A stretch of 64,000 nt of DNA from Bacteroidales bacterium (lineage in GTDB: Bacteria; Bacteroidota; Bacteroidia; Bacteroidales; VadinHA17), in contig JADJLX010000003.1 in assembly GCA_016709865.1 (NCBI GenBank), positions 1 through 64,000 on the forward strand, read 5' to 3'. Position numbers and translations under genes: made by a program. Positions 1 through 64,000 of the stretch are shown here, piece after piece (within the stretch, counting starts at the first letter, position 1; every line of letters starts with the position of its first letter). A model generated the notes under the pieces. That model had not been told where the DNA came from. It did no database searches and was given only the letters and a program-made list of their open reading frames with translations.

Positions 1-601
1 TTTTATTTTATATGGCAGGTATTACACTATGGAATTATTTTTCCAGAGTGTCTTCGTCTAACATCTGATACCTTCGTAAAGAACTCAGCACTTTCGGGAA
101 AGTAGGTATTTTCCAGGATCATTACACCGTTATCAATTGTAGCTTCGAACTTGGTTAAGTTTTCAATACAATTTTTTTATTCCTGCTGTTTTCTTTTATT
201 ATTATTTTACAGATCAGCACATTGTACCAAATATAACACTGTTTTATCTTCCGGTATACATACTTATTATTGCACTATTGGCCCTCGGCTTCGGGCTTAT
301 CATTTCCGCCATGACAACAAAATACCGTGATCTTACCTTTCTTATACAGTTCGGAGTACAACTCTGGATGTACGCAACTCCGGTTATATATCCGATTACC
401 CAGATCCCTGAAAAGTACAGGTGGGCGATTATGGCCAATCCGGTAAGTTCAATTGTTGAAAATTTTAAATACAGTTTCACCGGGGCGGGAAGTTTTCATC
501 TTAACGGCATGGCTTACAGCGCGGTATTTGCAATTACAATTCTTCTTATTGGAGCTGCTGTTTTCAACAGAACGGAAAAGACGTTTATGGACAGTGTTTA
601 A
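1..601 (+). CDS. Polysaccharide ABC transporter permease, Wzm-like (5' end outside window, frameshifted)
   Basis: Membrane half of an ABC-2 type exporter that moves lipid-linked polysaccharide across the inner membrane. The clean part is the last 107 residues (from 278), with 'ISAMTTKYRDL', 'MYATPVIYPI' and 'NPVSSIVENFKY', typical of the O-antigen permease C-terminus. Upstream, 1-277 still encodes the same family in shifting frames ('MAGITLWNYFS', then a hydrophobic stretch), with apparent single-base losses. Paired with the ATPase at 1044, but separated from it by an inserted four-helix-bundle gene. The N-terminus lies left of the window. Family assignment is firm; the exact cargo is inferred from the downstream genes. 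Confidence 0.85.
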
Positions 602-610
602 AGTTCCATG

Positions 611-631
611 TTTCAAGTTCAAAGTTCCAAG
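611..631. repeat. Short heptamer array, left flank of the four-helix-bundle gene
   Basis: Three imperfect 7-nt units (TTTCAAG, TTCAAAG, TTCCAAG) lie between the permease stop and the start of the gene at 644. They are the reverse complement type of the CTTGAAC array at 1011-1045, so the gene is bracketed by inverted heptamer arrays. Confidence 0.6.
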
Positions 632-643
632 TGAAGATTTGTT

Positions 644-1008
644 ATGAAAGTTGAGAGGTTTGATGATCTGGAAATATGGAAAGAAGCAAGAGAGTTTTCC
701 AAAGTTGTTTTTCAAATAACTGAAATAGAACCTTTTTGCAGACATTCAAACTAAGGGATCAAATCAGAGGTTCTTCAGGTTCTGTTATGGACAATATTGC
801 TGAAGGATTCGAGGGATGGAAACAAGGAGGTTATTCAGTTTCTAACAATTTAAAAGGATCTTGCGGTGAAACCAGATCTCAATCGTACAGGGCATTTGAC
901 TTTCAATACATTAATCCTGAAACTCTTGACAACACAACTAAGCAAAAGATTTCAGCTCTTGTTTCATACTTAAAGAAGAGTGACTTTAAAGGCTCAAAAT
1001 TTCACTAA
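644..1008 (+). pseudogene. Four-helix-bundle protein of the 23S rRNA intervening-sequence (IVS) family, frameshifted
   Basis: Begins MKVERFDDLEIWKEAREFSK, then shifts frame near 710-740 into 'FKLRDQIRGSSGSVMDNIAEGFE', the hallmark of the small four-helix-bundle family first seen in 23S rRNA intervening sequences. Two compensating shifts near 815-860 scramble a short piece before 'KGSCGETRSQ' returns. About 120 residues, the usual family length. The molecular role of the family is not established. Its position between the wzm-like and wzt-like genes is odd, since those two are normally adjacent, and it is flanked by inverted heptamer arrays, which suggests insertion. The frameshifts may be sequencing errors, because neighbours carry similar ones. 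Confidence 0.8.
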
Positions 1009-1010
1009 AC

Positions 1011-1045
1011 ATTGAACATTGAACCTTGAACCTTGAACTCTGAAT
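1011..1045. repeat. CTTGAAC-type heptamer array, right flank of the four-helix-bundle gene
   Basis: Five consecutive 7-nt units: ATTGAAC, ATTGAAC, CTTGAAC, CTTGAAC, TCTGAAT. The array runs directly into the ATG of the ATPase gene at 1044. The same heptamer occurs at 7397-7424. Confidence 0.8.
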
Positions 1046-2304
1046 GAGCTGAGCCTGTAATAAAATCGAAAACCTTAGTAAGCAGTACCGCCTTGGCCTT
1101 GTAGGTACCGGTACCCTGTCGCACGACCTTCGACGCTGGTGGCACCTGGTTCGGGGGAGGGAAGATCCTATCTTAAGATTGGTGACGTGAACGACAGGAG
1201 TGTTAAGGGGTCAAGTGAATATGTATGGGCTTTGAAGGATATAAACTTTGAAGTTGAACAGGGTGAAGTGCTCGGAATTATTGGTAAGAACGGAGCAGGT
1301 AAAAGCACCCTTTTAAAAATACTAAGTAAAGTAACCGCTCACCACCGGAAAATTACATATAAGGGACGAATTGCTTCCCTTCTCGAAGTAGGAACAGGAT
1401 TTCATCCGAACTGACAGGCCGGGAAAATGTTTTTCTCAACGGGGCCATTCTTGGCATGCGTAAAAATGAGATAAGCAGAAAATTTGATGAGATAGTCGAT
1501 TTTTCAGGTTGTGAAAAGTATATTGATACACCTGTAAAAAGATATAGCAGTGGTATGTCAGTGCGACTTGGTTTTGCTGTGGCTGCCTTTTTGGAACCCG
1601 AAGTTTTAATAATTGATGAAGTCCTAGCAGTTGGGGATGCCGAGTTTCAAAGAAAAGCAATTGGCAAAATGCAGGAGGTGAGTCAAATACAAAAATAGAA
1701 CAGTTCTTTTTGTAAGTCATAATATGAGCGCAATTCAAAACTTAACTAGTAGAGTAATCCTTATTAATAATGGTAAAATTGAAACTGTAGGAAAAAACAA
1801 GGAGGTTATAAATGAGTACTTAAATCTTGATAGTAATGAGATCAATACTCTAAGGACCTATCGTTTATAAAAAGAAAAGGAATAGGTGAAATATTATTCA
1901 AAAGTGTTGTAGTGAATGATCATCAACCTATCTCAACAGGATCAAATTTAAATCTTATGATTAAATTAAAAAATTCCAGTTCCAAGGCAATCAGCAATGC
2001 TAGGATTGATATAGGGATAGATAATAGTCAGAATACAAGAATTGCTTATTTAAGTAATAATATCTTGGATAAGGTTATTTCATTATTACCTAATCAAGAA
2101 AAGGAAATACTTTTTAAAGTTGAAAAAATACCTCTATCATCTGGAACATACAGTTTGACATTATATTGTGAGGCTGCAGGACAAATCCAAGACTGGATTA
2201 AAAATGCAATTTATTTTGAGATTAGAAATGTCGATTTCTATAATACAGGCAAGTCTCCTCATGAAACTCAAGGGAGTATTCTTCTTAGTTACCAAATTGA
2301 ATAA
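1044..2304 (+). CDS. Polysaccharide ABC transporter ATPase, Wzt-like, with C-terminal domain (frameshifted)
   Basis: ATPase subunit energising export of the polysaccharide made by this locus. Seen in order: an N-terminal '[11 protein letters not shown]'-type start, Walker A 'GKNGAGKST' near 1290, '[14 protein letters not shown]', signature '[16 protein letters not shown]', Walker B '[12 protein letters not shown]', H-loop 'LFVSHNM'. These pieces are in different frames (breaks near 1150, 1340-1410, 1690, 1865). The last ~145 residues (from about 1870) form a beta-rich Wzt C-terminal-like domain, which in characterised Wzt proteins recognises the modified end of the glycan. That fits the methyltransferases nearby. 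The start overlaps the end of a heptamer array. Confidence 0.85.
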
Positions 2305-2306
2305 CA

Positions 2307-3013
2307 GTGAATTATCCTGAAGTAGTAAAAGATATTTTAAGATTTAGAGATCAGATAAAATTATATAAGAAGTATAATAATGCTATCTATAATTTATCAT
2401 TGTATACATATTTTATTAAATGGAGATTCTTTAAATCACAAACAGATTCAATGCACTTTGGAATACCTTGGATATCATTTCCCGCCATAAAATATATAGA
2501 CAAATTTATATGCAAAGAAATGAGTGTTTTTGAATATGGATGTGGAGGCTCTACATTATTTTTTTTCAGAAAGGGCAAGAGAAGTAATAAGCGTTGAACA
2601 TGATGAACAGTGGTATGGAAAAATATGCAAGGCCATTGAGAATAAAGACTTAAAAACATTAAACTTCTAATGAAGATACCAACTGATGCAATCGGAATAG
2701 AAAATCTATATAGCTCTGAAAATGAAAGGTATAAAAACAAGTCTTTGAAAATTATGTATCTACTATAGATTCATTTCCTAATGAGTATTTCAGTCTTGTA
2801 CTGATAGATGGTAGATCAAGACAGAGTTGTCTTAAACAGAGTTTGAATAAAATAAAAAAGGGAGGCCTAATTGTTTTTGACAATACAGAAAGAGATAGAT
2901 ACAGACAAGTATTTAACCTGGCTAACAAAAACTTTATCAAGATGGAACTTCCTGGGCCAACTCCTTTTTCTAAGTCATTCACAATCACAACAATATTCTT
3001 GAGGATAAGTTAG
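2307..3013 (+). CDS. Class I SAM-dependent methyltransferase (frameshifted)
   Basis: GTG start two bases after the ATPase stop. Contains 'MSVFEYGCGGSTLFF', a SAM-binding glycine-rich motif I, then 'REVISVEHDEQWYGKI' and 'YFSLVLIDGRSRQSC' in the other frames, ending 'TITTIFLRIS'. The arrangement (acidic residue of 'SVEHD' after motif I, 'LVLIDGR' as post-motif) is that of small class I methyltransferases. Breaks lie near 2565, 2665 and 2740. It probably methylates a sugar of the exported glycan; substrate unknown. Confidence 0.75.
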
Positions 3014-3062
3014 TTCTGAATTGGTAATCAAAAGGCTAAAAGGATAGTTGAAAGTATTTTAA

Positions 3063-4095
3063 ATGAATATTAGATTAACTTTTGGTATCATTGTTCTTAA
3101 CGGAGAACCTTTACCCGTTATAATATCAGGGCCCTTTACCCGCACGCTTATGAAATAATTATTGCTGAGGAGCTTGTGAAGGTGCACGAGTGTTGCATCT
3201 TCTTCAGGTCATTCTCTTGATGGTACTCTTGAACTGCTTTACGAAATAAAGAGAACGGAGGATCCGGAAAACAAAATTACAATTGTTACAGCTGAAGATG
3301 AGGGACATTCAGACGGTTTCTGGCCGGGGGAAAAGCTGGAACAGTGCCGGGCTTTTGCAAAAAGGGCCGGAGGAAACTACCTCTGGCAGGTTGATATTGA
3401 TGAATTCTACAGGGATGAAGATATTCTAAAGATTAAAAGCCTTCTCAAAAAAAATGAGAACATTACTACGATATCATTTAAACAATTAAGTTTTTGGGGT
3501 GGATTCAGTTATGTGGTCGACAGCTGGTATTTTAAGAGACATCTCCCTGAAATATTCAGAATCTTTAAATGGGAAGAAGGGTATCAGTATATATCACAAC
3601 CAGGCCGCCTACAGTTATTAACAGGATGGCATTAATCTGAAAGAGATAGATTTTCAAATCGAGACAACAGAAAAATGGGATTCTATATGTATCATTACTC
3701 TTTGTATTCCCTAAACAGGTCACTGAAAAACTTTATACTATAAAAATGCCGAATGGGCCAAAAGAAAAGAGGCTGAATGGTGGGCTAATGATGTGTTTTT
3801 AAAACTGTCACATCCGTACAGGGTATTTAGTGTTTCATGGATTCCCAGCTGGCTTGTCCCTTTTAAAAAGGTTCACCCGGGAATAATTCAAAAGCTGATT
3901 TCCGATATCAGTTCCGGAGTATTACAAGTTGAATTACGTCCGAAACATGATATTGATAAATTGGTAAATTCATTCACTTACAGGATTGGAATTATATGGC
4001 TGAAGTTCATTGAACCTTTCGATATGGCATATTATACTCTCAAAAGGAAAGCAAAATCATCTCTTAAAACTATACTGAAGAAGTTTAGCCAATGA
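3063..4095 (+). CDS. Glycosyltransferase family 2-like protein (frameshifted)
   Basis: ATG at 3063 starts MNIRLTFGIIVLNGEP, a GT-A type start. Downstream 'SSSGHSLDGTLELLYEI' and 'GGNYLWQVDIDEFYRDED' are readable; DIDEFY is the DxD-type metal/nucleotide-sugar motif seen in the distant GT2 group. The C-terminal 100 residues (from 3793) are clean. Frame breaks near 3110-3200, 3600-3640 and 3735. Its last four bases overlap the next gene (ATGA), so the two are translationally coupled. Donor and acceptor sugars cannot be told. Confidence 0.75.
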
Positions 4096-5337
4096 AAATA
4101 CTTCACCTAAGCACAAGCGATATTAACGGAGGAGCAGCCCGGGCAACATTCAGATTACACAACGGGCTAATTCAGAAAGGTATCGATTCAAAGATTTTTG
4201 TGAGGGATAAGCTGACTGAAAACAAGTCTGTTGTAAGGTATAAATATCCGAAGGGACTTGGCAAACTCAGATACAGGTATGATAAATTAAGAATAGATAT
4301 TGATTTCGAAATACACATCCACACGACCAGCCGGCCTAGAAGTATTCAGTGATGACAGAGCACCTCTGAAAAGCAGGATTTGCCGATCAGTTACCCGATG
4401 CTGATATCTATAATTTGCACTGGATCTCCGGATTTGTCGATTTGCCGGAATTCTTCAGTCATATTAATAAGCCGGTTGTCTGGACACTGCATGATATGTT
4501 CCCATTTACAGGGGGGTGTCATTATAATAACGGGTGTGAAAACTATGTTACCAACTGTCACAATTGTCCACAGCTCGGTTCGCTGATTCAAAAGACCTTT
4601 CATATAATATCTGAAACGAAAAGAAAAAATCACTGAACTGGCTTTAAGAAACAATATTATCATTAGAGCAGACAGCCATTGGCTTGCCGAGAAGCAGGAA
4701 GAGCAGCATTTTCAGAGATATGGACATTGATGTAATTCATTACGGGATTGAAACTGATGAATTTATACCAAGGGGATAAACAAGCCTGTCTTAGGTCTTT
4801 AAAAATTCCGGAAAACAGCAGGGTAGTAGTATTTGGAGCACCTGGGATCAATAATCCGCGAAAAGGATTTTACGAGCTTTCCGGAGAGCTTGAAACAGCT
4901 GAAGAACAATATCCGGGTTTGTTTTGTTAAGCTTTGGTTCGGGCACAGTACCTGCCGGTACAGATGTTCCTATGCTTCATCTTGGTAATGTTGCAAATAA
5001 CAATCTGCTTTCGATAATATACAATTGTGCCGATGTCTTCGTAATACCATCGCTGGAAGAAGCTTTTGGACAAACCGCCCTGGAGGCAATGTCATGTGGC
5101 ATTCCTGTTGTCGGATTCAATACTGGGGGAATACCTGATATGATTCAGGACGGAATCACAGGCTACCGCCTTGGAAAAAAAGGCAATGTTATTTCTCTGG
5201 CAGATTCTATAAAATGGTGTAACCTGAATGAGAAAGAATATAGGTATATGGCAAATTGCCGTGAAAAAGTATTGGAAGGATTTACACTGGAAAATCAGGC
5301 TGAAAAATATATGAATATTTACAAAACTTTAATCTGA
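4092..5337 (+). CDS. Glycosyltransferase family 4 (GT-B), frameshifted
   Basis: Starts MKILHLSTSDINGGAARATF, the GT4 N-terminal loop. Has 'VWTLHDMFPFTGGCHY' followed by a Cys-rich stretch ('CENYVTNCHNCPQL') characteristic of one GT4 subgroup. C-terminal domain 'SLEEAFGQTALEAMSCGIPVV' carries the E-x7-E nucleotide-sugar binding motif, and 'GGIPDMIQDGITGYRL' follows. Breaks near 4315, 4625 and 4780-4930. ATGA overlap with the upstream gene. Confidence 0.88.
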
Positions 5338-5338
5338 C

Positions 5339-6297
5339 ATGACGAAGGCTCTTATATCCTATCAAGATATTTACGGAATTCAACCTGAATAGTTTATCAC
5401 AGGGTTAAGACATTAAAACGATTAAATGATTGCCTCAATTGTGCACGAGTCTTAAATAAAGCCGGATTAATTAACCGGTATGGGCGTAAGGATCCTATAC
5501 CAGTAAGCAGATTCAATTGCTCACTGAGGATAAAACTGAACGGGAAAATCTTCAAAGTTCCGGTATTAAATAAGACAGGTTGGGAAAACCTTTTCCTTAC
5601 AGGCGGTTGGTTCACAGGGTTATTGAAAGAGCTTAAAATAAATAAGGATTGGACAGTAATTGATGTTGGAGCAAATATTGGTCAGACATTGATAAAAATA
5701 AAGAGCATTGATAAAGAGATCAATTATCTCGGATTTGAACCAAATCCTGTATGTGTAAACTACCTCTATATAAGATTATTGATAGAAACAATCTTAAAAC
5801 ACGCTATTGTTTTCCCGGCTGGAATATCAGATAAAAGTCGTTGCTTACTTTTTATTATTATAATGACTCCTGACAGCGATCCGGCGGGCCTCAATAATAC
5901 CTGGTTATTGCACGGACAGTAGCATATGTAAGAAAAATTTCGTATCTGTATTCAATATAAATGAAGTTACCGATGTCACCGCTATTCCCAGGATTCATCT
6001 TATCAAGATTGATGTTGAGGCAGAACCTGAGGTACTGCAATCGTGTAGGAACAATTGTGAAACACAGACCCTTTATTATTATTGAGATACTACCTGTTTA
6101 TACTGCAGAAAATCTAATCGAAGGGAAGACTTGAAAAACTGAAGCTCTCATTCGGCAATTGAATTATAAAATCATGCTTATAAAGAAAGTTCAGGAACGA
6201 AAGTTTTATGGCCCTTGAAGAAATAGATTCAATCGGGATTCATGGTAATATTCTGAATATAGATTATTTACTGGCACCGCAAGAATCAAATTATTAA
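5339..6297 (+). CDS. FkbM-family methyltransferase (frameshifted)
   Basis: Core 'VIDVGANIGQTLIKIKSI' (motif I) followed by 'YLGFEPNP', then in another frame 'IHLIKIDVEGAEPEVL', the signature FkbM pair. Ends 'NIDYLLAPQESNY'. The ATG at 5339 lies two bases after the preceding stop, but the first ~60 codons are scrambled, so the true start is uncertain. FkbM enzymes O-methylate sugars and polyketides; here a sugar hydroxyl of the surface glycan is the likely target. Confidence 0.8.
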
Positions 6298-6308
6298 GCA
6301 GTCAAGTC

Positions 6309-7324
6309 TTGAAGAAACTGCATTTTTCTTACAAATATCTTATAATTCTGCTGATAGGGATTTTAGTAACCATTCTCCTTAGTAACAAAATCGGGAAACC
6401 GCTGGAAAAATTTGAGACAGGAATATATCAGAAAATTTCAGGCAAAATTCCGCAGCATGTCAGGTACAGCGACTCCGCATCCCTATTGTAGTTTATGAAG
6501 GAAATGTGGGAGAGCATACTACTGTTGTAATGACTGCCCAGGAGGCAATAAAATATTATAATAAAATAGATAATCCTGAAAACAGGAATAAGTTTTTCAC
6601 ATGTATAGAGTGGTTGAAATCAAATTTGGTTCAGCTCAATGACAGTTCTATGATTTATTATGTTGACTTTGACTGGAGCAGTTATCACATGACTAGACCC
6701 TGGAGATCAGCTATGAGTCAGGGAAGAGCCATACAGGCATTTTTAAAAGCTTATGAGCTGACAAAAGACACAATGTATATCGACTATGCACGCAAAGCAA
6801 TGAATACCTTATTTACCGAGGTAAAGGATGGAGGTGTTACTTATAAAGACAGAAGCGGTTACTGGTATGAAGAATACGCTGATGATAATGTACCTCAGTC
6901 GAGAGTATTAAACGGGATGATTGTTGTGTTGCAGGCCCTTTCAGACTATAAAAAAGTGACAGCTGATACAACTGCCTGCTTTCCAAAAGAGGTGTAAGTG
7001 AAGTCAAAGCAAACTCAGTCTATTCGATGATAACGGACTCAAATTATGATGCTTTTAGGCAAGCCCGCCTATCCGTGGTACCACAATTTCCATATCGAAT
7101 TTGATTTTCTCTATACCGAAACTAGTGATCCGGTTTTTAATGAGTATAAACAGAAATGGATGCAATATAAAGAACCCTCCTACTTAACAAGTCTTTACAA
7201 ACGGCCAACCCATATTGGGATGTTTACTGTTTTTACAATATTTGCAACTGTTTTTTCAACTCTTTTCATCATAGATTTTTTTATTTTCAGTAAAAATAAA
7301 TTAACTGATAATTTTAGAATCTAA
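6309..7324 (+). CDS. Membrane-anchored D-glucuronyl C5-epimerase-like protein (frameshifted)
   Basis: TTG start, then an N-terminal signal-anchor ('YLIILLIGILVTILLS'). The body matches the C-terminal catalytic domain of heparan D-glucuronyl C5-epimerases: 'YYVDFDWSSYHMTRPWRSAM', 'SQGRAIQAFLKAYELT', 'GYWYEEYADDNVPQSRVLNG'. A second hydrophobic segment ends the protein. Breaks near 6485 and 6990-7050. Family members turn D-glucuronate into L-iduronate within a polymer; a periplasm-facing enzyme would act on the assembled chain. The substrate is inferred, not shown. Catalytic residues were not mapped one by one. Confidence 0.8.
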
Positions 7325-7396
7325 ATCTTTAAATCTTAAGTTTTATCTAGAACCTTGAACTTTGACCCTAGTGTTCAGAAAGCTTTCATGAGCAAG

Positions 7397-7424
7397 CTTG
7401 AACCTTGAACCTTGAACCTTGAAC
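7397..7424. repeat. Four perfect CTTGAAC heptamers
   Basis: Exactly four tandem copies of CTTGAAC, with looser relatives from 7361 on. The TTG used as start of the next gene (7419) lies inside the last copy, so the array supplies the start region of a coding sequence. Confidence 0.9.
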
Positions 7425-8355
7425 CTGCTTAACAAACTCCCCCCCCCCCCTACAGGTAAAACAGGCTGGCCCTGGACTATAGAAAGTGAATCAACAGAGT
7501 CTTTGCAACATCTTGCAATCTCCTGGCCAAGGACAAGTATAATTACTCCTAGTTTCAATCAGGGCTATTCTATAGAGGAGACTATACGATCCATCCTCCT
7601 TCAAAATGTATCCAAACCTTGAATATATTATAGTTGACGGGGGGAAGCAGTGATAATACACTGGAGATTATCAAGAAGTACGAACCATGGATAACTTATT
7701 GGGTAAAGGAGAAAGACTCGGGTCAGAGTGAAAAACAATCAACAAAGGATTTTGGAAATGTACAGGAGAGCTTGTAAACTGGATTTGCAGTGATGATTTG
7801 CTTTGCCTCAACGGGCTAAACAGATTTGTTCGGAATACAAAGATTGATTCGAACACACTTTACCTCGGTGAATGGGCAACAATTGATGAAAAAAGTGTTG
7901 TGATCAAATCAGGCGAAAATATAATTCAAGGTCTAGAAATGCTTGTTGATATTTCTGGTTTTTGGAGGAATGGCGCTTCCATAGCCCAGCAATCTGCATT
8001 TTTCCCGTTGCAGGCAGTTAAAAAGATTAACGGACTGAATACAGATAATCATTATTCAATGGACTATGAATTATGGGGGAAGTTATTACTGGAGGGCTGC
8101 AAAATTCAAAATACACCGGTTAGGATAGGATCTTTCAGAACCTATCCTTCACAAAAAACAGCAAAGCGATTTCATTCAACAATTTCTTTATTCAAAGCAT
8201 CGGTTAAACTTACAAATTTAAGTAAGCTCAGTTTTAAGGGAAAATTCGGAATTAATTTAAAAAACATAAAGTATCTAATAGGATTTATATATCATCATCT
8301 GAGATCCAAAATTGGTATAAAAAGAAGAATAGGGAGACTATGGAAAAAAGAATAA
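7419..8355 (+). CDS. Glycosyltransferase family 2 (frameshifted)
   Basis: N-terminus MNLLNKLPPPPTGKTGWPWT is a known leader of a GT2 subgroup that opens with a Pro run and 'GKTGWPW'. Then 'TSIITPSFNQGYSIEETIRS' (nucleotide-binding strand) and, across breaks near 7610-7640 and 7720, 'YIIVDGG' and 'WICSDD' (DxD-like). The C-terminal 185 residues are clean. The PPPP codons are a run of 12 C at 7439-7450, right beside the heptamer array, which makes this start both poorly defined and potentially length-variable. Confidence 0.82.
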
Positions 8356-9113
8356 GAATACCTTTGATTATAATTCCTACAATTTCTGTTTCACTCTTTA
8401 TTCAGGTAGTAGTCAGTGATTTTGAATTAAGTTTTATAATCATTTTTTTATAATCCTTATCTATTATTATATATTGATCAGGCTTAAAAGCTTTACAAAG
8501 AATGCAATCATTTTCGTTGAAAAAAATTTATGATAGAATCAGGGAATTGATGTTATAAATACGGAATCACTTAATTCACTGGGAATTCAAATTAATCAGG
8601 TATATTTATGAAGGTACCAGAATGAGACATATTAAAACCATTCTTTTCCGAGAATTCAGGTTTTTTCAGTTTCCAGCGAGAAAATAATTGATTTGGGAAG
8701 CGGCAAAGGGAGTGCACTGATTGCGTTAAAGAACTTGGTTTTAAGAATGTAGCCGGTGTAGAGATTCTGAGAGACTATGTTCAATAACAAAAGATAACCT
8801 GCAAAAACTTAAAATAGCTGATGTTGCAATATTTAATTGTGACATTTTGAATTTTGACCAATACACTGATTTTGATATATTTTACTTGTTTAATCCATTT
8901 CCCGCTGAGGTCTTAAAAATTGTAGTTTCGGAGATAGAAAAAAGTCTTGAAGTAAAACCTCGGAAAGTGAAGATAATTTACATGAATCCCAAACATCACG
9001 ATACAGATTGATTCAAGCAGGTTTTTCAAAGAGTAGGGGAGTTTAACTATGATTCAGAAAAATCCTCCTTCAGGAAAATATTCCTCCTTACCAAAATTGA
9101 TTCCTTAAGATGA
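8340..9113 (+). CDS. SAM-dependent methyltransferase with N-terminal membrane segments (frameshifted)
   Basis: ATG at 8340 overlaps the preceding gene by 16 bases. Starts MEKRIRIPLIIIPTISVSLF and has two hydrophobic stretches, then 'KIIDLGSGKGSAL' (motif I; read across a break near 8690-8730), 'ELGFKNVAGVEI', 'VAIFNCDILNFDQYTDFDIF' and 'YLFNPFP'. The order fits class I methyltransferases that act on small or lipid-linked acceptors. Several single-base losses. ATGA overlap with the next gene. Confidence 0.72.
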
Positions 9114-10072
9114 GGGAAACCTACAGAGAGAATTTTGTGCGGCCGTCCGGGATTCCGGTTTTTCTTACAGATTGGTGGCTTGATCTGGTTTTGGGGAAGG
9201 CAATTGGGATTTTGTCAGTTATGAGGAAGGAGATCAGATTAAGGCCGTATGGCCATATTATTTTATTAATGGCAATTATAGTCAACGAGTAGTAAAGATG
9301 CCCAGATTAACTCCTTTTTCCGGTCCGTGGATAAAATATCCTGTTAACCAGAAATATTGTTCATTGTTATCATACGAAAAGGAGGTAATAAACAAACTTA
9401 TAGATAAACTCCCTGCAACCGACTTCTTTCAGCAAAATATTAATCTGTCAATCCGGAATAAATTGCCGTTTTACTGGAGGGGTTTTGATCAAAGTTTGTC
9501 CTATACCTATAAGCTTACTGAATTGTCTAAACCAGAGAACGTATTTTCAGGTTTTAAGGAAAGTACCAGAAGTGAAATAAGAAAAGCAGAGAAATATCTC
9601 AAAGTAGTAGAATCGGACAAAATTGAACTATTTTATAAAATAAACTCATTAACATTCGACCGTAAGAATAAGAAAATTCCATATTCTTTCTCATTTATTC
9701 AAAAATTAGATAAAGAATGCCAAAAGCAATGTTGCAGAAGTATACTGTTGTGAAGATGGAAATAGTAACTATCATGCAGCCATATATTTAATCTGGGACA
9801 GAGATTGTACTTATTACCTGATGGGAGGAGCAGATCCCGAATTCAGGAACAGCGGAGCAATGAGTCTACTTATATGGGCAGGCATTAATCAGGCAGCACA
9901 TCGAAAACAGAGTTTTGATTTTGAAGGAAGCATGATTGAACCAATTGAACATTTTTTCAGAAGCTTCGGGGGTGAGCAGAATCATTATCTGCAAATTACA
10001 AAACGCAGCCGTAAAGGTAAGTTCATAAAGCTACTTAGCGAGGTTAAGAAATTAGCCTTTGGGAATGCATGA
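9110..10072 (+). CDS. FemAB/GNAT-type acyltransferase (frameshifted)
   Basis: Begins MRETYRENFVRPSGIPVFLT and 'DWWLDLV', a start typical of GNAT-fold 'methicillin-resistance/FemAB-like' proteins in polysaccharide loci. Later 'FSGFKESTRSEIRKAEKYLK' and 'YYLMGGADPEFRNSGAMSLL' (acyl-CoA or acyl donor loop region) and 'FDFEGSMIEPIEHFFRSFGG' are all family hallmarks. Breaks near 9195-9295 and 9730. It probably N- or O-acylates a sugar. ATGA overlaps on both sides. Confidence 0.78.
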
Positions 10073-11397
10073 AAATAATTATACCTGAGTATTATTATAA
10101 TGAAAGAGAATATGTAATAAAAACCTCTTTTAACTATTTATTCGGTGAAAGTCCTGAAATTGAGTTACAGGATATATCAAATTACATTATAATTCTTAAT
10201 AATGGGTCAGTGATTGAGATCGAAGATCACTTTTTTTCAAAATACGCAAACTCTTCGTACCTAAATTCCGAAGCACTTCCATCGGGTGTTAAATTTTTTT
10301 ATAGCGGGTTTTGTTGCGAAGAAAACATTCCTGTTTTATATGGAAGTCCGCAGGTAATTATTTCCAACGAAAAAGTTAGAAAAACTGTCGTTAAAATAGA
10401 TTTAATAGCTTCTATTTTTTTTATGCTCGTGAGGTGGGAAGAATATGTCAACCCGATAAAAGACGAACATGGCCGGTTCCCGTTACATGAATCAGTTGCT
10501 TATAAATGCTTGTTCCATAAGAGACCTGTTGTTAATGAATATTTTGAGTTTTTATGGAATATAATAAGGAACTCAGATCCATCCCTGCAAAGAAAGAAAA
10601 GGGAGTTTAATTTCCGGATAACTCATGATATTGATTCACTGTTTTGCCCGAATCCAACAATCAGGAGTTTGGCTAAAATTCTGATTAAAAAGCATAGTTT
10701 GTCCCGATTCATCAAGACTATTTATTATCAATTATTAAATAATCCGCACGACAGTTTTCATTATTTAATGGACCAGAGTGAAAGGATAAAAGCAAGATCG
10801 GTTTTTTATTTTATGACAGGTAATACCTGTGCGCTCGATTTTGAAGATTACCTCGATTCAGTTCTGTTTAAAGAAAGAATTAAAGAGATAATATTCAGAG
10901 GACATATAATAGGTTTACATCCTAGTTATAATAGTTATAATAATGCAGAAGTATTAAAAACCGAGAAACTTAAGCTTGAATCAATAACAGGAACTGAAAT
11001 CAGTGAAGTAAGGCAGCATTTCTTAAGAATTGAACAACCTGTAACATTTGTAAATCAGGAACTCTGCGGCTTTAACAGCGACTCATCTTTGGGTTATGTT
11101 GAAGATATCGGATTCAGATGCGGAATATGTAATGAGTTCCCGATTTTTGATTTTCTTTCCGGAAAACAATTGGAGATGACTGAGCGACCGTTGATTGTGA
11201 TGGAGGGCAGCCTTATTAAATATAAGAAGTCTAAACCAGATGAAGTACTGAATGAGATAAAGACAATCATTGATTGCGTTAGGAGGCATAGTGGGAGTTT
11301 TGTTTTTCTCTGGCACAACACGAGTTTCGGTAAAGATCCATGGTTTGAATACCAGCATATTTATCCGGTAATCTTAGATTATTTGAATGGGAAGTAA
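10069..11397 (+). CDS. Polysaccharide deacetylase-like protein with an N-terminal DUF7033-type domain
   Basis: One of the few intact genes here, 442 residues. The N-terminal half ('VRWEEYVNPIKDEHGRFPLH') resembles the domain found in front of deacetylases in Bacteroidota sugar loci. The C-terminal half has 'NFRITHDIDSL' (metal-binding Asp/His motif of the NodB fold), 'IGLHPSYNSY' (HxxS/T-like second motif) and 'GSFVFLWHNTSFG' near the end. It likely removes acetyl groups from amino sugars, possibly coupled to the acyltransferase before it. ATGA overlap upstream. Confidence 0.8.
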   Translation: MKIIIPEYYYNEREYVIKTSFNYLFGESPEIELQDISNYIIILNNGSVIEIEDHFFSKYANSSYLNSEALPSGVKFFYSGFCCEENIPVLYGSPQVIISNEKVRKTVVKIDLIASIFFMLVRWEEYVNPIKDEHGRFPLHESVAYKCLFHKRPVVNEYFEFLWNIIRNSDPSLQRKKREFNFRITHDIDSLFCPNPTIRSLAKILIKKHSLSRFIKTIYYQLLNNPHDSFHYLMDQSERIKARSVFYFMTGNTCALDFEDYLDSVLFKERIKEIIFRGHIIGLHPSYNSYNNAEVLKTEKLKLESITGTEISEVRQHFLRIEQPVTFVNQELCGFNSDSSLGYVEDIGFRCGICNEFPIFDFLSGKQLEMTERPLIVMEGSLIKYKKSKPDEVLNEIKTIIDCVRRHSGSFVFLWHNTSFGKDPWFEYQHIYPVILDYLNGK

Positions 11398-12603
11398 CCT
11401 TTATATTTATTGTATTAAATATGAAAACTGGGATGAGATTTTCATATACAATGAAATCAGATATCCCGCTATTTTAATAATATTGAGATTATTCCTCTGA
11501 ATAATTCTTCAGAAGGAATAAAATGAATTACCTCAAAACACTAAATTAAACCTTGGATTATCAGATTATCTCCAGGCAAAAAGCAATTAGAAAGTATGCG
11601 TTTAAGTATTTGAGCATTCTGTTTAATTACAAATTTCTGAGACTTTCGTTCCGGATTAATCCTCTAAAAATCAAGGCTTTATTTAATTACTTTGTTAGGA
11701 TAAGTGAAATAAAATACTGGTGCCTGGAGAATTTAACAAATAATTGTAATACAATACATTATACTTATTGGTACAACGAGGTTACATCAGCGTTATGTTT
11801 TTCAGATGGAATCGCCTCAGATTGTAAAATTGTTTCCAGGGTACACAGGTTTGATTTATATAGTGAATTCGGATCTGACATTACCAATTTGTTTAAAAAG
11901 AAAACCTGAAGTATATAGATCGAATCTTTACAGTTTCCGAACATGGAATGGAATATCTGAACATTAAGTTTCCTGACTATTACAGCAAATTTGAAGTTTC
12001 AAAGTTGGGACTCGGATCCCAATTTTATTTCTATTCCTCCTCCATCAGAAGTGATTAGAATATTTTCATGTTCACTGTTTGTTAAAGCAAAAAGAATAGA
12101 TTTGATTATAGAAAGTTTAAGATCTTTCTCAGAGAACTATCCCGGGGTAAAGATTGAATGGGTCCATTCCGGTTCCGGACCGCTAGAAGGTGAAATGCAT
12201 TCACTTGCAAAAAGGCTTCTTGAAGGGAGAGTCAGATATAATTTTTTAGGTTTTATACCTAACAGTGAAATCTACAGAATTTATAAAGAAGAGAACATAA
12301 ATATTCTTTTAAACGTAAGTGATTCCGAGGATTCCTGTATCATTTATGGAAGCTCAGTCGTGTGGAGTGCCGGTAATTGCAACAGCAGTAGGAGGTACCG
12401 CTGAGATTGTGAATAACGAAAATGGTCTGCTCATATCGGCTGATCCGGTTCCGGATGAAATTTCCAGTGCTTTATACGATGTATACATTAACAGGGAGAA
12501 ATGGATCAAAAAACGGGATGTATCCCGCAAGAACTGGGAGAATAACTTCAATGCAGAGAAGAATTATAATGACTTTGCTAATCAGCTTTTATCTCTTAGT
12601 TAA
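11387..12603 (+). CDS. Glycosyltransferase family 4 (frameshifted)
   Basis: ATG at 11387 overlaps the deacetylase and gives MGSNLYIYCIKYENWDEIFI. Further frames hold 'SKIVSRVHRFDLYSE'-like and 'FTVSEHGMEYL' segments, then 'IRIFSCSLFVKAKRIDLIIE' and 'VKIEWVHSGSGPLEGEM'. The C-terminus has 'SFMEAQSCGVPVIATAVGGT' with the GT4 E-x7-E motif spread across a break near 12335. Breaks near 11480-11550, 11905 and 11990-12050. About 405 residues when joined, normal for GT4. Confidence 0.82.
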
Positions 12604-12624
12604 TACTTAAAAAAACTGTTTAGA

Positions 12625-13719
12625 TTGAAGATTCTCACTGTTTGCAGCGGACTTGACTTTATTAATTATACCCGTCGGGCTACTATCGAAGCAATTCACC
12701 GGCTGAACCCGGAACTTGATATCTTGTTATTCAATTCTCTTTTGAATATCGGGAAAAAGAAAAATATAACAAGAGATATAAAGTTTTATAATTATCATTT
12801 CTGGACAGTTGAAAAACTAAGAAGGTTCAGAGTGTTTTCTTTTTGTGAACATTTCTTCAGGTATATTAAATGGAAACGATTTTAAAAATTATGATATAAT
12901 ATTTTTATCGATCCAAATCAGTATTTCCTGCTGCCATATTTGAGTAAACATCAGAAATTGGTTTATCTCCTTCGCGATCCGAGTATACTACAGGACAATG
13001 TTAATTATAACAGGGAACTGCCAATACTTAAGAGGACAAATATTGTACTGGGAATCAGCGAAAACCTCTGCTCATACTACATTGAAAAATACTATGGATT
13101 TACGCCGGCTAATGTTCATTTATGGCCTAATACTGTGGACCTTGGTCTTTGGGATTACAAGCGATGGAAAGACTTCATTAGGCCCAAAGCGAAGCCGCTT
13201 GTTGGTTTGGCGGGGAATATTAATTACGTAATTGATATTGAATTATTGATTTATTTAGCGGAAAGACTGCCCGAATATGATTTTGAAATAGCAGGGAAAC
13301 TTGATTTGAATAAATCACAGGAGCATGAAATGAAAAGGCTATCAGAGCTTCACAATGTGAAGCATCTTGGGTTTATAGAATATGATAAATTTCCCGGTAT
13401 TGTAATTAATTGGGATATAGGTCTTGTTGCTGCTAATCCAGGTCACGAATATGCCCTTTATCTGAATAACAATAAGCAATATCAGTATATGGCTCTGGGT
13501 AAAAAACCTTTGTTACTCACCGCCTGAACGCAGATTATAAGGAATTCGATGATCTTGTCTTTATATGCAGAGAACAAAGACGACTATATTGCTAAAATAA
13601 GAGAAGCAATTAAGAAATCATATGATCTGAATTCTGTTAAAAAAGGGATTCTTATTGCAGAAAAAAATTCATCAGAGAGCAGGGCTGAACAATTCTTAAA
13701 GATCATCAGAAATGAATAA
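12625..13719 (+). CDS. Glycosyltransferase, GT-B fold (frameshifted)
   Basis: TTG start, MKILTVCSGLDFINYTRRAT. Contains 'LVYLLRDPSILQDN', 'VLGISENLCSYYIEKYYG', 'VHLWPNTVDLGLWDYKRWKD', 'PLVGLAGNINYVIDIELLIY' and 'KHLGFIEYDKFPGIVINWDI', the layout of GT4-like enzymes that recall TuaH-type teichuronic acid glycosyltransferases. Breaks near 12885-12930 and 13525-13560. Ends 'EQFLKIIRNE'. Substrate unknown. Confidence 0.75.
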
Positions 13720-15127
13720 TATGTTGTTAGGCTGGAGTTCTGTTTTATCCAAAGGGCCATGCTTTTTTCAGTTGTTACTATTGCAGGTGTTTACCTTTCG
13801 TTTCCGGGTAAAATTTATGGAATAGAATGGATGGCTTCCGCTTTAGTAATTCTGATGGCAGTTATTTTAGGAGTTAACAGGCTTTCGATTCGATGGACGA
13901 ATACATCTGAAAATAAATTCATTACAGAACTTTTTATAAGTGCATTAGTAATCCGGTTGATTGCAATGGTAATTCTCCTTGCAATATCCTATCGTACATG
14001 GGGGATGTTTTATTATGTCGGGGCAAAAGATGAAATGGTTTATTACAGGGTTGCGAGTGAAGCAAGTGTAATCTGGAGAGATCTGGGTTTGAATTATGCC
14101 TACAGTCATATTTTATTAAGTTTCAGAAATGAGATATCCGATACCGGATTTGCTATGTTTCTGACAATTCCAATCTTCATATTTGGCCAGGCACCGTAAT
14201 AATTAAAGTTATTTTTGTGTCTTATAGGAAGTTTAGTTGTGATAAGGAGGTATAGACTTGCCTCAATGTTATTCGATCAGCCCTACCTCAAGATTAGCAG
14301 CCATACTAATACTACTTTATCCTGTTTCGTGGTATTATTCCGTAATCCTGCTGAAAGAAGGATTAATGGTTATGATGATGATTGAGGCAATAATTTCTAT
14401 CGTTAAAGTTCAGAGATCATTTACCCTGTTATCTCTTATTAAGTTTATTTTTATCGTACTAGTAATCTTTTTCTTCAGATCAGCAATAAGCATTCTGTTG
14501 GTTATGGTTATGGCGTTTTCGTTATTTATGCAGAAGAGAAGAACAAATATCATTTACAGTGTTATTGTTGTGTCTCTGACCCTGGGAATTATATTTTATT
14601 TTTAAAATCGACAGGCAGATATAATGAATATTACAAACGGTATACGAAACCGACGAATTCAATGAGCGGCGTTTATCGGAAATTGAAAGAATTAATCCGT
14701 TGGTTACTATAGTCGGAGCGCCGGTATACGCTGCGTTAGCCCTTAGATTGGGCCATTTCAAGTGTTGTAAAACTGCCGATAAAGGACGGTCTGCCTCATA
14801 ATGATTACTATTATAATGTAGCAGGTAATATGTTTTGGATGATTTTTGCTTTTTTCAGTATTTATGGATTATATTATGCAATCCGCTACAAATGGAAGGA
14901 ACTTGCTCCTTTATGGGCTGTAATTATCGGCTACCAGTTTATTTTGTTTAAAGCTATGCTATTTACTTCCGTGCGTTTTCTTATCCTGCCAACCACTGCT
15001 TATAATTCTTGCAGCTTATGGCATAATTCAAATGAAGAATAAAAAATGGTATCCAATATATCTTGCAGTAGCAGTGATGATAATAATTGCATGGAATTAT
15101 GTAAAACTTGCAGGGAGGGGAGAGTAA
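13712..15127 (+). CDS. Multi-pass membrane protein, O-antigen polymerase-like (frameshifted)
   Basis: Start overlaps the preceding stop. Many hydrophobic segments: 'VVTIAGVYLSF', 'ALVILMAVILGV', 'LAAILILLYPVSWYYSVILL' followed by 'KEG', 'IFIVLVIFFF', 'MFWMIFAFFSIYGLYYAI', 'MIIIAWNYVKLAG'. The 'YPVSWYYSVILLKEG' loop recalls EpsG/Wzy-type polymerases and related DUF proteins. Breaks near 13750, 14200, 14605, 14755, 15010. In a Wzm/Wzt locus a polymerase is not strictly expected, so it may act on an intermediate or be a ligase-like protein. Confidence 0.6.
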
Positions 15128-15132
15128 AACTG

Positions 15133-16473
15133 ATGATTCATTTTTTACACGAGAAGCTGTTTCTCTCACTGAACGATAAGATACAGGGGCTCAGCATAAA
15201 GAAAAAGCTTGACTTCCTTAAGGAGAGTCAATGGTGGACTGAAGAAAAGCTAATTTCTTACCAGGAGGAACGCTTACATAATTTAATGTTTTTGTTTATG
15301 AGAATGTTCCCTTTTTACACTGACTGGTTTAATTCAAATAACCTGGCCCCGTCAGATATTTGTACCTGAGCGATCTGAAAAAAACTACCCGTGGTTTCGA
15401 AGATTGAAATTCAAGGAATCTCCTAAAATATTTAGAGCCAAGAACCTTAACCTGCAAAGTATAATATATTGAATTCAAGTGGTTCAACAGGAGAACCATT
15501 TAAATATCTGATCTCCACACGATGCATACAGTATGAAATATGCTGCTGCTATTCGAGGCTGGGGTTGGATGGATTATCGTTTGGGGAGACTATTATGCTA
15601 AGTTAAGCCAGAACAGGAGAAGCAGTTTGATAAAAGAATTCAGGATGCTTTCAATAGATGCTTATACCTCTATATCCCGGATTTACGTGCAGGTACATTG
15701 CATAATATTATTAACAGAATAGAAACAGAAAAGCCTGAGTTCATAAGATGTTATCCTGATCCTCTATTATTTATAGCCAAGATTCTTGGGAGGAAAATAA
15801 GTCTTTCAAATTTATAAAAGGGATTAACACAACAGGTAATATTCTTTCAAATGAGGCAAGAGCTGTAATAGAAGAACAATTCGGTTGTCCTGTATTTGAT
15901 TCTTATAGTTGCGAAAGGCGCTGTCTTCTTTGAGGGTCCTACACGGGAAAATTACCTTGGTTCGATGGAGTATGCTGTTACCGAGGTGATTAATTCAAGT
16001 GGCACTGAGTGCAAGTCAGGTGAATCAGGCATGCATATAACCACAGATCTGTGGAATTATGCAATGCCTCTCATTCGTTATAACACACAGGATCTGGTTC
16101 TGAAATCTGAATCAGTTTCTTCATGCGGCAGAAAATTAACTGGTTTAAGCAAAATCCTCGGTCAGGATAATGATATTTTGATTACCCCTTCCGGGAACCT
16201 TCTTATTGTGCATTTATTTACTATTTATTTTGAATATTTTGATAGTATTCTCCAGTTTCAGATTGAGCAGATCAGTAAAGATGAATTTATTTTTAGATTG
16301 GTAGTGAAAGATACCTATACAGATGAGACAGAATCTCAAATAATTAAATACTGGCAGAGCTTTCTTGGTGAAAAGTAAAACTCATTGTCGAAATACATAA
16401 GTCTATACCAAATTCATATTCTGGGAAACGGAGATTTCTTATACGCAATCCGGAAATCAGGCTGCCTTATTAA
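15133..16473 (+). CDS. PaaK/CapK-like adenylate-forming protein (frameshifted)
   Basis: MIHFLHEKLFLSLNDKIQGL start; 'LNSSGSTGEPFKY' (ATP-binding loop of phenylacetate-CoA-ligase-like enzymes) read near 15475; 'EEQFGCPVFDSYSC' and 'MHITTDLWNYAMPLIRYNTQ' with 'DLV' follow. After a one-base loss near 16376 the reading goes on to 'KSIPNSYSGKRRFLIRNPE' and stops at 16473. CapK-type proteins occur in polysaccharide loci, where they are thought to activate an acid for attachment to the glycan; here it might feed the acyltransferase at 9110. Breaks near 15365, 15590, 15815 and 15900. Confidence 0.8.
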
Positions 16474-17575
16474 TGGAACGAAGCCCATCACACTATTTAT
16501 TGTTGCTGGACGCACTGGCCAAAGTCTGGTTACTAGCAAAACACTACCTTTTGTATCACTTGATATTGTTGAATCGATATATATTTTTACTGAGACGGAG
16601 GGAGCTATAAATAGCAAATGTCAATATATTACTATACCCAAATGGATTAGAAATGCAAAGCCTGTTTTTATCTCCCAGCTCCTTAGGATTTTTTTTGAGC
16701 CACTGCAAATTTTTTATTATGCCGTAAAGATTAGACCCACATTCATTAACGGAATTTATTGTATTCCCAAAGGCTTAAATAGTTATGTAATTTCCAGAAT
16801 AACAGCTTTAAAGTGTGTCAATTGGGTTATTGGCAGTCGCTTGGAAATTGAAACAGAATTACCTTTAAGAAAGTCTGGGAAAAAAATAAATTTATAACAC
16901 TATAAAGGTTGTGAAGCAATTTCAGTTAAAGGACAAACTGATATTGATTATCTAACCTCAAAAGGAATTAACAGCAATAAAATTTTCCAGATGAACGGGT
17001 CTATAGATACAGATAAATTTGTATTCTCAGATTCAGAACGGCAGACAGATATCCTTTTTGTTGGTACATTTTATGAATTAAAAAGGACCCGACAGAATTT
17101 TAAATATACTGAAAAAGGTTAACAAGTTTCTTTCCCGATATTAAAGCAGTGATGGTAGGAAATGGAAAGTTATTGCAGCATACAAAAGATATGGCAAAGG
17201 AGCTCGGGGTGGATCAAAATATAAAGTTTGAGGGGTACCAGAGGGATTTGGTACATTATTATCAACAATCAAAGATCCTTTTAATGCCTTCACGCAGTGA
17301 AGGCCTCCCGACAGCAATGCTTGAAGCAATGAGTTGCGGATGTGTTCCGGTAATGTCAAATGTAGGCAATATAAAAGAGGCTGCTATTCATAATTTTAAT
17401 GCGAAAGTTATCGACAGATATGATGATGTATTGGGATTTACAGAAAACATCAGAGATTTGCTTGTTGATGAACCGAAAGAAAAAGTTCGCTGTCAGATCA
17501 AGACAGGTGATTGAGGAGAAGTACACAATAAATGCACGAAGGCAAAAATCGCTTTACAACTTATTAAAGAGATAA
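16473..17575 (+). CDS. Glycosyltransferase family 4 (frameshifted)
   Basis: ATG overlaps the previous stop (TAATG). After an early one-base loss (~16485) it reads 'ITLFIVAGRTGQSLVTS'. Later 'ISVKGQTDIDYL', 'TDILFVGTFYELKR', 'AVMVGNGKLLQH', and a clean C-terminal lobe with 'SRSEGLPTAMLEAMSCGCVP' (E-x7-E motif) and 'SNVGNIKEAA'. Breaks near 16900, 17095 and 17490. Typical GT4 with a Rossmann C-terminal domain. Confidence 0.85.
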
Positions 17576-17578
17576 TCA

Positions 17579-18907
17579 ATGGAAAATAAAGTATATATCA
17601 GCAAAATCAATGAATATATTGAGGAAGATATTTACAATACACTTGACGACGGGTTATTTGAGAAACTAAGAGTGCCGAAAAGTAGTAATTAAACCAAACT
17701 GGGTTCGTGAATATCATCGCGAAAAGCCACTTGACTGGGATTACGTAATAACACATCCGAGTGTGATTTCTGCTGTCCTGAGAAAAGCGATCGAATGTTT
17801 GCCATCAGGCGGTAAAATAAGTATAATTGATGGTCCTGAGTTTTCGGCTTCCTTTAGTAAAATCTTATCATATAACCCTGTCCGAGATTGGAATGAATTT
17901 GCAGCTTCAAGGGGGGTCTTTTTAGAGATTCTGGATCTCCGCGAAGAAATCTGGGTTGATGATGGTAATGTTGTCACAAAAAGGTCTAAAAATCAGGGAG
18001 ATCCTCTTGGAAATACTCAGGTGGACCTGAAAGAAGAACTAAGTGAATTTTCAGGACATATTAAATCGAAAAAAGCTATTTCAGGGCAGACTCAAATATT
18101 GTTGAAACCAATGAAGCTCATAATGGATTCAATAATCTTTACAGAGTATCCCGTACGGTTGTCGAATGTGATGTATTTATAAATCTTCCCAAACTTAAAA
18201 CACACAAAAAATCCGGGATTACATGCTGCCTGAAGAACCTTGTTGGTATTAACACATATAGAAATTATCTCCCTCATTGTTCACTGGGAACAAAGAGGAA
18301 GGGGAGACCAATTTATCCTTTCAGGAATAAAACAAAGAGTTGAGGGCAGGCTTATGCCTGTCATACATCAGAAAATTTTAACTATACCATTTTTAGCCAG
18401 ATGTTTCAGCCCGGTTATTAGTCTGGGCAGGAAGATGTTGGCAATAATAAACAGACAATCAGGGGTGGTTCATGGTATGGAAATGACACAATATGGAGAA
18501 TAGTCTTGATATTAACAAGATTTTATTTTATGCTAATCCGGACGGGACGTTGCGTTCCAGATGATTTAGTTAACAGGAAAAGCTATATAGGTATTGTTGA
18601 TGCTGTTCTTTGCGGAGAAGGAAATGGTCCTAAAATACCTGATCCTAAAAAGCTCGGATATATTATACAGGGGAGTAATCCTGCAGCTATAGATTCAGTA
18701 TGTGCCGGTGTAATGGGATTTGATTACAAAAAGATTCCCTCGATAATTAATTCCTTTAGTATTAGGCATTATAAAATAACCAACTTTTCCGTGAAAGATA
18801 TTGATGTAAGAATAGAAGATTCTGAGTTTAAGCTGGAAAATATTCCCAGAATCGTATATTATTCCTTTGTATCGAATAAGGGATGGATTGGAAATATTGA
18901 GAGATGA
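17579..18907 (+). CDS. DUF362 domain protein (frameshifted)
   Basis: ATG four bases after the glycosyltransferase stop, MENKVYISKINEYIEEDIYN. Then 'VVIKPNWVREYH', 'TVVECDVFINLPKLKTHKKS', 'CLKNLVGIN', 'GIVDAVLCGEGNGP' and 'NPAAIDSVCAGVMGFD', the conserved order of DUF362 proteins. The function of DUF362 is not known to me; some versions carry iron-sulfur clusters, but no ferredoxin-like Cys cluster is seen here. Breaks near 17670, 18100, 18290 and 18470-18510. ATGA overlap with the DUF354 gene. Confidence 0.78.
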
Positions 18908-19983
18908 GAATACAGTTAGATATAGGACATCCTGCACATGTTCATTATTTCAGACATTTCATCAGACTGATGAAGGAATCAGGTCACGAAATTTTTGTTA
19001 CAGCCCGGGATAAGGAAATGACTCATATTCTTCTAAAAAAATTTAAAATTAATTATATATCCCGGGGAAAAGGGGGTAAAGGAGTCTTGGGTAAAATTTT
19101 GTATCTTTTTAAAGGCGACTACATACTCTTAAAAGCTGCCAAAAGATTCCGTCCAGATTTGTTTCTAAGCTTTGCATCACCATATGCAGCTCATGCAGCC
19201 TGGCTATCCGGGAAACCGCATATAACTTTAGATGATACTGAGATTGCCAGGATTGGCCAGTTTTTATATACTCCATTTACTGACAGTATTCTTAATCCAA
19301 GTAGTTATAACAAACTAAAAAAGGAGAAACATATACCATTTAAAGCTTTATTGAATTAAGCTCTCTTCATCCAAAATACTTCAGGCCAGATTCTCAGTTC
19401 TGGAGGATTTAGGATTAGATATTAATGAAAAATATGTAATTATCAGATTTGTTTCTTGGCAGGCAAATCACGATTTCAGATTTAAGGACTTAATCATGAG
19501 ACGAAACTCAAAATAGTTGATCAGATAGGCAAACATGCTACCGTTTTTATTTCATCTGAAGGACGACTCCCGGACGAGTTGCAGAAATATAAATTAAAGA
19601 TCTCACCTGAAAAAATGCATGATGCCCTATACTTCGCATCATTACTATTTGGTGAAAGTGGAACAATGACTTCTGAATGTGCAATGCTTGGCACTCCGGC
19701 AATACAAATCAGTGGTTTACCCAAGGGAACTATCGGAACACTGACTGAGCAACAAAAATATGATTTGGTTTATATATATGAAAAGTATAGTGAGAGTATT
19801 TTGGATCAGGCATTAGATTTAATAAACGATCCGGGAACGAAAGAAAAGTGGATGAGTAAAAAAGAAAAAATGCTTTCAGAAAAGATTGATATTACCGCAT
19901 TTATGGTTTGGTTTGTAACTAATTTCCCGGAAAGCAAGGGAATTATAAAAGAGAATCCTGATTTTCAACTCAAATTCAAATAG
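18904..19983 (+). CDS. DUF354 protein, GT-B fold (frameshifted)
   Basis: MRIQLDIGHPAHVHYFRHFI is the DUF354 start. 'KRFRPDLFLSFASPYAAHAA', 'ITLDDTEIARIGQFLYTPF', 'KYVIIRFVSWQANHDF' and 'YFASLLFGESGTMTSECAML' follow. Related by fold to UDP-GlcNAc 2-epimerases; likely a sugar nucleotide or glycosyl transfer role. Breaks near 19350, 19400 and 19495. ATGA overlap with the DUF362 gene. Confidence 0.82.
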
Positions 19984-19985
19984 AA

Positions 19986-20434
19986 ATGGATAAAATACTT
20001 ATACTGTCACCTCATACAGACGATGCGGAACTAGGTTGCGGAGGATCAATTATCAGATTTATTGAAAGCGGGAAAGAAATCCTCTGGATGGTCTTTTCAA
20101 CCCGGATCTTGTAATCGGACCATCATTGAATGATTTTCATCAGGACCATACAATTGTAGCAAATGAAATGGTAAGGGCATTTAAATCTACTGCCAGTATA
20201 ATCAGTTATGAATTGCCCTGGAATCATATCTCATTTAACACACAGTTTTTTATCAAACTGAATCCTGCCCAAATTGATGGGAAAGTTGATTTACTTAATT
20301 CATATCATTCTCAAATTGAAAAAAAGAGATCATAGTTTTCAAAAGAATTTATTGAAGGATTGGCTCGTATAAGAGGTGTCCAGGTATCGGCAGAATTCGC
20401 AGAAGCATTTGAAGTTATTAGATGGATAAATTAA
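19986..20434 (+). pseudogene. PIG-L/LmbE-family deacetylase with apparent internal deletion
   Basis: Starts MDKILILSPHTDDAELGCGG, the zinc-binding HxDD motif of PIG-L deacetylases. After 'LWMVFST' the sequence jumps to 'NPDLVIGPSLNDFHQDHT' (the late HxxxH-type metal motif) with a change of frame. Family members have roughly 70 more residues between these motifs, so a stretch of about 200 bases seems missing near 20095-20105. It then reads to 'GVQVSAEFAEAFEVIRWIN'. Metal ligands at both ends are kept. It could be a real deletion or an assembly collapse. Start of the next gene overlaps its end. Confidence 0.72.
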
Positions 20435-21127
20435 AATTTAATGAATGCTCTCCAATATATCAAAAGGTTTATTCTAAAACAGGAATTCATTTTCCGGAAA
20501 GGCTAAATATTTTTTATACAATTCTGTTAAGTGGTAAGATATTGTCAGAATTCAAATTCAAAAAACACTTAAGACCAGGCCCGAACTTTACAAATATCTT
20601 AATGATAGTTTTATATATGATAAGGCTTTGATTATTTAGAATTTGGTGTCTACAAAGGGCATTCGATGAGAGACTGGCTGACTATTAACAAAAATGAGTT
20701 CTCACGTTTCTTTGGCTTCGATTCCTTTGTCGGGCTGCCAACAGATTGGAGCAAATTATCCGGGACAAAACAAAAAGGATGTTTTACAACATATGGAGAA
20801 ATTCCGTATGAACTGACACTGGATAAAAGAGTCAGCTTTGTTAAGGGTACCTTTCAGGAGACTCTCGTTTCTTTCATAAAGCAGGTTGAATTGCAGGAAC
20901 AACTTGTTATTAATCTGGATGCTGATCTCTATACTTCAACACTTTATGTTTTAGCTACTCTTGATAAGTACATTCACCCCGGGACAATCATTATTTTTGA
21001 TGAATTTACATCAGGTGATGAATGCAGAGCACTTGTGGATTATTCAGGTTCGTTTTTAAGAGAGTATGAAATAATAGCCGTTTCAGGAATTTCTTTTCAG
21101 AAAGTTGCAATAAAAATTATTAAATGA
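20422..21127 (+). CDS. Class I SAM methyltransferase, TylF/MycF-like (frameshifted)
   Basis: MDKLKFNECSPIYQKVYSKT, break near 20625, then 'DYLEFGVYKGHSMRDW' (motif I in its 'EFGVYKG' form), 'FFGFDSFVGLPTDWS', 'VKGTFQETL', 'LVINLDADLYTSTLYVLATL', 'TIIIFDEFTS'. This is the macrocin O-methyltransferase-like fold, which methylates sugars in known antibiotics. ATGA overlap with the ATP-grasp gene. Confidence 0.82.
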
Positions 21128-22179
21128 AGAAACTTAAAGTATTGATTACCGGGATAGGTGCACCCGGGATCGGCGGAACTATTTACTCGTTGAATAATAA
21201 TTTTGACAAAAGAAGAATTGAAATAATTGGTACTGATGTGAATAATGATGTGGTTGGTAAATATTTGTGTGCAAAAAGTTATAAAATTGAATCTGCAAGT
21301 AACCCTTCCAACTATTTGGAATCATTATTTAATGTATGCAAAAAAGAGAGCCCCGATATATTACTACCTCAGAATACAGCTGAATTAATTACCCTGTCGA
21401 GTAATAAAACTGATCTTCATAATATTGGAACACGGGTTATAATTTCTGACACGATTGCATTAATACAGGCGAACAATAAATACAATCTATTGGAAATCTG
21501 CAAAACGAATAAAATAGCCACACCAAAATATAAGTTGGTTAATAATTTTAAGGATTTAAAAGAAGCTGCCACTGAGCTTGGTTGGCCGGAAAGAAAGATT
21601 GTAGTAAAACCGCCAGATTCCAATGGCATGAGAGGTGTCCGTGTAATAGATGAGAGCATTGACCTGAAAAAGCAGTTTTTTGAAGAGAAACCCACAAGTT
21701 TTGTATTACGATGGGCGATATGTTCAGAAATATTGGTAATGAGTTTCCAGAGTTGATAATTTCGGAATATTTGCCAGGTGATGAATATTCTGTGGATGTT
21801 TAAGAACGAAATCAAATTTAACAGTTATACCAAGAAAAAGGGCATGATCAGATCCGGTATAACCTTCAATGGCAAAATTGAAAAGAATGAAAAGATTATT
21901 TCAATTTCAGAGAAGCTTGCCGGAATACTTGGCCTGTCATTCTGTTTCGGATTTCAGTTTAAATCAGATGAAAATAACCAACCCCAAATATTAGAATGCA
22001 ATCCAAGAGTTCAGGGAACAATGGTCATGTCAACAATTTGTGGGGCTAATATAATTTACGGATCTGTAAAGGCAGTATTAAATGAAGAGATCCCGGATTT
22101 TAGTATTGACTGGAACAGTATTTTTTACCGTTATTGGGGTGGTGTTGGAGTTAATCAGCAAGAAGTTGTTTTTATATGA
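21124..22179 (+). CDS. ATP-grasp enzyme, carbamoyl-phosphate-synthase-like (frameshifted)
   Basis: MKKLKVLITGIGAPGIGGTI gives a pre-ATP-grasp dinucleotide-like fold. Then 'YLCAKSYKIESASNP', 'ATPKYKLVNNFKDL', 'RKIVVKPPDSNGMRGVRVI', and, past breaks near 21710-21830, 'EFPELIISEYLPGDEYSVDV', 'LGLSFCFGFQFKSDE', 'QILECNPRVQGTMVMS'. The 'ECNPRVQG' ending is the metal-binding strand of this family. Members of this clade ligate carboxylates; here perhaps an amino acid to a sugar acid. ATGA overlaps on both sides. Confidence 0.82.
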
Positions 22180-22823
22180 TTTTGGATAGTAAAACCCTTT
22201 TTTCTTTTAAGTACTACTTATTTGATCTTGATAATACGATTTACGACGAAAACCATTATCTGTTCGAAGTTTATAAAAGAATTGCCCAGAGAATTGAAAT
22301 GCAGACCACAATAGACTCTGATTCAATTCTGGAAGATATTAAGTTTCATTTTTTAAATTCCGGGCGGGAGAATTTATTTAATTCAATAATTGTAAAGTAC
22401 AATCTTGATAAAAAATCATTAGACGAGTTTCTACTAATTCTTAGGACCATTCGGCTGGACTTCAAACTCGAGATTTTCCAGGCGGTTGAACACTTTACTA
22501 TTAAACTACTTGAACATAAAAGAAGATTTTGGTTGTGACCAACGGAAATCAAAATCAGCAAAAAACAAGATTGACCAAATTAACTGGAAAGGACTGGATA
22601 ATCATATTCAGTTTGTTCTGGCAGAGGAAATTGAAAGGAAACCTTCAAAAGGAGCTTTTAAATATATAAAGGAAAATACAAGCTTGAAGAGTCTAAATCA
22701 TTAATGATAGGTGATTCTGAAACAGATTCTAAATTTGCTGAAAATTCGAATATTGAATTTGTAAATGTCTCATTTATATTAGAATACTGGCACTTATTTG
22801 AAAAAGATGAAATTATTATTTGA
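22176..22823 (+). CDS. HAD-superfamily hydrolase (frameshifted)
   Basis: 'YYLFDLDNTIYDENHYLFEV' holds HAD motif I (DxDxT). Past a break near 22515, 'ILVVTNGNQNQQK' is motif II (TNGN), a Lys lies in 'IERKPSKGAF' (motif III region), and 'LMIGDSETDSKFAENSNI' is motif IV. Ends 'HLFEKDEIII'. Probably a sugar-phosphate or nucleotide phosphatase feeding this locus. It overlaps the start of the last glycosyltransferase. Confidence 0.82.
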
Positions 22824-23979
22824 TCTTTCAGCAACCCAAGCCGAAAATGGTATTTTAAATCACGGAGGTAGCGAATATGCGAAAGCAGTATTTTATAAAT
22901 TACTTGAGACTAATCACAGGTCTGTTTCAGTCTTTTATAATCATAATATTGTCCTTGAGAACAAAATAGCAAGATTTAATCAGGAAATATTCACTTCATA
23001 CCGTCGCCACACACGACATAACATCAATTATTGACTACATAAAAACAGAGAATATCAATGTATTCTATTCTGCACTTATTAAAGAAGATTATGTTCCCTA
23101 ATTGAAATGCAATCGGAATCTTTCAAAGTAATAATAACAATTCACGGACTGCGGGCTCTCGAATTACCCTCAGATAAATATGAATTGTATTACTGTCATA
23201 CTTTGAAAAGTAAAATAAAATTTTTTTATAAACAGTTTTTCAAGAATGGGTATAATAAAAACGTTCTTAGTTACTATAAAAAATTTCTTGATGCATCACA
23301 AATTATTACAGTATCTGATCACTCAAAAAGATCATTACTTTCTTTTTTCCCGGAAGTATCTTCACAAAGAATTCAGGTTTTATATAGCCCATTAATTTAT
23401 TATGGGAAAGAATCTAAATCTGATACTATTGCTAAATTATCTTTAGCTCCCAGAAAATATTTTTTAGTTCTTTCCGGATCAATCTGGACTAAGAATAGTA
23501 TCAGAGCTGTTAGGGCCTTTGATGAACTTATCTCAGACAGGCATGATCTTGCAGGTATAAAAATGATAATAACAGGAGTTAGTAAACTGATTTATAAAAT
23601 TAAAAATCAACAGAACTTTATATTTACCAGTTACCTGGACCGGGATACCTTGGAGGATCTTTACCAAAATGCACTGGCATTAGTATATCCAACTCTCAAC
23701 GAAGGTTTTGGATATCCGCCCCTTGAAGCCTTAAAATATGGTGTCCCGGTGCTGGTTTCAGAAATCGGACCAGTCCCGGAGGTGTGCGGCAATGCAGCAT
23801 ACTATTTTGATCCTCATAGTGAAGATGAGATCAAAAATTCTCTTTCTTCGGCTATCCTTAATCCAGGTCTTTTTTCAGATAAAAATATCCAATCCAGGAT
23901 CTCCCGATATACTCTGATAAAGGAAAAACAGCAAAGCGATTTGGATAAAATGATTAAGATCCTGATTGGTGATCAGTAA
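22807..23979 (+). CDS. Glycosyltransferase family 4 (frameshifted)
   Basis: MKLLFDLSATQAENGILNHG followed by 'GSEYAKAVFYKLL'. Break(s) near 23005-23105, then a clean 290 residues: 'VIITIHGLRALELP', 'ASQIITVSDHSKRSLLSFFP', 'FLVLSGSIWTKNSIRAVRAF', 'ALVYPTLNEGFGYPPLEALK' (E-x7-E motif) and 'ISEIGPVPEVCG'-type loop. Last gene of the plus-strand polysaccharide block. Confidence 0.88.
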
Positions 23980-23992
23980 TCAGTAAGTTATT

Positions 23993-24020
23993 GCACCCTG
24001 CACCCTGCATCTTGCATCCC
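23993..24020. repeat. Heptamer array GCACCCT/GCATCNN
   Basis: Four 7-nt units (GCACCCT twice, GCATCTT, GCATCCC) in the gap between two convergent genes, ending three bases before the peptidase stop. First of the array series in the 24-28.7 kb region. Confidence 0.85.
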
Positions 24021-24023
24021 GCT

Positions 24024-24929
24024 CTACACTCCAAACATCCCCGTATCTACCCACTCCATCTCAAGCAGCGACCAGAAATCTGTCGCCAGTCCATTCAGGA
24101 CATACTCATAGGGTAACCACCCATAACCGCTCTCTCCCCACTCTTTTCCCCACGAATTTCTTATCAGTAAAGCGCCTTTTGTCTCCAGGTTACATTTGGT
24201 GTTTTTGATTTTCATATTATCGTCATAACCTACCGCAACAATTGCATGTCCCCATTCTGCCTGTTCTCCATTGCAGGGGTATGGGATCCCTCCCGGTATA
24301 TTTGTATTTTCAAAGGAGGGAAACCCCCAGAATCCGAACATTGATGGAATTCCGGCATTGAGATATTTTTTAACCGATACCAGAACCTCAGTTCCGGTAA
24401 TATTAATACTCAGCGGATCGTGACAGAAATATTTTAACGATCTGTAATCATCGGCCAGGGAATAAACAAAGCTTCCTGGTTCCTTAACAAAATCAGCAAC
24501 CTTATATGGCCAGTACTTTTCATGCGGAACACCACACAATACAAGCGCTCCCATCACATTCCTCATGAAGGCGCCTGTATCTCCCTTCTCCTGCATCATG
24601 TTCCGGGTGGTTTTGTAGAGAAAAAGACGCGATCCTTCAAAATATTTTCCATATGCCCTTCTCTCAAAATATTCTACAATTCCAATCCCCGCCTGAGCAG
24701 TACAAGATCCCAGGCTAAGCTGATTCTCCACCGGAGAAAACCATTCCCTGAGATCGACAGAAACGGGCTGTTTCATTTTCCCTTTAGTCAGCTTTAGTTT
24801 TGTGTTGAATACCCTAATCTCTTCATTATTCTCTGTATAATCTCTGAGATCAGGTACAGGTGGCAGCCATCCGGTTCCAACCGGTTCTTCCTGGCATGCA
24901 ATTTTGATTTTTTTATTTAATAAGCTCAT
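24024..24929 (-). CDS. Papain-like (C1 family) cysteine peptidase
   Basis: Intact, 301 residues. Active-site parts are all present in order: Gln of the oxyanion hole and catalytic Cys in 'VENQLSLGSCTAQAGIGIVE', catalytic His in 'EWGHAIVAVGYDD', Asn in 'LLIRNSWGKEWGESGYGWLP'. The start is 'MSLLNKKIKIACQEEPVGTG'; there is no clear signal peptide, and a prodomain is short or absent. 'DLREWFSPVENQ' precedes the Cys as in bacterial C1 peptidases. Neighbours on the same strand are a LuxR-type regulator and a lipoprotein. Secretion route and substrate are unknown. Confidence 0.9.
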   Translation of the reverse strand: MSLLNKKIKIACQEEPVGTGWLPPVPDLRDYTENNEEIRVFNTKLKLTKGKMKQPVSVDLREWFSPVENQLSLGSCTAQAGIGIVEYFERRAYGKYFEGSRLFLYKTTRNMMQEKGDTGAFMRNVMGALVLCGVPHEKYWPYKVADFVKEPGSFVYSLADDYRSLKYFCHDPLSINITGTEVLVSVKKYLNAGIPSMFGFWGFPSFENTNIPGGIPYPCNGEQAEWGHAIVAVGYDDNMKIKNTKCNLETKGALLIRNSWGKEWGESGYGWLPYEYVLNGLATDFWSLLEMEWVDTGMFGV

Positions 24930-24980
24930 CTTAATAAAGTTTAATCATATTCTGATACTTAATCATTTTATTTTATATGA

Positions 24981-25096
24981 GGCAGTGGGCAGTGGGCAGT
25001 AGGCAGTAGGTCACTCAGTCTCTTAGTCACTCAGTCTCTTAGTCTCTCCGTCACGCTGTGTTCCTACTGCCTACAGCCTTCCGCCCTCAGCCCTAA
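24981..25096. repeat. Inverted short-period array (7-nt arms, 8-nt centre)
   Basis: Left arm GGCAGTG, GGCAGTG, GGCAGTA, GGCAGTA (24981-25008); centre of 8-nt units (CACTCAGT, CTCTTAGT) to about 25050; right arm GCCTACA, GCCTTCC, GCCCTCA, GCCCTAA (25069-25096). The right arm is complementary in kind to the left. The array fills the gap between peptidase and regulator and includes the regulator's last bases. Confidence 0.85.
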
Positions 25097-25590
25097 TTCA
25101 TCTTCTTCCTATACTCCAAATACACCTCTGTCGCCTCCGGCAGGCTCCTTACACCCATTTTCTCATAGATATGTGAAAAATGGTTTTTGATAGTATGATA
25201 CGATTTGTGGAGTCTCTCAGCAATCTCTTTTGTTGAAAGGCCTTCAGACGCAAGGTCCATAATCACCTTTTGGATATAGGTCAGAGAAAACCGGACTGTT
25301 GTTAAACTGTTCTCTGTCAGTATCCTGTTCTCCTTAATTACTATCTCATCTTCTTCAACTGGAACTATAAGGTATTTTTGGTTATCAGGCGATAGCAGAT
25401 CGCACAAAACATCCCAGCTTATCCGGTTATATGCGTTGGGTTTCAGCGGGATGATCGGAAATTCATAATCATCCTCTTTCTTTGTTGTGTCAATAATCAT
25501 CAATTTGACAACATCCATATTAGGGAATCCATTTTTACGGTTAACTCTCTTTGTGTTGTTTTCACAAATTCCTAAAATTATTTTTTTCAT
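25093..25590 (-). CDS. LuxR-type helix-turn-helix regulator
   Basis: 165 residues. The C-terminus is a GerE/LuxR DNA-binding domain: 'VIMDLASEGLSTKEIAERLH' and 'KSYHTIKNHFSHIYEKMGVR'. The N-terminal ~100 residues ('YNRISWDVLCDLLSPDNQKY') do not match a receiver domain that I recognise, and there is no obvious phosphoacceptor Asp pattern. It probably controls the neighbouring minus-strand genes. Confidence 0.85.
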   Translation of the reverse strand: MKKIILGICENNTKRVNRKNGFPNMDVVKLMIIDTTKKEDDYEFPIIPLKPNAYNRISWDVLCDLLSPDNQKYLIVPVEEDEIVIKENRILTENSLTTVRFSLTYIQKVIMDLASEGLSTKEIAERLHKSYHTIKNHFSHIYEKMGVRSLPEATEVYLEYRKKMN

Positions 25591-25634
25591 GCTATTGATA
25601 GATTTGGTTTAATTGAAATTTGAGTCATTTTAAA

Positions 25635-25735
25635 GGCGTCAGGCATCAGGTAATAGGAACCAGGAATCAGGAAATAGGAATCTGCTCTTTCCTCTTCCCT
25701 CTTCCCTCTTCCCTCTTTCCTGATCCCTGATCCCT
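25635..25735. repeat. Phase-perfect inverted heptamer array (GG-type then CC-type)
   Basis: About fifteen consecutive 7-nt units without loss of phase: GGCGTCA, GGCATCA, GGTAATA, GGAACCA, GGAATCA, GGAAATA, GGAATCT, then GCTCTTT, CCTCTTC three times, CCTCTTT, CCTGATC twice. The first half is G-rich, the second C-rich and roughly complementary, so either strand can fold back. It lies between regulator and lipoprotein genes. Confidence 0.9.
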
Positions 25736-26223
25736 TTATTCACTCTTCACCCTCCTCAGCCTCGTCCCTTCCGCAGTAATGACTATCTCATAAAGCACAA
25801 AGATCTCATCACCACCTTCCTCCTTTCCCGGAATTCCCGGAACTGCCAGTTTCGAAACTGCATCTGAGCTTTTCCCGATTAAGTTTGCAACTGAAGTTAT
25901 CGTTTCGGCTACATTGCCTCAGTTGTCGAGGCCATAAGAGTTCATTATCCCATTTGTGAAAGCCATCTTCAGTTCATTAGAACGAATGCCCGGTTTTACT
26001 ATCAGGTATTGGTTGCCAGATCAGGCAGGTAAACTACCGTGGTTTTTACAGTCATATCTTTCTCAGACTTTAATTCCACCAACAGATAAGGTTTTACAGA
26101 ATAGAACTTCAGACCTGTTTTATTTTTCAGGTCATTATTCGAATAGATCTGCACCGAGGCGCATCCATAAACTAATGATGCCCCCATGAGGATGATTACT
26201 AAATAATAAATTGATTTTTTCAT
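25736..26223 (-). pseudogene. Small lipoprotein, interrupted (one frameshift and one in-frame TGA)
   Basis: N-terminus MKKSIYYLVIILMGASLVYG followed by Cys: a lipoprotein signal with lipobox VYGC. 'LLVELKSEKDMTVKTTVVYL' follows. Near 26010 the frame shifts to 'YLIVKPGIRSNELKMAFTNG', then 'IMNSYGLDN', a TGA near 25919, and on to 'NVAETITSVANLIGKSSDAV' and 'FVLYEIVITAEGTRLRRVKS'. The frame after the TGA stays protein-like for about 60 codons. Either a sequencing error or a genuine nonsense change. Function unknown; 'FTNGIMNSYG' recalls uncharacterised lipoproteins. Confidence 0.65.
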
Positions 26224-26263
26224 GATTGTAAAATATTAGTTAAACAATAAAATTTTAGACAAT

Positions 26264-26367
26264 GGCATCAGGCGCCAGGCGTCAGGCATCAGGAACCAAC
26301 AGTAATCGGTGATCTGTAATCGGTGATAGTCAAACAATTGCACCCTGCCCCCTGCCCCCTGCATCCC
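26264..26367. repeat. Inverted heptamer array
   Basis: Left arm GGCATCA, GGCGCCA, GGCGTCA, GGCATCA, GGAACCA (26264-26298); middle 'GTAATCGGTGATCT' repeated about twice; right arm GCACCCT, GCCCCCT, GCCCCCT, GCATCCC (26340-26367). It fills the gap upstream of the lipoprotein gene. Confidence 0.88.
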
Positions 26368-26374
26368 CGTGCCA

Positions 26375-26608
26375 TCACCCCGGTTCTCTTGTAAACAACT
26401 GATTCCTCGAATTCGTAGCTAAACTCTTTAGTAAATATGAAAGAGCTGCACTTACCCCGGCAATCAGCACCGGTTTTAATGAAGGCCAGTCAAAAACAGC
26501 CCCTTTTCCAAGCATATCTATTATTCCTGTCAGTAATGCCGTCAGGAAAGCCATTAATAAACCATGCAGAATGTCTCTGCTATCGAGGGTGAAAAGTTTA
26601 GATTTCAT
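26375..26608 (-). CDS. Small two-helix membrane protein, holin-like in size
   Basis: 77 residues, MKSKLFTLDSRDILHGLLMA then 'FLTALLTGIIDMLGKGA', 'LKPVLIAGVSAALSYLLKSL'. Two hydrophobic helices with a Gly/Ala-rich second helix. The size and topology resemble holin-like or uncharacterised membrane proteins of Bacteroidota, but I cannot assign a family. No lysis enzyme lies next to it, unless the C1 peptidase plays that role, which is speculation. Confidence 0.65.
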   Translation of the reverse strand: MKSKLFTLDSRDILHGLLMAFLTALLTGIIDMLGKGAVFDWPSLKPVLIAGVSAALSYLLKSLATNSRNQLFTREPG

Positions 26609-26642
26609 GTATTATTAATTTTTAGGATTTGACATAGAAATT

Positions 26643-26752
26643 AGTGGCGCAATGGCACAATGCAGTGGCTCAATGGCTCAAGGCTCAATCGACAGGAATG
26701 TATGTAAGATTTTGCCGTTGTGCCGTTGCGCCCTTGCGCCTTTGTGCCGTTA
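26643..26752. repeat. Inverted octamer array
   Basis: Left arm of 8-nt units TGGCGCAA, TGGCACAA, TGCAG (short), TGGCTCAA, TGGCTCAA; right arm from about 26714 GCCGTTGT, GCCGTTGC, GCCCTTGC, GCCTTTGT, GCCGTT. Same two-arm design as the heptamer arrays but with period 8. The right arm ends at the stop codon of the next gene. Confidence 0.8.
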
Positions 26753-27677
26753 CAACCTCTCAAGCTCAACCTTCAGATCCGTCAAATCCCCCTCAGCCAC
26801 AATAACGGTTTCAGTCTTTTCGGCATATCCCGGCTTATTAACCGTGACCTGGTAAGTACCTGCAGGCATATTTTTGATATTAAATTTGCCTTTGTCAGCA
26901 GTTTTCTTAATTATTTCACCATTTCCACTACTGCCAGCCATCATTCCGATGGACCTGAATGTAAAAGTTACACCTTTTATCGGTGCACCTGTTTTCTTCT
27001 CGTTTGCCTGACCTTTTAGTGTAAGGTTTCCTGCACTTGTTTCAACAATTTTTCTGGCAGTCTTGAAACCATCATAGAAATTTCTATTTGGCAATCTTAT
27101 TATTTCAACAGCCAGATCGAGGTTTCCAAGAGTTGTTATCTGCTGTTTCAAACAGAGTAACAAGTTGTTTTGTAGCCCTGCTTCTCTCAGCTATTCCCAC
27201 CCGTGGTTTTGATATTGATTCATTATATAAATTAATTGTATCAAGAAAGGTTTTCTGGGTCTCCGCATTTATACCGTAGGAAGGAAGTGCCTCAATATTC
27301 AACTGTGCTTTATCATAAACTATCTGGGCATAATCCTTTAGACCTGTATCAGTCATTTTTGAGAAGCCTGATGCAGTGAATTTTACATCATTTTGCAGCA
27401 GAGTGTTTTTAGAGAATTTGGCATAAGCAACAATTTTTCTGGAGTTGTCAATTGAGAGTTCAATAAGTTTTAACCTTAGTTCTTTTTTTAGTTTTGCCAG
27501 TCCTTTTTTATCAAACTTCTGTTCCTCTGCAATTGCCTGGATGTTTACAATTGTCTCTTTCAGAACATTTACACTTTCTAAAAAATTAGGAAGGTCTTTG
27601 GTTAGAGCTTCATTTGGGATTAGAAAATCACGTACAGCAAGGTACATGTTGAGTCTGGTTTCCTGAATTGTTGTCAT
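26750..27677 (-). CDS. Helical protein with C-terminal carboxypeptidase-regulatory-like domain (one frameshift)
   Basis: Two frames join near 27110-27160, giving about 309 residues. The N-terminal 190 are helical: MTTIQETRLNMYLAVRDFLI, 'LAKLKKELRLKLIELSIDNS', 'YDKAQLNIEALPSYGINAET'. The C-terminal ~80 form a CarboxypepD_reg-like beta-sandwich: 'NLTLKGQANEKKTGAPIKGV' and 'NMPAGTYQVTVNKPGYAEKT'. No signal peptide. I do not recognise the N-terminal domain; 'VRDFLIPNEAL' and 'KMTDTGLKDYAQIVYD' look like a conserved Bacteroidota helical family. The start ATG has a purine-rich stretch upstream. Confidence 0.75.
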
Positions 27678-28026
27678 AACGTTTACTTTTAAGGTTTATA
27701 ATTGAGTTAATTGAAAGAAATTCTTCTTCGCACTCACCTATTATCCTTCCGCAACACTCTTCGACACTTCCGCACTTACCTACGAGCCATTCGCAACAAA
27801 CTATGGCGTATCCGCACATGTCTGCGACCCTATCGCAACTGTCTGTGAACCTCCTGCAAATACTAATGAGATCTCCGCATTTTCCTTCGACCTTTCCGCA
27901 CTCAGCTACGGGACTTCCGCAACTATTTACGATTATTTTTCCCCGACAAATGATTATTCCGGGATTGGTTTTGATCCTTTTCAAATCACCAAATGATGAT
28001 TTTTTCACTTTAGTTTTTACTATCAA
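27628..28026 (-). other. ORF with Cys exactly every seventh residue (possible cysteine-heptad protein)
   Basis: Reading the minus strand gives ten consecutive heptads starting with Cys, most as Cys-Gly ('CGSPVAE', 'CGKVEGK', 'CGDLISI' and so on). The Cys codon (GCA on the plus strand) recurs at 27919, 27898, 27877, 27856, 27835, 27814, 27793, 27772, 27751 and 27730, with no slip from 21 nt. The only start in frame is TTG at 28026, and the reading runs 50 bases into the next gene, so the true end may be earlier. I know no family for it. A coding origin is plausible but unproven; a 21-nt tandem DNA repeat is the alternative. Confidence 0.5.
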
Positions 28027-28130
28027 GACAGTAGAATAATTATTGCATCAGCTAAGTTAAAGAATCGAATATTTAATTCAATCATAGTTTCGGGACTATA
28101 TTCTACCTATAAAGTTCCTATGTTTAAGAA

Positions 28131-28220
28131 AGGCTATAGGCTATAGGCTAAAGGCAGTAGGGATTTCCTTCCGCCTTCTGCCTTCTGCCTACCGCCTTCT
28201 GCCTTCTGCCTTCTGCCTTC
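28131..28220. repeat. Inverted heptamer array, left flank of second four-helix-bundle gene
   Basis: AGGCTAT, AGGCTAT, AGGCTAA, AGGCAGT (28131-28158), a short spacer, then GCCTTCT units from 28173 to 28220 with one GCCTACC. The arms are complementary in kind. Located just upstream of the four-helix-bundle gene at 28277. Confidence 0.88.
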
Positions 28221-28276
28221 ATTTTTTTCCTATCTTAGTTTCGGAATATATCTTGTCTAACTAAAAATGTTGTGCT

Positions 28277-28630
28277 ATGAGTCACTTTGAAGAACTAAAA
28301 GTCTGGCAAAAGGCTGTTGACCTTGCCGTAAAGTCTACGAAATACAAAAAGATCCTTTTAACAAGGATTTCGGATTAAGAGATCAGATGCGTCGTGCCTC
28401 TGTAAGTATTTCTAGCAATATCTCAGAAGGAGATCCAGTATGAATCTGATAAGTCATCAGTCCGATATTTGAAAATTGCTAAAAGGTTCAACTGCTGAAT
28501 TATTTACGCAGTTATAATTGCAGATAAAATAGGGTACTTGCTAAAACCAGACTTTCTATTCTTGAATACTGAATGTAAGGAGATTCTTGCAATGTTAACT
28601 AACCTCATCAAACACAGAAGCAGGTCGTAA
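28277..28630 (+). pseudogene. Four-helix-bundle protein (23S-IVS family), frameshifted
   Basis: [19 protein letters not shown], break near 28332, then '[20 protein letters not shown]' and 'ISSNISEG', break near 28430, then '[15 protein letters not shown]' and, after another, 'YLLKPDFLFLNTECKEILAM'. The same family as the gene at 644, but clearly a different subtype. Again flanked by heptamer arrays. It is the only plus-strand gene between the minus-strand block and the giant protein. The family's role is unknown. Confidence 0.8.
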
Positions 28631-28675
28631 AATCGGGGATTATAGGCTTTATTCATTAGGAAGTCAGGTTTTCCT

Positions 28676-28703
28676 AAAGCCTACTGCCTACTGCCTTCTG
28701 CCA
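28676..28703. repeat. GCCTACT/GCCTTCT heptamers, right flank of the four-helix-bundle gene
   Basis: Units AAGCCTACT, GCCTACT, GCCTTCT, GCCATAT follow the gene. Same base composition as the array at 28131-28220. Confidence 0.75.
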
Positions 28704-28964
28704 TATTTCACCTTCAAAAAAAATAATGTCTGTAACAAATCTACTTATTTCCAGTTTTCTCAGTACGAGAATCGTGCAACCTTTTTTCCTATCTTACAGT
28801 CTTAATTTGACTGCGTCCTGCGTAGCTTAATTGACAATTATTGTGACATTCAGTTATTTGATAAAAAAGCGAAGGAGGAGCCAGATTGGCAGCTAACTAT
28901 ATTTTGACTAAAACAACCTGACATGGAAACGTCGCAACCCGCTGGAATTAAAAATTCTTTCACA
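28704..28964 (+). other. Upstream region of the giant repeat protein
   Basis: No gene seen. AT-rich. Contains 'TATATTTTG' at about 28898-28906, close to the Bacteroidota -7 box (TAnnTTTG) but with one base too many, so I do not call a promoter with confidence. The start codon chosen for the next gene is 28965, the ATG immediately before its signal peptide; an ATG at 28923 is in the same frame. Confidence 0.4.
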
Positions 28965-31900
28965 ATGAAAGCAATGAAAATATTCTCCTTGCTGACAGTC
29001 TTTATTTTGTCATCCTTTAGCCTGTACGGGCAACATTATCTGATTGGTACAGTTCCTGCGTCCAACCAATATCCAATCACATTTAGTGAATCGACTCAGA
29101 CTAAGTTATTACTTACATTTACGAAGAATGTTACCCCGGGTGCAAATATAAGTCAGGTTGGTTGGTCTGTTTCAGGAACGGCGGCTACAATTTCTCAGAT
29201 TGATGCAGCCGGAGTCACAGTCCAGATAACACTTAATACTACCTCATAACATATGCAGAACGACAATGTAAAAAGTCCACATACAATGCTGCTACCGGTA
29301 GTTTTTCAATGGCAGACTTAACGGAACCTCTTACTCTTACCAATATAGCAGCTACAAATAACCATATTGGAGTACAGGCGGATTTTGCGAATGGTTTATA
29401 TGGAGAAAATCCACCTGTTGATATTTGTGCTGCAGTTATTAATGTTGAGATCACCTCAAACATAACAGTTGCTGCAGTTTATCGGAATAGTATACACTTC
29501 AGAACGCCAAGAATGTACACTTTATGGATGTATCCTGCTGCTGCCCCTAAAACAGACCCTAATTATACTGGAAACGAGTAGTTGGTTCAGGTGTATATAG
29601 CTGTACTCAGACATATAATTATCCAGACGATACTAACAACTGTACATGGGTAATAAGTATATATCCATATGTTCTGGGAGTTGCACCACAACCAATTATT
29701 AATGTTACAGATAACCAGGTTTTTATTACAATACCTAATTATAAAAAAGACAATGGTACACCAACTCCCGGAACGGGGGATTTAGGACTTAATCCACCAA
29801 TAGATGATCCTACAACCCTTTACTGTGTAGGGAAAGACATAACAAATTTTACCTTTACTGATGCCACTGTTTTTGATTGCCAGTATCCCCTTCCGGAGGC
29901 AAATCTGCCAAACATTCGCCCAAGGTCTGTTCAATATGTATATGGCACCCAGGTCGGAGCCTCTATACCAAATGTTTTTATTAATGTTTTCGGTACTCCG
30001 GTCCAATTAACAGACGCTGCCGGGAATCCGATGCCAAATTCATGGACTGTCAATCCTTCAAATGGAGCAGCTGTTCCTGCTTATTCAACCACCAGCGGAT
30101 TTTTTGAAGGACCTGTAGTGCAATATCTCTGGGATGCTGGGACAAAAGCAAGAATTACTCCATTGGTTACAACCTATCCTATATCGCATACCGGAGATTT
30201 TGTCAATGATGTGGCTGGTGATATTTTGATGTAACTCTCAGAAACTGGGGACCGTGTAATCCTTATGATGGCGGTGAATCCCTTTAATTATCTTCAGGCA
30301 GTAACTGAGGTATCAAGACTAAGACTTATCCTTTCACCTCCTGCACCAACAATCGGGGCCACAGATTACTGTTTTAACAGTGTACCAGCAACTTTGGATG
30401 CCACAGGGACAACAGGTACGCTTAAATGGTGGACAGATGCAGCAATGACAACACCAGCTGGTGGAGCGGCAGATCCTTACACTCACGGTAAATCGGCCGT
30501 TGGTTCATATCCTTTCTGGGTTAATGAAACTTTGGGTACGGGATGTGCCGGTCCGGCTTTGCCAGTGACTCTTGTAATAAATCCCTTGCCGACTATAACA
30601 AGTACAGGAATTGCAGCTGCCGTATGTTTCAGTGCCGGGGCACAGACAACAACGATGCCCTACACGGCAACAACAAACAGTCCGACCTCATATAGTATAA
30701 ACTGGGTAACTCTTGCTGATCAGGGCAATACTGCCCAGGCATTTAATGCAGGAGCCGGGACCATTTCCAACATAAATATTCCTGCAGGAACTGCAGCCGG
30801 AACATATACCGGGACAATGACAATCACCAATTCAAATGGATGTACAGCAACACAGGCAATAAGTTTAACTGTCAGGACAACACCTACAATTACTTCAACA
30901 GGAACTGTAGCACCCGTATGTATCACTGCCGGGGCTCAGACAACAACGATGCCCTATACTGCAACAACCAATAGTCCGACCTCATATAGTATAGACTGGG
31001 CAACCCTTACCGACCAGGGGAGTACAGCTTATGTATTCTTAGGAGGAGGAGGCAATGTACCGAACATATCGGTACCTGCAGGAACAGCAGCAGGTACCTA
31101 TCCCGGGACCATGACAATTACCAGTGCTAACGGTTGTACCAATACAAAAGCAATAAGCTTAACAGTTAATCCTTTGCCAACCATAACAAGTACAGGAACA
31201 GTAGCACCTGTATGTTTCAGTGCAGGAGCCCAGACAACAACGATGCCCTACACAGCAACAACCAATAGTCCGACCTCATATAGTATAAACTGGACAACCC
31301 TTGCCGATCAGGGAAGTACAGCTTATGCGTTCGTAGGTGGTGGAGGGAACGTACCGAACATAGCAGTACCGGCAGGAACTGCAGCCGGAACATATACAGG
31401 TACAATGACAGTCACTAATGCAAATGGATGTACTACCACACAGGCTGTAAGTTTAACTGTCCTGACAACACCAACAATCACTTCAACAGGAACTGTAGCA
31501 CCTGTATGTATCACTGCCGGGGCTCAGACAACAACGATGCCCTATACTGCAACAACCAATAGTCCGACCTCATATAGTATAGACTGGGCAACCCTTACCG
31601 ACCAGGGAGTACAGCTTATGTATTCTTAGGAGGAGGAGGAAACGTTCGAACATAGCAGTACCGGCAGGAACAGCAGCAGTACCTATCCCGGGACCATGAC
31701 AATTACCAGTGCTAACGGTTGTACCAATACAAAGGCAATAAGCTTAACAGTTAATCCTTTGCCAACCATAACAAGCACAGGAACAGTAGCACCTGTATGC
31801 TTCACTGCCGGAGCTCAGACAACAACGATGCCCTACACTGCAACAACCAATAGTCCGACCTCATATAGTATAGACTGGGCAACACTTGCCGATCAGGGAA

Positions 31901-34900
31901 GTACAGGTTATGTATTCTTAGGAGGAGGAGGTAATGTACCGAACATAGCGGTACCTGCAGGAACAGCAGCAGGAACTTACCTGGGGACAATGACAGTCAC
32001 CAATGCTAATGGCTGTACCAATACAAAAGCAATAAGCCTAACAGTTAATCCTCTGCCAACCATAACAAGTACAGGAACTGTAGCAGCTGTATGTTTCAGT
32101 GCAGGAGCCCAGACAACAACAATGCCTTACACTGCAACAACCAATAGTCCGACCTCATATAGTATAAACTGGGCAACACTTGCCGATCAGGGAAGTACAG
32201 GTTATGTATTCTTAGGAGGAGGAGGCAATGTACCGAACATAGCGGTACCTGCAGGAACAGCAGCAGGAACCTACCTGGGGACAATGACAGTCACCAATGC
32301 AAATGGATGTACTGCCACACAGGCTGTAAGTTTAACTGTCCTGACAACACCAACAATCACTTCAACAGGAACAGTAGCACCTGTATGTATCACTGCCGGG
32401 GCTCAGACAACAACGATGCCCTATACTGCAACAACCAATAGTCCGACCTCATATAGTATAGACTGGGCAACCCTTACCGACCAGGGGAGTACAGCTTATG
32501 TATTCTTAGGAGGAGGAGGAAACGTTCCGAACATAGCAGTACCGGCAGGAACAGCAGCAGGTACCTATCCCGGGACCATGACAATTACCAGTGCTAACGG
32601 TTGTACCAATACAAAGGCAATAAGCTTAACAGTTAATCCTTTGCCAACCATAACAAGTACAGGAACAGTAGCACCTGTATGTTTCAGTGCAGGAGCCCAG
32701 ACAACAACGATGCCCTACACTGCAACAACCAATAGTCCGACCTCATATAGTATAGACTGGGCAACACTTGCCGATCAGGGAAGTACAGGTTATGTATTCT
32801 TAGGAGGAGGAGGCAATGTACCGAACATAGCGGTACCTGCAGGAACAGCAGCAGGAACTTACCTGGGGACAATGACAGTCACCAATGCTAATGGCTGTAC
32901 CAATACAAAGCAATAAGCCTAACAGTTAATCCTCTGCCAACCATAACCAGTACAGGAACAGTAGCAGCTGTATGTTTCAATGCAGGAGCACAAACAACAA
33001 CTATGCCTTACACTGCAACAACCAATAGTCCGACCTCATATAGTATAAACTGGGCAACCCTTGCCGATCAGGGAAGTACAGCTTATGCATTCGTAGGTGG
33101 TGGAGGGAACGTACCAAACATAGCAGTACCGGCAGGAACTGCAGCAGCTACCTACTTAGGAACAATGACAATTACCAATGCAAATGGATGTGCTGCAACA
33201 CAGGCAATTAGTCTTACGGTTAACCCTCTTCCAACGCCTGTTATTACCGGAAATACTGATGTTTGTGCCAATGTTATAGGAGAAGTTTATTCAGTAACAC
33301 CGGCAGCCGGAAGATCATATGTATGGTCAATTTCAGGAGGTGCAATTACAGCTGGAGCCGGAACAAATTCTATTACTGTTACCTGGGGTGCAGCCGGAGC
33401 AGGATGGGTAAAAGTGGTAGAAACAATTGTTGCCACAACCTGTTCTGTTACTACTGCGAATTATGATGTTACGATTAATCCGGGTGCTCCGGCCACAGCT
33501 CCCACATTTACATCTGGTCCTGTTGATATCTGTTTAAACGGGACATTGAATCTAAATGTTTCAGATGTTGCAACAGCTTCTTCATATATCTGGGATTATT
33601 CATGGGTTGCAGGTGTAAACAATAATACTACTGCAGTCAGTCAGGTTGCAATAGATCTTACCGGACTTCTTCCAAATACCTATACGGTTACTGTAGCAGC
33701 AGCCAATGGTTGCGGAACCGGACCATCTATGGCGCCTGTTCATACATTCGATGTCAATGATATCCCGGATCTTTCACCTCTTACAAATACTGTATGCAGC
33801 GATGTTGCTTCAGCCATTACACTTTCAATTACAAATTCCGGGGCGTACTGTTCCGGTATAACATTTAATATTCCTACTATTACAAAGAACGGGCTTACTG
33901 AATCTGCAGGAGCCCCGGTTACTGGTACCGGTTTTGCATCAAATGAGATTGTTAATGATGCATATACTAACAAAACTGCTGCCAGCGTAAATGTAGTATA
34001 TGCAGTTATTCCTGTAAGTACCCAGGGTTGTACCGGTGCTTCTGAAAATGTTACTTTAACCGTGACTCCGGAGCCGGATCTTAATAATCTGAATACGACA
34101 GTTTGCAGTGATGCATCGACAGGAGTTACGTTAACAGATGTACACTCACTGGCCAATAGTTTTAATATAGTATCGATCACACCGCAGGCAGGTCTAGTCA
34201 CCACTGCAGGTAATGCAGTAACGGGAGCAGGTCAGGCAGCCAATGCCATATTAAATGATAAGTGGACCAACAAGACAGCTGGATCTCTGACAGTCACTTA
34301 TGCAATAATACCAAGGATAGCGGCAGGTTGTATAGGCGATCAGGAGAATGTTGTAATCACAATCAGTCCTGAACCGGACCTTAACTTATTGACTTCCACA
34401 GTGTGCAGTGATGCCGTTACAGGGATAACCCTATCAGATGTACACGGACTTGCAAGCAGATTTGAGATAGTATCCATTACTCCACAGGCAGGTCTTGTGG
34501 CAGGAGGATCCAATGCAACAGTCGGTACACTGAAGTTATCAAGTGCCATAGTAAATGATACATGGACAAACAAGACGGCAGGAGCCCTTACTGTTACCTA
34601 TGCAATAATACCGAGAGTAAACTTAGGCTGTATAGGCGACCAGGAGAACGTAGTTGTAACAGTTAATCCTGAACCGGATCTTAATCTTTGAGTTCGACAG
34701 TATGCAGTGATGCCATAACAGGGATCACCCTTTCGGATGTTCATGGACTAGCGAACAGGTTTGAGATAGTATCAATTACACCAACAGGCGGGATAACAGC
34801 AGGAGGGACCAATGCAACAGTCGGGCCTCTGAAGTTGTCGAATGCTATAGTGAATGATACCTGGACCAATAAGACAGCAATCAACCAGACAGTAACCTAT

Positions 34901-37900
34901 GTAATAATACCAAGGATTAACGGCGGCTGTATAGGCGATGCAGAGAATGTTGTAGTAACAGTCACCCCGGAACCTGATCTGAATAATCTTAATACAACTG
35001 TATGCAGCGATGCATCCACAGGAGTAACGTTATCGGATGTTCATGGACTAGCGAACAGGTTTGAGATAGTATCAATCACCCCGCAGGCAGGCCTTGTGAC
35101 CACGGCAGGAAATGCGACAACAGGCGCATTGCAGTTATCATCAGCCATAGTAAATGATAAGTGGACCAACAAGACAGCAGGATCACTGACAGTAACCTAT
35201 GCGATCATACCAAGAATCAACGGAGGCTGTATCGGGGACCAGGAGAATGTAGTTGTTACAATCAGTCCGGAGCCTGATCTGAATAACCTAAATACAACTG
35301 TATGCAGTGATGCCTCAACAGGAGTAACCCTTACAGATGTACATGGACTTGCCAATAGTTTTGAGATAGTATCAATAACGCCACAGGCAGGCCTTGTAAC
35401 CACAGCAGGCAATGCTACTGTGGGAGCAGGGAAGCTATCAAGTGCGATAGCAAGTGACAAGTGGACCAACAAGACAGCAGGTTCATTGACAGTTACATAT
35501 GCTATAATACCAAGAGTAGGCGGAGGTTGTATAGGCGACCAGGAGAATGTAGTGATAACTGTTAATCCTGAGCCGGATCTCAATCCTTTGAGTTCGACGG
35601 TATGCAGCGATGCCGTAACAGGGATCACCCTTTCGGATGTTCATGGACTTGCCGACAGGTTTGAGATAGTATCAATTACACCAACAGGTGGTATTGTAGC
35701 AGGCGGAACCAACTCCACAGTAGGAACACTCAGGCTTTCCAGCGCTATAGTAAATGATACCTGGACTAATAAGACAGCGATCAACCAGACAGTTACCTAT
35801 GTAATAATACCAAGGCTTAACGGAGGATGTATAGGTGATGCAGAGAACGTTGTGGTAACCGTGACGCCGGAGCCGGATCTTAATAATCTGAATACGACAG
35901 TTTGCAGTGATGCATCGACAGGAGTTACGTTAACAGATGTACATTCACTGGCCAATAGTTTTAATATAGTATCGATCACTCCACAGGCAGGTCTTGTCAC
36001 CACTGCAGGTAATGCAGTAACGGGAGCAGGTCAGGCAGCCAATGCCATATTAAATGATAAGTGGACCAACAAGACAGCGGGATCTCTGACAGTCACTTAT
36101 GCAATAATACCAAGGATAGCGGCAGGTTGTATAGGCGATCAGGAGAATGTTGTAATCACAATCAGTCCTGAACCGGACCTTAACTTATTGACTTCCACAG
36201 TATGCAGTGATGCTGTTACAGGGATAACCCTATCAGATGTACACGGACTTGCAAGCAGATTTGAGATAGTATCCATTACTCCACAGGCAGGGCTTGTGGC
36301 AGGAGGATCCAATGCAACAGTCGGTGCACTGAAGTTATCAAGTGCCATAGTAAATGATACATGGACGAATAAGACGGCCGGAGCCCTCACAGTAACCTAT
36401 GCAATAATACCGAGAGTAAACTTAGGCTGTATAGGCGACCAGGAGAACGTAGTTGTAACAGTTAATCCTGAACCGGATCTTAATCCTTTGAGTTCGACAG
36501 TATGCAGTGATGCCATAACAGGGATCACCCTTTCGGATGTTCATGGACTAGCGAACAGGTTTGAGATAGTATCAATTACACCCACAGGCGGGATAACAGC
36601 AGGAGGGACCAATGCAACAGTCGGGCCTCTGAAGTTGTCGAATGCTATAGTGAATGATACCTGGACCAATAAGACAGCAATCAACCAGACAGTAACCTAT
36701 GTAATAATACCAGGATTAACGGCGGCTGTATAGGCGATGCAGAGAATGTTGTAGTAACAGTCACCCCGGAACCTGATCTGAATAATCTTAATACAACAGT
36801 ATGCAGCGATGCATCAACGGGAGTTACCTTATCGGATGTTCATGGACTAGCGAACAGGTTTGAGATAGTATCAATCACCCCGCAGGCAGGCCTTGTGACC
36901 ACGGCAGGAAATGCGACAACAGGCGCATTGCAGTTATCATCAGCCATAGTAAATGATAAGTGGACCAACAAGACAGCAGGATCACTGACAGTAACCTATG
37001 CGATCATACCAAGAATCAACGGAGGCTGTATCGGGGACCAGGAGAATGTAGTTGTTACAATCAGTCCGGAGCCTGATCTGAATAACCTAAATACAACTGT
37101 ATGCAGTGATGCCTCAACAGGAGTAACCCTTACAGATGTACATGGACTTGCCAATAGTTTTGAGATAGTATCAATAACGCCACAGGCAGGCCTTGTAACC
37201 ACAGCAGGCAATGCTACTGTGGGAGCAGGGAAGCTATCAAGTGCGATAGCAAGTGACAAGTGGACCAACAAGACAGCAGGTTCATTGACAGTTACATATG
37301 CTATAATACCAAGAGTAGGCGGAGGTTGTATAGGCGACCAGGAGAATGTAGTGATAACTGTTAATCCTGAGCCGGATCTCAATCCTTTGAGTTCGACGGT
37401 ATGCAGCGATGCTGTAACAGGGATCACCCTCTCGGATGTTCATGGACTTGCCGACAGGTTTGAGATAGTATCAATTACACCAACAGGTGGTATTGTAGCA
37501 GGCGGAACCAACTCCACAGTAGGAACACTTAGGCTTTCCAGCGCTATAGTAAATGATACCTGGACTAATAAGACAGCGATCAACCAGACAGTTACCTATG
37601 TAATAATACCAAGGCTTAACGGAGGATGTATAGGTGATGCAGAGAACGTTGTGGTAACCGTCACGCCGGAGCCGGATCTTAATAATCTGAATACGACAGT
37701 TTGCAGTGATGCATCGACAGGAGTTACGTTAACAGATGTACATTCACTGGCCAATAGTTTTAATATAGTATCGATCACTCCACAGGCAGGTCTTGTCACC
37801 ACTGCAGGTAATGCAGTAACGGGAGCAGGTCAGGCATCCAATGCCATATTAAATGATAAGTGGACCAACAAGACAGCTGGATCTCTGACAGTCACTTATG

Positions 37901-40900
37901 CAATAATACCAAGGATAGCGGCAGGTTGTATAGGCGATCAGGAGAATGTTGTAATCACAATCAGTCCTGAACCGGACCTGGTTACGCCGGTCACAACAAT
38001 CTGCAGCGATGTTATAACAGGTGTCACACTTACAGATGTACACGGACTTGCCAACAGATTTGAGATAGTATCTATTACTCCTCAGGCAGGATTAACACCT
38101 GTTGCTGGCAATGCTTCAACAGGAGCAGGGCAGCTTTCAAATGCAATAGTAAATGATAAATGGATAAATGTTACTGCCGGAGCCCTTACTGTTACATATG
38201 CAGTGATACCAAGAATTAACTTAGGCTGTATCGGTGATCAGGAGAATGTAACTGTTACGATTAGTCCCGAACCCGATTTGAGTAATCTTGATGCAACAGT
38301 TTGCAATAATGTTGCTATTGGAGTTATCCTTTCTGACGTACTGGCACTGGCAGACGGATTTGACATAATATCTATTACTCCGCAGGCAGGACTCACACCA
38401 GGAGGCACTAATGTTGCACCGGGCACAGGAAAGCCATCAAACTATATATCGCTTGATACCTGGACTAATGGTTCAACCGGAAACTTAACAGTAACTTATG
38501 TAGTGGTTCCAACTATCGGAGGAACCTGTTATGGAAATGCGGAGAATGTTGTTATCACAGTCCGTCCTCCAATAGTTGCCGGTGCAATTACCGGAAATAC
38601 TTCAATTTGTTATAATACTGATGCCCCGGCTATCTCCAATGCAATACTGGCATCAGGTGGAGACGGAGTAATAACATATAGCTGGTATTATACAGAAACA
38701 CTAACAGCAGTGCCTGGCGATATAAACTGGACACTTATTCCATTGGCCACAGGTTCAGGTTATGACCCGGGCATTCTTACAAACCCTACAATGTTTGTAA
38801 GGAAAGCTAAAGATGCATCTTGTGCAGCAGAGGTTTATACAAATATGATCACTATCGGCATCTATCCTCTTCCTGTAACATCACCAATTACAGGTGATGC
38901 AGTTTTATGTACAAATGCCACAAATAAAGTATATCAGGTAAGCTTGCCGCGAACAGCAGGTTCTACATATGTATGGACGGTTCCGGCCGGTCTTACAGTA
39001 ACTTCTCCTGCAGGGCTCTACTTTATTATTGTTGATGCTACCGGACCAACAGCACCGGGGGCAAAGATAACAGTAACTGAAACATTGCCCGGACCAACAT
39101 TCTGTACAGGTATCCCTGTTGAATTCCCTGTTGTCGTTACTACGGCAAAAATCGGAGAAGTTGTTTCAGGACCAGTATCAGTTTGCGAAGGTTCTACACT
39201 GAATAACTATAGTGTTTCATTTACAGCGGGTTCAACTTATGCATGGAGTCTGCCTCCGGGAGCATTTATTACCACTGTACCAGATAATCAGTCTGCAGTT
39301 GATGTTACATTCCCGATAAATTTCTCGGGAACAGTATCTGTTGTTGAGACAAACGGTGCATGTACAACATTCCATACCGGAATACCTGTGACTGTAAATC
39401 CAAAACCTGTTCTCAGCAGTTCATTAACACCTCCTGCAATCTGCAGTGGCACATCATTTGATTATACTGCAACCAGTGCAACAGGTGGAGCAACATTTGC
39501 ATGGACAAGAGCAGGAATTCTCGGAATTAATGGAGGAACCGGTTCTGCAGGAGCAGGAAATGTCAGCGAGGTTCTGACAAATACCACAACTGCACCAATT
39601 AGTGTAACTTATGTGTACACAACAACTGCTGCCGGCTGTACCGGAAATCCACAGAATGTTGTTGTAGTTGTTAACCCGTCGGGACAGGCAAACGATCCGT
39701 CCGATATGGTTTTATGTAACGGAGCTGCTACACCGGCTGTTATATTTACTACTAATAATTCAGGAGGATCAACAACATATTCATGGACGAATTCGGTTCC
39801 CGGCATCGGGCTTGCGGCTAGCGGCACCGGGAATATAACATCGTTTACAGCTACTAATGCCACAACGGCACCAGTTGTAGCAACAATTACTGTTACACCG
39901 ACATTTGCAAATGGAAGTGTATCGTGTGTTGGTCCTGACCAGACATTCACTATTACTGTCAATCCGACGGCTCAGGTAACAGATCCAGCAAACCAGGTAG
40001 TCTGCAATAATGGACTTACTGCTCCTGTTGCTTTTGCTACAGTAAATACAGTTGGTACAACCACTTATACCTGGACTAATTCGGCTAGCGGCATCGGGTT
40101 AGCGGCATCCGGTACAGGTGATATAGCTGCGTTTACAGCTGTTAATGCAGGTACTGCACCGGTTGTTGCGACAATAACTGTTACACCTCACTTTGCAAAT
40201 GCTTCAGTAACATGTGACGGTCCTGCACAGACATTCACAATAACAGTGAATCCAACCGGTCAGGTCAACGATCCAGCCAATCAGCTTGTTTGCAACGGAG
40301 CACCGATAACTACGGTGATCTTTACAACAAATAACACTGGTGGAGCAACAACATATGACTGGACGAACAATCTTCCCGGCATAGGGCTCGCAGCTACCGG
40401 CTCGGGGAATATAGCTTCGTTTAATGCGATAAATACAGGTACATCACAGGTAACTGCAACAATAACTGTAACACCAACATATACCAATGGAGCAGTCTCT
40501 TGTGTTGGACCTTCAGAGACATTCACAATTACGGTTAATCCTTCAGGTAAAGTTGATGATCCTGCTGATCAGGTATTATGCAACGGATCTAATACCGCTC
40601 CTGTAACATTTACCACAACCAATCTTGACGGAGCTACAACTTACAGCTGGACTAATACAATACCCGGTATCGGGCTTGCAGCTTCCGGCACAGGTAATAT
40701 AGCAGCCTTTGCAGCAGTTAATACCGGAAATTCGCCGGTTGTTGCCACAATTGCTGTAACGCCTCATTATACCAATGGTGCTCTAACATGCACAGGAACA
40801 CCTCAGAACTTCACAATTACTGTCAATCCGACTGCACAGGTTAATGATCCTGCCGATCAGGTAGTATGTAATACTTTCAATACTGCTGCTGTGAACTTCA

Positions 40901-43900
40901 CAACAAACAAAACTGGAGGAACCACAACATACACCTGGACTAACTCGGTACCCGGCATCGGGCTACCGGCGTCCGGCACCGGGAATATTGCTCCGTTTGT
41001 AGCTGTCAACGCAGGGAATTCACCTGTTGTAGCTACAATAACGGTAACCCCTCATTTTGATAATGGTTTGCCTGTCTGTGACGGACCCGTACAGACTTTC
41101 ACAATAACTGTAAATCCGACAGCACAGGTAACTGATCCGGCTGACCAGGTAGTTTGCAACGGAGCATCGACAGCAACTGTTACATTTGCAACAATTGTCA
41201 GCGGCGGAACCACAAATTATACATGGACCAATGACCTGGTAAGTATAGGTCTTGGAGCAAGCGGCAGCGGCGATATACCTTTCTTCACAGCTTCTAATGC
41301 AACAACAGCTCCGGTAACGGCCAATATCACAGTTACCCTCATTTTACTAATGGTTCAGTAACATGCGACGGACCAGCTCAGATCTTTACCATAACTGTCA
41401 ACCCGACAGCTCAGGTTAATGATCCAGCCAATCAGGTGGTATACAACGGTGGTGCAGTGGCACCAGTTACATTTGCCACACTTAACACCATTGGTACTAC
41501 AACCTATGCCTGGACAAACTCAGAACCTGGCATCTATAGGACTTGCAGCTTCAGGTACAGGTGATATTGCATCCTTTAATGCAGTTAATACAGGTACATC
41601 ACCTGTGGTTGCAACAATCACAGTAACGCCAACATTTGCAAACGGTTCAGTAAACTGTTCCGGTCCTGCACAGACCTTCACAATTACTGTTAATCCGACA
41701 GGTCAGGTCAACGACCCTGCCGATCAGGTTGTATGTAATAATGCACCAGTGGCAGCAGTAACTTTTGGAACTGTAAATACCGGAGGTACAACTACTACTT
41801 ATGCCTGGACCAATTCGGCACCCGGCATCGGGCTTGCGGCATCCGGCTCTGGTAATATAGCTTCATTCACAGCACTTAATGCTACTACAGCTCCTGTTGT
41901 TGCGACTATAGTTGTTACACCAACATTTAAGAATGGTGGTGTTGATTGCGTAGGACCTACACAGACATTTACAATAACAGTAAATCCGACAGGTCAGGTT
42001 AATGATCCGGCCAATCAGGTTGTCTGCAACGGCGGAACAACAACAGCGGTTGCATTTGGTACACTGAACACAGGAGGTACCACAACATACAGCTGGACTA
42101 ATTCAGCTACGAGCATCGGGCTTGCGGCGTCCGGCACAGGAGATATTGCGGCCTTTACAGCATCCAATATCACTACAGCACCTGTTATAGCGACCATAAC
42201 TGTTACACCGCACTTTGAAAACGGTTCAGTAACATGCGATGGTCCGGTTCAGACATTTACAATAACAGTAAATCCAACAGGTCAGGTTAATGATCCTGCC
42301 GATCAGGTTGTATGTAACGGAGATCTTACCACACTTGTGACCTTCACTACAAACAATACAGGAGGGACAACAACTTATACCTGGACGAACTCAACAGCGG
42401 GCATGGGGCTTGGGCGCGGCACAGGTGATATTGCTCCTTTACTGCAATAATGCAGGCACACCAGTTGTGGCAACTATAACTGTAACTCCGCACTTTGATA
42501 ACGGTGCCCCGGTTTGCGATGGTCCGGCACAAACCTTTACAATAACTGTAAATCCGACAGGACAGGTAAATGACCCTGCTGATCAGGTAGTATGTAAGGG
42601 CTCATCAACTACAACTGTGCTCTTTGGTACAACAAACACAGGAGGAACGACAACCTATACATGGGTGAATTCGGCTCCCGGCATCGGGCTTGCGGCATCC
42701 GGATCAGGTAATATTACGGCATTCTCTGCAACAAATGCAGGAACAACACCTCTTGTCGGAACGATTACTGTGACTCCTCATTTCTCAAATGGTTCAGTAA
42801 TTTGTGACGGTCCTGATCAGACATTTACAATTACTGTTAATCCGACTGCACAGGTTAACGACCCGGTTAATCAGGTTGTATGTAACGGACTTCCTGTTGC
42901 TGCTGTTAATTTCGTAACAGTAAACACAGGAGGAACAACAACATTCAACTGGGTTAATGACAATACCACTATCGGTCTCGCGGCAAGCGGAACGGGTAAC
43001 ATAGTAAGTTTTAACGGCATCAATACAGGGACATCTCCCGAAGTTGCTACTATAATTGTCACCCCGACCTTTGACAATGGTTCGGTAACATGTACCGGTC
43101 CTTCACAGAGCTTTACAATAACTGTAAATCCGTCGGGTCAGGTTAATGATCCTGTTGACCAGGTAGTATGCAATGGTTCAAATACCACAGCCGTTGCCTT
43201 CACTACAGCAAATTCAGGAGGCACAACCACATATTCCTGGGCAAATGACAATACCACGATAAATCTGGCCGCTACCGGAACAGGTAATATTCCAGTATTT
43301 ACAGCGACTAACACGGGTGTGTCGCCTGTGGTGGCAACAATAACTGTTACGCCTCATTTCACAAACGGCTCGGTAACATGCGATGGTCCGGTTCAGACCT
43401 TTACAATAACAGTCAATCCGACTGCCCATGTAAATGATCCTGTCAACCAGGTAGTATGCAACGGACTGCCGACAACAGCGGTTACATTCACCACCAATAA
43501 TCTTGGCGGAACAGTTACCTATAACTGGACAAATAATGCTTCAGCAATAGGTCTGGCTGCAAGCGGTTCGGGAAATATTGCATCATTCAATGCAGTTAAC
43601 CTTGGGACCTCACCTGTAATTGCAACTATTACAGTTACCCCGTCGTTTGATAATGGTTCGGTAGCCTGCACAGGTCCTTCACAGACCTTTACAATAACAG
43701 TAAATCCGACAGGACAGGTTAATGATCCTGCAAACCAGGTAGTATGCAATGGTTCACTTTCAACACCTGTTTCGTTCAGTACAACAAATACAGGCGGAAC
43801 AACCACATACTCATGGGTTAACGACAATCTGGCTATTGGTCTTGGGGCAGGAACAACAGGAAACATTGCTGCCTTTACAGCAACAAATGCAACCCTGGCT

Positions 43901-46900
43901 CCGATAGTTGCGAACATTACGGTAACACCACATTATACAAACGGAGCAGTAACATGCGATGGTCCGGCTGAGACTTTTACAATAACAGTCAATCCTTCAG
44001 GAAACGTTGCAGATCCTCTTGATCAGGCACTATGTAACGGGCAGACAACAAACCTTGTTACTTTCACAACCGGGAACTCAGGTGGAACTACAACCTATAG
44101 CTGGACCAATTCGGCGACCGGTATCGGGCTTGCGGCTTCCGGGACAGGAGATATTGCAGCCTTCACGGCTTCCAATATTACTTCAGCTCCTGTCGTTGCG
44201 ACAATAACAGTTACTCCGCACTTTACTAACGGTTCTGTTACATGTAATGGTCCTGTACAGACATTCACAATAACAGTCAATCCGACTGCACAGGTTAATG
44301 ATCCGGCTAATGAAACAGTTTGTGCCGGTGATATGACAACTACAGTGGTCTTTGGAACACTCAACACTGGCGGGACAACAACCTACGACTGGACCAATGA
44401 TAATGCTACAATCGGATTGGCAGCACTAGGATCTGGAGATATAGCCTCGTTTGCAGCAGTAAATGCCGGAACGGCACCTGTAACTGCAACAATAACAGTA
44501 ACTCCAACATTTACAAACGGAGCTGTCAGCTGCACTGGTCCGGCCCAGACATTCACAATAACAGTAAATCCGGCAGGTCAGGTCAACGATCCGGCTAACC
44601 AGGTAGTCTGCAGCGGTTCTTCGACTGCTACTGTCCTCTTTGGAACACTGAATACGGGTGGATCCACTACATATTCATGGACCAACGATCTGCCATCAAT
44701 CGGTCTGGCAGCAAGCGGAACAGGAAGCATTCCATTCTTTACTGCAACAAATGCAAGTACTGCTCCTGTTGTGGCAACGATAGAGGTTACACCTCATTAT
44801 ACGAATAACTCGGTTACCTGCGATGGAACACCACAGACATTTACAATAACTGTCAATCCAAAAGGACAGGTGAACGATCCGGCTAACCAGGTTGTTTGCA
44901 ACGGACTACCGGTAACAGCAATAAACTTTACTACAAATAATACCGGCGGAACAACTACCTATACCTGGGTGAATAATACACCATCTATTGGTCTGGCTGC
45001 ATCAGGAACAGGTCCTATAGCTTCATTTAATGCAGCTAATTTGGGAACCTCTCCTGTTACAGCAACAATAACAGTAACACCTCACTTTGATAATGGTGCA
45101 CCGATATGCGATGGCACTGCTGAGACCTTTACAATAACTGTAAATCCGACTGGTCAGGTCAACGATCCTGCCAATCAGGTAGTATGTAATGGTGCCCCGG
45201 TATCAGCTGTCAACTTCAGCACCAATAACCTGGGAGGTAGCACAACCTATAGCTGGACGAATTCGGCTCCGGGCATAGGGCTTGCTGCTTTAGGTACTGG
45301 TAATATTGCTACATTCAATGCTGTCAATCTCGGTACAGTGCCAGTTGTAGCAACAGTAACAGTTACACCACATTTCTTAAACGGTGCGGTTACATGTGAC
45401 GGTCCGGCTGAGACCTTTACAATAACAGTCAATCCGACAGCCCAGGTAAATGATCCGGCTGATCAGGTTGTATGTAACGGTTTCCCGACAACCCTGGTTA
45501 CTTTCGGAACATTAAATACAGGAGGAACTACCACCTACACCTGGACTAATTCGGCAAGCGGTATTGGGCTTGCGGCTTCCGGTTCAGGAGACATAGCATC
45601 ATTTAATGCTGTTAATACCGGTACCACACCAATAGTGGCATCGATAGTAGTGACTCCTCATTTTGATAATGGTTCGGTAACATGCAATGGTCCGGCACAG
45701 ACATTCACAATAACTGTCAACCCGACGGCACAGGTGAACGATCCTGCCAACCTGGTTGTATGTAACACAGATAATATAGCAGTTACATTTACAACAGGCA
45801 ATTCAGGAGGAGTAACAACCTATACATGGACTAACTCGACACCGGGCATTGGTCTTGCGGCTTCCGGCATTGGTAATATAGCGTCATTTGCAGCAACTAA
45901 TGCAACTACTGCCCCGATTACAGCGACAATAACCGTAACACCAACATTTACAAATGGTGTGGCTTGTGCTGGTCCCGATCAGACATTCACAATAACTGTG
46001 AATCCGACTGGTCAGGTTACCGATCCTGCAGATCAGGTTGTTTGCAATGGTTCGTTTACAGCACCGGTTAATTTCGCAACAGTAAATACAGGCGGAACAA
46101 CAACCTATACATGGACAAACGATCTTACAAGCATTGGTCTGGCAGCATCCGGTACCGGAAATATTTCTGCATTCCCTGCTGTAAATACAGGTACTTCACC
46201 GGTTACTGCAACAATTACAGTTATACCTCACTTCAGCAATAGTCTGGTTACATGTGATGGTCCGGCCCAGACATTCACAATAATAGTGAATCCGACCGCA
46301 CAAGTTACTGACCCTGTCGATCAGGTTGTTTGCAATGGCGCTCCGGTAACTGCTGTTAATTTTGCAACAGTAAACACCGGAGGAACAACAACTTATGCAT
46401 GGACCAATTCGGCAACCGGCATGGGGCTTGCGGCGAGCGGCACTGGAAATATTGCTTCGTTTACAGGTACAAATACCGGTACGGCACCTATTGTAGCCAC
46501 CATAACAGTTACACCAACCTTTAATAACGGTTCAGTAAATTGTACCGGTCCTGCACAGACTTTCACAATAACTGTGAATCCGACAGGTCAGGTGAACGAT
46601 CCTGCCAACCAGGTTGTATGTAACGGAGCAACTGCAACAGCAATTAACTTTACCACATCCAACACAGGAGGAACCACAACATACGACTGGACAAATGACA
46701 GTCCAAGTATTGGTCTGGCGGCTGCCGGCTCAGGAAATATTGCAGCATTTACAGCTGTAAATACCGGAGTGACTCCTGTAGTTGCAACGATAACTGTTAC
46801 TCCTCATTTTGCCAACGGTTCAGTAACATGTACCGGTCCGGCAGAAACATTTACAATAACAGTAAATCCGACACCAAATGTATCAACGGCCAGTCCGCTT

Positions 46901-49900
46901 ACAATCTGTAGCGCTACCACAACCAATATTGCACTCACAAGCAACATTGCAGGAGCTACCTACACATGGACAGTCGGATCAGTATCGGGAGGAATAACAG
47001 GAGCAAGTGCTTCGAGCGGATCAACAATTGCACAGATACTTATCAATCCGGGAACAACTCCGGGCTCAGTGACCTATGCAGTTACACCTACAGCAGGCGG
47101 ATGTTCAGGATTACCTGTTAATATCACTGTTGCTGTTAATCCTACACCTAATGTATCAACTGTAGGCCCAACAACAATCTGCAGTGCAACATCAACAAAT
47201 ATTGCTCTTAGCAGCAGTGTTGCAGGTACTACATTCACCTGGACAATAGGTACAATAACAGGAGGAATTACCGGAGCTACACCTGCAGGAGGTGCAAATA
47301 TCGCACAGATCCTCACCAATCCGGGAACAACAGCAGGAACTGTTGAATATATAGTTACACCGACAGCTAATTCATGTCCGGGATTACCGGTAACTGTTGT
47401 AATAACAGTCAATCCAACCCCTGATGTAACAACAGCAAGTGTAACAACAATATGTAACTCAGCAACTACAAATATTGCACTTGCAAGCGGAGTTGCCGGG
47501 ACAACATTCAGCTGGACAATCGGAGGAGTAACAGGAAGCGTAAGCGGAGCAACTGCTTCAAACGGCACAACAATAGCCCAGACGCTTTACAATACCGGAC
47601 TGACACCAGGAACAGTTACATATATTGTAACACCGACTGCCAACTCATGTTCAGGACTTCCGACAAACATAGTGGTAACAGTCAATCCGTCAACCGGACC
47701 GACCAGCTTCACAACAGGAGCATTAGAGGTCTGTCAGGATGCACCGGATGAGACATATACTGCAACAGCCACTAACAGCACATCGATTCTGTACTCGGTA
47801 TTACCGGCAACAGCAGGTACTATAAATGCGACAACAGGAATCATGGACTGGGCACCTGCCTTCTTCGGTAACGCAACAATAACTGCAACATCTGCAGGAT
47901 TATGCGGAACCACAGTGGGTAGTGTAACAGTAAGGGTAAAACGTCTGCCATCGATAGCAACATCACCTGTTGCTGCAGTTACCTGCGAATTCGGTCAGGT
48001 TAACTTCGATGTAACAGCAAACGGAGATGATCTGAGCTACCAGTGGGAAGTTGACCCGAACACAGGAACATTTGCACCTGTAACAGGCGGAATTTACAGC
48101 GGAATAGCATCCTCAACACTTCAGATCTGGAGTGCCGACAGGACAATGAACAACTACAAATACCGCGTAGTGGTATCAGGTTGTCTGCCCGATGTAACAT
48201 CAGCTTCTGCACTTCTTACAGTAAATACTGCACCTGAGTTAACAGTTCATCCTAAAGACTCGGTAATCTGTCTGGGTGCAACAACAACAATGAACGCAGC
48301 TTCGCTGGGAACAGGAATTGTATGGACATGGTACGTCAATAAAGGAACAGGAGGATTTGTTCCGGTTGTTGCCGATACACACTTCAGCTTTGCAACAACA
48401 GTTTCGTCAGATACAACAAAGACAACACTTACAATAACTGACGCACTTGCAACATACAACAACTGGATCTTCAGGGCACAGGCCAAAGGAACATGCGGCG
48501 CAGCAGTCAATACCAACTTTGGACGGTTGTCAGTAACCAATCCGCCTGTAGTGGCACTTCAGCCTGTACTTAAGGTGATATGCGAAAACGGAAGCACAAA
48601 CTTCCTCGGGAACGGATCGGGCTACATGAATCTGCAGTGGCAGGTAAGTACCAATGCCGGAGCAACATGGACCAACATAACTGACGATGCTGTTACCTAT
48701 GTGGGAGCAGCTACCAACCAGCTTTCGGTACTCAATGCACCGGTAACACTTAACAATAATCAGTACCGTCTGGCATTCATCGGATCATGTACAACAGTAT
48801 ACTCAAACGGAGTTACCCTGACAGTCAATCCGAACCCGATAGTGAACTTTACAGCAGATGTAAACGCATGCGGAGGAGTACCATTGGTTCTGAACAACGA
48901 TCCTTTAAATCCTTCAGGCGGAACATTGCCATATACACAGCACCGCTGGACAGGAGATGTAGGTCCTCTGAACCTCTACACAGTTAAGTCGCCTACCTTC
49001 AGTTCGCAGATCTCAGGTACCTATACCTTAATATACAAGGTAACCGACAGCAAGACCTGTACAGCAACCGATACCCTTAAAGTGATAGTTGACAGTCCAT
49101 CTGCTGATTTCACCCAGGATATCGATAACGGCTGCACACCGCTGACAGTCAAGTACACGAAGGATATGACAGGAATAGCCAAGTTCTGGTGGGATTTCAA
49201 CGACGGTTCGCCGCTCGACTCACTCCAGGCCAATCCTTCACATACCTTTGTAAACAGCAGCAAGACAGCTATCAGCTACTATAATGTGAAACTGAAAGTA
49301 CGTTCACCGGGCGGCTGTATCAAGACATATACCTCGCTTGTAACAGTTTACCCTGCAGTTAAGGCAACCTTTACCGCAACAACAGATACTATCTGCAGCG
49401 GCAAGACAGTGACCTTCACAGGTATATCAGGTGCAAGCAAGTACTTCTGGGATTATGGCGATGCAGTGAGCGCGTATGCAGGAAGCAACTCAACACACCT
49501 GTATACCAACCCGGGCACCACACCACTTGATCTCAATGTCAAGCTGACAACAACATCGTTCTACAACTGTACGGCTGATACAACTATTAAGATTGTGGTT
49601 ATGCCTGTACCTGTGGCACAGTTCTCAGCTAGTCCGGTTTCGCAGGTATACAAAGTGGGAGGCAACCCGGTATCATTCACCAACCTTACCAATACCGGCA
49701 ACTGGACATACAAGTGGAACTTCGATGACGGAACAACATCAACAGCTGCAAACCCGTCTCATTCATTCGCAGATCTTGGCGACTATGATGTAACTCTCGA
49801 AGTAACCAACGGATCGTGCTCAGACAAGGTAATGCATACTGTGAGCGTAACACCTAAGGCACCTATTGCAAGCTTTGATAAGATCCCTGATGGCTGCGAA

Positions 49901-50677
49901 CCGGTTTCATTCACCGCGGTCAATACCTCACAGAATACCGAAATACCGGGTACAACATACTTCTGGGAGTTTGGCGACGGAGGAATCTCCACAGCGAAGA
50001 ATCCGGAGTATACATACTTCGATCCGGGTATCTATGTGATAAAACTTACAGTGCGTGGACCAGGCGGAGAGGATGATACATTGCAGACAATACATGTCAA
50101 TCCATCACCTAAGGCATACTTTGAAGTTGCACCAACCTTTGTCTTTGTGAACGATGAGAAAGTAAGAGGATTCAACCTCAGTACCCCGGCAATAGGCAAT
50201 ACATACTTATGGGAATTTGGTGATGGCGACACCTCGCATGTGAAAGAACCGTTCCACAAGTATATGGAGCCCGGAGTATTTGACATCACCTTGTCGGCTT
50301 ACTCTAACAACGGATGTTACGACAAGTTTATCCTGTCGCCCGGAGTAACAGTTGAGCCGGCCGGAGATATCAGGTTCTCTACAGTCTTCACGCCTAACAA
50401 AGACGGAGAGATTGACGGAGACATGGGTAATATCAATTCCGGAAACATGGATATGTTCTTCTTTCCGCCAATACAGGAGAAAGTACAGAAGTACAAACTG
50501 CAGATCTTCAACAGGCTTGGAGTGCTGCTCTTCGAAAGCCGCAACATAAACAATGCATGGAACGGCTACTACAAAGGGAAGCTTTGTCCGCAGGGAGTAT
50601 ATATATGGTATGTGGAAGGCAAGTACAGTAATGGCGAGCCGTTCAAGAAAGTGGGGGATGTGACGCTGTTACACTAA
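28965..50677 (+). CDS. Giant T9SS-secreted repeat protein (adhesin-like), about 7,240 residues, about ten frameshifts
   Basis: Signal peptide MKAMKIFSLLTVFILSSFSL-YGQ. An N-terminal unique region (to ~30,580), then four tandem repeat families (30,590-47,690), an Ig-like and PKD region with 'FWWDFNDGSPLDSLQANPSH', 'YKWNFDDGTTSTAANPSHSF', 'YFWEFGDGGISTAKNPEYTY' and 'YLWEFGDGDTSHVKEPFHKY', and a type B sorting domain with 'FTPNKDGEIDGD', 'LQIFNRLGVLLFE' and 'WNGYYKGKLCPQGVYIWYVE' at the end. Proteins of this make-up are exported by the T9SS and act on the surface or are released; adhesion is likely. Frameshifts lie near 29,240, 29,580, 30,230, 31,612, 31,650, 31,679, 32,908, 34,687, 36,712, 41,338, 41,530 and 42,400-42,450. 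At most sites in repeats, sister copies show one extra base in a homopolymer, so sequencing error is the best explanation. The terminal clean part alone is 2,755 residues. Confidence 0.9.
30590..33233 (+). repeat. Repeat family A: nine 294-bp (98-residue) units
   Basis: Each unit opens 'PTITSTGTVAPVC', contains 'AGAQTTTMPYTATTNSPTSY' and 'NVPNIAVPAGTAAGTY', and ends 'TVTNANGC'. Unit junctions fall near 30590, 30884, 31178, 31470, 31763, 32057, 32351, 32645 and 32939. DNA identity between some units is nearly complete, pointing to recent duplication. The array length is 9 x 294 minus single-base losses. Confidence 0.92.
33769..38575 (+). repeat. Repeat family B: sixteen 300-bp (100-residue) units
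   Basis: Each unit has 'DLNNLNTTVCSDASTGVTLT' (or a close form), 'DVHGLANRFEIVSITPQAG', 'SSAIVNDKWTNKTAGSLTVT' and 'CIGDQENVVVTV'. The first unit (33769) and last two (37976, 38276) are the most divergent, as expected at array ends. Cys residues in 'TVCSD' and 'GCIGD' could pair within a unit. Confidence 0.92.
34068..37666 (+). repeat. Higher-order repeat: two 1,800-bp blocks of six family B units
   Basis: The junction 'CCGGAGCCGGATCTTAATAA' occurs at 34068, 35867 and 37666. Both distances are 1,799, which is six 300-bp units minus one base each. Each block has its own single-base loss (34687; 36712) absent from its sister. Unit order by first residues is N-L-P-N-N-P in both blocks. A third copy starts at 37666 but only the first unit follows. 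Confidence 0.9.
39670..46870 (+). repeat. Repeat family C: about twenty-five 288-bp (96-residue) units
   Basis: Units open 'VNPTGQVNDPANQVVCNG', carry 'TGGTTTYTWTNSAPGIGLAA', 'SGTGNIASF', 'ATITVTPHF', and end 'CDGPAQTFTIT'. I count 25 openings. Frame breaks fall near 41,338, 41,530 and 42,430. Units diverge more than in A and B except for one GC-rich segment (see findings). Confidence 0.9.
46870..47690 (+). repeat. Repeat family D: three ~273-bp units
   Basis: Openings at about 46869, 47140 and 47413 ('PTPNVSTASPLTIC', 'PTPNVSTVGPTTIC', 'PTPDVTTASVTTIC'), each followed by 'TWTVGSVSGGITGA'-like and 'YAVTPTAGGCSGLPVNITV'-like text. This short family links the long C array to the Ig/PKD region. 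Confidence 0.85.
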
Positions 50678-50697
50678 CCTTTGCCCCAGATTTTCGC

Positions 50698-50722
50698 CCC
50701 CCAACCCCCCTAAAGGGGGGCT
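50698..50722. repeat. Palindromic CCCCCC-TAAA-GGGGGG element after the giant gene
   Basis: CCCCCCAACCCCCCTAAAGGGGGG forms a GC-rich hairpin 20 bases after the stop. A related inverted element lies at 62985-63056 and a looser one at 59640-59905, so it is a dispersed repeat; it may also help stop transcription. Confidence 0.75.
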
Positions 50723-50733
50723 AAGAAGAAGAG

Positions 50734-50760
50734 AGCCCGTTGAGAGACGGGCTTTTCTTT
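50734..50760 (+). terminator. Rho-independent terminator of the giant repeat gene
   Basis: Stem AGCCCGT / ACGGGCT (7 bp, 50734-50740 and 50747-50753) with a 6-base loop, followed by TTTCTTT. Lies 57 bases after the stop of the giant gene. Confidence 0.85.
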
Positions 50761-50768
50761 ATTGGCGT

Positions 50769-50885
50769 GGAGGCTTAACTCTGTGTAACTCCTTGCAATC
50801 TCGTGCCTCCGTGGTTAAAAGAATTGTAATAAAAATGAAGAACTGACACAGAGGAGATCCGGAGAGTACAGAGAGCCACAGAGGA
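50769..50885. repeat. Inverted nonamer array
   Basis: Left arm CTCTGTGTA, ACTCCTTGC, AATCTCGTG, CCTCCGTGG (about 50779-50814); right arm CACAGAGGA, GATCCGGAG, AGTACAGAG, AGCCACAGA, GG (from about 50846). The two arms are reverse complement in type. Same design as the 7-nt arrays but with period 9. Confidence 0.7.
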
Positions 50886-51186
50886 AACAAAAACGAGGGC
50901 GAAACCGGGGGCCTTCCGGGTAAACCGGTAAAGGACTCAGCGGCCCTCTGCGCATTTTTCACCCGCCGAAGCTTTAGCGGAGGAGGGCTCTGCGTTCCTC
51001 TGCGGTAAAAAAGAAACCGGGATAGAGAAAAAATCTGATCAAAGACAAAAAAACTTGAAATTTTCATTCAACAAATAGAATTAATTTTCTAAATTTGATC
51101 AGCTGCATGCAAAAAATGTAAAGAAACCGGCTGTTTTTAGTGCTAAATATTAATTTGCCGTTTGCTGCATTTAATAGTGGAATAAT
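50886..51186 (+). other. Region upstream of the exporter operon
   Basis: No gene. 50,900-51,015 holds more GAGG/CCTC-type short repeats (for example CTCTGCGTTCCTCTGCGG). A Bacteroidota -7 type box TAAATTTG is at 51090-51097, 90 bases before the HlyD start; no convincing -33 box at the right distance was seen. Confidence 0.45.
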
Positions 51187-52356
51187 ATGAATCTGATACC
51201 ATATTCAGTTACCACTCTGTGTCTGGAAAGTTATTTTATAAAGATCACTTCCAGGAGCAAAATTATCTACTGGATAATCATAGGAATCATTGTATCCGGT
51301 ATTGCAGTACTCCCATTTATTTATGTCGATGTATCCGTTCAGGCAAGAGGATATTTTCAGTCGGAGATTGAAAAACAGGTTGTATATACCCCCTTCCACG
51401 GAAGAGTTGTCTTTGCATCATTCCATAACGGCGACAAAGTTGGAAAAGGAGACACACTTCTTATAATCGATTCCGAAGCAATACGGGCACAGCAGTCAGC
51501 ACTGAAGAAAAGAATTGATGAGAACGATGCATCAATAAACGATCTTGAAATACTGACTCTTCTTGATTCATCGATGCTTCATTCTGAAGAGGTTATGTTT
51601 GCTTCAAAAAGATATCAGGCTGAATTTGAGAATGTAGTGAATCAGCATGAAATGCAGTATCAGAAATTTCAGAAACGAAAGACTGAGCATGAAAGAAATG
51701 AACTTCTTTTTAAGCAGAAGATAATACCTGAGACTGATCATGAAAACAGCTCATATGCCCTGAAATCTGAAAAGGACAATCTGAATCAGGTCCTGATCTA
51801 TCAGAAATCTGTGTGGCAGAACGATCTTACAGCAAGAAAAAATGAAGCTGTAAGATTGCAGGCTGAATATAAACAATGTATCGAAGAGCTTAATAACAGG
51901 ATTGTTTTAGCCCCAACAAGCGGAGAGGTAATCCAGACCTCCGATATCCAGACAGGGAGTGTTGTCAGTCAGGGACAGATGATTGCAGAGTTATCGCCTG
52001 AAGGGGAGCTTATAGCCACATGCTTTGCCAGGCCAACAGATATCGGTCTGATCCGCGAGAACCAGAAAGTGAAGATCCAGGTAGATGCATTCAATTATAA
52101 TGAATGGGGAATGCTTACAGGCAATATTATTGATATTTCAGATGATATGATAGTTGAGAACGGATCAACGGCATACTTCAGGATCAAATGCAAACCTGAT
52201 CAGACCTTCCTTTCTCTCAGGAACGGGCATAAAGCATATATAAAGAAAGGTATGAGCATCAATACAAGGATCTTCGTGATACGTCGAAGCCTTTATAATC
52301 TGTTATTCGATAAAGCGGATAAATGGTTCAATCCATATACATATAAACCTGAATAA
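51187..52356 (+). CDS. HlyD-family periplasmic adaptor for peptide export
   Basis: 389 residues, intact. One N-terminal membrane helix ('IIYWIIIGIIVSGIAVLPFI'), then the biotinyl-lipoyl-like half-motif ('GRVVFASFHNGDKVGKGDTL'), a long coiled coil (residues ~95-235), the second half-motif ('RIVLAPTSGEVIQTSDIQTG') and a beta-barrel ('RPTDIGLIRENQKVKIQVDA'). This is the membrane-fusion partner of a type I/bacteriocin ABC exporter, which follows after a nonamer array. Together they would span the envelope with an outer-membrane channel not present here. Confidence 0.9.
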   Translation: MNLIPYSVTTLCLESYFIKITSRSKIIYWIIIGIIVSGIAVLPFIYVDVSVQARGYFQSEIEKQVVYTPFHGRVVFASFHNGDKVGKGDTLLIIDSEAIRAQQSALKKRIDENDASINDLEILTLLDSSMLHSEEVMFASKRYQAEFENVVNQHEMQYQKFQKRKTEHERNELLFKQKIIPETDHENSSYALKSEKDNLNQVLIYQKSVWQNDLTARKNEAVRLQAEYKQCIEELNNRIVLAPTSGEVIQTSDIQTGSVVSQGQMIAELSPEGELIATCFARPTDIGLIRENQKVKIQVDAFNYNEWGMLTGNIIDISDDMIVENGSTAYFRIKCKPDQTFLSLRNGHKAYIKKGMSINTRIFVIRRSLYNLLFDKADKWFNPYTYKPE

Positions 52357-52377
52357 GAAAGATGAGTTCTAAAAAAC

Positions 52378-52482
52378 CCTTTGTGTTCTTTGTGTTATCC
52401 TTTGTGCTCTTTGTGGTTAATGGATTTCTTTTTACCACAAAGGACACTAAGGTCTTCACGAAGGACACAAAGGGAAATTCGT
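52378..52482. repeat. Inverted nonamer-like array between adaptor and exporter genes
   Basis: CTTTGTGTT, CTTTGTGTT, ATC, CTTTGTGCT, CTTTGTGGT (52380-52427), short spacer, then ACCACAAAG, GACACTAAG, GTCTTCACG, AAGGACACA, AAGGG. Fold-back is possible over about 40 bases. The C39 start codon is eight bases further on. Confidence 0.8.
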
Positions 52483-52489
52483 TAGTTGT

Positions 52490-54659
52490 ATGCTGATAAA
52501 AGTAAAACAAAGAGATATAACCGATTGCGGTGCAGCATGTCTGGCCTCGGTAGCTGCATATTATAATCTTGCCCTGCCTGTTGCCAAGATCCGGCAGTTT
52601 GCAGGAACCGATAAGAAAGGAACGAATGTTTTGGGATTGGTTGAAGCAGCAGCAAAGATGGGGTTTCTGGCAAAAGGAGTCAGGGGAGAATGGGACTCTC
52701 TCTTTAAAATACCCAAGCCTGCCATAGCACATGTGATTGTAAAAGAGGCCCTTCATCATTATGTTGTATTAATCAAGGCAACAGAGAAGTATATTGAAAT
52801 AATGGATCCAGCCGATGGAGAGCTTCACAGAGTTACACATGAAGAATTCAAAAAGCAATGGACAGGTGTCCTGGTACTGATTGCCCCCGGCGAAAAAGTT
52901 TACAATAGGCAATGAAAAAACATCAATTTCCGAACGGTTCTGGCGACTCATCAAACCTAACAAAGGGATTCTGCTTCAGTCGCTGGTAGGAGCGCTGGTA
53001 TTCTCCGTACTGGGTCTGGCAGCATCTTTATATGTAGGGAAACTTGTTGATAATGTATTACCGGGAGGGAACCTCAGCCTGCTGAATCTGCTAGGCATTG
53101 CGATGTTACTTATAATTATACTGAGACTGCTGCTAAGTTATTTCCAGACAATATTTATTCTTAAGGCCGGACAGCGGATAGATGCAACACTAATCCTGGG
53201 ATATTATCAGCATCTGCTTAAGCTTCCCCAGACCTTTTTCGACAATATGCGCACAGGTGAGATAATTTCGAGGATAGGGGATGCAGTGAAGATAAGGGTA
53301 TTTGTGAATGAAGTCTCGGTAAGTCTTATCCTTAACGTATTCATATTAATAGTATCATTTGTGCTGATGTTCTCTTTCTACTGGAAGCTGGCACTGATAA
53401 TGCTTTTTGTTGTGCCGTTTTATGCATTAATATATTTTATCTCGAACAGGTTAAACAGGAAAGTCCAGAGAAAGGTTATGGAGAAGGCTGCAGATCTTGA
53501 GGCACAGCTTGTCGAATCGCTTAATGCAGCAGGAACTATAAAGAGATTCGGTCTGGAAGAGTTTTCCAATCTGAAGACAGAGACACGGTTTGTGAATCTG
53601 CTGGAGATAATTTATAAGTCAGGATTGAATGGCATTTTCTCATCCAGTTCAACAAGTCTTCTTTCGCAGGTGATTACGATACTTGTTTTATGGATAGGAG
53701 CCGGGTATGCAATAAGTTCGCAGATCACACCCGGAGAGCTGCTCTCATTCTATTCAGTGGTAGGATATTTTACCGGTCCGGTTACAGGCATTATTGGCTT
53801 CAACCGCACCCTTCAGGATGCAAAGATAGCAGCAGACAGGCTCTTTGAGATCTTTGACCTGGAGATTGAAGATGAATCGAATAAGATTGATCTGAAGCCA
53901 GAGATGGCCGGAGACATCAGGTTTGAGAATGTGAAGTTCCGTTACGGCACCAGGGTGGATGTATTTGATTCACTTAATCTAACAATAAAGAAGGGAGATA
54001 TAACAGCAGTGGCAGGGGAGAGCGGATCGGGGAAGTCGACACTCATATCGTTGCTTCAGAATCTGTATCCTGTACAATCGGGGCATATTAAGATTGGCAG
54101 TCACGACCTCAGGCATCTTACCAATTCATCGCTTCGAAAGGTAGTATCGGTTGTCCCGCAGAAGATCGACCTTTTTGCGGGGAATGTCCTGGAGAACATA
54201 GCTGTCGGCGAGTTTCAGCCCGATATGGAGAGAGTGCTGGAAGTCTGTGAGAAGCTTGGCATGATGAAGTTCATAGAGCAGCTCCCGCATGGATTCAACA
54301 CATACCTGGGAGAGAACGGAGCCACCCTCTCGGGCGGTCAGCAGCAAAGGATTGCAATTGCGAGAGCGTTGTACAGGGATCCGGAGATCCTGATCCTCGA
54401 TGAAGCGACCTCATCACTCGACTCGATGGCAGAGACATTTGTTCAGAATACGATTGAGTTATTACGGAAATCGAATAAGACAGTTATAGTTATTGCGCAC
54501 AGGTTATCGACGATCAGTCTGGCCCAGAGAATAATAGTGCTTGAAAAGGGAGAGATAGTCCAGGATGGCACCTTTTCCGAACTGGCGAATACACCGGGAG
54601 CCTTCAGGAGGATGTGGATGCATCAGACGATAGATGTAACGGAGACAATAAAAGTATGA
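52490..54659 (+). CDS. C39 peptidase-containing ABC transporter (bacteriocin/peptide exporter), one frameshift
   Basis: About 722 residues once joined at ~52,900, where one base is missing in GAAAAAG-TTT. N-terminal C39 peptidase: catalytic Cys in 'DITDCGAACLASVAAYY', His in 'EALHHYVVL', Asp in 'IEIMDPADG'. Then a transmembrane domain ('VGALVFSVLGLAASLYVGKL') and an ATPase with Walker A 'GESGSGKST', signature 'LSGGQQQRIAIARALY' and Walker B 'ILILDEATSSLD'. It cuts double-glycine leaders and exports the peptide. Likely substrates are the two peptides at 55148 and 56367. Confidence 0.93.
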
Positions 54660-54677
54660 ACCCAAAATACCAATAGC

Positions 54678-55022
54678 ATGAAAGTATTTGAATATCTCGA
54701 TCGCATCAGCAGGATGCACAAGCTGGTGTCGAGGCGCAAGACCGGCACCCCTGAAGAGTTTGCCTGTCAGCTGGGCGTCAGCAGGACCAGTCTGTATGAA
54801 CTGATTGATGAGTTACGTTCGCGCGGAGTGCCGATAGCTTACTCGAAGTCGGCGAAGACCTTTTTCTACAGTCAGCCCTACGACATAGCTGTCACCTGTT
54901 CCCTTCGTCCGCTCACCTACACAGAAACCAAAGAAAATGAAGGCGGCTCGGTAATTTTCCCCAAAATCCTTTTTTTCCGTACGCTGTCCTCCGACCTTAG
55001 TATGGTAACGTTACCATGCTAA
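54678..55022 (+). CDS. Small HTH regulator (first of a related pair)
   Basis: MKVFEYLDRISRMHKLVSRR then 'KTGTPEEFACQLGVSRTSLY' and 'ELIDELRSRGVPIAYSKSA' form a winged or simple HTH; 'TFFYSQPYDIAVTCSLRPLT' ends the recognisable part. The last ~25 codons run through the regulatory element at 54961-55024, so the true C-terminus may be shorter. It shares 'TGTPxxxAxxxGxSxxS' with the gene at 59083. Bacteroidota peptide loci often have such a gene, presumably controlling peptide expression. Confidence 0.75.
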   Translation: MKVFEYLDRISRMHKLVSRRKTGTPEEFACQLGVSRTSLYELIDELRSRGVPIAYSKSAKTFFYSQPYDIAVTCSLRPLTYTETKENEGGSVIFPKILFFRTLSSDLSMVTLPC

Positions 55023-55024
55023 AA
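54961..55024. promoter_or_regulatory. Upstream element of peptide gene 1, with 16-bp perfect palindrome
   Basis: Contains CCAAAATCCTTTTTTTCCGT, ACGCT, TCTCCGA-like text, and ends ATGCTAAAA. The perfect palindrome ATGGTAACGTTACCAT is at 55002-55017. The same element, minus the perfect palindrome, recurs at 56206-56273 before peptide gene 2. Confidence 0.65.
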
Positions 55025-55147
55025 CCCCGGGCATGAGAAAGAAATGGGGGAGAAATTAAAATTTAAAATAGTTATCTGCATAAGATTATTATTCCGGATA
55101 GATATTCGGCGCGGATTAATTATTTTTACTAATGAAATATGAATATC

Positions 55148-55378
55148 ATGAAAAATTCAGAATTACGTTTGATGGGAGTTCAGGAACTGAATCCCGTTGA
55201 AATGCAGGAAACTGATGGTGGTGTAGTATTAATCATCCTTGGTGTATGCGCTGCTGTATTGGCGTTGTCTTCATGTACAATAAATTTTAACACACAAATT
55301 GGGGGTTCAGGTAATACAATAAATGTAACACAGGTGGCGGATAGTACTATGAATGGGAATTGCAGATGGCAACTGTAG
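55148..55378 (+). CDS. Double-glycine leader peptide 1 (bacteriocin-like)
   Basis: Start chosen at 55148 (not the in-frame ATG at 55139) because it makes the leader exactly 25 residues, the same as in peptide 2: MKNSELRLMGVQELNPVEMQ-ETDGG. Core begins 'VVLIILGVCAAVLALSSCTI', a hydrophobic helix with two Cys and a lipobox-like LSSC, then a polar Asn/Thr-rich tail ending 'MNGNCRWQL'. 76 residues. The C39 exporter is the expected processing enzyme. Bacteriocin activity is inferred only. Confidence 0.82.
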   Translation: MKNSELRLMGVQELNPVEMQETDGGVVLIILGVCAAVLALSSCTINFNTQIGGSGNTINVTQVADSTMNGNCRWQL

Positions 55379-55423
55379 AACCTATGGAATTAGCAAAAGT
55401 TTAATATGCCAATCGGATATTGA
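55366..55423 (+). other. Conserved mini-ORF tail 1 ('LAK..NMPIGY')
   Basis: ATG at 55366 gives MATVEPMELAK; then a two-base loss near 55399 leads into 'FNMPIGY' and TGA at 55421. The same ending, with conservative changes, follows peptide 2 (56552-56609). Presumably a very small gene or the C-terminal end of one. Confidence 0.4.
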
Positions 55424-56003
55424 TGAAAATTATTACATAGTTAAAGCAGGTGTAAAAGATGCACCTGCTTTATTAGTATTTTTATATTTTTTATTTGTTA
55501 TACTTGATATTGCTACAACTTATCTGGCTTCACCAGATTTGAAATATGAAGATAATTGGATTATCGTTATTTACATTTTAGTTGGGTACAAACTATCATA
55601 TTCTATGGTTTTTTGCTATCCTATTAAGTCTGTAATTTATCATAGCAATGAAATATCTTAAAAACACTGGGGATAAAACAAGGCAAATTTCCTTTCGGTT
55701 TTTATCAATTATCCAAAATAAATGGTTATCCATGTGTTGTTTTGTCTTAGGATGTTTCTATTCCCATCTGTTTTATTCGGTCTTTGTATCATGTAATAAC
55801 TAACATTATATATATATATTAAAAATAGATAATGTTTTTGAAAGATTTCTTATTGGTATATTAATAAAGTAATAATTGGTTATCTCTCTTTTTATTTTTG
55901 TCATGGATTTTTTATAATGGTCGCAATCCTTTATACAGTATTTATAGTGAAGGGAATAGAGAGAAAGTCTCTGAAAGTCTCAGAGGTAAAAGACTCATTA
56001 TGA
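55424..56003 (+). pseudogene. Membrane protein paralogue, frameshifted (copy 1)
   Basis: ATG at 55424 gives MKIIT, a one-base loss follows, then 'VKAGVKDAPALLVFLYFLFV' and 'ILDIATTYLASPDLKYEDNW', almost identical in pattern to the intact protein at 58006 ('FVSLDLFTTYLASPDLKYEG'). Later text in changing frames ('GCFYSHLFYSVFVSCNNYL', 'VAILYTVFIVKGIERKSLK') matches the C-terminus of 58006 over the whole length. Several breaks. Role unknown; perhaps immunity or peptide-handling, by location. Confidence 0.75.
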
Positions 56004-56019
56004 TAACTATTTACTAACT

Positions 56020-56071
56020 CCGGACTTCAGTCCGGAGCAGATATAATGAATAGAGAACCGGGCTTTAGCCC
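56020..56071. repeat. REP palindromes (first group)
   Basis: CCGGACTTCAGTCCGG (56020-56035) and CCGGGCTTTAGCCC (56058-56071), perfect short palindromes of the same types that surround the transposase at 57289. Confidence 0.8.
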
Positions 56072-56205
56072 AAAACCTTCACAGTATACCAGTCGTGATT
56101 CATTCAGAACTAGTTAATGAAGGTTTTTTAATCTAACTACATCTGGATACTATAACACCTATTTTTTACAGGTCTTTACTTTATTTTAAATTCTTTTTTT
56201 ATACT

Positions 56206-56273
56206 CCAAAATCCTTTTTTCCGTACGCTACTCTCCGAAATTTATTTAGCACTTAAAGGAGTTTATGCTAAAA
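56206..56273. promoter_or_regulatory. Upstream element of peptide gene 2
   Basis: CCAAAATCCTTTTTT-CCGTACGCTAC-TCTCCGA, ending ATGCTAAAA, aligned with 54961-55024. The last part pairs AGCA with TGCT around AAAGGAG. It sits 94 bases before the leader start (124 in peptide 1). Confidence 0.65.
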
Positions 56274-56366
56274 TTGATCTACCAGGTCCTAGACCTTCAA
56301 ATACTTGAATATACATTAAATGAAATTTTGATTAGGTCATTAGTATTCACTTAACAACTATTTATT

Positions 56367-56531
56367 ATGCAAAAATTTAATTTTAATTCAATGGGTGTTC
56401 ATGAGATGAATACCCTTGAAATGCAGTCAACCGATGGTGGTTTCGTTCTCATAATCCTTGGAGTTTGCGCTGTTGCTTTAACTCTGTCTTCATGTATAAC
56501 AACATATGCGACCTTGACTGAGATTGACTGA
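56367..56531 (+). CDS. Double-glycine leader peptide 2 (bacteriocin-like)
   Basis: 54 residues. Leader of 25 (MQKFNFNSMGVHEMNTLEMQ-STDGG) and a 29-residue core 'FVLIILGVCAVALTLSSCIT-TYATLTEID'. Leader and core both align with peptide 1: 'MGVxExNxxEMQxTDGG' and 'VLIILGVCA...LSSC'. The tail is much shorter than in peptide 1. Confidence 0.82.
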   Translation: MQKFNFNSMGVHEMNTLEMQSTDGGFVLIILGVCAVALTLSSCITTYATLTEID

Positions 56532-56551
56532 AATGGTTTGTAAATCAAAAA

Positions 56552-56609
56552 CCTTCTTCAGGAGAGTATAGATCTAGCAAAAAGATATAATATGCCAATA
56601 GGATATTAG
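56552..56609 (+). other. Conserved mini-ORF tail 2 ('LAKRYNMPIGY')
   Basis: In one frame: 'NLLQESIDLAKRYNMPIGY' then TAG. An ATG at 56534 would fit if one A were missing from the A-run near 56550. Matches tail 1 at ten or more of its last fifteen residues, all changes conservative. Confidence 0.4.
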
Positions 56610-56632
56610 TGCGGATATTTAATCACCTAAAA

Positions 56633-56785
56633 ATGAAGAAACTTCAAATAACAAAACGAGATGTAAAGGTTTTCTTTCTAGGCATGGTAGCTGCATTCCT
56701 GATAGTACTTATCTATGAATGGGATGATTTTGTGGATGGTTTAAAGGGAGGATTTGAAAGTGCGACAGTCGAGATTAGTAAATGA
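56633..56785 (+). CDS. Small membrane protein, 50 residues
   Basis: MKKLQITKRDVKVFFLGMVA-AFLIVLIYEWDD, one membrane helix followed by 'FVDGLKGGFESATVEISK'. Directly downstream of peptide 2 and of mini-ORF 2. Proteins of this shape often accompany Bacteroidota bacteriocin genes; immunity is a guess. Confidence 0.65.
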   Translation: MKKLQITKRDVKVFFLGMVAAFLIVLIYEWDDFVDGLKGGFESATVEISK

Positions 56786-56865
56786 ATTACTGATCTCCCA
56801 CCACGGACTAAAGTATATGGTTAGAGGAAGGCAGGTGCTATTACAGCATCAGGGTCATTCACTAA

Positions 56866-57274
56866 CCACGGCTTTTAAGCCGTGGTAGGCAGAATCGGAA
56901 GGAATAGGGCTTTAGCCCGGAACCTTACATCACACCTAATATGTATACATATAATAATATGCTTTCTGATTCATCCTCCTCCGCAAGAGGTGATTATAAG
57001 CGGTTTTGGGCTAAAGCCCTTTCCCTGAGACTTATCTCCAACCACGGACTGAAGTCCGTGGTTAATGGATGCCCTGCACGATCAAGGTATCAGTGGCAAT
57101 CACTAAGCAGGGTTTTTAACGGACTGAAGTCCTCAGCTAGTGGAAGACCATGATGATTACAGCATCAGGTTATTAACTAACCACGGCTTCTAAGCCATGG
57201 AGGAGACCAACCTGAGTAACCACGGCTTTTAAGCCGTGGAAGTTGAAACACGCTATAAAACAGGGCTTTAGCCC
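56866..57274. repeat. REP/BIME cluster, upstream of the transposase
   Basis: Perfect or near-perfect palindromes: CCACGGCTTTTAAGCCGTGG (56866-56885, 57220-57239), CCACGGACTGAAGTCCGTGG (57042-57061), CCACGGCTTCTAAGCCATGG (57181-57200), GGGCTAAAGCCC (57008-57019), GGGCTTTAGCCC (57263-57274). The block 57154-57239 (86 bp) is repeated without change at 57821-57906. No gene other than noise lies in 56,786-57,288. Confidence 0.92.
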
Positions 57275-57288
57275 AAAACCTTAATACT

Positions 57289-57726
57289 ATGCCGTACGTA
57301 AAGATCTGGATTCACTGTGTTTGGGGAACTAAAAACCGTAAACAATTCCTTTTGGGTGAGAAAAAGGCAGAAGTGATCAGTCATATCCGGAACAATGCCA
57401 ATGAAAAAGGTATATATATAGACTTTATAAATGGACATACAGAGCATCTTCACTGCCTTCTTTCTTTAAACCAGGACCAGACATTATCCAAAGTGATGCA
57501 GCTGATTAAGGGAGAATCCTCTTTTTGGATTAATAGAAATTTGGTAGTAAAGGATAAATTTGAATGGGCTGAAGAGTATTTTGGTGTTTCTGTGAGTGAG
57601 TCCCATGTTCATCGGGTTAGGGAATATATTAAAAATCAGGAACAGCATCACACGAAAAAATCATGGCAGGAGGAGTATGATGAATTTATTGAGAAGTACG
57701 GATTTAACATTTTTTATGATAAGTAA
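57289..57726 (+). mobile_element. IS200/IS605-like Y1 transposase, RAYT-like by context
   Basis: 145 residues, intact: MPYVKIWIHCVWGTKNRKQF start; HUH motif in 'INGHTEHLHCLLSL' (His-Leu-His); catalytic Tyr in 'HRVREYIKNQEQHH'. Length and motifs fit single-strand Y1 transposases. It is bracketed by REP palindromes and by two identical 86-bp repeats, the typical setting of REP-associated tyrosine transposases (RAYT). It is a single-gene element; no TnpB. Confidence 0.9.
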
Positions 57727-57749
57727 TCTATTTACATTTTATAGGTTTT

Positions 57750-57939
57750 GGGCTAAAGCCCTTTCTCAGAGACTGATCACCAACCACGGACTGAAGTCCG
57801 TGGTTAACTGATGCATTGCATGATTACAGCATCAGGTTATTAACTAACCACGGCTTCTAAGCCATGGAGGAGACCAACCTGAGTAACCACGGCTTTTAAG
57901 CCGTGGTTTGCAGAACCTACAAGACCCGGGCTTTAGCCC
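57750..57939. repeat. REP/BIME cluster, downstream of the transposase
   Basis: GGGCTAAAGCCC (57750-57761), CCACGGACTGAAGTCCGTGG (57784-57803), CCACGGCTTCTAAGCCATGG (57848-57867), CCACGGCTTTTAAGCCGTGG (57887-57906), GGGCTTTAGCCC (57928-57939). Same order as upstream. Confidence 0.92.
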
Positions 57940-58005
57940 AAAACATACATAACACGCATTATAACAATACCTCAATCAATCTAAGTATAATAAAAGTGAC
58001 TATTT

Positions 58006-58602
58006 ATGAAAATCCTCCACCACATCAAAGCCGGCTCCAGGTTAGTGCCCGTTTCACTAATTCTGGTATACATCCTCTTTGTCAGTCTGGATCTGTTTAC
58101 AACATACCTGGCATCGCCTGATCTGAAGTATGAAGGTAACTGGATTGTCAGGTACTTTAATCTGGGCTGGACACAAATCTTAATTCTTGTTCCGGTTAAT
58201 TCTCTTCTGGAAATTCTGCTTTTGTATCTGGGATTAAGTTTTACTCATTATTACTATCTGAATAACAGGGCAGGCTCCGGTTCCGGATTAATCAGAAGGA
58301 TTTTCAAAAACAAAAAACTTGTATTCAGTTTAATTGCAATCGGGTATTTTTACAACCATCTGTTCTTTTCAGTTTACATTACATTCAGCAATTACCTCAG
58401 TCATCTTTACATAAACAAAATAGAAAACATTTTTAGTGGAATTTCTGATTATTATATAGGTATTGAGATCATGTGTGGTAAATTATTTTTCCCGGCTGTG
58501 CACTTACTAACAATAACTGCATCAATATTCTATATTTTATTTATGGTGAAAAGAATAGAAAGAAACTACCCATTTGAAGGTCATTCAATAGTCATTCAAT
58601 AG
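58006..58602 (+). CDS. Multi-pass membrane protein (intact copy of the family at 55424)
   Basis: 198 residues, start MKILHHIKAGSRLVPVSLIL. About four hydrophobic segments. Conserved 'FTTYLASPDLKYEGNWIVRY' shared with 55424, 'YFYNHLFFSVYITFSNYLSH' and 'FYILFMVKRIERNYP' also shared. No family I recognise. As the intact member it is the better candidate for a functional protein in the peptide locus. Confidence 0.75.
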   Translation: MKILHHIKAGSRLVPVSLILVYILFVSLDLFTTYLASPDLKYEGNWIVRYFNLGWTQILILVPVNSLLEILLLYLGLSFTHYYYLNNRAGSGSGLIRRIFKNKKLVFSLIAIGYFYNHLFFSVYITFSNYLSHLYINKIENIFSGISDYYIGIEIMCGKLFFPAVHLLTITASIFYILFMVKRIERNYPFEGHSIVIQ

Positions 58603-58625
58603 TCATTTCAGGTAGGAAATCTGGA

Positions 58626-58672
58626 ATCGGTTCTTCGCACCCTTTAGGGTAAGGGGCGAACGAAGAACCGAT
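58626..58672. repeat. Hairpin with 12-bp perfect outer stem
   Basis: ATCGGTTCTTCG (58626-58637) and CGAAGAACCGAT (58661-58672) pair exactly; a second small stem ACCCT/AGGGT lies inside (58639-58650). 'AGTCATTCAAT' occurs three times around it (before and after). Confidence 0.8.
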
Positions 58673-58704
58673 AGTCATTCAATTGTAAAACAATCAATGA
58701 CCAC

Positions 58705-58797
58705 AAATGACAGCGCAGCAAATGACGCGAAGCAAGTAACACGAAGTAAATGACGCAAAAGGCAAATGACGCCGAAAGCAAATGACAACTGAATGAC
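58705..58797. repeat. Seven spaced AAATGAC-type direct repeats
   Basis: AAATGAC (or AAGTAAC, GAATGAC) begins at 58705, 58720, 58734, 58748, 58764, 58780 and 58791, i.e. spacings of 14-16 nt apart from the last. Between units are GCG/GAAGC-rich spacers. The following 58,800-59,080 holds no gene that I can support; a GCCC/GGGC stem near 58820-58850 looks like a terminator. Confidence 0.65.
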
Positions 58798-59082
58798 GGC
58801 CGAAGGCAAAAAAAGGAGAGCCCCGGCCAACAAATGCAGCCAGGGCTAGGGGGGGTCTGTAGTCAGGATGACCACAGTTGCCATAGGAATGTAACTACTA
58901 GCACGGAACGCAGCGAGAGATGTCTAATAGTATTCCTAAAATCTACTCCATAAGAATATTACTTTATTCCACATCCTGTAACCTGAAAAGTGATAAATCA
59001 AAACCCGGATTTTTCCTGCTACACCAACTTCACTATACAATATTAAAAATGGCCAGGGACAGAAAAATGGGGGAAGCGTATG

Positions 59083-59313
59083 TTATACAACATGTTTTAA
59101 ATAATTTTCTGCTGTCTCATCTGTCAGATACGAAACTGTCAGATGGCAGAAGTTTAGATTGACGCCTTCGTCTTTTAACTCCCTGACAAATCTTTTAACG
59201 CTTCTGTCGCTGATTCCAAATCTGAAAGCCAGATCTGCCGGTGTTCCGGTGCATTTTAACAATGCAAGCTTAAGTAACCGGATCTTGAAATTCTTTTTAT
59301 CCAAATTAGTCAT
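59083..59313 (-). CDS. Small HTH regulator (second of the related pair)
   Basis: 76 residues: MTNLDKKNFKIRLLKLALLK then 'CTGTPADLAFRFGISDRSVK' and 'RFVRELKDEGVNLNFC'. Shares the TGTPxxLA..G.S..S core with the gene at 54678 but lacks its C-terminal extension. Minus strand, facing the peptide genes. Confidence 0.75.
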   Translation of the reverse strand: MTNLDKKNFKIRLLKLALLKCTGTPADLAFRFGISDRSVKRFVRELKDEGVNLNFCHLTVSYLTDETAENYLKHVV

Positions 59314-59639
59314 TATTGCAGAATTAACATTAATAAAATTATCTCATTGGTTATAAATTTAAAAATAATTCAGTTTATTATCCAAATAAATATCGAATTA
59401 TTTTCGGTTTTGGTTGAATTATTTTTCATTTCTCATTTCTTCCCTGGCAATTATTATTCTTTTCTTTTGTTCATCCAAAAGAATGGAGCCAAAGAGGGTG
59501 CCGGAATCTGAACAAAAGGCAAGTTTGGCGAAGCCAATTCGGCGCCAGCTTTTTACCCCACTTCTCTCTTTATCCCGTTTTGTCCCAAAGACGTCAACCT
59601 AAGCATTGGGGATGAATGAGAAACCGCATAAGAAAGTTT
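59314..59639. other. Intergenic region without a supported gene
   Basis: AT-rich to 59,400. An open frame from 59414 gives an 'SSKRMEPKRVPESEQ'-like product, which is low complexity and lacks a start signal; I treat it as noise or a dispersed non-coding repeat. The next part is the inverted repeat at 59640. Confidence 0.4.
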
Positions 59640-59905
59640 CCCCTCCTTTTGAAGGAGGGGTGGTTGGGAGGACTGGTTATCACATATTTACCATATTTTA
59701 TATCCCAACCGGGGTGGTTGATTCCTTGATTTCTTCTCACCTATATTTGTTGGATAGACCTGAATTGTAAGAAATGATATGAGAATAACCATTGTAAGAA
59801 TAGATCCAGAATTTGAATATACAATCAACCACCCCGGCCGGTATCAGAATTTGTCTCATAATTCAATAGTGGTCCGGCCACCCCTCCTTCAAAAGGAGGG
59901 GAAAT
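59640..59905. repeat. Long spaced inverted repeat with GGAGGGG arms
   Basis: TTTTGAAGGAGGGGTGG (59648-59664) pairs with CCACCCCTCCTTCAAAA (59880-59896), and GGGGTGGTTGATT (59710-59722) with AATCAACCACCCC (59823-59835). Flanking CCCCTCC / GGAGGGG parts also match. The enclosed segment contains no supported gene. Related in composition to the element at 62985-63056. Confidence 0.75.
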
Positions 59906-60008
59906 GTATCAAGTATATATTCCGTGCTTTACAAAATGTTTCGTATAAAACTCTCTCACTATTTTGCAGCATTTAATACCTTAAGTATTCGGCCTTGCCT
60001 TCTCCCTC

Positions 60009-61181
60009 TCATCTTTTTATCAGCCACCACAATTTCCCAATCCGGTGCGGATAATACATCAACACCTTCAGGGTACTTGTACATTTATACCTGTTCTTCA
60101 TAAACCTTACAGAAGGGAATATGTCTCCCAGAACAAACAGGATCTTTCGGTGCAGTCCCGGAATATCTGAGAGGACGTGATGGTAGAAATGTGATTTATC
60201 TGCCGGGGGATTATCTTTAGGACTCTTTAGGAAAAACAGAAATTTATTCAGATATGAAGGATTTAGATTTTTAGAGATAAAATCATTAATCAGGGCCGGA
60301 AAAGGGATCTCCCAGAATATGCGAAGCGGCTCAAGATGATTTGCAAGCATCTCCTGCATTCCTGATTCTGATGCCAGTTTTATAAGATCAGCATTTAATA
60401 TTTCTTCTCTGTGTTTTTCCAGAAGAACAACAAGATCGGTATAAAGCCGTAGCTGCGATTCATTGTTCAACTCATGCAGATACAGATGCTTAACCAGATA
60501 GAGGAAAAAGATCTGCGGCTGCGGAATCCATGCTGTTTCATCTTTGATCTTAATCTCAAAACCTGTATCATAAAACAGGCTTGTCAGAGTCCTGTTCTTC
60601 CCCCCGAATAGTTCGTGGTGGATCTCAAGCGAGGTCCCGTTCTTTAAGAGTGAGGGGAGGTGCTTACCGGTGTCGGCTAAAATCAGCTTATGAAAAAATG
60701 ATTTAACAGGAAGCGATTCATACCCGTCCTGAATCAAAATATTCCGTGCCCTGATGCAATCAGCCCGTGAGATAAGAACATCTACATCTGACATCTGGCG
60801 TAGTCCGGCATTACCATAGATACTGTTTTCTAGCGCCATCCCTTTCAGCAGTACTGTCTTTATCTTTTCTGCATTCAGCAACCGAAGAGCATTGGCAAGA
60901 GATTCTGTATTAAAAGTGTTCCGGCTAAGACTTTGCAGAAGTGATCCCCTAAGTATAACAGCAACATCATTGGGGATTGAAGAATTCAGGTTGTGTTTTT
61001 CAAGATTATTCCATGCCAGGGCTGTAACTCCATGAGCATTTGCCAGCTTCCTGAAATAATCCCAGTCTTTTATTTCAGGTACAAGCAGCCTGATCTTTTT
61101 CAAATGCTCCTCACTGAAATCAAGACGGCACAGTTCAATCAGAAGCCTCTCCTCGTCGCGTATATTCAGTTCACTGCTCAT
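60009..61181 (-). CDS. Nucleotidyltransferase-fold protein (NTP_transf_5-like), RiPP-associated type
   Basis: 390 residues, intact. Core 'TVLLKGMALENSIYGNAGLR' and 'QMSDVDVLISRADCIRARNI' match the large nucleotidyltransferase-like family (PF14907): Lys-Gly before the acidic DVD metal pair. The second half ('EIHHELFGGKNRTLTSLFY') and a helical C-terminus follow. In lasso-peptide-related clusters such a protein sits beside an HPr-kinase-like one, and both modify the peptide or its phosphate. Its last four bases overlap the ABC gene (ATGA). Molecular target not shown here. Confidence 0.8.
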   Translation of the reverse strand: MSSELNIRDEERLLIELCRLDFSEEHLKKIRLLVPEIKDWDYFRKLANAHGVTALAWNNLEKHNLNSSIPNDVAVILRGSLLQSLSRNTFNTESLANALRLLNAEKIKTVLLKGMALENSIYGNAGLRQMSDVDVLISRADCIRARNILIQDGYESLPVKSFFHKLILADTGKHLPSLLKNGTSLEIHHELFGGKNRTLTSLFYDTGFEIKIKDETAWIPQPQIFFLYLVKHLYLHELNNESQLRLYTDLVVLLEKHREEILNADLIKLASESGMQEMLANHLEPLRIFWEIPFPALINDFISKNLNPSYLNKFLFFLKSPKDNPPADKSHFYHHVLSDIPGLHRKILFVLGDIFPSVRFMKNRYKCTSTLKVLMYYPHRIGKLWWLIKR

Positions 61182-62965
61182 CTGTTAAACCTGCTGCTCT
61201 GCCTGGTAAACATTGTGTAGTACATTCCTCCTTTTTTCATCAGTTCATCGTGGGTACCCGTCTCGGTTATCGCTCCCTTATCAAGTACAATTATCCTGTC
61301 GGCAAGGGTTACATTTGTGAACCGGTGACTTATAAGAATCGATGTACGGTCTTTTACTATCTCCCTGAACCTGCTGAAAATCTCATGCTCTGTATCGGCA
61401 TCGAGTGAACTGGAGGGCTCGTCAAGTATCAGCACCGGAGAATCACGATAAAGTGCACGCGCAAGTGCCAACTTCTGCCACTCTCCCCAGCTTAGTTCGC
61501 GGCTGTCATCGAAAAGATTTCCTATGATTGTGTCGTAGCTGTTTGGAAGATTACTAATCAGATTATCGACCCCTGTTACCGAGGCTGCGCTCTTTATCTT
61601 CACTGCATCTGCAGGAGAATTTATGTTTCCCAATCGTATGTTTTCTCCTGCCGAGAGATTGTAGAGCATAAAGTCCTGGAATACAACCGAGAACTGCTTC
61701 CTGTACTCTGCAGGCTCAATATGTTTTATGTCAGTATCGTCATATTTTACTGTGCCTGAATCGGGATCATAAAGTCTGCACAGCAATCTCACAAGCGTAC
61801 TTTTCCCGGCACCATTCGGACCAACGAGTGCAACAACTTCCCCTTTCTTTATTTTGAAAGAAATGTTATTGATAGTACTGCTGTTGTTTCCCGGATAGGT
61901 GAAGGAGAGGTTCTCTGCAGCGATCTCATTAACAAGAGGGTGTATAATGGCAACCGGTTCTTTTGCAGTGATACCCTCTTTAAGGTTCAGGAATTCGAAT
62001 GTGTCGCCAATAAACAGTCCGTCTTCATATAATCCGGCCAGCGAACTGAAGAGATCTTTTATATATAGCATTCCCTGCCTGAAAGCCAGGAGGAACATTG
62101 CCATCTCTCCCAAAGAAATCGTTTTGTTTATTGTTTGACGTGCGATAAACAATAATGTAACAAGCAGAGCCGAGGCTTTAAAAAGATTTGAGACAAGTTC
62201 TATTGTTGTTCTTTTCCTTATAATGTTAACTTCCTCATCTTTCTGTTTCAGGAAAGATGTTTTGAAAAGGTCCTTAAAGTAATTTCCCAATCCGAAAAGT
62301 CTCAGCTCCCTCGATGGCCTGTCGCCTGTAAGAAGCCAGTTGAAATAAGCCGATTTTCTTGATTCCGGTGTCTGCTTCCTCTGGAAATTATACAGCACTT
62401 CAGCATAATGAAGTCTGAGCCAAATTCCGGGGATATTGGCAACAATAAGAAGAACAGCCAGGCTCCAGTGAAGAGTAAGTATCAGTCCGGCCATAAGCAG
62501 TAGCGAGATAAATGCCCTGAAAACAGAGACGATGTTATTAAGGATACTGTTTGGCCGCCACGGGGCTTCCCTTGAAGCCCTTGTGAGACAGTCGAAATAC
62601 TCAGGCTGTTCAAAGCTGATAAGGTCAAGTTTTATGGCTTTGGAATGGAGAAGATCATACATATAGACCTCAAGCTTCAACGACTGTTTCTTCCTGACAA
62701 AATTGCTGAGATCGGATGTGGCTTCATCGAGAAACCATACGATAACTACTGCTACAACCGGCCAGAGAATAATCTCCAGCGGGGTCACCTGATGGGCAGA
62801 TGCAGCTTCTGTTATTGCATCAATCACACCTTTCAGAAGCCACACAAGTAACAAAGGAAAGATGCTTCTTATTACAGAAAGAAGAGTGTTGGCCAGTGCC
62901 CAGCCAGGGGCACTTCGCCAGACAAGTTTAAGGGATTCTCTGAATAGTTTAAGTTTCTCTCTCAT
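61178..62965 (-). CDS. ABC exporter (transmembrane plus ATPase domains)
   Basis: 595 residues, intact. Membrane half: 'APGWALANTLLSVIRSIFPL', 'IILWPVVAVVIVWFLDEATS', 'LLLMAGLILTLHWSLAVLLI'. ATPase half: Walker A '[15 protein letters not shown]', signature 'ELSWGEWQKLALARALY' (Trp in place of the usual Gly), Walker B 'PVLILDEPSSSLD', H-loop 'ISHRF'. No C39 domain. This resembles export half-transporters of lasso and other RiPP clusters, possibly also giving self-protection. Works as a homodimer. Confidence 0.88.
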   Translation of the reverse strand: MREKLKLFRESLKLVWRSAPGWALANTLLSVIRSIFPLLLVWLLKGVIDAITEAASAHQVTPLEIILWPVVAVVIVWFLDEATSDLSNFVRKKQSLKLEVYMYDLLHSKAIKLDLISFEQPEYFDCLTRASREAPWRPNSILNNIVSVFRAFISLLLMAGLILTLHWSLAVLLIVANIPGIWLRLHYAEVLYNFQRKQTPESRKSAYFNWLLTGDRPSRELRLFGLGNYFKDLFKTSFLKQKDEEVNIIRKRTTIELVSNLFKASALLVTLLFIARQTINKTISLGEMAMFLLAFRQGMLYIKDLFSSLAGLYEDGLFIGDTFEFLNLKEGITAKEPVAIIHPLVNEIAAENLSFTYPGNNSSTINNISFKIKKGEVVALVGPNGAGKSTLVRLLCRLYDPDSGTVKYDDTDIKHIEPAEYRKQFSVVFQDFMLYNLSAGENIRLGNINSPADAVKIKSAASVTGVDNLISNLPNSYDTIIGNLFDDSRELSWGEWQKLALARALYRDSPVLILDEPSSSLDADTEHEIFSRFREIVKDRTSILISHRFTNVTLADRIIVLDKGAITETGTHDELMKKGGMYYTMFTRQSSRFNR

Positions 62966-62984
62966 TTTAGCGCTTCTTCAATTT

Positions 62985-63056
62985 TTTGCCCCCTTCCCCC
63001 TAAAGGGTGTATAATCTAGTATACAATTTAGCCCCTCTTTAGGGGGGTTGGGGGGC
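62985..63056. repeat. GC-rich inverted repeat between exporter and peptidase genes
   Basis: CCCCCTTCCCCCTAAAGGG at 62990-63008 pairs with CCCTCTTTAGGGGGGTTGGG at about 63034-63053, with 'TGTATAATCTAGTATACA' (itself palindromic) in the middle. Related to the element at 50698. It might attenuate transcription between the two genes. Confidence 0.75.
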
Positions 63057-63062
63057 GGCGGA

Positions 63063-63530
63063 TCAAAATATTTTCTTCTTCAACATTATAAATATCACCC
63101 TAAATCGATTCAATATATAATTCGGTCTTTTATTAATCCTGATATCCGCCAGCACCTGATTCTCCCCGCTTGTCTCAGCTCTCACAATCCGTCCCACAAT
63201 CATTCCAATATTCACAGGTTTATCTGCATACGCATTACTATCTCCCCGTGCAACATATTTAGAAACCCCATCCTGATTAATAATTTTAGTCAGCCTGTGC
63301 ACAACAAGTCCGTTCTCTCTTTTCACAGCAATTATTTCACCCGGCACAGGAAATCCCTTCAGTTTAATTGGTTCAATAAGAAGCATTGATCCTGGTTTGA
63401 TACATGGATACATGCTGTAGCCGTGTGCTTTTATCCTGATAGTTTTCCCTTCCGATAACAGTGTAAGGCTCATATCCTTGACCAGTGTCTGTTTATTAAG
63501 ATACTTATTCATTTTCCAGGATATAATCAA
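63063..63530 (-). CDS. S24/S26-family signal peptidase-like protein, Ser-His type
   Basis: 155 residues as read (start MIISWKMNKYLNK; MNKYLNKQ also possible). Catalytic Ser in 'GYSMYPCIKPGSMLLI', His in 'GLVVHRLTKI' in the place of the usual Lys, and 'KYVARGDSNAYADKPV' as the third conserved box. The Ser-His dyad is that of the SipW/ER-type signal peptidases. The N-terminus has no clear helix; one hydrophobic stretch lies near the C-terminus. Such peptidases recur next to PqqD-like and kinase-like genes in Bacteroidota RiPP loci. Confidence 0.82.
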   Translation of the reverse strand: MIISWKMNKYLNKQTLVKDMSLTLLSEGKTIRIKAHGYSMYPCIKPGSMLLIEPIKLKGFPVPGEIIAVKRENGLVVHRLTKIINQDGVSKYVARGDSNAYADKPVNIGMIVGRIVRAETSGENQVLADIRINKRPNYILNRFRVIFIMLKKKIF

Positions 63531-64000
63531 TTACACTTCTGTCGGGTTTGAATGAGAGCTTCACAACCGGAATTGTCCCGCACATTATCGATACTGATCC
63601 CAGAAGTCTGGCAACAAGATCGTGACCCCAGTTATGCTGGATGCAGTTTGCCATAACAAGACTAACTGCCTGGGCTCCTTTTACAGGGACAATCCTGTTT
63701 TCAATACCATGCTCAATAATAAATATTTTGTGAAGAGGCGACTCATGAGGCTCATCATTATTATAAACAGGGGTGTTATGCATTACATAACCCATTCCGC
63801 TGTTTCTCACTATAAGTCTGTCATCGTGAATCACCTTGCCCCCTGTTTTATCCCATAATCCGGCCATTGTAGATTTGCCTTTGCCCGAAACACCGCTGAA
63901 AATATAACCATGTCCGAGATTATTAACTCCTGATGCATGGATCATTATATCACCATTTATTACTGTAAGGTAATACAGGATTAATCCGTCAAGTGGATAC
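63505..64000 (-). CDS. HPr-kinase-like protein (partial, runs off the window edge)
   Basis: P-loop 'IFSGVSGKGKSTMAGLW' followed by 'IHDDRLIVR' (acidic pair), then 'HGIENRIVPVKGAQAVSLVM' and 'LARLLGSVSIMCGTIPVVKL'. Frame continues upstream to 64,000 ('YPLDGLILYYLTVINGDIM'), so the N-terminus is outside. The kinase core is the one used by lasso-peptide tailoring kinases, which phosphorylate the peptide. Overlaps the peptidase start. Confidence 0.82.
   Translation of the reverse strand, partial: YPLDGLILYYLTVINGDIMIHASGVNNLGHGYIFSGVSGKGKSTMAGLWDKTGGKVIHDDRLIVRNSGMGYVMHNTPVYNNDEPHESPLHKIFIIEHGIENRIVPVKGAQAVSLVMANCIQHNWGHDLVARLLGSVSIMCGTIPVVKLSFKPDRSVIDYILENE

Follow-up and report, generated by a model that had tools for sequence, protein, structure and literature searches.

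The closest described relatives of the gene cassette analyzed here are the linear polyphosphorylated peptides (LPP). According to Popov et al. 2026 (PMC13381572), the lpp cluster of P. alginolyticus encodes an S26 peptidase, a discrete RRE, an HprK-like kinase, an NTP transferase and an MsbA-like exporter, and no cyclase. LPP are described there as restricted to Bacillota and of unknown role, their clusters in Bacilli lie near capsule genes, and their leaders follow the consensus YxxPxVLxHQxIxFETxxS. The leader peptidase LppS relies on the triad S29/H68/D93, each residue of which is required for cleavage. Further marks of LPP are multiple phosphates on a core Ser and RREs that group in an LPP clade of the RRE tree. 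We conclude, with a probability of roughly 80%, that the Bacteroidales cassette is a variant of this LPP kind, i.e. a cyclase-free, RRE-dependent RiPP system with precursors that are often encoded in trans beside cargo genes of the type IX secretion system (T9SS). Among the matches listed in a search of openly licensed PMC papers, no Bacteroidales system of this kind was found.

The window, i.e. the whole stretch of 64,000 nucleotides that was analyzed, ends inside the cassette. ORFs and profile searches confirmed the four adjacent minus-strand genes of the initial annotation, including the exporter and the nucleotidyltransferase. The gene at 63505..64000 encodes the C-terminal 164 aa of an HprK-like kinase with its 5' end outside the window, where relatives have about 295 aa. 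It overlaps by 8 bases with the gene of an archaeal/ER-type S26 peptidase with a Ser-His-Asp triad (63063..63512, 149 aa), a predicted leader peptidase. After a gap of 97 bases follows an MsbA-like ABC exporter of 595 aa (61178..62965; PF00005, E 5.1e-35) with Walker A GPNGAGKS, LSWGE and VLILDE motifs and MsbA_lipidA as best NCBIfam match (3.1e-79, below the equivalog cut-off). Its gene overlaps by 4 bases with that of the PF14907 nucleotidyltransferase NTP5 (60009..61181, 390 aa; E 7.8e-45), in which D131 and D133 are invariant in an alignment of 18 sequences. A small HTH-like ORF 3' of NTP5 on the same strand (59083..59313) is a putative member of the cassette, and 18 other loci carry a short ORF resembling it. 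Among the 18 relatives with long enough loci, the exporter gene follows the S26 gene in all and NTP5 follows the exporter in 14. The four genes probably provide most of the machinery needed to phosphorylate, trim and export a short peptide.

The proposed HPr-kinase-like P-loop protein scored below the cut-offs of all profiles that matched it, with a weak hit to Hpr_kinase_C in Pfam (E 0.026) and better ones to HprK_rel_B (5e-8) and ScmC (2.3e-7) in NCBIfam. Its predicted fold supports the assignment: for the full-length relative at locus L010, all 25 PDB matches with E<=0.001 are HprK/P (22 chains) or PEP carboxykinase (3 chains). The P-loop GVSGKGKST and the HDDR motif fall in invariant columns of 15 full-length relatives. 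The SynChlorMet cassette and the HprK-related kinase A/B models of NCBIfam likewise combine an HprK-like kinase with a PqqD-like protein, but the scores obtained here are far below the cut-offs of these models. The peptidase ORF spans 63063-63530 (155 aa), and an ATG at 63512 gives the 149 aa product. It scored just below the cut-off of TIGR02228 in NCBIfam (E 6.5e-13; 48.8 bits against 51.85). The reading as a signal-peptidase-like enzyme with His in place of Lys holds, as S39, H78 and D103 (numbering of the 155 aa ORF) are invariant across 21 aligned sequences. Their spacing of 39 and 25 residues is identical to that of LppS, going by the published LppS residue numbers. No transmembrane-like stretch was found in the peptidase sequence of the window, and SEC11 chains are nearest to its structure model, which is of moderate quality (pLDDT 73.9, best TM about 0.5).

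The gene 5' of the kinase encodes a PqqD/RRE protein in 20 of the 21 relatives, and rnr lies beyond it. From these loci we expect PqqD just past position 64000 of the window. Of the genes proposed to lie upstream, PqqD was found in the relatives, whereas the precursor of the window's clade is encoded elsewhere in the genome, away from the cassette, and the gene beyond PqqD is rnr rather than a cyclase. PqqD of L010 matches PF05402 with an E-value of 1.7e-19. The best solved matches of the PqqD profile are lasso-type PqqD and TbiB1, and this comparison does not discriminate between RREs of LPP and lasso systems. Kinase and S26 peptidase are fused in one ORF in 13 of 60 fetched regions, and S26 peptidase and exporter in 4 of the 60; at the sequence level, both fusions support a single pathway. 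Peptidase-containing ABC exporters (PCAT) carry a cysteine peptidase of the C39 type that acts on double-glycine leaders. The four S26-exporter fusions share with them a leader peptidase at the exporter N-terminus and resemble a serine-peptidase counterpart, although they have a serine S26 instead of a cysteine C39 domain and the leader is of the RRE type, not the double-glycine type. A search of plasmid records gave no match, and no relative was found among viral contigs.

A family of short ORFs with a YxxP leader is the candidate precursor. The motif is present in all 32 aligned precursors from relatives, and 2 of 20 precursors found later (L274, L280) lack the Tyr. In L117, L120, L145 and ten further loci, the precursor gene is flanked by those of PqqD and the kinase, and PqqD and precursor adjoin in 13 of the 22 genomes searched for PqqD. 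Across genomes, the precursor family tracks the S26 peptidase: it was found in 32/61 genomes with and 1/37 without the peptidase at the family level (25/54 against 1/37 when seed genomes are removed) and in 12/16 against 21/377 at the order level (7/11 against 21/377), with P values that ignore shared ancestry. In 29 of the 61 family-level and 4 of the 16 order-level genomes with S26 no precursor was found, which may reflect incomplete metagenome-assembled genomes or loss. The family comprises 920 protein clusters at E<=0.001 and, among the matches listed (120 of 920), all are unnamed or called 'hypothetical protein'. Solved structures gave no match to the precursor, nor did NCBIfam for eight precursors. 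The window itself contains no precursor (best E 0.5). A motif scan of the loci and the window returned 47 matches, of which, ten precursors aside, none was convincing and none convincing lay in the window. A precursor inside the cassette was rejected for the window's clade: by longest ORF, the gaps fall to 47 bp between PqqD and kinase (L004) and to 0 bp between S26 and exporter (L012), leaving no room for it. Double-glycine-type peptides at 55-57 kb were also set aside as substrates, since a C39 exporter of their own is encoded with them and no such locus was seen next to the cassettes of L019 and L020.

Overall, the five enzyme types, the cyclase-free set and the YxxP leader are common to the cassette and to LPP. 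The archaeal-type, SpI-like Ser-His-Asp leader peptidase, the NTP transferase and the MsbA-like exporter are all present, as is the HprK-like kinase by fold (its profiles being below curated cut-offs), and the discrete PqqD-like RRE is present in the relatives (20/21 loci). A [hydrophobic]-x-[hydrophobic]-x-[T/S] pattern precedes the expected cleavage site in both. Still, the leaders agree with the LPP consensus in the YxxP part and differ in the remainder and its spacing: the stretch from Tyr to the expected cleavage site is longer here, with 5 additional residues separating Tyr and Ser/Thr, and core position 3 has no fixed Ser. Unlike LPP, the host belongs to Bacteroidales and not Bacillota, the precursor is often in trans beside T9SS genes, and kinase-S26 and S26-ABC fusions occur. 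Whereas LPP are patchy, the cassette has been kept vertically beside rnr in the window's clade. Gene order, fusions, the precursor family, co-occurrence, T9SS linkage and conserved catalytic residues are read from the sequence, and from there on the individual reactions, the position of the cut, the export and the function of the peptide are inferred. PqqD would bind a short precursor by its YxxP leader, the kinase would phosphorylate a Ser or Thr of the peptide, and NTP5 may attach a group to the peptide phosphate. The S26 peptidase, lacking a membrane segment, would cut off the leader, with the Ser/Thr at Y+20 as the probable last residue before the cut, and the peptide would leave the cell through the ABC exporter. 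Maturation of the precursor, suggested before for the Ser-His peptidase, is its probable role.

The initial annotation had proposed a lasso-like RiPP maturation and export cluster. RiPP maturation and export are supported, the lasso part is not. Kinase, NTP5, PqqD, ABC exporter and YxxP leader are all known in lasso systems (PMC10368454, PMC8498205), and the phosphorylated lasso peptides paeninodin, pseudomycoidin and Bsf share with our loci RRE, HprK-like kinase, NTP transferase, ABC exporter and a YxxP/WxxP leader. Genome G013 even carries a lasso-type cluster, apart from the cassette. However, the lasso B2 peptidase (PF13471) is missing from 19 of the 20 relatives' genomes searched (21 loci without L003) and its single occurrence is in a separate locus, so the cassette is very probably not a lasso cluster. 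The annotated neighbours of the cassette in L010 and L020 include no Asn-synthetase-like macrolactam cyclase. The cassette has an S26 peptidase instead, which would be superfluous beside B2; such an enzyme, which the initial annotation did not regard as a standard lasso component, is now a described component of the cyclase-free LPP kind (PMC13381572). That cyclase and B2 are encoded elsewhere or were lost from the assemblies is largely refuted and most improbable. It is also quite unlikely that the cassette acts on a sugar or lipid carrier instead of a peptide, the short ORF then encoding a T9SS-linked protein of no relevance to it. The best scores of the exporter are with lipid-exporter models and LPP lie near capsule genes in Bacilli (PMC13381572), which would suit such a function. 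Against it stand the adjacency of PqqD and precursor, the position of the precursor within the operon in several lineages and its tracking of S26.

In the window's clade the precursor would be supplied in trans, mostly from directly behind a type IX secreted-protein gene. The type IX secretion signal Por_Secre_tail was detected on the 5' neighbour of the precursor in 32 of 46 testable loci and on 8 of 94 control proteins, the control ORFs having at least 400 aa while tested neighbours may be shorter. Eleven of the 57 precursor loci were untestable (5 with NTP5, 3 with an opposite-strand gene, 2 at a contig end, 1 with a gap of 1063 bp), and the 94 controls are what remained of 95 ORF ends once L184:9729-10148, itself a T9SS gene located one short ORF from a precursor, had been excluded. 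The signal also occurs on 12 of 17 further 5' neighbours, which belong to dispersed copies within genomes; these come from 20 extra regions, of which L297 (a duplicate of L202), L293 (neighbour on the opposite strand) and L301 (gap of more than 600 bp) were not scanned, while L283 and L286, truncated at contig ends, were included manually. Precursor and T9SS gene share the strand, often with gaps below 100 bp. As the precursor is mostly found directly 3' of a type IX secreted-protein gene, it is probably with these proteins that the peptide acts, at the outer membrane or outside it. More tentatively, and at clearly less than even odds, Bacteroidales might use one central LPP-type machine for several peptides encoded at dispersed sites, and each peptide would serve one particular T9SS protein as its ligand, small subunit or anchor, with a role in surface assembly and not in chemical warfare. 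Alternatively, within an LPP-like pathway, the pairing could reflect hitch-hiking or shared regulation and the peptide could be a stand-alone secreted signal or weapon, which we consider a serious possibility at somewhat below even odds. In its favor, 14 of the 46 testable neighbours lack the signal (three of these match TsaD), NTP5 takes this place in L087, L089, L091, L092 and L176, and the pairing is one of gene position. On the other hand, it is seen repeatedly, in different lineages as well as at dispersed copies within genomes, at a rate far above that of the controls, and with the close, same-strand arrangement described above.

In conclusion, Bacteroidales have the enzymes of LPP together with a large family of precursors, against the published restriction to Bacillota. 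T9SS proteins provide a concrete genetic partner for LPP-type peptides, and the function of LPP thereby becomes testable in a phylum with a well-studied T9SS.

The cassette of four minus-strand genes lies where the initial annotation had placed it, and profile searches of the window assign the genes to an HprK-like kinase, an S26 peptidase, an MsbA-like ABC exporter and the PF14907 nucleotidyltransferase NTP5. Because the kinase runs off the window end, the upstream genes are known from relatives only. Scanning the peptidase alignment over genome contigs gave 21 relative loci, 20 of them from MAGs titled Bacteroidales, Bacteroidetes or Bacteroidota. The ABC gene continues the cassette in all 18 loci of sufficient length, followed by NTP5 in 14 of these 18. 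Locus L003 is filed under a Methanoregulaceae archaeon MAG, its rnr and kinase are 92-95% identical to those of the Bacteroidales locus L010, and it is probably a mis-binned contig. Loci L020 and L021 carry at about 6582-10008 a restriction-modification insert between kinase and S26 (typed in L020: HTH, N6/N4 methyltransferase, TdeIII-type endonuclease).

The cassette had been read as the edge of a lasso-like cluster, with the nature of the upstream genes as the test. The outcome is split: a gene for a PqqD-like RRE, the presumed leader-binding protein, lies 5' of the kinase in 20/21 loci, but the lasso leader peptidase B2 occurs in only 1/20 relatives' genomes, within a separate cluster. L005, the sole locus without a visible PqqD-like gene, is truncated within its kinase gene. 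PqqD was found in 20/20 genomes searched, as a single copy in 15; that of L010 matches PF05402 with E 1.7e-19. A short extra ORF separates it from the kinase in L002, L007, L010, L014 and L018. Beyond PqqD, those 20 loci have a divergent rnr (after one additional gene in L015, L017 and L018), followed in L010 by ispG and cysS. The separate lasso-type cluster (L125, G013:C91:52000-70000) comprises B2, Asn synthetase, PqqD, kinase, sulfotransferase, NTP5 and ABC; its genome also has the cassette. As the best solved-structure matches of the RRE profile are lasso-type PqqD proteins, this profile leaves linear polyphosphorylated peptides (LPPs) and lasso peptides unseparated.

According to the paper describing LPPs, these are defined by a SpI-like peptidase, a discrete RRE, an HprK-like kinase, an NTP transferase, an MsbA-like exporter and a YxxP precursor, without a cyclase; the kinase adds several phosphates to core Ser3, the peptidase cuts after Thr(-1) with assistance of the RRE, and no effect of the NTP transferase was seen (PMC13381572). 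The authors describe LPPs as Bacillota-restricted, patchy and of unknown role, and the word 'Bacteroid' is absent from that text (PMC13381572). The cassette peptidase has invariant Ser, His and Asp across 21 sequences with spacings of 39 and 25, equal to those of S29, H68 and D93 in the LPP peptidase LppS, each reported there as necessary (PMC13381572). Its predicted model (mean pLDDT 73.9) has SEC11 chains of the human signal peptidase as closest structural matches (TM about 0.5), and no transmembrane-like stretch was found in the window peptidase. The model of a full-length kinase relative (pLDDT 88.4) matches HprK/P. By analogy, pseudomycoidin, whose nucleotidyltransferase is described as attaching hexoses to phosphate (PMC8498205), suggests a possible activity for NTP5. 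Judged from sequence, the cassette system probably represents the LPP type in a Bacteroidales version (probability about 0.8), with a presumed corresponding chemistry.

Motif-free clustering of the small ORFs of the loci yielded a candidate precursor family with members in 10 loci. It is flanked by PqqD and kinase in L117, L120 and L145, and lies 3' of NTP5 in L087 and L089-L092; in L109 and L112 it follows S26 and the gene of a large secreted protein. The YxxP Tyr and Pro are invariant in 32 aligned precursors, all of which have Ser or Thr at Y+20 (20 residues after this Tyr); L274 and L280, among 20 precursors found later, lack the Tyr. Lengths are 37-93 aa (longest ORF). The residues leading up to Y+20 are similar to I(-5)xF(-3)E(-2)T(-1) of the LPP precursor LppA, but lie 5 residues farther from the Tyr. 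In the 64-kb window, the precursor profile found no such ORF (best E 0.5). A protein search with the precursor gave 920 clusters.

The peptidase profile (E≤1e-10) matched 61/98 genomes in the family of relative genome G007 and 16/393 in its order, and at E≤1e-3 10/296 in its phylum. In the family, the profile of ten precursors gave strong matches (E≤1e-10) in 33/98 genomes, namely 32/61 S26-positive versus 1/37 S26-negative ones (Fisher 6e-8; 25/54 versus 1/37 without 7 seed genomes, 1.6e-6), and weak matches only in two more (0.003, 0.009). In the order (cut-off 1e-4) it matched 33/393 genomes, 12/16 S26-positive versus 21/377 others (2e-11; 7/11 versus 21/377 without 5 seed genomes). In these 21 S26-negative genomes plus G704, PqqD was present in 18/22, in 13 directly 5' of the precursor. 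These 13 loci contain kinase (10), S26 (9), ABC (7) and NTP5 (1); many "negative" order genomes thus carry a more divergent S26 overlooked by the first profile. The precursor pair adjoins a cassette-type ABC gene in L188, L189, L191, L192, L194, L195 and L196, and two genomes whose cassettes lack NTP5 (L007/G004, L016/G013) have NTP5 near the precursor (L183, L193).

Among 60 fetched regions, the lasso locus included, 13 have kinase and peptidase fused in a single ORF, and 4 have a peptidase-exporter fusion (L115, L118, L119, L124). The peptidase is N-terminal in all four, a position shared with the C39 peptidase of peptidase-containing exporters.

For 57 precursor loci we took the nearest same-strand 5' gene other than PqqD or a short ORF; the test could be applied to 46 of them. 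The type IX secretion (T9SS) signal Por_Secre_tail (PF18962; E≤0.01 in the last 140 aa) was present on 32/46 neighbours versus 8/94 other ORFs of at least 400 aa from the same loci (Fisher 1.6e-13, a value that ignores shared ancestry). The boldest interpretation, which we put forward only tentatively, is that the peptide acts as a partner of T9SS cargo. The sober rival, that the pairing reflects hitch-hiking, we regard as quite possible, at somewhat under even odds. Another type IX signal, CHU_C, occurs on 13/94 controls versus 1/46 neighbours; with both signals pooled, controls reach at most 21/94 and the contrast weakens to 9e-8, again ignoring shared ancestry. TsaD matched 3/46 neighbours. 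At further loci of genomes with more than one precursor, 12/17 neighbours matched Por_Secre_tail. Of 7 precursor neighbours scanned full length, 5 matched it (E≤0.01), one of these also a right-handed beta-helix. L142 and L143 are possibly a further variant: their kinase-S26 pair is divergent, and the gene immediately after PqqD encodes a large protein, with Por_Secre_tail in L142; small-ORF scans of both found no precursor.

Elsewhere in the window, 51187-58602 is a separate peptide-export locus with an HlyD-like gene, a C39-type ABC exporter spread over two reading frames (52490-52897 and 52881-54659), a small HTH ORF and two double-glycine-type peptides (55148-55420, 56367-56606), in whose region lies an IS200-like transposase (57289-57726; PF01797, E 1e-24). 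L004, L010 and L016 likewise have the C39 exporter gene, downstream of their cassettes. The numerous short or interrupted ORFs of 6506-24000 (by eye, polysaccharide-type genes) and 30265-50677 (by eye, a long repetitive secreted protein) are assembly frameshifts or decay.

In conclusion, the cassette system is known in outline; what is new is the phylum, the trans-encoded precursors, the gene fusions and, above all, the pairing with T9SS.
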